Assembly (NCBI RefSeq): GCF_025361915.1
Contig: NZ_JANYJC010000205.1
Location: 1 to 33,729 of the forward strand
Direction: 5' to 3'
From: Chamaesiphon sp. GL140_3_metabinner_50
Lineage (GTDB): Bacteria > Cyanobacteriota > Cyanobacteriia > Cyanobacteriales > Chamaesiphonaceae
Length of the DNA stretch: 33,729 nucleotides
Part shown: one piece after another, positions 1 to 33,729 of the stretch
How positions within the stretch are numbered: the first letter of the stretch is position 1
How the letters are laid out: the number at the start of each line of letters is the position of its first letter
Made by a program: the position numbers and the translations under genes
Notes under the pieces: model-generated
Databases searched by the model: none
What the model saw: the letters and a program-made list of their open reading frames with translations, nothing else
What the model was told of the DNA's origin: nothing

Positions 1-336
1 TTACATATTACCCGCCGCGATCGATGGGAAGCAGCCAAAAATCTCGGTACTTACAGTAGCGAAACATTAGCTACCGAAGGATTTATCCATTGCTCTACTC
101 TAGCTCAAGTTATCGGCTCGGCAAATCGGTTTTTTAAGCAGCAAACAGATCTAGTCATCCTCGTAATCGAAATCACTAAAGTCACACCAGAGATTCGCTA
201 CGAAGGTGCCGAAGCAAATAATTTATTCCCTCATATTTACGGCAACCTCAACATCGACGCAGTAACCCAAGTCATCGATCTCGAAACCAGCCCAGACAAC
301 TCATTCCTCATGCCCAAAGAATTAGTTAATAGTTGA
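1..336 (+). CDS. DUF952 family protein, 5' end cut by window edge
   Basis: Frame 1 is open from base 1 to the TGA at 334-336 and is missing from the ORF track because its start lies outside the window. The translation begins LHITRRDRWEAA and contains GFIHCST, YEGAEANNLFPHIYG and a C-terminal PKELVNS. The FIHCS and FPHIYG motifs are typical of the DUF952 family, small proteins of about 110 residues with no established reaction. Since family members usually begin a few residues before the equivalent of LHIT, only a handful of codons are missing. The family assignment is from motif memory, and no function is claimed. The stop is followed by a copy of a dispersed cyanobacterial repeat and then by the tandem array in front of xth. 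Confidence 0.8.
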   Translation, partial: LHITRRDRWEAAKNLGTYSSETLATEGFIHCSTLAQVIGSANRFFKQQTDLVILVIEITKVTPEIRYEGAEANNLFPHIYGNLNIDAVTQVIDLETSPDNSFLMPKELVNS

Positions 337-337
337 C

Positions 338-361
338 ACTTCGGCTCCGCTCAGTGCAAGA
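338..361. repeat. Dispersed short palindromic-type repeat (…cttcggctccgctcagtgc…)
   Basis: The segment cacttcggctccgctcagtg begins with cact and ends with agtg. Its reverse complement (cactgagcggagccgaagtg) matches the segment ccctgagcgaagccgaaggg near 21360 in most positions. Such short elements are scattered through many cyanobacterial genomes. No coding capacity. Confidence 0.5.
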
Positions 362-398
362 AGTTGAAAGTTGAAAAATTAAGCTATCTTCTTACTCC

Positions 399-482
399 TT
401 ACTCCCAACTCCCATCTCCTTACTCCCAACTCCCATCTCCTTACTCCCAACTCCCATCTCCTTACTCCCAACTCCCATCTCC
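399..482. repeat. Four perfect tandem copies of a 21-bp unit
   Basis: The unit ttactcccaactcccatctcc is repeated head to tail four times without a mismatch (399-419, 420-440, 441-461, 462-482). It is built from heptamer-like words (actccca, actccca, tctcctt) as in the STRR sequences known from cyanobacteria. The array ends 3 nt before the ATG of xth, so it fills the place where a Shine-Dalgarno sequence would be. It contains no purine-rich SD-like word on the + strand. Confidence 0.9.
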
Positions 483-485
483 TCA

Positions 486-1277
486 ATGAAAATTGCCACC
501 TGGAACGTTAACTCAATTCGGACGCGACTAGAAATAGTAACTAATTGGTTGCAACAAAGTCAGGTTGATGTGTTGTGCGTTCAAGAAACTAAAGCGATCG
601 ATAGCCAATTTCCGATCGATGCGATCGCCGCCTGCGGTTATCATGCCTATATCTCTGGGCAAAAATCATATAACGGCGTGGCAATGTTTAGCAAGCAACC
701 ATTAACTAATGTGAGTTATGGTTTTGGGGGCATATTAGACGCGGAACTAGTCGGAGATTTAGACACACAAAAGCGGGTAATTACTGGCAACCTCGATGGT
801 GTCCAAATTGTCAATCTTTATGTGCCTAATGGCAATTCTGTAGACAGCGATAAATACCCCTACAAGCTGCGGTGGTTGGAGTTATTAGGCATATATCTAA
901 AAACCTCGATCGCATCCGGTCAGCCTTCGATTTGCGTCTGTGGAGACTTTAATATTGCCCTCGAAGATCTCGATATTCATACCAAAACAGTATCGCGAGA
1001 TCGGGTGATGGCAACTGACGCAGAACGAGACTTATTACGTAAGTCAGTTATCGATTTAGGCTTTCGAGATAGCTTCCGCAAATTTACATCTTCAGGCGGA
1101 CATTTTAGCTGGTGGGATTATCGCCAACAAGGTTTCGAGCGCAATCGCGGTTGGCGAATCGACCATCTTTATTTAACACCAGATTTGTTCGATCGGGCTA
1201 CTAGTTGTTCGATCGATATCGAGCCACGTAAATTAGTCCAACCCAGCGATCATACCCCGGTAATTGTCGAGTTATAA
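486..1277 (+). CDS. xth: Exodeoxyribonuclease III (AP endonuclease, Xth family)
   Basis: A 263-residue protein of the exonuclease III / AP endonuclease family (EEP superfamily), which cleaves DNA at abasic sites and removes nucleotides from 3' ends in base-excision repair in the cytoplasm. Visible motifs are MKIATWNVNSIRTRL at the N-terminus, CVQETK with the metal-binding Glu34, GDFN with Asp154 and Asn156, WRIDHLYL with Asp226, and the C-terminal PSDHTPVI with catalytic His256. Length is normal and all key residues are present. The start is fixed by the motif beginning at Met1. No SD precedes it; the 21-bp tandem array ends 3 nt upstream. It converges with the DUF5615/DUF433 pair, with a terminator-like hairpin between. 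Confidence 0.96.
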   Translation: MKIATWNVNSIRTRLEIVTNWLQQSQVDVLCVQETKAIDSQFPIDAIAACGYHAYISGQKSYNGVAMFSKQPLTNVSYGFGGILDAELVGDLDTQKRVITGNLDGVQIVNLYVPNGNSVDSDKYPYKLRWLELLGIYLKTSIASGQPSICVCGDFNIALEDLDIHTKTVSRDRVMATDAERDLLRKSVIDLGFRDSFRKFTSSGGHFSWWDYRQQGFERNRGWRIDHLYLTPDLFDRATSCSIDIEPRKLVQPSDHTPVIVEL

Positions 1278-1290
1278 TCATACCAAATAA

Positions 1291-1331
1291 AAAAAGTCGG
1301 GGTAATTTATGAATTGTCCCTACCTTTTTGA
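1291..1331. terminator. Bidirectional terminator-like hairpin between convergent genes
   Basis: The sequence aaaaagtcggggtaatt-tatg-aattgtccctacctttttg can fold with ggggtaatt paired to aattgtccc (two G-U type pairs) and A-run/T-run flanks on both sides. It sits between the stop of xth and the stop of the DUF5615 gene on the other strand, where a shared terminator is expected. The stem is imperfect. Confidence 0.5.
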
Positions 1332-1382
1332 GAAATGCGATCGATCTTAATGACGATCGTGAAATTGAGATCGAGTGGCAAA

Positions 1383-1751
1383 CTAATCGATGTCAGGTAT
1401 AGCAAGTAGCCTCATTCGTACTTTATCATCTTCAACCACACTAAAATGACCATTCCAGTCATCTCTAAGTGCGATCGCCTTGGCTACTTTTTGAGCAATT
1501 ACCAAACTAGAAGGGGCCTTAATCCGAAACAAAATAATGCCAGCAGTAGCAAGTAACTTGTTACGAAAAGCCAATTCACCAAAGTCCTTATCAAACGTCA
1601 AAATAATCCGGTTTTCGGTTTGAGCGCGTTCTAATACTTGAGGATCGGCAATACCCGGAGAATCAGATCTAATCCACGCTACATCATGTCCACTTTGCCG
1701 GAGTGCCTCAACAGCATCTAATGGGAAATTTTCATCAGCAAGGAACCGCAT
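1383..1751 (-). CDS. DUF5615 PIN-like protein (toxin-like partner)
   Basis: A 122-residue protein starting MRFLADENFP and containing LTFDKDFGELA. These acidic motifs are characteristic of the DUF5615 / Mut7-C-like branch of the PIN nuclease fold, in which the aspartates would hold a metal. It is the downstream gene of a pair: the upstream DUF433 stop lies 3 nt before this ATG, so the two are almost certainly co-transcribed. DUF433-DUF5615 pairs are very common in cyanobacteria and are treated as predicted VapBC-like toxin-antitoxin modules. Toxicity and RNase activity are inferred, not shown. Confidence 0.85.
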   Translation of the reverse strand: MRFLADENFPLDAVEALRQSGHDVAWIRSDSPGIADPQVLERAQTENRIILTFDKDFGELAFRNKLLATAGIILFRIKAPSSLVIAQKVAKAIALRDDWNGHFSVVEDDKVRMRLLAIPDID

Positions 1752-1754
1752 AAA

Positions 1755-1985
1755 CTAAGCCGGAATAGCATAGACTTTTTCGGACTGAAGCGATGCACTG
1801 GCATAGCTCAGACAGGCTTGAATATCCTCGATCTCGATCCCTGGATAATTTCGCAAAATCTCGTCTGTACTCCAGCCCTGAGCCAGCAAATCGATGATAA
1901 ATTCAACGGCTAGTCTAGTGCCTTTAATTGTTGGCTTACCAACTAAGATATTGAGATCGAGCGTAATTCGAGATTGCCAGTTCAT
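1755..1985 (-). CDS. DUF433 protein (antitoxin-like partner)
   Basis: A 76-residue protein with the DUF433 pattern: a short N-terminal beta region ending in VGKPTIKGTRLAVEFI, then a helical part with LAQGWSTDEILRNYPGIEIEDI. In this family the GKPxIxGTR motif is followed by a winged or helix-turn-helix-like DNA-binding region, so an autoregulatory antitoxin role is plausible. The gene precedes the DUF5615 gene by 3 nt. Base composition is like its neighbours, with no sign of recent transfer beyond the mobile habit of such pairs. Confidence 0.85.
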   Translation of the reverse strand: MNWQSRITLDLNILVGKPTIKGTRLAVEFIIDLLAQGWSTDEILRNYPGIEIEDIQACLSYASASLQSEKVYAIPA

Positions 1986-2108
1986 GATTTTTCAAGTATG
2001 CCAACGGGGAAAAGTTAAATAAGCGATCGGTATCGAGTCTCTTCATTTTACAACTTGCGTGCAAACCTGCCCAGAAACTTCCACGGCATAACTCGATCTA
2101 ATCGATAG

Positions 2109-2143
2109 AATAAAAGATATCTAGAGTCTAGATATCTTTTATT
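2109..2143. terminator. Perfect 17-bp inverted repeat, probable terminator
   Basis: aataaaagatatctaga and tctagatatcttttatt are exact reverse complements separated by one base (2126). On the minus strand the hairpin begins 4 nt after the stop codon of the 99-residue gene and ends in uuuuauu, as expected of a factor-independent terminator. The stem is AT-rich, so strength is uncertain. It could also stop transcription in the opposite direction. Confidence 0.6.
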
Positions 2144-2147
2144 AATT

Positions 2148-2447
2148 TTAGTCAGCTACATATCGCCAACCTTCAGGTGAGTATTCGCGTTGGATGCGGA
2201 TTTCCCAATCACCTTGAGGAATAGTTACCTGTGCGTGTTCCTCGTGGGTAAGAATGGCAGTCGGCGATAAAACTTTGAGATATAATACGCCGTCCCGCTC
2301 GAATAATTCGGCTTCACCATTACTAATTTGGTGGCGATGTCCGGTAACTTCACCTTCGGCTAAAGTCAGGTGTGGAAGTTTGGTACCTGTCGCGGCTGTG
2401 TCGCTAGGAATAATAATAACGTCGCCTTGTCTGATAATTGGATTCAT
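2148..2447 (-). CDS. Small hypothetical protein, predicted all-beta
   Basis: A 99-residue protein that I do not assign to a named family. It reads MNPIIRQGDVIIIP, then EGEVTGHRHQI, then an alternating hydrophobic pattern around LYLKVLSPTAI, HEEHAQVTIPQGDWEI and ends PEGWRYVAD. Short strands, several His residues (GHRHQ, THEEHAQ) and no membrane segment suggest a compact beta fold that could bind a metal or a small ligand; that is inference only. It is followed by the perfect hairpin at 2109-2143. It lies 62 nt after the stop of the FHA gene on the same strand and could be its last operon partner, although spacing does not require this. The + strand ORF 2254-2472 is its shadow. Confidence 0.75.
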   Translation of the reverse strand: MNPIIRQGDVIIIPSDTAATGTKLPHLTLAEGEVTGHRHQISNGEAELFERDGVLYLKVLSPTAILTHEEHAQVTIPQGDWEIRIQREYSPEGWRYVAD

Positions 2448-2509
2448 AGATTTTAAACCTCGATACTTATAAAAATATGTACTGTATTTAGCCTACCCAA
2501 TCTTAGTTA

Positions 2510-3235
2510 TTAAACAGCAGTTACCTTAATTCTCGTCCAATGTCCAAGGGTAATTTCATCGCAAGACGCGATCGAAATATCGGACATAATCGCGATCTCT
2601 TTGCCATTTACCATCGTGCCATTCGACGAACCGATATCGCGCAATACCAGCGCACCATCGGGATGCAGAGTCAAAATCGCATGACGCGAAGAGACAGCAT
2701 CGTCTAAATCGAGCGGAATTTCGGGATGGATGGCGCGCGCTTGACTGGTACGCCCGATCAGATTGGTAGGATTGTTTAGGGGAATAGTAATTGGGGCTTG
2801 AGTGGGGGCTGTCGGGCTATCTGGCGTGGCTAAAGTGGGATCGATCGAGATGGTAACTTGCCAGCAGCCGAGCGCGGTAACGTGGGGGATTGTGGCATCT
2901 GGGAGCGGCTGCGGGGGCTGTGTCGGTGCGGTAGCAGCAAGATTGGCAACAGATTTAATTGGGGGTGGAAAATTCGACAGCGGATCGCCACCTTTAGCAC
3001 CCGTGAGAAAGTTATAGCCACAAATTTCACAGAAGTTGCCGCTATCTGCCTCATGGGGCGTACTGCAATCGGGGCAAGGTTGAATCGAACTAGAAGATGC
3101 GATCGACACGCTCCTAGTCGTTGTCTGGCTCGAATTAGCAGTACTTTGGGCAATTCCCAAACCCATAATTTTCGCCCCACATTCCGAGCAAAAATCGGCT
3201 TCTGTTGAATTGTGACCTTTGGGGCAAGTGTACAT
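2510..3235 (-). CDS. Zinc-ribbon and FHA-domain protein
   Basis: The ORF track starts this at 3355, but the first 40 residues (rich in SHTSNLPHLQ-type words) are a translation of the tandem repeat. The start that fits is the Met at 3235 (MYTCPKGHNS), giving 241 residues. Two CxxC-type zinc ribbons lie at the N-terminus (CPKGH…CSEC and CPDC…CEIC), followed by a Pro/Thr-rich linker. A C-terminal FHA domain has the signature GR (IGRTSQAR), SSRH and SSNGTMVNG; FHA domains bind phosphothreonine. It would act as a phospho-reader in the cytoplasm, together with the VWA and PP2C proteins encoded just upstream on the same strand. Pyrimidine-rich repeat DNA (tctcctc) occupies the RBS position, with no SD. 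ORFs 2830-3327(-), 2858-3208(+) and 2802-3017(+) are shadows. Confidence 0.88.
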   Translation of the reverse strand: MYTCPKGHNSTEADFCSECGAKIMGLGIAQSTANSSQTTTRSVSIASSSSIQPCPDCSTPHEADSGNFCEICGYNFLTGAKGGDPLSNFPPPIKSVANLAATAPTQPPQPLPDATIPHVTALGCWQVTISIDPTLATPDSPTAPTQAPITIPLNNPTNLIGRTSQARAIHPEIPLDLDDAVSSRHAILTLHPDGALVLRDIGSSNGTMVNGKEIAIMSDISIASCDEITLGHWTRIKVTAV

Positions 3236-3237
3236 GA

Positions 3238-3313
3238 GGAGATGGGAGGTTGGAGATGGGAGGTTGGAGATGGGAGGTTGGAGGTGTGGGAGGTTGGAGG
3301 TGTGGGAGGTGTG
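3238..3313. repeat. STRR-type tandem repeat (gatgggaggttgga)n
   Basis: Direct repeats of the words gatggga, ggttgga and ggtgtgg run without interruption up to 2 nt from the ATG of the FHA gene. In the direction of that gene the strand is pyrimidine-rich (ccaacctcccatctcc). It produces spurious ORF extensions on both strands. Confidence 0.85.
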
Positions 3314-3349
3314 GAACGCAGTTCCAAAACTTAAATGTTGGAGCCTAAC

Positions 3350-3390
3350 ACCCAACCCCTATCTCCCATCTCCTCCCTCCTATCTCCCAT
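3350..3390. repeat. STRR-type repeat between VWA and FHA genes
   Basis: acccaacccctatctcccatctcctccctcctatctcccatc is a second block of the same word family. It lies 1-2 nt beyond the stop region of the VWA gene, which ends at 3391. On the VWA coding strand it is purine-rich, as at the 3' ends of several other genes here. Confidence 0.75.
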
Positions 3391-4662
3391 CTACTTCTGA
3401 ATTCTAGCCGTCTTTGTCGATCGAGTCTCTAACATCATTTCATCTTCTTTGGCGACGGTGCGTTTGATGCGGACTGTACCTGCGGCGGCATCTTCGACAT
3501 CGACGACGGAGCGGAGGAGTTTAGCGGTGGCTTCGTTACCAGAATCATGGGCGATTTTGACGGCTTTACCGAGCTTGACTGTCGCGACATCGATGTTGCC
3601 TTGCGCTTTGGCTTCTAAGCCTTCTTGAATGAATTGACTGAGTTCGGCTTGTCCGGTATAGTGAGCGACACGACGATCGATCTTGGCAGTTTTGGCTTCA
3701 TCTTCCGTCCAAGTTGCCAGAATTTTGGCTTCGGTTATTTTGGTTTCTTGTCCGTTAGTTTGAGTTATTAAACTCGCTCTTCCGGCTAACATTTCATCGC
3801 CGACATTGCCCGCATTAATTTGAATGCAGAAATGATAATCACGAGACTCATTACTCCCCCACGCACCTGTAGGATATTCAATAATTCTCTCGCTGACAAC
3901 CTTAGCGCGACTGGTAACATCGACAATTTCGGGGCTTACCTGCTTGCAAAATAATATCTTCGCACCTACGGGAGTCCACAATCTGAGACTGACATCGCTG
4001 ACGGTTTTACCCATTGCTTTGGTGAGAATTTCTTGAAAGTCTGCGGCAATCCGATCGGGTGAGGGGATAATATCAGTCGTACCCAATAATTTGGCGGCAA
4101 TTTTTTGTAATTCACCAACGCGCCAATCGGTACCGACACCGCGACAATCGCACTGAAATTTCCCTTCCGCAGCATCGAGAATGCGAGTTAAATCGTGTTC
4201 GTCATTGAGATCGTTTTGCCCATCTGTGAGCAATAATGCCTGACAAATTGCTTGGGGCATTTTATTAAATTCACCCAAAGCGGTATGCAGCCAAGTAGAC
4301 ATTAAAGTACCGCCATTGGCACTAATTTCTTTTACCTGACTAATCGCGCGCATTTTATTCTCAGGTACGGCGTTAACTAACGGTACCAATAATTTAGCGC
4401 GGCTCGATCCGGTGACGACAAAAAAGGCAGCATCATCAGGGAGTAGATTGATAATTTTAACGATCGCATCTTTAGCTGCAATCATTTTAGCTCCACCCAT
4501 CGAGCCAGATGTATCGCAAATAATCCCAAATAAGCGTTGATTGGTTATCGGTGCGGCAACTGCTACCCCATCACTATCGCTGGTAGTAATCGTCATGATG
4601 GCGTTTACTTCTCTGGCACCTTGGGGAAGGTAAGGATTTTGGAAGACTTCGGCGTTAAACAT
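3391..4662 (-). CDS. von Willebrand factor type A (VWA) domain protein
   Basis: A 423-residue protein with a VWA domain whose MIDAS metal site is intact: DTSGSMGG (Asp50, Ser52, Ser54), the Thr in GGTLMSTWL, and the Asp in LLTDGQND. No signal peptide or membrane segment is seen, so it is probably cytoplasmic, like TerY/YegL-type VWA proteins. The C-terminal half (after about residue 230) is a beta-rich region followed by a helical part with QAELSQFIQEGLEAKAQGN and a Lys/Arg/Glu-rich tail. It sits between a PP2C phosphatase gene and an FHA gene, the arrangement expected for phosphorylation-controlled complexes such as the TerY-P triad. Its start follows STRR repeats with no SD visible. The Met at residue 23 (MTITTS) is a possible alternative start. 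Confidence 0.9.
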   Translation of the reverse strand: MFNAEVFQNPYLPQGAREVNAIMTITTSDSDGVAVAAPITNQRLFGIICDTSGSMGGAKMIAAKDAIVKIINLLPDDAAFFVVTGSSRAKLLVPLVNAVPENKMRAISQVKEISANGGTLMSTWLHTALGEFNKMPQAICQALLLTDGQNDLNDEHDLTRILDAAEGKFQCDCRGVGTDWRVGELQKIAAKLLGTTDIIPSPDRIAADFQEILTKAMGKTVSDVSLRLWTPVGAKILFCKQVSPEIVDVTSRAKVVSERIIEYPTGAWGSNESRDYHFCIQINAGNVGDEMLAGRASLITQTNGQETKITEAKILATWTEDEAKTAKIDRRVAHYTGQAELSQFIQEGLEAKAQGNIDVATVKLGKAVKIAHDSGNEATAKLLRSVVDVEDAAAGTVRIKRTVAKEDEMMLETRSTKTARIQK

Positions 4663-4668
4663 AAAGTT

Positions 4669-4696
4669 GGGAGATGGGAGTTGGGAGATGGGAGTC
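4669..4696. repeat. Short STRR-type repeat in the VWA leader
   Basis: gggagatgggagttgggagatgggag lies 7-34 nt upstream of the VWA start codon. On the VWA sense strand it reads ctcccatctcccaactccca, nearly the same words as in front of xth. Confidence 0.7.
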
Positions 4697-4765
4697 GGAA
4701 GTTAGCAAGTTCCTAACACTTGGATTTTACGATCGTCGATCGAAACTACTTAATTACTGTCAATT

Positions 4766-4800
4766 CTCGTTCTCGAAGAGGCTACGCCAACGAGCGATTG
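4766..4800. repeat. Dispersed repeat (gaggctacgccaacgagc)
   Basis: gaagaggctacgccaacgagcg is the reverse complement, with one or two changes, of gctcgttggcgaagcctct at 26478-26496. This is a widespread short intergenic repeat in cyanobacteria. It lies in the 181-nt gap between the PP2C and VWA genes, which otherwise holds only the STRR repeat. Confidence 0.55.
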
Positions 4801-4843
4801 CTAAATACTTGGGAGAATAAGCGATCGGTTATGCAAACTAGCA

Positions 4844-5836
4844 CTACTCTATTACTAAAATACCCACTGTAATATTATCTTGTCCACCTTGTTGATTGGC
4901 GAAGCGAATCAGGTGACGGGCGATGGGGAGGCTGTGCGAATCGTTTGCCTGTTGAAATAGATGGTAAAGATAACCGGGATCTGGGGCATAGTTCCATAAG
5001 CCATCGGTACACAGGAGTAAATAACCCGCACTAGGGATGGCAAAAGTCACGATCGAAGGTTTACCATCATCGGCGGTATCGGCACCCAGCCAGCGGACGA
5101 TCGCATGTGCGTAGGGCGATGCTTCGGCTTCTTCGGGGGTGTACATACCAGACTCGATCGCATCGCGCATCCAGGAGTCATCTTGAGTGAGCTGGATCGA
5201 TTTATCTGGGGCGATCCAATAGGCACGACTATCGCCCAACCAGCCGATTGTGGCAATATTAGCTCGTACCAGTGCGGCGACGATCGTGGTAGAAGCAGGA
5301 TCGATTGAGGATGTCGGATCGATCGGAATTCGGGCGACGGCTTGGAGTGCGGCATCGACACCCTGGCAAATAACCGCCGCCGGATCGTCGATACCTTGTT
5401 GCAGGGCTAGTTCGATCGCCTCTAAGCAATTAGTTACCGCAGCTCTGGAGGCAAGTTCGGGATGTTGGGAACTAGATACACCGTCGCAGACGACCATAAT
5501 ATAGATATCGTCGGCAATAAATTTGAGCGCGATCGCATCTTCATTTCGATCGTGTCTGCGCCCGCGATCGCTAGCTCCTGCTAAATTGGGTGCAGGTTGG
5601 AGTTCGATGGTATCCGTAGAAATTACTGCTTGACGAAATCCACATTCTATGCAGTATCGTTCCGCATCGATTTTGGCAGGCGGCGCACCACATTTCTGAC
5701 AACTAATATTACTGACGAGCACCGTAAGTGGCTGCACCAAAGATGAAGGGTTGGATGCGGCTACTAGACTCGCACCACACTCTTCACAAAACCGATCGTC
5801 TACTGCGATCGTGCCTCCACATTCATGACAGTTCAT
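4844..5836 (-). CDS. PP2C-family Ser/Thr phosphatase with N-terminal zinc ribbons
   Basis: A 330-residue protein. Residues 1-75 carry two zinc ribbons (CHEC…CEEC and CQKC…CIEC). From about residue 85 a PP2C/PPM domain follows with DRGRRHDRNEDA, VCDGVSSS, GWLGDSRAYW, LLLCTDGLW and GGQDNITVGIL; the aspartates that hold the two metal ions (in NED, DG, TDG and DN) are all present. It removes phosphate from Ser/Thr residues in the cytoplasm. It is first in the minus-strand set with the VWA and FHA genes, whose FHA protein also has zinc ribbons of the same style. No Ser/Thr kinase gene is in the window, so the opposing kinase must be elsewhere. ORFs at 5047-5504 in other frames are shadows. Confidence 0.92.
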   Translation of the reverse strand: MNCHECGGTIAVDDRFCEECGASLVAASNPSSLVQPLTVLVSNISCQKCGAPPAKIDAERYCIECGFRQAVISTDTIELQPAPNLAGASDRGRRHDRNEDAIALKFIADDIYIMVVCDGVSSSQHPELASRAAVTNCLEAIELALQQGIDDPAAVICQGVDAALQAVARIPIDPTSSIDPASTTIVAALVRANIATIGWLGDSRAYWIAPDKSIQLTQDDSWMRDAIESGMYTPEEAEASPYAHAIVRWLGADTADDGKPSIVTFAIPSAGYLLLCTDGLWNYAPDPGYLYHLFQQANDSHSLPIARHLIRFANQQGGQDNITVGILVIE

Positions 5837-5871
5837 AGATATTCGCGTGCGATCTTCAAAACCATTCTACA

Positions 5872-6107
5872 GGGAGATGGGACTGGGGGACGAGGGGACG
5901 GGGTGACTGGGTGACGGGGCGACTGGGGGACTTGGATATTATCAATCCAAAATCCTGTCTTGATTGAAACACTCTGGCAAGAGGGAGCCTCCGCGTGATT
6001 TCAGTCGCTGTCTTGTCTCGCTCGATCTGGAGGAAACCTCCAGAGCGCGAACCGCAAAATCCAAAATCTCCCATCTCCAAACTCCGAACTCCCATCTCCC
6101 CTAAAGC
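5872..6107. repeat. Repeat-filled gap between PP2C and dedA
   Basis: This 271-nt gap has no credible gene. It holds gggagatgggactgggggacgaggggacggggtgactgg (tandem ggggac/gggtgac words, about 5873-5932), a perfect 8-bp inverted repeat tctggagg-aaa-cctccaga at 6026-6044, and a second STRR block tctcccatctccaaactccgaactcccatctcccc at 6067-6101 that reaches almost to the dedA stop. The ORFs 5856-6095(-) and 5995-6447(+) are translations of these repeats and of the dedA antisense. Confidence 0.7.
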
Positions 6108-6725
6108 CTATTCCCCTGTTTTAGCAATGCGACTTTCCAGCCAGATGGGGACGACGATAAATCCGATCGCGATGAATAGAGCTAGAATGGCAAACTTACT
6201 CACCCAAGCTAGTAACTGTTCGAGCGAAACTACTCTACCCACGAAAAAGGCTAGTGTTGTCATCACCGATGCCCAAGTCACCGCTCCAACTAAATTAACA
6301 GCTAAGAACTTACCAATTGGCATCTCCACGACACCAGCCATCGGACTAGAAACAATCCGAATTAAAGGGATAAATCGACCGAAGAAGACGGCTTTAACCG
6401 CATTGTCACTAAATTTAGTTTTAATTTCTTCTAACTGCACTTCTTGAATCCGCAAGACTTTCGCAGCACCTAGAATCAGCTTCCAGCCGCCATACTTGCC
6501 CACTGAGTAACCGCCGATGCCGCCGATGAAAGCTCCCATCGCCGCTGATGCCAAGACGAGCCAATAATTTAGTTCGCCACTCCCAGCCAAAAAACCACCG
6601 ACGATCGTGATGGTTTCACCAGGTAGTGGCAACCCTAAATTTTCTAACAGAATGCCTACAAAGACAGCGAGATATCCGTATTGATTTGCTAGCTCCTGGA
6701 TTGTCTCTAACGATAGGAATTCCAT
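6108..6725 (-). CDS. DedA family membrane protein
   Basis: A 205-residue integral membrane protein of the DedA/SNARE-associated (VTT) family, whose members are linked to lipid-carrier (undecaprenyl phosphate) or phospholipid translocation and membrane homeostasis. Visible hallmarks are ENLGLPLPGE near residue 30, a glycine-rich re-entrant region GAFIGGIGGYSVGKYGGW, the FFGRFIPLIR motif with conserved arginines, and C-terminal hydrophobic helices ending before RIAKTGE. Length is typical. It is monocistronic, with repeats on both sides. Its TAG stop is followed within a few bases by an STRR block. The likely substrate here is unknown; a role in recycling the carrier used by the polysaccharide locus is possible but only inferred. 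Confidence 0.92.
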   Translation of the reverse strand: MEFLSLETIQELANQYGYLAVFVGILLENLGLPLPGETITIVGGFLAGSGELNYWLVLASAAMGAFIGGIGGYSVGKYGGWKLILGAAKVLRIQEVQLEEIKTKFSDNAVKAVFFGRFIPLIRIVSSPMAGVVEMPIGKFLAVNLVGAVTWASVMTTLAFFVGRVVSLEQLLAWVSKFAILALFIAIGFIVVPIWLESRIAKTGE

Positions 6726-6786
6726 CTATACCTGAAGAGATGTAACTTTACATTCTTATATTAACTGAGGAATTGGGTAAATTTAC

Positions 6787-6862
6787 AGTTGGGAGATGGG
6801 AGTAAGGAGTAAGAAGTAAGGAGTTAGGAGTTAGAAGTTGGGAGTTGGGAGTTGGGAGTAAA
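6787..6862. repeat. STRR-type repeat block
   Basis: gttgggagatgggagtaaggagtaagaagtaaggagttaggagttagaagttgggagttgggagttgggagt is made of heptamers such as gggagtt, aggagta and gaagtta. It is the largest feature of the 350-nt gap between dedA and the methyltransferase gene. Confidence 0.85.
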
Positions 6863-6891
6863 TCGATACACTACAACATATTTGCATAGAG

Positions 6892-6897
6892 TATAAT
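6892..6897 (+). promoter_or_regulatory. Possible -10 element (TATAAT)
   Basis: A consensus TATAAT occurs at 6892-6897 in the gap before the methyltransferase gene, but no good -35 hexamer lies 16-18 nt upstream. If used, the transcript would have a leader of about 170 nt. The rest of 6900-7075 shows no gene, only GATCGATC-type words and two short palindromes. Confidence 0.3.
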
Positions 6898-7075
6898 GTC
6901 GCTATTAAAGATGTCGATCGACGAGCGACGGCTCTTTTCACTTGCTCCGACACCCCCTGATTTCTTGCTGAGAATATGTTTTGTCGATCTAGGTAGGCTA
7001 GATTGCACCGATCGCTAGTCGATCGATATCAATTCCTGAGAGATAGTTAACCAACGTTCCACAAAAACTAGGATA

Positions 7076-7999
7076 ATGTCAACAAAAATAGCTGCTACAA
7101 CGCGATCGATCGAGCCAGATTTAGCTCTGAGACTGCGATCCGATGCAATTTCTCGAATGAAAATCGAGCAGCCAGGAAATATTCTCACTTGCGAAATTCC
7201 AGATTGGAGTCCGGGGATGGTGGCAAATGCTAGTTTCTTCAGCCATCCAGAATTTGGTGCCAGATACTTTAGATCCGAAAATAATAGTCAAGAATTTGGT
7301 AACCGTTGGCAAGCGGCAATCGGTAATTGGGATGACAAGATCGTTGTCGATATTGGTTGTGGTTTAGGTAATGTGTATGCTGCTGTAGGTGGTTCGCCGC
7401 GAGAAATATTGGGTGTCGATATCAGTTATGGCGCGTTAGTAAATGCCGCAAAAATCGGCTATACGCCAATATTAGCCGACGCTCACAATTTGCCTTTTGT
7501 CGATGGATTCGCAGATATTGTCACACTCAACGCCGTACTACATCATTGCGATGATATGGCTGGGGTTTTAGCAGAAGCAGCGCGCCTGGTTCGCCCTGGT
7601 GGGGTATTAATTACAGATGAAGATCCGTTATGCTATCTGCCAAGCGATCGAGGGGTGGCATTCTTAATTACTGAAGCTAGGAAAAGATTTCCGATGTATT
7701 GGTTGCCAGGGAGAGCGGGTATCTACACACCGCCTCACGAAGAAGCTTGGCGATTAGCTACAGAGATTCATAATAGCAAACCGGGCGATGGTGTCACGCC
7801 AGCACTTTATCTCGATACTTTAGAGCCGTTAGGGTTTGAGGTCGATCTGTACCCGCATTATCATAATGTCGGCGATGAATTATTCCAAGGGAAAATGGGT
7901 AAATTGGGTTTCAAGGATAGCTTGATTAAATTATTAGCTGGGAAAAATGCCCCACAAGCACCTCAATCGATCGCCTGTATTGCGAAGAGATGGGAGTAA
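7076..7999 (+). CDS. Class I SAM-dependent methyltransferase, copy 1
   Basis: A 307-residue Rossmann-type methyltransferase. Motif I is VVDIGCGLGNVYA (about residues 89-102), followed by the acidic GVDIS, then LADAHNLPFVDGFADIV, LNAVLHHCDDM and ARLVRPGGVLITDEDP, as in Methyltransf_11/25 proteins. The C-terminal half (FPMYWLPGRA, LATEIHN, PGDGVT) is shared with the gene at 15573-16475, which is clearly a paralogue. The acceptor is unknown; the second copy sits inside the polysaccharide locus, so sugar O-methylation is a fair guess. The last codons (AKRWE) and the TAA stop fall in the first unit of an STRR array; the paralogue ends differently (ARKLAV), suggesting that the repeat rewrote this C-terminus. 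There is no clear SD. Confidence 0.9.
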   Translation: MSTKIAATTRSIEPDLALRLRSDAISRMKIEQPGNILTCEIPDWSPGMVANASFFSHPEFGARYFRSENNSQEFGNRWQAAIGNWDDKIVVDIGCGLGNVYAAVGGSPREILGVDISYGALVNAAKIGYTPILADAHNLPFVDGFADIVTLNAVLHHCDDMAGVLAEAARLVRPGGVLITDEDPLCYLPSDRGVAFLITEARKRFPMYWLPGRAGIYTPPHEEAWRLATEIHNSKPGDGVTPALYLDTLEPLGFEVDLYPHYHNVGDELFQGKMGKLGFKDSLIKLLAGKNAPQAPQSIACIAKRWE

Positions 8000-8068
8000 G
8001 GAGATAGGAGTAAGGAGATAGGAGTAAGGAGATAGGAGTAAGGAGATAGGAGTAAGGAGATAGGAGTG
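7987..8068. repeat. 14-bp tandem repeat (gagataggagtaag)n
   Basis: A first unit, gagatgggagtaag, with one change (7987-8000) is followed by four perfect units gagataggagtaag (8001-8056) and a partial sixth ending at 8068. The stop codon of the upstream gene is the taa of the first unit. Each 14-mer is two heptamers (gagatag + gagtaag). Confidence 0.92.
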
Positions 8069-8081
8069 ATTACTTCTACAG

Positions 8082-8144
8082 CCTAAAACCTAAAACCTAA
8101 AACCTAAAACCTAAAACCTAAAACCTAAAACCTAAAACCTAAAG
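8082..8144. repeat. Heptamer array (cctaaaa)8 plus one variant
   Basis: Eight perfect cctaaaa units (8082-8137) plus cctaaag. On the other strand it reads (TTTTAGG)n, superficially like a plant/algal telomere repeat. It ends 1 nt before the stop codon (8146-8148) of the SpoIID-domain gene. A shorter relative (cctaaagcctaaaacctacaacctaaag) lies at 16536-16564. Confidence 0.92.
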
Positions 8145-8145
8145 C

Positions 8146-9258
8146 CTAGGAAGCTGGTAATTTTTCGATTTTAACGCCCTGATAGTAGTGAGCTAAGATG
8201 CTGGGATACTTTTGCCCCTGTTCGGCGAGATTATAGGCACCCCATTGGCTCATCCCCAAACCGTGCCCGTAGCCGCGTCCGGTTAGGGTAAATCCGGTTG
8301 GTGTGGGGGAGATTGTAAAGCGCAGACTGCGGAGCTTGAGGGCGGTTCTGAACTGACTTCCGGTGAAGGTTTGGGTGGTATCGCCGCTAACTGTCAGACT
8401 CATAACGCTACCAAATTGGGTGGTGCGATCGGGCACGATCGTTCGTACTTGCTTAATTTTGAGACTTTGACTTAGTTGGGCGAGTGTAAATGGTTGCGTC
8501 CACTCATATCCTGGCGAGCCGATATCGTAATCTGTGACACCCCGCAAATACGGCTCCCGACTCAACCAGATATCTTCGACATTCTCTGTATGCCCTCCAG
8601 AAGACGCATGAAAGGCAGCCAATATCGGTTTACCCCCATATGTCACAATTTGACCGAGCGTAGCATTAACGGCGGCTTGAGTGGTGTCTGATTCGCTCGA
8701 TAAGCCGCGATAGACTTGACTCGATTGGGTACTATCGACATCGAAAGGTTTTTGGCTAGTGGCGCGGCTGCGATAGAGGGCATAAGTACGTGCGGCGACG
8801 GCTTGAGCTTTGAGAGCTTCGGCAGGAAAAGTCGGACTCATCTCGGCACCTAAGACGCTGTACAGATACTGTTCGAGATTGACATTATTGATGGCTAGTA
8901 GTTGTTTGTTAACGGCAATTACCTGCACCCAGCCGCGATACCAACGATCGCCGATCCAGATGTAGCCACCTTGTTGGGGTTTTACCCATAGTTGAGTGAC
9001 TTTACTATTACCAAATTCAATGCGATCGTTGTTGGCTGTGACGATCGATCCTTGTAAAGGTTGTAGTTCGCCCAATTTTTGACCCTTTTCATCGCTGACG
9101 ACAGCAGGTGTAGAGCTGCTCAGGTTGACTTGAGCTACTTTGGCGGCGATGGCAACCCGCAATTGCTGAGAATGTGCAGGCGCGATCGCCATCGCCCATA
9201 TTATTAAAGACAGCCATCCAGTCTGTTTACTCACTTTGAAAATTCGCATCGGGGTCAA
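8146..9258 (-). CDS. SpoIID/LytB-domain protein, secreted
   Basis: A 370-residue protein with an N-terminal signal peptide (basic MRIFKVSKQTGW, hydrophobic LSLIIWAMAIAPAHS, likely cleaved near residue 30), so it is periplasmic or cell-wall facing. The SpoIID domain is recognised by YLYSVLGAEMSPTFP, AEALKAQAVAARTYAL, AFHASSGGHTENVEDIW and the C-terminal GRGYGHGLGMSQWGAY. SpoIID of Bacillus is a lytic transglycosylase on denuded peptidoglycan; LytB-type relatives stimulate amidases. Cyanobacteria do not sporulate, so a cell-wall remodelling role is expected. Met1 (MTPM) or Met4 (MRIF) are both possible starts. The TAG stop lies against the cctaaaa heptamer array. It converges with the methyltransferase gene. 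Confidence 0.9.
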   Translation of the reverse strand: MTPMRIFKVSKQTGWLSLIIWAMAIAPAHSQQLRVAIAAKVAQVNLSSSTPAVVSDEKGQKLGELQPLQGSIVTANNDRIEFGNSKVTQLWVKPQQGGYIWIGDRWYRGWVQVIAVNKQLLAINNVNLEQYLYSVLGAEMSPTFPAEALKAQAVAARTYALYRSRATSQKPFDVDSTQSSQVYRGLSSESDTTQAAVNATLGQIVTYGGKPILAAFHASSGGHTENVEDIWLSREPYLRGVTDYDIGSPGYEWTQPFTLAQLSQSLKIKQVRTIVPDRTTQFGSVMSLTVSGDTTQTFTGSQFRTALKLRSLRFTISPTPTGFTLTGRGYGHGLGMSQWGAYNLAEQGQKYPSILAHYYQGVKIEKLPAS

Positions 9259-9287
9259 AATTTAGCAATCGATCGCTAATCATACCC

Positions 9288-9304
9288 TAGATGGGAGATG
9301 GGAA
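9288..9304. repeat. Minimal STRR remnant
   Basis: gatgggagatgggaacg in the 143-nt divergent gap between the SpoIID-domain gene and the DegT-type gene. The rest of the gap must hold both promoters, but I see no convincing -35/-10 pair. Confidence 0.45.
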
Positions 9305-9401
9305 CGTCCGACGTTGGTGGCGCGTCACTAGATGGTAAATTGAGGCAAACACGATCGAAGTGTGAGCCTATTCCGCTACAATTAATTGAAAATCCACGGT
9401 T

Positions 9402-10562
9402 ATGAACGTTGTGAGTAACATCCCCCCTCTTGACCTCAAACGGCAGTATCAAGCGATCGGTGCTGATGTCAGTGCAGCGGTATTAGAAGTTTTAGCCTCT
9501 GGTGCATACATTGGCGGCTCTGTCGTTCGAGATTTCGAGCAGCAATTTGCTAGCTATGTCGGTACGACTGAATGCGTCGGTTGCAATTCCGGTACGGATG
9601 CGCTGTATCTGGCTCTGAGAGCGATGAAAATTGGCGCGGGGGATGAAGTAATTACCACGCCCTTTACCTTCATTGCGACGGCAGAAACCATCAGCGAAGC
9701 AGGTGCCAAACCAGTATTTGTCGATATCGATCTGGCTACTTTCAATCTCGATTTGAGTCAATTAGCCGCCGCCATTACGCCCCGCACTAGGGCGATTATG
9801 CCCGTGCATTTATTTGGCAATCCACTCGATCTGACAAAGCTGATGTCGATCGCGACGCAGCATAATTTAATTGTGATCGAAGATTGCGCCCAAGCTACAG
9901 GTGCCAAATGGAATGGCAAACAAGTGGGGAGCATCGGACATTTTGGGTGTTTTAGCTTCTTCCCTACCAAAAATCTCGGTGCTTGTGGCGATGGTGGGGC
10001 AATTACCGTCAACGATCCCGCTCTAGCTGCCGATTTGCGGATGTATCGCGAACATGGCAGCCGTCAGCGATATTATCATGAAGCGATCGGCGTAAATAGT
10101 CGCCTCGATGCCATTCAAGCGGCAGTTTTACAGGTTAAACTCCAACATCTCGATCGCTGGAACCAGCAGAGAGCTAAAGTTGCAGCTATTTATCAAGAGT
10201 TACTCGCCAATGTCCCCAATATTATTACCCCTCAAGCAACTCCTGGGGGCGAATCGGCGTGGAATCAATATACGATTAGATTAGTGGCACCTGCGGGTAT
10301 CGATGCTGCGGCTTATCGCGATCGAGTCCGTGCTAGTCTTCTTGAAGTTGGCGTAATCTCGATGATTTATTATCCGCTGCCATTACATTTACAGGAAGTA
10401 TATCGCGATCTCCATCTCCCGATCGGCAGTTTCCCCAATACCGAACTAGTCAGCCACCAAGTACTCTCGATTCCAATGTTTCCCGAAATTACCTTTGATG
10501 AGCAACAACGGGTAGTATACGCCCTCAAGGATGCGATCGCGGCTCATCATACGCCCGAATAG
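9402..10562 (+). CDS. DegT/DnrJ/EryC1/StrS-family sugar aminotransferase
   Basis: A 386-residue PLP enzyme of the nucleotide-sugar aminotransferase family, which converts a keto-sugar nucleotide to an amino sugar for surface glycans or glycosylated metabolites. Recognisable parts are PLDLKRQY at the N-terminus, CNSGTDALYLALRAM (phosphate-binding turn), GDEVITTPFTFIATAE, IEDCAQATGA (the Asp that pairs with the PLP nitrogen) and the Schiff-base lysine in FFPTKNLGACGDGGAI. The C-terminal SRLDAIQAAVLQ and IYYPLPLH are family-typical. Length is normal and nothing is missing. It stands alone on + between minus-strand genes, 3.7 kb before the polysaccharide block, and could supply it with an amino sugar. 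No SD is evident. Confidence 0.93.
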   Translation: MNVVSNIPPLDLKRQYQAIGADVSAAVLEVLASGAYIGGSVVRDFEQQFASYVGTTECVGCNSGTDALYLALRAMKIGAGDEVITTPFTFIATAETISEAGAKPVFVDIDLATFNLDLSQLAAAITPRTRAIMPVHLFGNPLDLTKLMSIATQHNLIVIEDCAQATGAKWNGKQVGSIGHFGCFSFFPTKNLGACGDGGAITVNDPALAADLRMYREHGSRQRYYHEAIGVNSRLDAIQAAVLQVKLQHLDRWNQQRAKVAAIYQELLANVPNIITPQATPGGESAWNQYTIRLVAPAGIDAAAYRDRVRASLLEVGVISMIYYPLPLHLQEVYRDLHLPIGSFPNTELVSHQVLSIPMFPEITFDEQQRVVYALKDAIAAHHTPE

Positions 10563-10626
10563 ATGCCCCGATCTCGTCCATTCAATTGGTGCGCTGTCTC
10601 GCTCTAAATGTACCAATCGAGGCGAT

Positions 10627-10720
10627 TTACACTCAAAAGCCCCCTTTTTAAGGGGGTTGGGGGATTCAGATCTCAAAACGAAGTCCAGCCGACTTGTGTA
10701 TGGAACCCAATTTGAGATCT
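10627..10720. mobile_element. MITE-like element remnant, copy A
   Basis: A CCCCC…GGGGG stem (agcccccttttta/agggggttggggg) is followed by cagatctcaaaacgaagtccagccgacttgtgta. The segment gatctcaaaacgaag…acttgtgta matches the reverse complement of the left arm of copy D (30275-30330) and the right arm of copy C (…cgaagcccagccgacttgtgttta). agatctcaaa (10668-10677) and tttgagatct (10711-10720) form a perfect inverted repeat. The left terminal repeat seems lost. No coding capacity; ORFs 10446-10676 and 10531-10728 are spurious. Confidence 0.65.
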
Positions 10721-10732
10721 TCTATTGACTTT

Positions 10733-11074
10733 TCAGACATCCTCTAATGTCAAATGTTCAGCAAGCCGCGACTCCAGAATTTCGATAAGTTCTGGATCCA
10801 TGTATTGATAGTCATCGCTAATATGTAAAACAACTACCAACTTATTAGCAATCAGATCGGGGTATTTTTGCTGAAGAATTGCCGCGTGACGTTTTTCCAT
10901 TACAAAAATTCGATCCGCCCAATTAATTAAACCCGGTGTAATTTTAATTCTGGCACGATCTGAAGTCCCCGCCGATTTGGCTGTATATCGCTCGCTAGCT
11001 GCAAATAAATTGGCTGCTGTCGGACTCCGCCATTGATTGCGACTACAAATAAATAACAATTGCTCTTGATACAT
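10733..11074 (-). CDS. Small tyrosine-phosphatase-like protein (LMW-PTP fold, COG4551-type)
   Basis: A 113-residue protein starting MYQEQLLFICSRNQWRSPTA. The CSRNQWRS segment is a C-x5-R-S phosphatase P-loop directly after the first strand, as in low-molecular-weight protein tyrosine phosphatases. It is shorter than the classical 150-residue enzymes, and a standard DPY/DPF loop is not obvious (MDPEL near residue 92 is the nearest candidate), which fits the predicted-PTP group COG4551. It could dephosphorylate phosphotyrosine or another phosphoester. It begins 12 nt after the ureC stop on the same strand, so it is probably co-transcribed with ureC; a functional link is not established. Confidence 0.8.
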   Translation of the reverse strand: MYQEQLLFICSRNQWRSPTAANLFAASERYTAKSAGTSDRARIKITPGLINWADRIFVMEKRHAAILQQKYPDLIANKLVVVLHISDDYQYMDPELIEILESRLAEHLTLEDV

Positions 11075-11086
11075 TAATTTCGATTT

Positions 11087-12796
11087 TTAGAACAAGAAAT
11101 AACGCTGCGCCATTGGTAAAACAGTCGCAGGTTCGCAGGTAAGTAACTCCCCATCCGCTCTGACTTCATAAGTTTCGGGGTTGACTTCAATTCGCGGTAG
11201 CGCATCATTTAACTTCAGATCGCGCTTGCTAATTTGACGAGTATTCGATACTGCTAATACCTGTTTTTGTAACTGCAATCGATCGGGTAAAAATTGTTCG
11301 ATCGCGACTTGAGACATAAACGTAAATGCCGTATTAGTTCTCGCACCACCATAACTACCAAACATCGGACGCATGTGGACAGGTTGCGGTGTGGGAATAC
11401 TCGCATTCGCATCGCCCATTTGCGCCCAGGCAATCAGTCCGCCCTTAATTACCGTCTCTGGTTTGACTCCAAAGAAGGCAGGTTTCCACAAGCATAAATC
11501 GGCAATTTTACCAGACTCGATCGAACCCACATAATTACTGATTCCGTGGGTAATTGCGGGGTTAATTGTATACTTAGCAATATAGCGTTTCGCCCGTAAA
11601 TTATCGGCAGGTTGATTATCTTGAGGTAAACCGCCCCGCTGGACTTTCATTTTATGGGCGGTTTGCCAAGTCCGAATAATTGTTTCGCCAATTCTGCCCA
11701 TCGCTTGAGAGTCAGAAGAAATCATACTAAATGCGCCCAAATCGTGAAGAATATCTTCAGCGGCGATCGTTTCGCGGCGAATTCTCGACTCGGCAAAAGC
11801 CACATCTTCAGGAATACTCGGACTCAAATGGTGACACACCATCAACATATCCAAATGTTCGTCCAAAGTATTTAAAGTATAGGGGCGAGTCGGATTGGTA
11901 GATGAGGGTAAAACATTCGCCTCACCACAAACTCTAATAATATCGGGCGCGTGTCCGCCACCCGCACCTTCGGTATGATAAGTGTGAATAGTGCGCCCCT
12001 TAAACGCCCCAATTGTCGCCTCCACAAACCCCGCCTCATTGAGCGTATCCGTATGAATCGCCACCTGTACATCATACTCATCCGCCACATTCAAACAATT
12101 ATCGATCGTCGCAGGCGTAGTTCCCCAATCTTCATGTAATTTTAACCCGATCGCACCCGCTTCCACCTGCTCGACCAAACCCTGCGGCTGAGAACTATTC
12201 CCCTTCCCCAACAACCCAATATTCATCGGAAACGCATCCATCGCCTGCAACATCCGGTGCATATTCCACACTCCCGGCGTACAGGTAGTCGCACTCGTCC
12301 CCGCTGCTGGCCCCGTACCACCCCCAATCATCGTCGTAATTCCCGCTGCGATCGCGACTTCAATCTGTTGAGGGCAGATAAAATGAATGTGGGTATCGAT
12401 CCCCCCCGCAGTCAAAATCGACCCCTCCCCGGCGATAATTTCGGTACCTGGGCCGATAATAATATCGACATTATCTTGAATATAAGGATTTCCCGCCTTC
12501 CCAATTTTATAAATCTTGCCATCCTTAATCCCGACATCGGCTTTGACAATTCCCCACCAATCGAGAATCACCGCATTAGTAATGACTAAATCCACCGCAC
12601 CATCAGCATTAGAGATCGGCGATTGTCCCATCCCATCTCGAATTACCTTCCCACCCCCAAACTTCACCTCATCCCCATAAGTTGTAAAATCGCGCTCGAT
12701 TTCAATGAATAACTCCGTATCAGCAAGCCGGACGCGATCGCCTGTAGTAGGCCCGTATGTCTGAGCGTAAGCGCGGCGATCCATTCTATAACTCAT
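11087..12796 (-). CDS. ureC: Urease subunit alpha
   Basis: A 569-residue catalytic subunit of urease, which hydrolyses urea to ammonia and carbamate in the cytoplasm with two nickel ions. Clear signatures are [31 protein letters not shown] (two nickel histidines), [12 protein letters not shown] (the lysine that is carbamylated), [37 protein letters not shown] (active-site flap Cys-His) and SSDSQAMGR (nickel Asp). Length matches the family. Met1 ([12 protein letters not shown]) or Met5 are both possible starts. The gene is an orphan: ureA, ureB and the accessory ureD-G genes are not adjacent, consistent with the scattered urease genes of several cyanobacteria. The next gene downstream is a small phosphatase-like ORF. 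Confidence 0.97.
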
Positions 12797-12880
12797 AGTC
12801 AGTTAGGGGATGATGTTTTGCGATCATTTTACTCGAATGACGTATTCTCTGCTTCAGGAATCGATCTAATCCAGATCTAG

Positions 12881-12901
12881 CAACACTAAACCTTAGTGTT
12901 G
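12881..12901. promoter_or_regulatory. Perfect palindrome, probable HigA operator
   Basis: caacactaa-acc-ttagtgttg is a perfect 9-bp inverted repeat with a 3-nt spacer. It lies 116 nt upstream of higB and overlaps the first three bases of a consensus -35 hexamer. That is where an autorepressing antitoxin would bind. Confidence 0.6.
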
Positions 12902-12930
12902 ACAATTAGTTTTCAACATGCAAACATAGT
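12899..12930 (+). promoter_or_regulatory. Candidate promoter of the higBA operon
   Basis: A consensus -35 TTGACA at 12899-12904 is followed by AAACAT (17-nt spacing) or CATAGT (20-nt spacing) as weak -10 candidates. The upstream palindrome overlaps the -35. The leader would be about 80-90 nt. Confidence 0.45.
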
Positions 12931-13016
12931 ACGTACACAACCAAAGCACGACCAAGCAAACCACATGGAATCGCATCCTCAGAATACTGAATATAAATAT
13001 TTAAAGGAAAGCTCCC

Positions 13017-13316
13017 ATGCACCTCATTTCTGCTGGCAAACTCAAAGAAGCATCAGCCTTATATCCTGATGTAGAAGAAGTAATTAAGAACTTCTATAAA
13101 AAAGTTGAAAAATCAGCATGGCAAAACCTTATCGATGTGCAAAAAGAATATCGAGCTGCTGAGTCAGTTGGCAATTTTACTGTTTTCAATATCAAAGGTA
13201 ATAAATATCGCCTCATTCTTGACATAGATTATGAGGAGCAAGTCGTTTATTTTAAATATTTTCTGACCCACGCCGAATACGATAAGGAGCAGTGGAAAAA
13301 TGACCCATACTATTAG
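13017..13316 (+). CDS. higB: HigB-type mRNA interferase toxin
   Basis: A 99-residue RelE-superfamily toxin of the HigB group. Family marks are SAWQNLIDVQKEYRAAESVG, FNIKGNKYRLILDIDYEEQVVYFKYFLTHAEYDKE: the strand pair NKYRL…VVYFKYFLTHAEYD with the conserved C-terminal His-Tyr-Asp region carries the ribonuclease site. Such toxins cut mRNA on the ribosome. An SD-like aaagga lies 8-13 nt before the ATG. The gene precedes and overlaps its antitoxin by 17 nt, the toxin-first order typical of higBA. The host-inhibition role is by family knowledge. Confidence 0.9.
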   Translation: MHLISAGKLKEASALYPDVEEVIKNFYKKVEKSAWQNLIDVQKEYRAAESVGNFTVFNIKGNKYRLILDIDYEEQVVYFKYFLTHAEYDKEQWKNDPYY

Positions 13317-13719
13317 CAGAGGGGATTATATTGACTTATTAAACCAAGATCGAATCATTCCCAAAATCATTGAAACGCATGAAGAGTACGAACAGTTTTT
13401 GGCTGTAGCTGAAAGATTAATCTTCAAAAAACAGGATCGGACTCCTGAAGAAACTGTTCTATTTAGACTTTTGGTTAAGCTAATTAAAGACTATGAAGAG
13501 GAAACATACAACCTTAAAGAGTGGTCGAAAACGTCACCCCACGAGCTGTTACAGCATTTGATGGAAGCTCGTGGGATGAAGCAAGTGGACTTGGTAGGAG
13601 TACTCAGTCCGTCGAAAGGGTTGGTGTCTTCGATCGTCAATGGTAAGCGCGCAATTAGTAAGGCACAAGCAAAGAAACTGGGAGAAATATTTAATATCTC
13701 GGCTAGTGTATTTATTTAA
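13300..13719 (+). CDS. higA: HigA-type antitoxin with XRE helix-turn-helix
   Basis: A 139-residue protein overlapping higB by 17 nt. The first 85 residues are helical (TPEETVLFRLLVKLIKDYEEE); the C-terminal part is an XRE-type DNA-binding domain: LLQHLMEARGMKQVDLVGVL, then SKGLVSSIVNGKRAISKAQAKKLGEIF. This order is standard for HigA antitoxins that neutralise HigB and repress their operon. The palindrome at 12881-12901 is the likely binding site. The reading frame is intact. Confidence 0.92.
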   Translation: MTHTISRGDYIDLLNQDRIIPKIIETHEEYEQFLAVAERLIFKKQDRTPEETVLFRLLVKLIKDYEEETYNLKEWSKTSPHELLQHLMEARGMKQVDLVGVLSPSKGLVSSIVNGKRAISKAQAKKLGEIFNISASVFI

Positions 13720-13842
13720 TTAGTCTAGCTATGACATGAATTAGCCCGATCGGGATGGAATCGATCGAAGATCTAAAATTAGCTAGTGCTACAATCGATA
13801 GACGGCGATCGGCACTTAACATCAGGCAAAGCCAAGATTTTT

Positions 13843-14154
13843 ATGACTAATGCTCTTTTCAGTCCCGAAGATCTGTCTATTCAAGAAAATCTGCTGCAAC
13901 TTGCGACTCAGTTGGGACATCCTCTAAATCGGGCATCTGTGGAGCAACTGTACCAAGATGCACGGGATCTCCTCAGCCATGTTTCCCCCGCACCCGTGAC
14001 GCTGGCGCGTGTGGCGGGGACGCTGTTGGTGTACCACATTCAAGATCCAGCCGCTGAAGAGTTGAAGTGGTTTAAAGCGCAGATCGAGCAATGTGTAGAT
14101 GAAGAAGAGGTTGAGGAATCGATCGAATCGCTACATCGCGTTGATGGATTGTGA
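13843..14154 (+). CDS. Hypothetical protein, helical and acidic
   Basis: The ORF is open from 13786 (122 residues), but the first 19 residues look like noncoding DNA (MLQSIDGDRHLTSGK). I prefer the Met at 13843 (MTNALFSPEDLSIQ), giving 103 residues. I do not recognise a family with a known function. The protein is predicted to be all-helical (ENLLQLATQLGHPLN, EQLYQDARDLLSHV, LARVAGTLLVYHI) with an acidic C-terminus (CVDEEEVEESIESL) and no membrane segment. It lies 124 nt after higA and 77 nt before the first glycosyltransferase gene. The promoter of the polysaccharide block could be before it or before the GT gene. Confidence 0.65.
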   Translation: MTNALFSPEDLSIQENLLQLATQLGHPLNRASVEQLYQDARDLLSHVSPAPVTLARVAGTLLVYHIQDPAAEELKWFKAQIEQCVDEEEVEESIESLHRVDGL

Positions 14155-14231
14155 TGGGTGGTGAATCTATGCTGATGAATTGAAAGTAAAAAATTTGGCA
14201 CTCAGGTACATATAGTTTTACAAAAGTTCCG

Positions 14232-15371
14232 ATGAAGATTCTTTTCCTCGACCAAAGCGGTAAACCTGGTGGAGCAGAACTGTGCTTGTTGGATATTGCT
14301 AAAACATATCGCGGCTGCTTAGTGTGTTTATTCGCCGATGGCTTCTTTCGCACCATGCTGGAGGAGGAACAGATCCCCGTCAAAGTATTAGCAACTGCAA
14401 TTGATGTTCAAAAAGACAGCAGTACTCTTCAAGGCGTGTATAGTATCGGACGGCTGCTACCGCTGGCGATCTCAGTTGCACGACTGAGCCGCAAGTATGA
14501 CTTAATCTATGCCAATACCCAAAAAGCTCTAGTCGTCGGCGCACTAGCAAGCGTCTTGAGTCGGCGTTCCTTAGTTTTTCACCTACATGACATCCTCTCG
14601 TTAGAGCACTTTAGTAAGACAAATCAACGAATTGCCGTGACGCTGGCAAATCGGTTTGCATCACTGGTAATTGCCAATTCTCAAGCCAGTCAGTCGGCTT
14701 TTATTGCCGCTGGCGGGCAGGCAAAACTGACCCAAGTTGTTTATAACGGCTTTAATCTCGCTGCTTATCGAGATATCGCGTCTCAACGCCAGCCGACTCG
14801 ACAGGCATTGGGATTTACAGATCGCGATTTTGTGGTCGGACACTTTAGTCGGCTTGCGCCGTGGAAAGGACAGCATTTATTAATTGAAGCACTAACTCAT
14901 TGTCCCGAATCTGTGAGTGCGATGTTCGTAGGCGATGCTTTATTTGGCGAACGAGACTATGTAACCCAACTACAGCAACAGGTTAAAGATTTACACCTCG
15001 AACATCGAGTGCGGTTTGTCGGCTTTCGGTCTGATGTCGCCGAACTAATGGCAGCATGTGACTTGGTAGCGCATACTTCAACCGCGCCAGAACCGTTTGG
15101 GCGGGTGATCGTCGAGGCGATGTTGTGCGGTACTCCCGTCGTGGCAGCGGCGGCGGGCGGCGCAATGGAATTGGTGGCAGATGGGGTGACTGGCTGGCTC
15201 GTGGCACCTGGCGATCCGGTGAAACTGGCAGCGGTAATTGTGCAATGTTACGATCGACCCTCGATCGCACAGGAAATTGCAGCTACCGCCCAAATCCAAG
15301 CCAGTCAACGCTTTGACCTAACGGCGATCGCCCGACAAATCGATCGAATCTTAGTCCGAGTGGTGGGGTGA
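14232..15371 (+). CDS. Glycosyltransferase family 4 (GT-B), no. 1
   Basis: A 379-residue GT-B retaining glycosyltransferase. The N-terminal Rossmann part begins MKILFLDQSGKPGGAELCLLD, with the GGAE sugar-acceptor loop. The C-terminal nucleotide-binding part has GHFSRLAPWKGQHLLIEA, VRFVGFRSDVAELMAACD and the EPFGRVIVEAMLCGTPVVA (E-x7-E) motif at about residue 287. It moves a sugar from a nucleotide donor to a lipid-linked or glycan acceptor at the inner face of the plasma membrane. Sugar and linkage cannot be read from the sequence. It is the first gene of the polysaccharide locus. The TGA stop lies in a ggggtgacgaggggac repeat word, like other genes here. Confidence 0.92.
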   Translation: MKILFLDQSGKPGGAELCLLDIAKTYRGCLVCLFADGFFRTMLEEEQIPVKVLATAIDVQKDSSTLQGVYSIGRLLPLAISVARLSRKYDLIYANTQKALVVGALASVLSRRSLVFHLHDILSLEHFSKTNQRIAVTLANRFASLVIANSQASQSAFIAAGGQAKLTQVVYNGFNLAAYRDIASQRQPTRQALGFTDRDFVVGHFSRLAPWKGQHLLIEALTHCPESVSAMFVGDALFGERDYVTQLQQQVKDLHLEHRVRFVGFRSDVAELMAACDLVAHTSTAPEPFGRVIVEAMLCGTPVVAAAAGGAMELVADGVTGWLVAPGDPVKLAAVIVQCYDRPSIAQEIAATAQIQASQRFDLTAIARQIDRILVRVVG

Positions 15372-15426
15372 CGAGGGGACAGTATTGCGACGATGCTCGG
15401 CAACCACGAGACTGGGGGACGAGTAC
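15362..15426. repeat. STRR-like remnant downstream of GT4 gene
   Basis: gtggggtgacgaggggac and gagactgggggacgag are the same words as in the block at 5873-5932. The stop codon of the upstream gene is inside the first word. The gap to the methyltransferase start has no other feature. Confidence 0.5.
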
Positions 15427-15572
15427 ATCTGGAGGATTGTTGAGCTTGAAGATCGCTGTTTAAAGGTAGAAACGATCGTTTTGTATCACACTACATATTG
15501 AAATATTACTGTATATTTAAATATAGTGAGGTATGGATTTCGATAATATTACTATTGAGGCTGACGATCGTG

Positions 15573-16475
15573 ATGATTCTTCCTGAAAATAAGCAAATAT
15601 TAAAAGATCTGAGCTTTAATTCCGAAATTGACTGGGATACGGGCGGCATTCCTACGTCTCAAGTCTCAAATTGGACTCAGGGGATGCGGGCTAATGCCGA
15701 TTTTTTTGGGCATGAATCGTATCGTGACAAATATTTACAAACGGAAAATTGTAGTCAAGCATTCGGCGAACGTTGGCAAGCGGCGAGCGGCAGTTGGGAT
15801 GATAAAGTCGCGATCGATATTGGCTGTGGCCCTGGAAATCTCTACGCCACCATCGGCGGTACTCCTCAAGTACTCATCGGGGTCGATATCAGTCGGGGGG
15901 CACTGGAACAGGCAATGCAACTCGGCTATATCCCACTTTTAGCCGACGCTCACGATCTGCCACTAGTTGACAACTGTGCCGATATCGTCACGCTCAATGC
16001 CGTATTGCATCATTGCGATGATATGGCCAAAGTTTTAGCCGAAGCAGCGCGGTTGGTGCGTCCTGGCGGTGTGTTGATTACCGATGAAGATCCGCAGCAG
16101 ACCGCTTGGCATCACAAAGGGCTGGGTTTGCTAGTCAATGCAGCCAGGAAACAGTTTCCGATGTATTGGCTGCCGGGACGGGCGAGTTTGTACAGGTCGA
16201 GACAGGAGCGGGCGTTAAGATTGGCGACAGAGATTCACAATCATCAGCCGGGAGATGGCGTGACACTGGATCTGTATCGCGATACGCTCGTACCGCTCGG
16301 TTTTGAGATCGAACTTTATCCTCACAATCATGGTGTTGGTGCTGAATTGTTTGCAGGTGATTACGGTCGGTCGCCTTTGAAATATACTTTGGCTCAAATG
16401 TTGTCGGGGATGAACCCCAATTCGCCGGAGGCGGCTCAATCGGTGATGTGTATCGCTCGTAAGTTGGCAGTATAA
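15573..16475 (+). CDS. Class I SAM-dependent methyltransferase, copy 2
   Basis: The ORF track starts at 15498, but residues 1-25 (MKYYCIFKYSEVW…) have no match in the paralogue. The Met at 15573 (MILPENKQ), preceded by gagg at 15557-15560, is the better start and gives 300 residues. Motif I is AIDIGCGPGNLYATIGG, then GVDIS, LADAHDLPLVDNCADIV, LNAVLHHCDDM, ARLVRPGGVLITDEDP. Over its whole length it aligns with the protein at 7076-7999, with more than half the residues alike by eye, including FPMYWLPGRA and LATEIHN. It lies between GT4 genes, so methylation of a glycan or its lipid-linked precursor is a reasonable inference. The acceptor is unknown. A histidine-rich HNHGVG near the C-terminus is shared as HYHNVG. 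Confidence 0.9.
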   Translation: MILPENKQILKDLSFNSEIDWDTGGIPTSQVSNWTQGMRANADFFGHESYRDKYLQTENCSQAFGERWQAASGSWDDKVAIDIGCGPGNLYATIGGTPQVLIGVDISRGALEQAMQLGYIPLLADAHDLPLVDNCADIVTLNAVLHHCDDMAKVLAEAARLVRPGGVLITDEDPQQTAWHHKGLGLLVNAARKQFPMYWLPGRASLYRSRQERALRLATEIHNHQPGDGVTLDLYRDTLVPLGFEIELYPHNHGVGAELFAGDYGRSPLKYTLAQMLSGMNPNSPEAAQSVMCIARKLAV

Positions 16476-16840
16476 CTTAGACCTCTTGCGAAAGTAAAAA
16501 TGCGATCGTGTCTAATATTGTTTTCGTCCAGTTCCCCTAAAGCCTAAAACCTACAACCTAAAGCGATATTGTATTATTTATCACCACAAGTTGATATATA
16601 CGGATTAAACGTTAGAAACAAGATGTTACAGTGTAGATAAGTATTGTCTCACGCGGGTCTAACTCAAAACCCGACCGCTCGAATTTTTTAATTCCTTGGT
16701 GGTGGCGATCGCTGCGATCGGGTAAATATTTTAAAACCACAATTGGGATTGCTTGGATTTCTAATCATAATTCAGGGCTGATTTTCTCATGGATATCAAT
16801 ATTGACGCGATCGGATCTCCATACATATTGCTAAATATTT
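16476..16840. other. 365-nt gap: heptamer remnant and weak hairpin, probable promoter region
   Basis: No gene. It holds a short cctaaag/cctaaaa/cctacaa remnant (16536-16564), and a cgggt…acccg inverted repeat (16654-16673, 10-nt loop) followed about 12 nt later by a short T run. It also has weak -35-like ttgata at 16591 without a good -10. Since this is the widest gap inside the + strand polysaccharide block, a promoter for the GT4-Wzc-epimerase genes is likely here. Confidence 0.4.
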
Positions 16841-17923
16841 ATGAAAGTTGCTTTGGTACATGACTATTTGACGCAACGGGGGGGTGCAGAACGAGTGTTT
16901 GAGCTGCTGTGCAAGTACTTCCCCCATGCAGACATTTTTACATCCTTGTACGATGCCAAAAACACGATCGATCTCGGAGATCGTCCGGTACAGACCACAA
17001 TTCTTCAGCAGATCCCATATGCGAGTAAGTACTTTAGGCTGCTGGCACCCTTTTACTACCCTGCTTTGCGGGCACTAGACTTGCAGGATTACGACCTGAT
17101 TATTAGCAGTTCGTCGAGCTTTGCTAAAGGTGTGAGGAAAAGACCTGGAGCCAGACATATCTGCTTTTGTCACAACATTCCCCGCTTTTTATGGGATACC
17201 AAAGTGTATCTCAGAGGGTACAAGGAATTTCAAGCATTCGCGCCGCTCCTGGAAAAAGTGTTCGGGTACCTGCGGAAACTCGACCTCCGGTATTCACAAG
17301 AACCCGATCTGTATATTGCCAACTCGACGACGGTGGCAGAACGGATTCGGCAAGTTTATGATAAGCCAGCGATTACCATCAACTATCCGATCGACGATCG
17401 CAAATTTGTGTTTTCGGAGTTCAAAGAAGATTTCTATTTAGTCTCTAGCCGTTTGCTCAGTTACAAGCGGATCGACATTATTGTTGATGCCTTTAACTCA
17501 CTGGGTTGGCCGTTGCTGATCGTGGGCGAAGGCCCCGAACGCCAGCGACTGGAGGCCAAAGCCATGCAGAACATTCGCTTTCTGGGCTACGTCAGCGATG
17601 GCGAACGCGCCCAGCTCATGGCCAAAGCTCAGGCGGTGATTATTGCCGCCTTAGAAGACTATGGGCTGGTGCCCATCGAAGCAAATTTTAGTGGAACGCC
17701 AGCGATTGTCTACGGTGCTGGGGGTGTGTTGGATACTCAGGTACCCGGTTTGACAGGCTTATTTTTTAACCGCCAAACTGCGGCGGCGATTCGGGACGCT
17801 CTGCTCGAAGCTAGTAACATTAAGTGGAACTATGCCAAGATTCGCAACCACGCGTTCGATCGGTTTACCGAAGCTGTATTCTTCCAAAAAGTTGACAGTT
17901 ATACAGGCTGGTGGAAGTCATGA
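16841..17923 (+). CDS. Glycosyltransferase family 4, mannosyltransferase-like, no. 2
   Basis: A 360-residue GT-B enzyme. It begins MKVALVHDYLTQRGGAERVFE and has the N-terminal pattern of WbaZ/WbdA-like mannosyltransferases (ICFCHNIPRFLWD, PDLYIANSTTVAERIRQVY, YPIDDRKF). The donor-binding half has LVSSRLLSYKRIDIIVDAF, LIVGEGPERQRLEA and EDYGLVPIEANFSGTPAIVYGAGG. A GDP-mannose donor is suggested by overall resemblance but is not proven. It ends 13 nt inside the start of the Wzc-like gene, so the two are translationally coupled. Confidence 0.9.
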   Translation: MKVALVHDYLTQRGGAERVFELLCKYFPHADIFTSLYDAKNTIDLGDRPVQTTILQQIPYASKYFRLLAPFYYPALRALDLQDYDLIISSSSSFAKGVRKRPGARHICFCHNIPRFLWDTKVYLRGYKEFQAFAPLLEKVFGYLRKLDLRYSQEPDLYIANSTTVAERIRQVYDKPAITINYPIDDRKFVFSEFKEDFYLVSSRLLSYKRIDIIVDAFNSLGWPLLIVGEGPERQRLEAKAMQNIRFLGYVSDGERAQLMAKAQAVIIAALEDYGLVPIEANFSGTPAIVYGAGGVLDTQVPGLTGLFFNRQTAAAIRDALLEASNIKWNYAKIRNHAFDRFTEAVFFQKVDSYTGWWKS

Positions 17924-20280
17924 AGATGCGGAAATTAGACAAACTAACGCTCGATGCGAACGAGGTAGTGATGGCTCAAAATCTCATTAGATCCGATCGT
18001 GAAGATGCGGATTACGACCAGTTATTTGTCGATAGTAGCGAGGTGCCGCTCGCCGAACGATCGATTACGGCTTTTGGAGTAACAAATGCAGATCCTGGAT
18101 ACGGTCAGCTCTTGGCGGTGCTGTTGCGTCGCAAACTTTGGGTCTTGGCATCTTGGATGGGAGCAGTCGGAGTCGCTTGGTTCATCGGTTCGTATCAAGA
18201 ACCAACCTACCGCAGTTCGATGCAACTCCTCGTCGATCAAAACTATCGCGGCAAATCCGAACCCGGAGGCAGCAATACCCAGTTTGCCGACTCTGATGTC
18301 CAAGCCGACTATGCCACTCAACTCACACTGATGAATAGTTCGATCTTGCTCCAACGGATCGTCGATCGGCTGCGCCCGACTTATCCCCAGATCGGCAGCG
18401 ATGAAATCAAAAAATCGCTATCAGTGACTCAGGTCACAATGGGCAAAACCGCTGACAAAAAAGTGGATACCAAAATTTTTGAAGCGGCTTATGAAGATCG
18501 CGATCCGCTCAAAGCGCAGCAAATTTTGCAAACGGTACAACAAGTTTATCAAGACTATAATCGCGAACAACAAAAGCTGCGCTTGGCTAAGGGGCTAGCA
18601 TTTATTAACGAGCAAGTGCCACAGATCCAGCAGCAACTCCACCAAGCTGAATCCGCGCTCGAAAAATTTCGCAAAAGTCACAACTTTATCAATCCCGAAC
18701 TGCAATCGAAGACTTTAGTTGAGTCTTTGGATAATATCTTGCGGGAGCAGGGGACGAACGTGTTGCAAATTCGGGATTTGAGTAGCCGCTATGCCACCTT
18801 AGAACAAAAAATCGCCCTTTCGCCCCAGGCGAGTTCCGAGGCGACCCGCTTGAGTCAATCCCCCCGCTATCAAAATATCCTGAATGAGGTTCAAAAGACA
18901 GAGCTAGCCTTGAGACAGGAGCGACTGCGATTTACCGATCGCGCGGCTAGCGTTCAGAAATTAAGCGAACAGCGGCAGCAGCTACAGGCGCAACTAGAGA
19001 TCGAGCAGCGGCGGATTTTGCCCAATGGCAGCAAGGGCGGCAATTCCGGGGGTACCGAGCCGCTCCTGAAATCTGGACAATTGGGGACGACGGATCTGAG
19101 CTTAACTAGCCAATTTGTAGACGTGCAGGTCACTTTAACAGCGGCTCGCGCTCGCGCTCAAACCCTGGCTCAGATGGAACGCCGCTACAAGCAACAACTC
19201 CAACAATTTCCAGCATTGCTCTCGGAATATAACCGCTTGCAACCAGCGGTGCAAGTCAATCAGGAGACACTCCAGCAGTTGCTAAAATCTCGGCAGGCGA
19301 TGGGATTAGAGATCGCGCGGGGTGGATTTGATTGGCAGGTCGTCGAAGAGCCGAGGCTAGGACGCAAAACAGGCCCAGATTTGAACCGCATTGTCTTGTT
19401 GGGGGCGGTAATTGGTTTATTCCTCGGTGGAATCGTTGCCTTTGCGCGGGAATGGCTGGATGATTCGATTCATTCCCTAGACGAACTGAAAAAACACACC
19501 AATCTACCTGTGTTGGGGGGTGTGCCAGCCATCTCGTCACCGGGCACTCAGTCGGGAATTGTCCTGCCCTTGCGCCAGCTATCGACTGCAACTATTTCGA
19601 CCATGGAGATAATTCAATCCTTGCCATTTCGCGAGTCGCTCGATCTAGCTTATCAAAACATTCAACTGCTGGAGTCTTCGCGACTTGGCATCGCTCACGG
19701 CTTGCGAACGCGCAAGTCGCTAGCGATTACTTCAGCTTTAGCTGGTGAGGGTAAATCGACGCTAGCGATCGGGTTGGCGTTGAGTGCGGCGCGGTTGCAC
19801 CAGCGGGTCTTGCTGATCGATGCCGATCTACGTCGTCCCAGTTTGCACAAACAATTAGATTTGTTTAATACTGTGGGGCTATCAACGTTACTCAGTGACA
19901 ATACTGAAACCTTAATCGCCAAGGCGATTCAGCCGCTGGCGGCTAATGGCAATCTCGACGTGTTGACAGCAGGGCCAACTCCACTCGATCCGGCTCAACT
20001 GCTCAGTTCGCGGCGGATGGCTGAGTTAATGACCGAGTTTAACGCTCACTACGATCTAGTTTTAATCGATACGGCACCGATCTTGGGCATTGTCGATGCG
20101 GTGATGGTTGCCGCTGTTTGTAGTGGTGTCGTGCTAGTCGAGCGGATCGGCCGATCGCATCGCAAAGATTTAAGTGAGGCGGTGTTTGTGATGCAGCGGT
20201 TTAATGTCGTGGGGCTAATTCTCAACGGGGTGCCACAGTCCGCCACTTACCAGCGGATCGAGGAGGAGCGGGATGCCTAA
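17911..20280 (+). CDS. Wzc-type polysaccharide co-polymerase / tyrosine autokinase
   Basis: A 789-residue inner-membrane protein. There is a cytoplasmic N-terminal stretch, then TM1 (LWVLASWMGAVGVAWFI, about 75-92) and a periplasmic Wzz domain (TYRSSMQLLVD). Long Gln-rich coiled coils follow (about 220-470), then TM2 (IVLLGAVIGLFLGGIVAF, about 495-515) and a BY-kinase domain: Walker A ALAGEGKSTLA (about 608), A' LLIDADLRRPS (about 641), Walker B LVLIDTAPI (about 717). It sets chain length and drives export of surface polysaccharide. The C-terminal tail is short (ATYQRIEEERDA) with a single tyrosine, not the Tyr cluster of E. coli Wzc. Starts possible: GTG 17911, ATG 17920, ATG 17926, all overlapping the preceding GT gene. 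Confidence 0.93.
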   Translation: MEVMKMRKLDKLTLDANEVVMAQNLIRSDREDADYDQLFVDSSEVPLAERSITAFGVTNADPGYGQLLAVLLRRKLWVLASWMGAVGVAWFIGSYQEPTYRSSMQLLVDQNYRGKSEPGGSNTQFADSDVQADYATQLTLMNSSILLQRIVDRLRPTYPQIGSDEIKKSLSVTQVTMGKTADKKVDTKIFEAAYEDRDPLKAQQILQTVQQVYQDYNREQQKLRLAKGLAFINEQVPQIQQQLHQAESALEKFRKSHNFINPELQSKTLVESLDNILREQGTNVLQIRDLSSRYATLEQKIALSPQASSEATRLSQSPRYQNILNEVQKTELALRQERLRFTDRAASVQKLSEQRQQLQAQLEIEQRRILPNGSKGGNSGGTEPLLKSGQLGTTDLSLTSQFVDVQVTLTAARARAQTLAQMERRYKQQLQQFPALLSEYNRLQPAVQVNQETLQQLLKSRQAMGLEIARGGFDWQVVEEPRLGRKTGPDLNRIVLLGAVIGLFLGGIVAFAREWLDDSIHSLDELKKHTNLPVLGGVPAISSPGTQSGIVLPLRQLSTATISTMEIIQSLPFRESLDLAYQNIQLLESSRLGIAHGLRTRKSLAITSALAGEGKSTLAIGLALSAARLHQRVLLIDADLRRPSLHKQLDLFNTVGLSTLLSDNTETLIAKAIQPLAANGNLDVLTAGPTPLDPAQLLSSRRMAELMTEFNAHYDLVLIDTAPILGIVDAVMVAAVCSGVVLVERIGRSHRKDLSEAVFVMQRFNVVGLILNGVPQSATYQRIEEERDA

Positions 20281-20342
20281 CCCCGATCGCCGCAATTACA
20301 CCAACTATCTAGCAGATTTTAACCGAGGGAGGACTTAGCTAT

Positions 20343-21287
20343 ATGACACGAACTAAGAAGGTAATCATCACAGGTGGGGCGGGTTTTATCGGTTCGGCGG
20401 CGATCGCCGCACTGCAAAATTGCGGTCACGATCTTTATGCGATCGACAATTTATCATTTGGCAATCGCCAGTTTATCGATCTCCCCGCCGCGCATTTTTT
20501 TGAGGTCGATCTCCTCGATCGAGCCGAGCTGTCTAGAGTAGTCAGCCAAATTAGTCCAGACTGGATCGTTCATCTAGCGGCGATCCATTTTATTCCCTAC
20601 TGTAACCAGCATCCAGTCGCAGCCGCCCAGGTGAACATTCAGGGGACGATGAATGTCCTTGCTGCTGCCAAAAATGTCCGCAATCTGGAAAAAGTATTTT
20701 TTGCTTCCACTGCTGCCGTTTATCCGATCTACGATCGGGCGATCTCCGAAACGCATCCGCCCGCACCTACAGACATCTACGGTTTGTCGAAGCTAGCAGG
20801 AGAACATCTGATGAATGAGTTTCACTTGCAAACCGATATTCCCACGATCGTCTGTCGGTTCTTCAATGCCTTCGGCCCCAACGAGACGAATGCCCATGTA
20901 ATTCCTGAAATTCAGCGGCAGATTAATGCCGGATGCCGCACCATTGGGTTAGGCAATCTCGATCCCAAGCGAGACTTTATCCACACCTCCGATATGGCTG
21001 ATGCGATCGTCAAATTGCTAACCACCTGCGATCGGGGCATCGAAATATTTAATCTCGGTCGGGGGATCGAATATTCCGTAACCGAAGTAGTCACGGCATT
21101 CGAGCAAGTATTAGGTGAAAAAATCATCATTGAAGTCGATCCGGCTAGAGTCCGCAAGGTCGAACGGATGCATTTACTCGCTGATATTACTAAGCTGAAA
21201 AATTTTATCGATTGGGAGCCAAAAATTAGTCTCAAACAAGGAATTAGTACCTTAATCGATCGGCAACTAATTACAGTTATTGGATAG
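20343..21287 (+). CDS. NAD-dependent epimerase/dehydratase (UDP-glucose 4-epimerase-like)
   Basis: A 314-residue short-chain dehydrogenase of the extended type. Features are VIITGGAGFIGSAA (NAD-binding loop), YAIDNLSFGNRQ, HLAAIHFIPYCNQHP, the catalytic Ser/Tyr-Lys in ASTAAVYPIY and YGLSKLAGE, CRFFNAFGPNETNAHVIPEI and KRDFIHTSDMADAI. These fit nucleotide-sugar epimerases such as GalE or GlcNAc-4-epimerase; the substrate cannot be fixed. It provides a sugar donor for the locus. A good SD (ggagg at 20330-20334) precedes the ATG. It is 62 nt after the Wzc-like gene. Confidence 0.92.
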   Translation: MTRTKKVIITGGAGFIGSAAIAALQNCGHDLYAIDNLSFGNRQFIDLPAAHFFEVDLLDRAELSRVVSQISPDWIVHLAAIHFIPYCNQHPVAAAQVNIQGTMNVLAAAKNVRNLEKVFFASTAAVYPIYDRAISETHPPAPTDIYGLSKLAGEHLMNEFHLQTDIPTIVCRFFNAFGPNETNAHVIPEIQRQINAGCRTIGLGNLDPKRDFIHTSDMADAIVKLLTTCDRGIEIFNLGRGIEYSVTEVVTAFEQVLGEKIIIEVDPARVRKVERMHLLADITKLKNFIDWEPKISLKQGISTLIDRQLITVIG

Positions 21288-21317
21288 CAACAAAGTGACG
21301 ATCTGGATGTCAGTAAA

Positions 21318-21349
21318 ACCAACTAGATCGTGCCTGAAATCTAGTTGGT
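21318..21349. terminator. Perfect 11-bp hairpin after the epimerase gene
   Basis: accaactagat and atctagttggt pair perfectly around a 10-nt loop, 31 nt after the epimerase stop. No T run follows, so it may be an attenuator or part of a dispersed element rather than a classical terminator. A dispersed repeat (ccctgagcgaagccgaaggg, about 21360-21379) follows directly. Confidence 0.4.
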
Positions 21350-21352
21350 GGA

Positions 21353-21390
21353 CAGCCTGCCCTGAGCGAAGCCGAAGGGTGCCCACCCTA
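21353..21390. repeat. Dispersed repeat (ccctgagcgaagccgaaggg)
   Basis: cagcctgccctgagcgaagccgaagggtgcccaccct is partly self-complementary (ccct…aggg) and is related to the segment at 338-361 in inverted orientation. It lies 37 nt before the next GT gene. Confidence 0.5.
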
Positions 21391-21415
21391 TTCTCAATTC
21401 TCAACTGTTCGACTC

Positions 21416-22672
21416 ATGAGCCATCAGCAAAAAATTCTGTTTCACTTGCCAATCTCCAATCCACCAGATGCCTTGAATGGCACTAATGGTCGCGTATTGG
21501 GAATGCTCAAATATTTCCACGATCGTCGCGACAGGTTTGCGGTAGATGCGATCGCTGGTAATAAATTCGGCGTACCAGAATGGAATGACGATCGCCAGCT
21601 CGATGTCTTAAAATTTGTCGATAATATTTTCGTCTATCGGGGCGAAAGCAACTGGTCTGACTTTGTTTATACCCGCGCTCAAAGCTTCTATCATCAACGG
21701 CTATTGCGTCAACAACTCCCCGTCGATTCAGATTATTTTGCACCGCCTGGTTATGTTAGCTATTTAACCAAATTATTAGCGCAACGAAGTTATGATTTTA
21801 TCTGGATTAATAATCTCGACTATGCCCATTTAGCTAGCGACTTGCGATCGCCTAAGCTTCAGACAGTTATCGATATTCATGATATTACTACTCGCTTTCG
21901 GCTGGTCAGAAAGAAGATCGATTTCTCTAAAAACTTGAAGTTTGACTATCAAGCAAATTTTGAGCGAGAGATCGCTTTACTCGATCGATTTGACAACGTA
22001 ATTGTCGATTCTCAATTCGAGCGAAACATCCTCGCCAAAGAACTTTCTCCCGCCAAACTGCACTTTATTCCCTCCCAAGTAAATGGTCTAGATAGTGGCA
22101 GCAACTCGACTCCTTATCTAGCGCGCAGATTTGAGTATGATGTGTTGTTTGTGGGATCTGATAATCAACCCAATCGTGAAGGAATGCAATTCTTTTTAGA
22201 TGAAGTTTTACCATTAATTGTCGAGCAGAAACCCGCGCTTAAAGTCGCGATCGCTGGCAAAATATCGTCCGTAGTTCGAGTCGAACCTGTGCTGGCTAAA
22301 AACTTGATGTGCTTGGGTTACGTTCCCGATCTGTCCGAACTTTATCTAAAATCGAGGTTAGTAATTTGCCCCTTACGAACGGGTGCGGGGACGAAGTTTA
22401 AGCTGGTAGAGGCGATGGCTTATGCGATGCCGATCGTCGCTACAATTCATTCAGCATCAGCTTTAAGTTTAGTCGATCGGGTGAATGCTTTTATTACTGA
22501 CGATCCGGTGGCTTATGCCGATCGAGTTTTGCGGTTGATTCACGAACCAGAGTTAGCCGCTCGATGTTCGGTTCAAATATCTCAAACCTATGCCAGTCAA
22601 CATGAGAGCGCGGCTATTTATACTAAACTCGATGCCATCTTTGAAGCCGATCTGGTTAAAACGGCAGTCTAA
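21416..22672 (+). CDS. Glycosyltransferase family 4, no. 3
   Basis: A 418-residue GT-B glycosyltransferase of the PslH/ExpE7-like style. It starts MSHQQKILFHLPISNPPDALNG, without SD. Visible parts are TVIDIHDITTRFR in the N-terminal domain, VLFVGSDNQPNREGMQFFLDEVLP (linker to the donor domain), MCLGYVPDLSELYLKSRLVICPLRTGAGTKFKLVEAMAYAMPIVAT. The last motif replaces the E-x7-E glutamates by the GTGxKxKxxEAM variant found in many exopolysaccharide transferases. Sugar specificity is unknown. It follows the epimerase gene by 128 nt and precedes the ABC exporter gene by 95 nt. Confidence 0.9.
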   Translation: MSHQQKILFHLPISNPPDALNGTNGRVLGMLKYFHDRRDRFAVDAIAGNKFGVPEWNDDRQLDVLKFVDNIFVYRGESNWSDFVYTRAQSFYHQRLLRQQLPVDSDYFAPPGYVSYLTKLLAQRSYDFIWINNLDYAHLASDLRSPKLQTVIDIHDITTRFRLVRKKIDFSKNLKFDYQANFEREIALLDRFDNVIVDSQFERNILAKELSPAKLHFIPSQVNGLDSGSNSTPYLARRFEYDVLFVGSDNQPNREGMQFFLDEVLPLIVEQKPALKVAIAGKISSVVRVEPVLAKNLMCLGYVPDLSELYLKSRLVICPLRTGAGTKFKLVEAMAYAMPIVATIHSASALSLVDRVNAFITDDPVAYADRVLRLIHEPELAARCSVQISQTYASQHESAAIYTKLDAIFEADLVKTAV

Positions 22673-22705
22673 AGCAAACTTAGCAGTTGAGATCGATCTT
22701 CGATC

Positions 22706-22745
22706 GTTACTATTCACTATTCACTATCCCCTAGAACCTACAACT
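22706..22745. repeat. STRR-type remnant before the ABC exporter gene
   Basis: actattcactattcactatcccctagaacctacaactcg: two heptamers (attcact) and a cctagaacctaca stretch related to the cctaaaa family. It lies about 25 nt before the ATG at 22768. Confidence 0.5.
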
Positions 22746-22767
22746 CGATTTAGATGCCAAACAGCTT

Positions 22768-24615
22768 ATGTTTAAACTTCCCGCCTCTGTTCGAGTTTTA
22801 TTAAAAGCCACCACTTTTTGGCAGACTAACCATCCGATCTTGCGAGAGTTCAAATATTTTCCCAAGATTGCGCTCTTAGCCATCGTATTCTCTCTACTTG
22901 CAGCCGCTTTTGAGGGAATTGGATTAGGTTTTCTCCTCTCCTTTTTACAAAATCTGACAAGTCCCAATGCAGCACCACTCAAAACAGGTATTAATTGGTT
23001 CGATCTGTGGTTTTTAGGTGTCAATACATCTGCTACCAGTCGGCTGTACCGGATCTCTGCGGCGATCTGGCTGAGTACTTGTACGCGGGCAATATTTAAT
23101 TATTTAGCTCAACTTTATACAGAGTTTTCCCAGCTTCTTTTAACAGATCGGCTCCGCAAGCGAATTTTTGAACAGCTTCAGGCGGTAAGCTTGAGCTACT
23201 TTTCAACTTCAAATTCAGGAGATTTAATTAATACGATTACTTCAGAGATAGAACGCTTTAAACAAGTATTCAATGGCAGTTCTTTTTTATTCACTAGGAG
23301 TCTGGCAATTCTAGTTTACTTGGTGTCGATGTTGTTAATTTCTTGGCAACTAACGATCGTGGCATTCCTACTGTTTAGTTTGATGGCTGTGGGTTTGTCT
23401 ACCGCGAGCAAGCGGGTACGCGAAGGTAGTTTTGAGGTTTCGACAGCAAATGGTGATTTTACTACTGTCGCGATCGAACTTATTAGTGGAATGCGGACGG
23501 TGTGGGCGTTTGCGACCCACGACTACGAACGAAGACGTTTTTATCAAGCCAGCGAACGGGTTGTCCGCTCGTCGGCAAAAATGGTGGGGCTGTGGGCAAT
23601 GGTCAAGCCCCTAGCTGAAGGCATTGCCACAACGATCCTGATTGTGATGATTCTGGTGGCTTTTAATGGCTTTTTAACTAACGGAGCATTGCCAGTTGCT
23701 TCATTACTAACTTTTCTATTCATCCTGATTAGATTAGTCCCATTTATTCAGGATGTAAATTCCATTGTCGCGGTACTCAATAGTCTGCATGGCTCTAAAG
23801 CGAAGATTGAAGAAGTATTGAGAACTGATAATAAGACATATTTTCACAATGGCACGATCGAATTTACAGGCTTAAAACGATCGATTGAATTAATTGATGT
23901 TGATTTTAGCTACGATGACGATCGCTTAATTCTGCAAAATATTACGCTGTCGATCGAGCGCGATCGGGTAACTGCTCTAGTTGGTGCTTCTGGTGCTGGC
24001 AAAACAACTTTAGCCGATCTGATTGCCCGCTTTTACGATCCGACGGCTGGTTCGATCGCGATCGATGGAGTCGAGCTGCGGCAGTTAGAAATCGATTCAT
24101 TTCGGCGCAAGTTAGCGGTAGTCAGTCAAGATACGTTTATCTTTAATACTTCTGTCCGCAACAATATTGCCTATGGCACAGCAACAGCAACCGATATCGA
24201 AATTTATCGGGCTGCGGAGCTTGCTAACGCGCTGGAATTTATCCAGGAGATGCCCCAAGGGTTTGAGACGATGCTCGGCGAACGTGGTGTCAGGCTATCT
24301 GGCGGACAAAGGCAACGCATCGCGATCGCCCGCGCCCTGTTGCGCGATCCGGAAATCTTAATCCTCGATGAAGCGACTAGTGCCTTGGATTCTGTTTCCG
24401 AAAAAATCATTCAGGAATCGATCGAACGGCTGGCGAGGGGGCGGACGACGATCGCCATCGCCCATCGTCTTTCTACCATCTCCAAGGCGGATAAAGTCGT
24501 GGTACTCGATCGCGGGCGAATTGTCGAGCAGGGCACCTACCAAGAGCTACTCCAACAGCAACAGTATCTCTGGAAATATCACCAGATGCAATATGTTCAA
24601 CAACATGCAGTTTAA
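22768..24615 (+). CDS. ABC exporter (MsbA/PglK/HepA-like half-transporter)
   Basis: A 615-residue fused membrane and ATPase half-transporter. Residues 1-330 hold six hydrophobic helices (e.g. IALLAIVFSLLAAAFEGIGLGFLL, LAILVYLVSMLLISW). The ATPase has Walker A GASGAGKTTLAD (about 408), Q-loop VVSQDTFIF, signature LSGGQRQRIAIARAL (about 510), Walker B ILILDEATSALD (about 530) and the switch His in IAIAHRLSTI. All catalytic residues are intact. Homodimers of this type flip lipid-linked saccharides (PglK) or lipid A (MsbA). In heterocyst formers the related HepA is needed for envelope polysaccharide. Its position among glycosyltransferase genes favours export of a lipid-linked oligosaccharide. 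HepA orthology is a guess needing a tree. The ORFs 24167-24829 in other frames are shadows. Confidence 0.93.
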   Translation: MFKLPASVRVLLKATTFWQTNHPILREFKYFPKIALLAIVFSLLAAAFEGIGLGFLLSFLQNLTSPNAAPLKTGINWFDLWFLGVNTSATSRLYRISAAIWLSTCTRAIFNYLAQLYTEFSQLLLTDRLRKRIFEQLQAVSLSYFSTSNSGDLINTITSEIERFKQVFNGSSFLFTRSLAILVYLVSMLLISWQLTIVAFLLFSLMAVGLSTASKRVREGSFEVSTANGDFTTVAIELISGMRTVWAFATHDYERRRFYQASERVVRSSAKMVGLWAMVKPLAEGIATTILIVMILVAFNGFLTNGALPVASLLTFLFILIRLVPFIQDVNSIVAVLNSLHGSKAKIEEVLRTDNKTYFHNGTIEFTGLKRSIELIDVDFSYDDDRLILQNITLSIERDRVTALVGASGAGKTTLADLIARFYDPTAGSIAIDGVELRQLEIDSFRRKLAVVSQDTFIFNTSVRNNIAYGTATATDIEIYRAAELANALEFIQEMPQGFETMLGERGVRLSGGQRQRIAIARALLRDPEILILDEATSALDSVSEKIIQESIERLARGRTTIAIAHRLSTISKADKVVVLDRGRIVEQGTYQELLQQQQYLWKYHQMQYVQQHAV

Positions 24616-24663
24616 AAGAATGTTCAAACATACGGATATGAGTTATCTGTTTATACCGAGATT

Positions 24664-24752
24664 GGTGGGAATCCCCCTCAATCCCCCTTTGGAAAGGGGG
24701 ACTTCCGGATCCGGTTCCCCCCTTTTGAAGGGGGGTTAGGGGGGATTCTCCA
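24664..24752. mobile_element. MITE-like GC-rich element, copy B
   Basis: aatccccct…aatccccctttggaaagggggacttccggatccggttccccccttttgaaggggggttaggggggatt is a nest of G5-6/C5-6 palindromes centred on ttccggatccgg. The stretch from 24681 to 24747 reappears in reverse orientation at 30320-30384 (copy D) with only few changes. The terminal repeats of copies C and D are not obvious here. It fills the 236-nt gap between the ABC exporter and the GT39-like gene. Confidence 0.7.
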
Positions 24753-24851
24753 GGATCTATGCAGCAAAATATCCGCATCCATTCATTTCCTAAGTTCGAC
24801 CGAAAGCTCAAACACGATCGAAACAACATTTAATTTTCAGAGGTTGTAATT

Positions 24852-26444
24852 ATGAAAATCCATCACTCGAAATCATCTCAATCAAAATTTTCTAGTCAAG
24901 CTTATCTCCTCGCGATCGTAGCCGTACTTGGCATTCTATTCCGGTTTGGCAACTTGGATCTGAAAGTGTATTGGCAAGATGAAGCTTTGACATCATTGCA
25001 AGTAGCTGGCTATAGCCAAGCAGAATTTATTAAGACAGCTTTTAATTCGGAAATTACCACCCCGTTAGCTTTGCAGCGTTACCAGGAAGTCAATAGCGAG
25101 CGTGGTGTCCTCGATACTATCAAAGTTTTAACCGAAACACCAGAACACCCACCGCTGTATTTCATCTTGCTGAGGATTTGGGCAAATTTTTTCGGCAGTT
25201 CTATTGTTGCATATCGAAGTTTTTCGTCACTAATAAGTTTGCTAGTGCTGCCCTGTATTTACTATCTCTGTGTAGAATTATTCGATTCGCCCAGAGTTGG
25301 CTATTTTGGGGTGGCTATAACCTCGCTCTCGCCCTTCTTTATTGAATATGGCCAAGAAGCCAGACAATATAGTCTCTGGATGGTGGCAATTCTGATTACT
25401 AGCCAAACTCTGTTAAGAGCGATGCGGCTGAATACTTGGCAAAGTTGGGGTATTTATGCAGTTGCCTTAACATTTAGTTGTTATACTCATTTCTTTTCGA
25501 TCTTTGTGCTAGCTGCTCAGGGATTTTATGTGTTGGCGATCGGCAAATTCCGCCTCAATCGCACGTTCGGTGCTTTTATGGCTGCTGCGATGGCTGGTCT
25601 CCTGGCATTTACGCCGTGGATCGTGACATTTCTGACCCACTTAACAGAATTCAATCGATCGATGTCGTGGTCTTATCGACTGTATTCCTCACCAATAAAC
25701 CTAGTCAGAACTTGGCTGACTCTACCCAGATTACTATTTTTCAATCTAGATTTACCTCGGACTGAATTATTTAACAACTATTTTTTTAGTAACTATTATT
25801 TAGTCGCGATCGTTACAAGTCTTTTTGCTGGCTATGCCATCTATTTTGTCATCCGTAATACTAAACCAAAAGTGTGGTTGTTGCCCCTGACACTGATCGT
25901 TATTCCCTTCCTAATTTTAGCAATACCAGATTTAATCGGCAACGGAACTCGATCGATCAACTCTCGATATTTAACCCCAGCTTATTTAGGAATCGAAATA
26001 TGTGTTGCTTACCTACTTGCTACTCGAACGATGCTGGCTGTTAATCGCAAAATTTGGCAAATAGGTTTTGCAACTTTACTAGCGATCTCAACACTAGCTA
26101 GTGTCATCAATTTGACAATAAACTATTCGTTCGCCAAAGATAAAGCGATTGTTGTAGTAGCTAACTCGATCGATCCCAGTCCCCAATCGCTAGTAATCGC
26201 TAATCCTTATGATTACAATCCGATGAAAGTCTTAGCATTGAGTAGACGGCTACATTCAGGTGTCAAAATTCAACTTTTACCTGAGGCAGAAACACCGACA
26301 ATTCCCAATGGATTTAAAAACTATTACTTTTACTCTCCTCAAATTGCCGATACCTGGGAGCAGTTTTTAACTAATAGTGCATTCGAGTCTGTGAAAATAT
26401 CGAAAGATAACAATGAAAAATTATGGATTTATCGAAAAAAATGA
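24852..26444 (+). CDS. GT39/ArnT-like multi-spanning glycosyltransferase
   Basis: A 530-residue integral membrane protein of the GT-C fold (PMT_2 / ArnT-like, family 39 or 83 style). After a first TM (AYLLAIVAVLGILFRFG) comes the conserved YWQDEALTSL, with the catalytic acidic pair DE facing the periplasm, and later TPEHPPLYFILLRIW, the HPPLYF motif of the family. About ten more TM helices follow (e.g. FFIEYGQEARQYSLWMVA, YAVALTFSCYTHFFSIFVLA), then a soluble C-terminal tail (residues 430-530). Such enzymes use polyprenyl-phosphate-linked sugars outside the membrane. A polyprenyl-phospho-sugar donor fits the UbiA-type gene at the end of the locus. An SD (agagg) precedes the ATG. Confidence 0.88.
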   Translation: MKIHHSKSSQSKFSSQAYLLAIVAVLGILFRFGNLDLKVYWQDEALTSLQVAGYSQAEFIKTAFNSEITTPLALQRYQEVNSERGVLDTIKVLTETPEHPPLYFILLRIWANFFGSSIVAYRSFSSLISLLVLPCIYYLCVELFDSPRVGYFGVAITSLSPFFIEYGQEARQYSLWMVAILITSQTLLRAMRLNTWQSWGIYAVALTFSCYTHFFSIFVLAAQGFYVLAIGKFRLNRTFGAFMAAAMAGLLAFTPWIVTFLTHLTEFNRSMSWSYRLYSSPINLVRTWLTLPRLLFFNLDLPRTELFNNYFFSNYYLVAIVTSLFAGYAIYFVIRNTKPKVWLLPLTLIVIPFLILAIPDLIGNGTRSINSRYLTPAYLGIEICVAYLLATRTMLAVNRKIWQIGFATLLAISTLASVINLTINYSFAKDKAIVVVANSIDPSPQSLVIANPYDYNPMKVLALSRRLHSGVKIQLLPEAETPTIPNGFKNYYFYSPQIADTWEQFLTNSAFESVKISKDNNEKLWIYRKK

Positions 26445-26477
26445 CAATCCAGTCTCTTAGAAAGCAGCCAATTTAGC

Positions 26478-26508
26478 TCGTTGGCGAAGCCTCTCCTCTG
26501 GAGAATCG
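26478..26508. repeat. Dispersed repeat (cgttggcgaagcctctcctctggagaatcg)
   Basis: A standard cyanobacterial intergenic repeat, inverted relative to the one at 4766-4800. It contains ctctcctctggagaa with a ctcc…ggag palindrome. It lies in the 94-nt gap before the next GT4 gene. Confidence 0.55.
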
Positions 26509-26538
26509 ATTATCCACTTTAGTTCAGGAAGATCGCCG

Positions 26539-27678
26539 ATGAAAATTTGTATAGTGACCCACTGTGTCATTAGAGGTGACGGTCAAGGGCGGGTAAATTA
26601 TGAGGTGGTGCGTGAAGCCCTGCGACAGGGGCACCACCTGACACTAGTTGCCAGTGCCATTAGTCCCGAACTGGCACAGCATCCCCAGGTTACTTGGGTA
26701 CCGATTGTTGTCAAACAAATATCGACAGCACTACTCCGCAATGTCGTCTTTTCGCTCAAGAGTTCGGCTTGGTTGCGGCAACATCAGGCGGAATTTGATG
26801 TGGTAAAAGTCAATGGCGCGATCGCGTCCGGTCGATCGGATCTCAACGCGGTGCATTTCGTTCATAGTTCCTGGTTGAAGTCACCCTTTCATGTTTGGCA
26901 CCAACGGCGGGATCTCTATGGTGCTTACCAGTGGCTCTATACAGCCTTAAATGCGTACTGGGAAAAGGCCGCTTTCGATCGAGCCAAACTGGTGGTAGCG
27001 GTGTCCGAAAAGGTGAAGCGAGAGATCTTGGCACTCGGCATCCCAGCGGAGCGGATTGAGGTCATCACCAATGGTGTCGATCTTGAGGAGTTTAGCCCCG
27101 CGCGAGTAGATCGCCGCGAGTTGGGACTGCCAGAGGATGTGCTGCTGGCTCTATTTGTCGGCGATCTTCGCGTTCCCCGCAAAAATCTGGATACGGTACT
27201 CCACGCCTTAGTAAACGTGCCACAGTTGCATCTGGCGATCGCGGGTGCGGCTGACGGTCGCAACTTCTACCCGCAACTAGCGCAAAAGTTAGGAGTTAGC
27301 GACAGAGTGCATTTCCTCGGCTTTCGATCGGATGTTGCCGATCTGATGCGGAGTGCGGATCTGTTCGTGTTTCCCTCCCGATATGAAGCGTGTTCGCTGG
27401 TGCTATTAGAGGCGATGGCTTCTCAATTACCCCTAATTACCGCGACATCTGCTGGCGGGGCAGAAATTATGACTCCTGAGTGTGGTTTCGTGCTGGATGA
27501 CCCCGACGAGGTGGACACACTCAGCTCGGCAATGAATCATCTGGTTAAACCCGAAGCTCGGCACCAGATGGGCAAAGCTGCTCGATCGATCGCCGAGCGA
27601 TCTAGCTGGACGCAGATGGCACGCCGCTATCTAGAAATGTTTGAGGAGGTTAGGGAGGGGATAGGGGATAGGGGATAG
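26539..27678 (+). CDS. Glycosyltransferase family 4, no. 4
   Basis: A 379-residue GT-B glycosyltransferase. N-terminal part: MKICIVTHCVIRGDGQGRVNYEVV, then VHFVHSSWLKSPFH. Donor part: LFVGDLRVPRKNLDTVLHAL, VHFLGFRSDVADLMRSADLFVFPSRYEACSLVLLEAMASQLPLITA (E-x7-E). An SD-like aggaag lies 7-12 nt before the ATG. The last residues (EEVREGIGDRG) are encoded by STRR DNA (ggaggttagggaggggataggggatagg), and the TAG stop is part of the repeat; the natural end was probably near YLEMFEE. The sugar is unknown. Confidence 0.92.
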   Translation: MKICIVTHCVIRGDGQGRVNYEVVREALRQGHHLTLVASAISPELAQHPQVTWVPIVVKQISTALLRNVVFSLKSSAWLRQHQAEFDVVKVNGAIASGRSDLNAVHFVHSSWLKSPFHVWHQRRDLYGAYQWLYTALNAYWEKAAFDRAKLVVAVSEKVKREILALGIPAERIEVITNGVDLEEFSPARVDRRELGLPEDVLLALFVGDLRVPRKNLDTVLHALVNVPQLHLAIAGAADGRNFYPQLAQKLGVSDRVHFLGFRSDVADLMRSADLFVFPSRYEACSLVLLEAMASQLPLITATSAGGAEIMTPECGFVLDDPDEVDTLSSAMNHLVKPEARHQMGKAARSIAERSSWTQMARRYLEMFEEVREGIGDRG

Positions 27679-27681
27679 GGG
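27646..27681. repeat. STRR-type repeat across the GT4 stop codon
   Basis: aggttagggaggggataggggataggggatagggg: three heptamers ggggata. It spans the final codons and the TAG of the preceding gene and runs directly into MITE copy C. Confidence 0.8.
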
Positions 27682-27845
27682 CTACTTGTTGTATACACAA
27701 GTTATTTGAGTTGCTGCGTAGTCCCTTTACCCCACCCCAGCCCTCCCCTTTCCAAGGGGAGGGAGTAAAGCCCCCCTTTCCAAGGGGGGTTGGGGGGGTA
27801 AACCAACCTAAACCGAAGCCCAGCCGACTTGTGTTTACACCGCAG
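27682..27845. mobile_element. MITE-like element with terminal inverted repeats, copy C
   Basis: The left end ctacttgttgtatacacaagt and right end acttgtgtttacaccgcag are imperfect inverted repeats. The centre has two stems, ccctccccttt-cc-aaggggaggg and gcccccctttccaaggggggt. The right arm (cgaagcccagccgacttgtgt) matches copy A. At 164 bp there is no ORF. The left flank is gggg, as for copy D. The rest of the 240-nt gap up to 27918 shows only the SD of the next gene. Confidence 0.7.
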
Positions 27846-27918
27846 GGATTAGGGGGAATTTAGAGGAAAACAGTATCGAAGACGATCGCAGATTTTACTT
27901 TCGCAGGAGGTGTAGTAA

Positions 27919-28890
27919 ATGTTAAACATTACCGTCGTGGTGCCTACTTATCGACGACCGATCGATCTAGCACGTTGTCTAACCGCGCTGCAACAGCAAT
28001 CCCGCCCCGCCCATGAGGTCATCGTCATCGTGCGGGATACTGATTTCGCCACTTGGGATTTTCTGCGCGGCTGCCAGCCAGCAGTACCCCTACAGACAGC
28101 AACCGTTAAAGTTCCTGGTGTAATTGCAGCGATGAATCTCGGCCTAGAGCAAGCGCACGGGGAGATTATTGCCTTTACCGATGATGATGCTGCGCCCCAC
28201 CCAGATTGGTTGGAGAGGATCGAGCGGCACTATTTGGCTAACGATCGCGTGGGGGGTGTGGGCGGTAGAGATTGGGTGCGCGAAGGCGGCAAGTTGCTCG
28301 ACGATGCTAGATCGATCGTCGGTAAAGTGCAGTGGTTTGGCAGGACGATCGGCAATCATCATCTGGGGGTGGGCGCAGCCAGAGAGGTGGATATTTTAAA
28401 GGGGGTGAATATGAGCTGGCGGCGAATGGCGATCGCGCACTTACGATTTGACGATCGGCTGCAAGGATCTGGTGCCCAGGCACATTTTGAAATTGCCTTT
28501 AGTCTGGCGGTGCGGCGGGCGGGATGGTCGATTATCTACGATCCGCTGGTGGCAGTCGATCACTATCCAGCCGAGCGACCGCCCACAGACCCCCGTCTGC
28601 ATCAACACCCGCGCGATCGATTTAACGCAACGGCGATGACCCAAACCGTGCATAACGAGACGCTGGGACTGCTAGAGCATTTACCCTGGCCGAATCGGAT
28701 GATGTTTCTGCTGTGGGCGGTGGCGATCGGGACGCAGATCGCACCAGGATTGCTTCAGTATCTGCGGTTTTTGCCCCAGGAAGGTGCCCTCGCTACCGCT
28801 AAGTGGCGGGCTAGTTTGCAAGGACGGTGGCAGGGATGGCAAACCTGGCACCAAACCAGATTTACCGAGCTTACCAAGGATAGCCCATGA
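27919..28890 (+). CDS. Glycosyltransferase family 2 (GT-A)
   Basis: A 323-residue GT-A inverting glycosyltransferase. It has ITVVVPTYRRPIDLARCLTAL at the N-terminus, AAMNLGLEQAHGEIIAFTDDDAAPHPDWL with the DDD metal/nucleotide motif at about residues 90-92, GGVGGRDWV and GVNMSWRRMAI. A hydrophobic stretch (MMFLLWAVAIGTQIAPGLL, about 257-275) could be a C-terminal membrane helix. The start is secured by the best SD in the window, aggagg, 8 nt before the ATG. Its TGA overlaps the ATG of the next gene (ATGA), so the two are coupled. The ORF 28784-29314 across the junction is a shadow. Confidence 0.92.
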   Translation: MLNITVVVPTYRRPIDLARCLTALQQQSRPAHEVIVIVRDTDFATWDFLRGCQPAVPLQTATVKVPGVIAAMNLGLEQAHGEIIAFTDDDAAPHPDWLERIERHYLANDRVGGVGGRDWVREGGKLLDDARSIVGKVQWFGRTIGNHHLGVGAAREVDILKGVNMSWRRMAIAHLRFDDRLQGSGAQAHFEIAFSLAVRRAGWSIIYDPLVAVDHYPAERPPTDPRLHQHPRDRFNATAMTQTVHNETLGLLEHLPWPNRMMFLLWAVAIGTQIAPGLLQYLRFLPQEGALATAKWRASLQGRWQGWQTWHQTRFTELTKDSP

Positions 28891-30257
28891 ACAAAAATGC
28901 ACTCCAAACTGCCTTGCAACCTGCAACTGCCTGGATGGCGATCCTGGCACTAATCGCGTTTACAGGTCTGCTGGCGATCGCGGGAGCGGGAAAAGTGCTC
29001 AACTTGGCTTTTCCCGCAGGTGCTTTGGCGGTGAGTCTGCTGCTCTACTGGCGCGCGCCGCTGCTGTATGTGGGTTTTACCTGGTGGATCTGTTTGCTGA
29101 CCCCGCTGGTACGCAGGCTGGCAGATTATCGCAGCGGCTTTACCGATCCCAGCCCGATCTTACTGACCCCCTATTTGGTGATTCTCGTGACGCTGGTAAC
29201 TCTCAAACAGCATTTACCCAAAGCCTACAGTCAGGGTGGTTTACCCTTTTTAATGGCTTTCGCGGGGATTTTCTATGCCATCCTCACTGGGCTAATTATC
29301 AACCCACCAGTTAAAGTGCTGGTTGCCGCCTTAGAATGGCTAGCTCCCGTGCTATTTGGCTTTCATCTGTTTACCAACTGGCAAAGCTACCCCGCCTACC
29401 GTCAGAACCTCCAGCGGACACTGACTTGGGGCGTAGTGGTGATGGGTAGTTATGGCATCGTGCAGTATTTAATCGCACCACAATGGGATCGGACTTGGTT
29501 GATTAATACCACTGTGAATACGATGGGCAAACCCGAACCGCTGGGGCTACGGGTCTGGAGTACATTAAATTCACCAGAACCCTTCGCCGCGATTATGGGG
29601 GGTTGCTTGCTATTGCTATTTACCAACCGATCGCCGCTACGACTGCCAGCAGCGATCGTGGGGTATCTATCTTTTTTGTTGTGTGCGGTGCGATCGGGGT
29701 GGCTGGGTTGGCTGGCGGGATTGTTCAGTCTGGTTATCTCGTTGAAACCAAAATTACAACTGCGCTTATCGATCGCGCTCTTGGTGCTAGCCGTTTTCCT
29801 CGTACCTCTAGCGACGGTCGAACCCTTCTCTCAACTCAGCAGCCGCCTGGATACCTTTACCAATTTAGAAAACGACCAAAGTGCGATCGAACGACAGCAA
29901 AGCTTCAATGCCTTGCAAGATTCTGCCCTGACTAGTTTTGTCGGGCAGGGCATTAGCGGCCAGAAGCTAGATAGTGCCATATTTTCAATGCTGTTTGAAT
30001 TGGGCTGGATCGGGACGATTGGCTATGCTGGGGGCTTATTTTTGCTTACTTTCACATTGTGCCAAGCCCAGCCAGCTAGATTCGATCCGTTTATTGGCAC
30101 TGCACGGGCGATCGCGATTAGTGCCTTAGTCAGACTGCCCGTAAATGTCCCGATGCTAGGAGCCAGTGGTTTATTACTGTGGACTTTTTTGGGGATCGGT
30201 TTGGCAGGAATTAAATTCGATCGATGGAAAGCTCGGCCAGCGCAGCGGTTTCGATAG
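28887..30257 (+). CDS. O-antigen polymerase/ligase-like membrane protein (Wzy_C)
   Basis: A 456-residue protein with about ten to twelve hydrophobic helices (e.g. AWMAILALIAFTGLLAIAG, LSIALLVLAVFLVPLATV). A soluble loop of about 100 residues follows SGWLGWLAGLFSL, then ERQQSFNALQDSALTSFVGQGISG. The RSGWLGWLAGL segment corresponds to the conserved SRxxWLxL part of the Wzy_C (O-antigen ligase) domain. Members either polymerise repeat units (Wzy) or transfer glycans to an acceptor (WaaL); in a cyanobacterial exopolysaccharide locus with Wzc, polymerase is likelier. It overlaps the GT2 gene by 4 nt. Just after the stop lies MITE copy D. Confidence 0.85.
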   Translation: MNKNALQTALQPATAWMAILALIAFTGLLAIAGAGKVLNLAFPAGALAVSLLLYWRAPLLYVGFTWWICLLTPLVRRLADYRSGFTDPSPILLTPYLVILVTLVTLKQHLPKAYSQGGLPFLMAFAGIFYAILTGLIINPPVKVLVAALEWLAPVLFGFHLFTNWQSYPAYRQNLQRTLTWGVVVMGSYGIVQYLIAPQWDRTWLINTTVNTMGKPEPLGLRVWSTLNSPEPFAAIMGGCLLLLFTNRSPLRLPAAIVGYLSFLLCAVRSGWLGWLAGLFSLVISLKPKLQLRLSIALLVLAVFLVPLATVEPFSQLSSRLDTFTNLENDQSAIERQQSFNALQDSALTSFVGQGISGQKLDSAIFSMLFELGWIGTIGYAGGLFLLTFTLCQAQPARFDPFIGTARAIAISALVRLPVNVPMLGASGLLLWTFLGIGLAGIKFDRWKARPAQRFR

Positions 30258-30274
30258 GAGAGCGGGGAGCGGGG

Positions 30275-30487
30275 CTACGGTGTCTACACAAGTTAGATCT
30301 GCTTCGTTTCGAGATCTAGATCCCCCCTAACCCCCCTTCAAAAGGGGGGAACCGGATCCGGAAGTCCCCCTTTTGAAGGGGGATTTAGCGGCGTTTTTAT
30401 TCGGGGGTTCCCCCCGAATAAAAAAACGACAAGACAGGGGGATCTCTAGGGTTTTCGCTTTTCTCTGGACTTGTGTATATACCGTAG
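30275..30487. mobile_element. MITE-like element with terminal inverted repeats, copy D
   Basis: The left end ctacggtgtctacacaagt (30275-30293) and right end acttgtgtatataccgtag (30469-30487) are 19-nt inverted repeats with two mismatches. Inside are a left arm (agatctgcttcgtttcgagatct) homologous to copy A, and the GC-rich palindromic core shared with copy B (30320-30384, inverted). A strong hairpin at 30393-30427 follows. It is 213 bp long with no ORF and fills most of the 304-nt gap between the Wzy-like and glycosidase genes. Confidence 0.78.
30393..30427. terminator. Strong bidirectional terminator-like hairpin inside MITE D
   Basis: gtttttattcggggg and cccccgaataaaaaac pair around a short ttc loop. 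It has a G-C core and T/A runs on both sides, so it can end transcription in either direction. It probably separates the upstream GT2-Wzy unit from the glycosidase-UbiA unit. Confidence 0.65.
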
Positions 30488-30561
30488 GGGGGCGGGGAAG
30501 GGAGAACTAAGACGAAAACAACAGTAAAAAAGATTGGATTTTTACTTTTTAGAAAAACATC

Positions 30562-32646
30562 ATGTTCGATCTCAAAGGTTATCTGAAAAATATTGTTCGT
30601 GCGATCGATGTCGTCAAAATCGATCGGGCTGTACTTACCGTGTTAACCATGCTGTTTGTAGCTAGCTCGATCGCGCTCCTCATCGTGAATCACCCACGAC
30701 GAGCGAACTCAGATTTCGCCAATCGGATCGCCACTGCCGCCACCCCCAGCACTAACTCAGTGGTTGCTCCATATACAGCTCGCTCCCACTTTGACAATGT
30801 GCCCTTTGGCTCTCACTCTCACTGGCTCCAACCTTGGCGGGCTTATTTAGAAACAGTTCCAGCCGCAAAGTTGCTCCAGGGGGTGGGCATCCAGCTCGAT
30901 CTCCACGATCGCGAAAATCCCGATCTGGTGCTGCAAATGCTGGCAACCCACGGCATCCAGACAGCTCGGCTGGAGATCGGCTGGAATAACCTCAGTTACG
31001 ATCGTCAAACCCTCCAAAACGATCGGCTCCAGGCAATCCTCACAGCCTGTAAACGCTGGAAAGTGCGCCCCCTCATTTTACTCAACGCCAATCAAGGTAT
31101 CCCCACCCCCACCCAGTTTTTTGAGCGGACGATCGCCGTCACTGCGCCAGCAGGTTCGCGCCAAATTCAACTCAATGACACTAGCGGTTTGACGATCGGC
31201 AACAGTGGCTTCAATAACTTAACTGATGATGGTTGGGCTGCCGAAGCCCTAATTACAGCGATTGACGGCAAGACTGTCAGCCTCTCTAAGCCCTTGCCAA
31301 AGGCGATCGCGGCTGGCTCGTCCGTCAAGATGGCAACTTTGAGGTACCGACCCTTTGCCAAGCCTGGAAGTGCCGATTACCGCCAAACGATCGCGGGTTG
31401 GCAGCACTATGTCGGTACGGTGGCGAATTTTGGAGCCAAGGCTTTGGGAACCACCCAAAGTAACGATAAAGGCTTTGACATGGAGATCTGGAACGAGTTG
31501 ACTTTTGGCAGCAAATTTCTGTCGATTAATAATTACTATCGCCCCGTGCTGGCTGCTTTTGACGAAGACAGCATTTGGCAGAATTTAGTCACCGCTACCG
31601 CCGATTATGCGGTCGCTCATCCCCAGCAATTTGCGGGAGTCAAGTTTAGCGATGGCTTTGCCAATACTATTCCCTGGCCAGCCGCATCCACACAACCAGT
31701 CAGGATTAGCGCGATTAGCAAGCATCCTTATGCCAACCGTAAAAACTTTCCACAGGACGAACAGCATGGCCAGAAGCTCGATGCCTTCGGTAAACCCACT
31801 AATTTTATTCCCACCTATTCAGCCCTCTTCCCAGAATATTATGCCACCGCCCTGCAAACGGAAACCCTCCTGCGCGATGCGGCTCCATTTACCAATGATA
31901 TTCAAGGCGTTCGGCACGGACGGTATGCTCGGCAAGTTAAGGGGCGGGTTGTCCCCACCGATGTCTGGATTACCGAGACAGGGATTGCCCCCCAAGAACA
32001 TGGCATCGCAGATCGATCGCAAGCGTTGGCACTCAAAGCCAAAACTACCGCTCGCTACTATACCTTTTACCCGAATAAAGGTGTTACCAAGCTCTATCTG
32101 TATTCTGCCGCGTCTGGAGATCTCGGTCTGGGCATCATGCAAGATAACTTTTTGGAGTATGCCAGCAGCCATAGCGTCTACCCCAAAGACGATCGACCCT
32201 ATGTTTCTCCTGCCCTCCAAATTACCAGCCAGATTGTCAGGCAGATGAAACAGAACTTAGACCCCGCTTTGACTCAGGCACGCCAACTGCAACTCGACTC
32301 TATTCGCGACCCTCACAACCAGATTCAGTTTGGTGGTGATGGCACTGCCGCACATCCCCAACTTTACAATCGCGACGTGTTTGCCTTCTTGCCCTATCAA
32401 GTCAACAGTCACCGCTTTGTCGTCCCCTATTACGTTATGACCCGCGATGTTACCAAAAACCTACCACCCGCAAAGTTCGCAATTCAAATATCCAAACTCA
32501 AAGCACAGGGGGCTACTGTCAGTGTTTACGATCCGTTGCACGATCGCACCCTACCCGTCTCGATCGATCGTCGCGGTCGAGACTTCCTCAGTTTAACTTT
32601 ATCAGCAACAGATTATCCATACTTACTAATTATTCAGGAACGGTAA
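30562..32646 (+). CDS. Membrane-anchored clan GH-A glycosidase-like protein
   Basis: A 694-residue protein with one N-terminal membrane helix (VLTVLTMLFVASSIALLIVN, about 24-43), the rest probably outside the plasma membrane. The body looks like a TIM-barrel glycoside hydrolase of clan GH-A: early strands LLQGVGIQLDL and IQTARLEIGWNNL, an acid/base candidate Glu312 in FDMEIWNELTFG (Asn-Glu after a Trp), and a nucleophile candidate Glu472 in DVWITETGI. KHPYANR between them also fits. A beta-rich insert of about 90 residues (PAGSRQIQLNDTSGL…) breaks the barrel. GH39 and related families share this layout, and PslG of Pseudomonas is a membrane-linked GH39 enzyme in an exopolysaccharide operon, so trimming of the nascent polymer is inferred. 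The UbiA-type gene follows after 1 nt. Confidence 0.72.
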   Translation: MFDLKGYLKNIVRAIDVVKIDRAVLTVLTMLFVASSIALLIVNHPRRANSDFANRIATAATPSTNSVVAPYTARSHFDNVPFGSHSHWLQPWRAYLETVPAAKLLQGVGIQLDLHDRENPDLVLQMLATHGIQTARLEIGWNNLSYDRQTLQNDRLQAILTACKRWKVRPLILLNANQGIPTPTQFFERTIAVTAPAGSRQIQLNDTSGLTIGNSGFNNLTDDGWAAEALITAIDGKTVSLSKPLPKAIAAGSSVKMATLRYRPFAKPGSADYRQTIAGWQHYVGTVANFGAKALGTTQSNDKGFDMEIWNELTFGSKFLSINNYYRPVLAAFDEDSIWQNLVTATADYAVAHPQQFAGVKFSDGFANTIPWPAASTQPVRISAISKHPYANRKNFPQDEQHGQKLDAFGKPTNFIPTYSALFPEYYATALQTETLLRDAAPFTNDIQGVRHGRYARQVKGRVVPTDVWITETGIAPQEHGIADRSQALALKAKTTARYYTFYPNKGVTKLYLYSAASGDLGLGIMQDNFLEYASSHSVYPKDDRPYVSPALQITSQIVRQMKQNLDPALTQARQLQLDSIRDPHNQIQFGGDGTAAHPQLYNRDVFAFLPYQVNSHRFVVPYYVMTRDVTKNLPPAKFAIQISKLKAQGATVSVYDPLHDRTLPVSIDRRGRDFLSLTLSATDYPYLLIIQER

Positions 32647-32647
32647 A

Positions 32648-33610
32648 ATGTCTATCAATCGAGCGACTCCATTAAAAAAAGTCAAGTCTAAAATCTCAGC
32701 ATATGTTCGTGAATTACGAGTCAGACAATGGACTAAGAACTTAATTGTATTTGCAGCCCCTTTGTTTGCCTTCAATCTTAGTGCCCTATCTCTATCTGGT
32801 AGCCTGATTGCCTTTATGTTATTTTGCTGTGCTTCGAGTAGTTTCTATTTGATTAATGACATTATCGATGTCGAAGCCGATCGACTACATCCAGTTAAAT
32901 GTAAGCGACCGATCGCCGCAGGAGAGATCGGTGTTTCCGAAGCGATTATCGTCTCGATCTTGCTCTTGAGCGTTGCGGCGATCGTCGGCTACCGGACATC
33001 ATTCGGTTTGGGAACGGCAATTGTCGGATATGCCTTATTGCAAGTGGCATATAACTTAAAACTCAAGCATAAAATTTTTGTCGATGTCCTGGCGATCGCC
33101 GCCGGATTTGTCTTGAGAGCATGTGGTGGAGCTGCTGCTACAGGCATTGAGTTATCGCAATGGTTTATCTTATGTACGGCGATGCTGGCACTATTTTTAG
33201 GAATCGAAAAACGTAAGGCAGAATTACGACTTTCGGAAATAAAAGGTCGAAAATCGCGGGCGGTATTACATCGATATTCGCTACCATTATTAAACCGCAT
33301 GGAGAGCATCGTTACCAATGGCACGATTGTTTTTTATACCCTGTGGAGTGCTGGCCCTGCCTTTAAGGGAGCTGTAACTTCGTGGATGATGTTGACAGTC
33401 CCGTTTGTCTTGTATGGTATTTTTCGCTATCAATTATTGAGCGATCCACAAGAAATAGCCCGGTCGAATCCTCAATTAGAACAGGGTGGTAAAACGGAGC
33501 GGCCGGAAGAGATATTGCTAGGAGACAAGCTGCTTTTGTTGACAGCAGTTGGCTGGATAATTACAGTATTTGCACTTAAACTATGTTACCAACTTCAGTG
33601 GATTCATTAA
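32648..33610 (+). CDS. UbiA-family prenyltransferase, decaprenyl-phosphate phosphoribosyltransferase-like
   Basis: A 320-residue membrane protein with about eight TM helices. RVRQWTKNLIVFAAPLFA at the N-terminus and YLINDIIDVEADRLHPVKCKRPIAAGEI (split by NDxxDxxxD) form the first Asp-rich motif with HPxKxxRP. Later come YNLKLKHKIFVDVLAIAAGFVLRA and GIEKRKAEL. This pattern is that of the DPPR-synthase branch (Rv3806c in mycobacteria), which transfers phosphoribose from PRPP to polyprenyl phosphate, the first step to polyprenyl-phospho-arabinose or -ribose. Here it would supply a lipid-linked pentose, perhaps for the GT39-like enzyme. An SD (aggaa) lies within the last codons of the upstream gene; the 1-nt gap shows translational coupling. 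The TAA is followed by STRR words. Confidence 0.88.
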   Translation: MSINRATPLKKVKSKISAYVRELRVRQWTKNLIVFAAPLFAFNLSALSLSGSLIAFMLFCCASSSFYLINDIIDVEADRLHPVKCKRPIAAGEIGVSEAIIVSILLLSVAAIVGYRTSFGLGTAIVGYALLQVAYNLKLKHKIFVDVLAIAAGFVLRACGGAAATGIELSQWFILCTAMLALFLGIEKRKAELRLSEIKGRKSRAVLHRYSLPLLNRMESIVTNGTIVFYTLWSAGPAFKGAVTSWMMLTVPFVLYGIFRYQLLSDPQEIARSNPQLEQGGKTERPEEILLGDKLLLLTAVGWIITVFALKLCYQLQWIH

Positions 33611-33655
33611 GGGGATGGTGAATAGTGGATAGGGAATAGGGATTAGTTTTAGAAC
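33611..33655. repeat. STRR-type repeat after the UbiA-like gene
   Basis: ggggatggtgaatagtggatagggaatagggatta begins directly after the stop codon. Its purine-rich strand is the coding strand, as at other 3' ends here. Confidence 0.65.
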
Positions 33656-33674
33656 TTAAAATTGCTGTATAAAG

Positions 33675-33729
33675 ATGAATAAGATGTCGATCGGATCGTG
33701 GCTCTCAAATTTTCGCAGTCGAAATCTTC
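33675..33729 (+). CDS. Possible start of the next gene, cut by window edge
   Basis: An ATG at 33675 (or 33684) opens a frame that stays open to the end of the window (MNKMSIGSWLSNFRSRNL). Orientation and spacing (64 nt after the UbiA-like stop) fit another gene of the same locus, but 18 codons without an SD are too few to identify it. Confidence 0.25.
   Translation, partial: MNKMSIGSWLSNFRSRNL

What the first reader, a model, noticed from the sequence alone, without database searches (positions are those of the whole stretch)
30562..32646. Membrane-tethered GH-A-type glycosidase built into an exopolysaccharide locus
The 694-residue protein has one N-terminal TM helix, two well-placed catalytic glutamate candidates (E312 in IWNEL, E472 in WITETG) and an unusual beta-rich insert of about 90 residues between early barrel strands. 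PslG of Pseudomonas shows that such enzymes can process nascent exopolysaccharide at the membrane. I know of no described cyanobacterial counterpart with this insert, coupled to a UbiA-type lipid-sugar gene.
Basis: partly seen in the sequence, partly recalled or inferred. Interest (0 to 1): 0.65.

Follow-up and report, generated by a model that had tools for sequence, protein, structure and literature searches.

The report
Membrane-anchored PslG-like polysaccharide-cutting enzyme, uncharacterised family
A cyanobacterium carries, right next to the genes that build and export a sugar polymer, a membrane-anchored enzyme of an uncharacterised glycoside-hydrolase family whose predicted shape is closest to PslG, the enzyme that trims the biofilm polymer of Pseudomonas, and many other cyanobacteria keep a different PslG-like enzyme at the same kind of locus.

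Summary
The 694-aa ORF at 30562-32646 has one N-terminal hydrophobic anchor. AlphaFold2 gives a (beta/alpha)8 barrel (pLDDT 94.9) with E312 just after strand 4 and E472 at the end of strand 7. Both are invariant in 35 relatives, as are N311, H388, Y390 and W469.

No Pfam-A or NCBIfam family matches: this is a rare, unannotated GH-A family (38 loci, at least seven phyla), nearest to GH39.

The 87-residue insert is not special to this protein. It is the family's hallmark, a small beta-module resembling phage tail-tube/tailspike domains.

The gene follows a Wzy-like polymerase in a HepA-type export locus, and the same Wzy family lies nearby in eight other loci (cyanobacteria and Acetobacterales). 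The Wzy family occurs in 138/380 cyanobacterial genomes. A second GH39-like family lies within 10 kb of it in 29 of 46 genomes with both (chance about 0.3). A polymerase-linked GH-A hydrolase is thus recurrent, with two alternative families.

The UbiA neighbour (decaprenyl-phosphate phosphoribosyltransferase type) is co-directional but not a general partner.

Best reading: PslG-like trimming or release of the nascent polymer. Substrate and activity are untested.

The parts
30562..32646 (+). GH-A family glycosidase gene (694 aa), 'family X'
30637..30687 (+). N-terminal hydrophobic segment (residues 26-42), probable inner-membrane signal anchor
   Evidence: hydropathy 2.48; orientation inferred
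31096..31356 (+). Beta-rich insert (residues 179-265) between barrel strand 3 and helix 3
31495..31497 (+). E312, predicted acid/base, end of strand 4 (N311-E312 motif)
31723..31725 (+). H388, invariant, just after strand 6 (HPY motif)
31975..31977 (+). E472, predicted nucleophile, end of strand 7; the same region is aligned with the nucleophile region of GH39 5jvk
32290..32643 (+). C-terminal beta-rich domain (residues 577-694)
   Evidence: strands in model
32648..33610 (+). UbiA-family gene, decaprenyl-phosphate phosphoribosyltransferase type; starts right after the GH stop codon
   Evidence: NF008978 247.7 bits against cut-off 207
28887..30257 (+). Wzy / O-antigen-ligase-like polymerase (456 aa, many TM)
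   Evidence: PF04932 weak here (15.2 bits, below cut-off) but over cut-off in orthologue L022 (32.8); conserved family A4
27919..28890 (+). GT2 glycosyltransferase
26539..27678 (+). GT4 glycosyltransferase
24852..26444 (+). PMT_2-type membrane glycosyltransferase
22768..24615 (+). HepA-family polysaccharide ABC exporter
   Evidence: NF045513 975 bits against cut-off 725
21416..22672 (+). GT4 glycosyltransferase
20343..21287 (+). NAD-dependent sugar epimerase/dehydratase
17911..20280 (+). Wzc-type polysaccharide co-polymerase/tyrosine kinase
   Evidence: TIGR01007 over cut-off

Best explanation
The protein is a retaining endo-beta-glycosidase of clan GH-A, most like GH39 PslG. It is held on the outer face of the inner membrane by its N-terminal helix and acts on the polymer made by this locus. 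The proposed sequence is: glycosyltransferases build a lipid-linked repeat unit; HepA/Wzc/Wzy export and polymerise it; the anchored enzyme cuts the nascent chain with E312 as acid/base and E472 as nucleophile. The cut would set chain length, release polymer from the polymerase or membrane, or clear stalled polymer, as proposed for PslG and Psl. The insert lies in the strand 3-helix 3 loop, which in a TIM barrel is on the catalytic face, and probably helps grip the chain. Shown: the fold prediction, the conservation, the locus and its recurrence. Inferred: activity, retaining mechanism, linkage and role.
For: Fold: model pLDDT 94.9; PDB hits 1-4 are PslG (5bx9 E 9e-12, TM-target 0.57; 9g17; 4zn2) and GH39 5jvk. 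The 35-member profile's top PDB sequence hit is 5jvk (E 0.0054), aligned over the nucleophile region. Invariant N311, E312, H388, Y390, W469 and E472. Context: next gene downstream of Wzy; the same Wzy family lies near the GH in 8 other loci, overlapping it by 4 bases in Rhodopila L031. This Wzy is single-copy in the window's genome. The Wzy-nearby label is clustered on the tree but needs 4 changes (0 of 500 shuffles as low). A second GH39-like family lies within 10 kb of this Wzy in 29 of 46 genomes that have both, about 0.3 expected. The PslG precedent: it sits at the inner membrane and its catalytic Glu are needed for full Psl production (PMC6813494, PMC9075953).
Against: No activity is known for any member. 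TM-scores to PslG are moderate (0.40 by query, 0.57-0.60 by target), with about 12% identity. The nearest relative (L010, Leptolyngbyaceae RU_5_1, 65-66%) and both Gloeobacterales copies lie outside EPS loci, and L011 sits beside sugar-uptake-like permeases, so not every member serves EPS synthesis. The Wzy assignment of the window protein is below Pfam's cut-off. A 305-bp gap with a palindromic repeat separates Wzy from the GH.
Confidence: 0.62

Rival explanations
1. Matrix remodelling: the enzyme degrades the cell's own finished extracellular polysaccharide, for dispersal or cell separation, and plays no part in synthesis.
For: Extracytoplasmic N-termini throughout the family; PslG is also described as a degrader of Psl outside the cell or in the periplasm (abstract of PMC6813494).
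Against: An uncleaved-looking N-terminal anchor in the window protein and immediate linkage to Wzy favour action on nascent chains.
Confidence: 0.18
2. Catabolic hydrolase: the enzyme attacks polysaccharides from other organisms and sits in the EPS locus by accident.
For: Some relatives lie outside EPS loci; L011 is a 2048-aa protein beside two permease-like genes, and L010 carries a Calx-beta domain.
Against: The same GH-Wzy pairing recurs in cyanobacteria and Acetobacterales, and a second GH39-like family does the same.
Confidence: 0.1
3. Transglycosylase: the enzyme moves nascent chains to another acceptor (envelope glycan or lipid) instead of hydrolysing them.
For: Retaining GH-A enzymes can transglycosylate (general knowledge); the co-directional UbiA-type gene implies a further lipid-linked sugar.
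Against: Nothing in sequence or model distinguishes this from hydrolysis.
Confidence: 0.08

Closest known systems
PslG of Pseudomonas aeruginosa (GH39; 5bx9, 4zn2, 9g17)
   Same: Best Foldseek match; catalytic Glu pair; encoded in an exopolysaccharide operon; inner-membrane association.
   Different: About 12% identity and no sequence-level match for the window protein; lacks the 87-residue insert (inferred from chain length of about 413 and moderate TM); PslG's operon and polymer differ.
GH39 enzyme of Bacteroides cellulosilyticus WH2 (5jvk)
   Same: Second fold hit and best sequence-profile hit (E 0.0054), nucleophile region aligned.
   Different: 11% identity; gut symbiont enzyme, not from an EPS synthesis locus as far as known (general knowledge).
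Cyanobacterial GH39-like 'family Y' (alignment A5, about 440 aa; described here)
   Same: Profile-profile match to family X (probability 90.9, E 1e-6); linked to the same Wzy family; profile hits 5jvk (4.6e-9) and PslG (0.003).
   Different: No matching insert seen in the A5 alignment; two of three N-termini inspected carry a lipobox; far commoner (56 of 370 genomes, against 4 of 390 with full-length X).
Heterocyst envelope polysaccharide (HEP) island of Anabaena PCC 7120 (alr2825-alr2841)
   Same: HepA equivalog over cut-off. Locus L096 has HepA, three further ORFs that look like GT2s, GT4, GT2, Wzy, matching the published order alr2835-alr2841.
   Different: The passages read list no glycosidase in the HEP island; homology to PCC 7120 genes themselves was not tested; unknown whether the window organism forms heterocysts.
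Phage tailspike/endosialidase/tail-tube beta-modules
   Same: Insert model matches phage Mystique tail tube (E 2.9e-5, TM 0.68), LKA1 tailspike and endosialidases (E 0.001-0.03).
   Different: Here it is inserted in a TIM-barrel loop; no confirmed sequence homology.

Membership tests
Clan GH-A glycoside hydrolases | (beta/alpha)8 barrel | tested here: met
   AF2 model, pLDDT 94.9; eight strands in order; GH39, GH35 and GH30 among top fold hits
Clan GH-A glycoside hydrolases | Asn-Glu at end of strand 4 (acid/base) and Glu at end of strand 7 (nucleophile) | tested here: met
   N311-E312 and E472 placed so in the model and invariant in 35 sequences
Clan GH-A glycoside hydrolases | Carboxylates about 5 A apart, retaining mechanism | not testable with these tools
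   Model coordinates not available; needs structure or stereochemical assay
GH39 | Sequence match to the curated family model PF01229 | tested here: not met
   No Pfam GH39 hit for the protein or any relative; PF01229 finds nothing in the genome. Whether PF01229 finds PslG itself was not tested
GH39 | Closest fold to GH39 structures | tested here: met
   First four PDB hits are GH39
GH39 | Significant sequence homology to a GH39 member | tested here: inconclusive
   5jvk E 0.0054 by profile; linked through family Y
PslG-like EPS-processing hydrolases (by function) | Encoded in an EPS biosynthesis locus | tested here: met
PslG-like EPS-processing hydrolases (by function) | Membrane association | tested here: inconclusive
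   Hydrophobic segment, no lipobox; cleavage cannot be excluded
PslG-like EPS-processing hydrolases (by function) | Cleaves the polymer made by its locus | not testable with these tools
   Needs enzyme assay
HEP island | HepA-family exporter | tested here: met
   NF045513 975 bits
HEP island | Heterocyst-specific expression and role | not tested
   Organism's differentiation not known

The most novel reading that the evidence does not exclude
Cyanobacterial HepA/Wzy polysaccharide loci commonly include a dedicated GH39-like, membrane-held hydrolase that works with the polymerase, and that slot is filled by at least two diverged families (Y commonly, the insert-bearing X rarely). If so, cutting the nascent chain is a standard step of this export pathway, with the hydrolase swapped to match the polymer.
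Probability: 0.4. Interest if true: 0.7.

Novelty: new variant of a known kind. Interest (0 to 1): 0.55.

Why it matters
Why polysaccharide-building loci carry an enzyme that cuts the product is an open question (stated for PslG in PMC9075953). Here two GH39-like families, neither matched by Pfam, recur at one polymerase family across cyanobacteria, and one of them also in Acetobacterales. That gives comparative material and defined catalytic residues to test whether hydrolysis is part of synthesis. The X family is a candidate new CAZy family with a built-in beta-module and may yield enzymes against tough cyanobacterial sheaths.

Tried and rejected
Direct Pfam, NCBIfam and PDB sequence searches with the single protein gave nothing. 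The idea that the gene is part of the standard HEP island was dropped: the passages of the published alr2825-alr2841 table that were read show no glycosidase and alr2840 is a GT. The insert as a peculiarity of this protein was rejected: all 35 sequences have it. UbiA as functional partner was weakened: absent from other family-X loci except a weakly similar one in Verrucomicrobium; other cyanobacteria keep it beside DprE1/DprE2 types, but no convincing DprE1 was found in this genome (genome 91% complete, contig ends 119 bp after UbiA). A viral-structure search gave only distant hits. The HEP paper of 2005 is not held.

Full report
Observation. The ORF at 30562-32646 (+) encodes 694 residues. 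A hydrophobic segment covers residues 26-42 (mean hydropathy 2.48) with no lipobox. The basic residues before it suggest the N-terminus is inside and the enzyme outside, though signal cleavage cannot be excluded. Single-sequence searches of Pfam-A, NCBIfam and PDB gave no match.

Family. A profile from five homologues found 38 loci in one scan of 84,980 genomes. They come from Cyanobacteriota, Armatimonadota, Verrucomicrobiota, Planctomycetota, Bacillota (Cohnella and other Paenibacillaceae), Actinomycetota (mostly Solirubrobacterales) and Pseudomonadota (Acetobacterales), with a few unnamed bacteria. Within the class the gene is rare: 4 of 390 genomes with full-length hits. It is absent from eight congeners of the window's genome, some of them incomplete assemblies. 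In a 35-sequence alignment N311, E312, H388, Y390, W469 and E472 are invariant. We call it family X.

Fold. AlphaFold2 on residues 70-694 with this alignment gave pLDDT 94.9 and pTM 0.93. Barrel strands in domain numbering are 39-42, 65-71, 100-106, 237-240, 293-295, 313-318, 398-404 and 439-446. E312 (243) follows strand 4 and E472 (403) ends strand 7, as in clan GH-A. A beta-rich domain closes the C-terminus. Foldseek against PDB ranks PslG 5bx9 first (E 9e-12, TM-target 0.57), then GH39 5jvk, PslG 9g17 and PslG 4zn2, followed by GH35 enzymes and, further down, GH30. The profile's best PDB sequence hit is 5jvk (E 0.0054), with the nucleophile region aligned. Family X is therefore GH-A with near certainty and nearest to GH39, but formal GH39 membership is unproven: it has no PF01229 match.

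Insert. Residues 179-265 sit between strand 3 and helix 3, in a loop that lies on the catalytic face of a TIM barrel (general knowledge). All 35 sequences carry it at about 85-92 residues. Modelled alone (pLDDT 87.4), it best matches the tail-tube protein of phage Mystique (E 2.9e-5, TM 0.68), then, weakly, tailspikes and endosialidases. Sequence profiles do not confirm the link (weak E 0.03). A role in gripping the chain is inference.

Locus. Upstream genes are a Wzc-type kinase, an epimerase, GT4s, a HepA-family exporter (NF045513, 975 bits against cut-off 725), a PMT-like transferase, GT4, GT2 and a Wzy-like protein. The GH stop ends at 32646 and the ATG of UbiA, a decaprenyl-phosphate phosphoribosyltransferase type (NF008978, 247.7 bits against cut-off 207), is at 32648. 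Wzy and GH are about 305 bp apart, with a palindromic repeat between them.

Recurrence. Clustering neighbours across all loci shows the same Wzy family near family X in the window and eight other loci: six cyanobacterial (five of them Pleurocapsales-type) and two Acetobacterales. In Rhodopila (L031) Wzy and GH overlap by four bases; in Paracraurococcus (L028) the order is GT2, GT4, GH, Wzy. This Wzy is single-copy in the window's genome. On an ML tree of 34 members the Wzy-nearby label needs four changes against a shuffled mean of 8.1 (0 of 500 as low), so the pairing is clustered yet not confined to one lineage. Some members are elsewhere: L010, L025, L026 and others show no EPS genes within reach, and L011 is a 2048-aa protein beside permease-like genes.

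A second hydrolase at the same place. The Wzy family occurs in 138 of 380 cyanobacterial genomes. Inspecting ten such loci revealed another family of about 440 aa (Y), with NEWD and ATExGYH motifs, close to Wzy. Its profile hits GH39 5jvk at E 4.6e-9 and PslG at E 0.003, and aligns to family X with probability 90.9 (E 1e-6), nucleophile on nucleophile. Y occurs in 56 of 370 genomes. Of 46 genomes with strong Y and Wzy, 29 have them within 10 kb and 20 within 5 kb; about 0.3 are expected by chance (positions transcribed by hand, assuming 6-Mb genomes). Related genomes are not independent, so the count overstates the number of separate events. The two genomes of this sample with X beside Wzy (G000, G029) have no Y, whereas G342 has X elsewhere and Y at Wzy: this fits alternative use of one slot.

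HEP relation. L096 carries HepA, three further ORFs that look like GT2s, GT4, GT2, Wzy in the order published for alr2835-alr2841. The window locus thus resembles a HEP-type locus with a hydrolase added. That alr2841 is this Wzy is inferred from order and annotation only.

UbiA. Other cyanobacteria keep this UbiA near DprE1/DprE2-type genes in at least one case, with a further DprE1-like ORF in a second, pointing to a polyprenyl-phosphate pentose donor. This genome shows no convincing DprE1, but the contig ends 119 bp beyond UbiA.

Mechanism. The best-supported account is PslG-like: a membrane-held retaining endo-glycosidase cuts the nascent chain. In Pseudomonas, inner-membrane PslG and its two catalytic Glu are required for full Psl yield (PMC6813494, PMC9075953), and PslG is a retaining endo-beta-glucanase (PMC11912335). 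For the window protein the activity, linkage and phenotype are untested.

Verdict. The finding is real and its main idea is supported. The insert is a family trait, the UbiA link is local, and the broader result is a recurring hydrolase-polymerase association in cyanobacterial polysaccharide loci.

Noticed in passing
L095 5994-7304 and 1497-2972; L098 3319-4638; 56 of 370 genomes: A second unannotated GH39-like family (Y, about 440 aa, NEWD...ATExGYH), frequently beside the same Wzy; two of three N-termini inspected have a lipobox.
   Followed up: partly
window 30320-30440: Strong palindromic C/G-rich repeats between Wzy and the GH gene, perhaps a MITE-like element.
   Followed up: no
L039, L041, L046, L047: In Cohnella the GH homologue sits beside Asn synthase, HprK-like kinase, NTP_transf_5 and ABC genes (plus a lasso B2 protein in L041), which look like a lasso-peptide cluster, flanked by Wzz/Wzc genes and a pectate-lyase-like gene.
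   Followed up: partly
L046, L047: The family-X gene is interrupted by a frame break in two Cohnella genomes.
   Followed up: no
L040: A contig titled Bifidobacterium breve holds a family-X gene that groups with Solirubrobacteraceae with full support; probably a mislabelled or contaminated MAG.
   Followed up: no
L010 9443-11875: The nearest relative of the window protein has an N-terminal Calx-beta domain and no EPS context.
   Followed up: partly
window 32648-33610; L060, L064: Cyanobacterial decaprenyl-phosphate phosphoribosyltransferase-type UbiA; in other genomes near DprE1/DprE2-type genes, suggesting a polyprenyl-phospho-arabinose pathway.
   Followed up: partly
window 7076-7999 and 15498-16475: Two similar methyltransferase-like genes lie about 7.5 kb apart; a UreC-like urease alpha-subunit ORF (11087-12796, by eye) lies between them.
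   Followed up: no
L090 9163-11910: A 916-aa protein with a weak H-type lectin match near another Wzy; possibly a further glycan-active enzyme.
   Followed up: no
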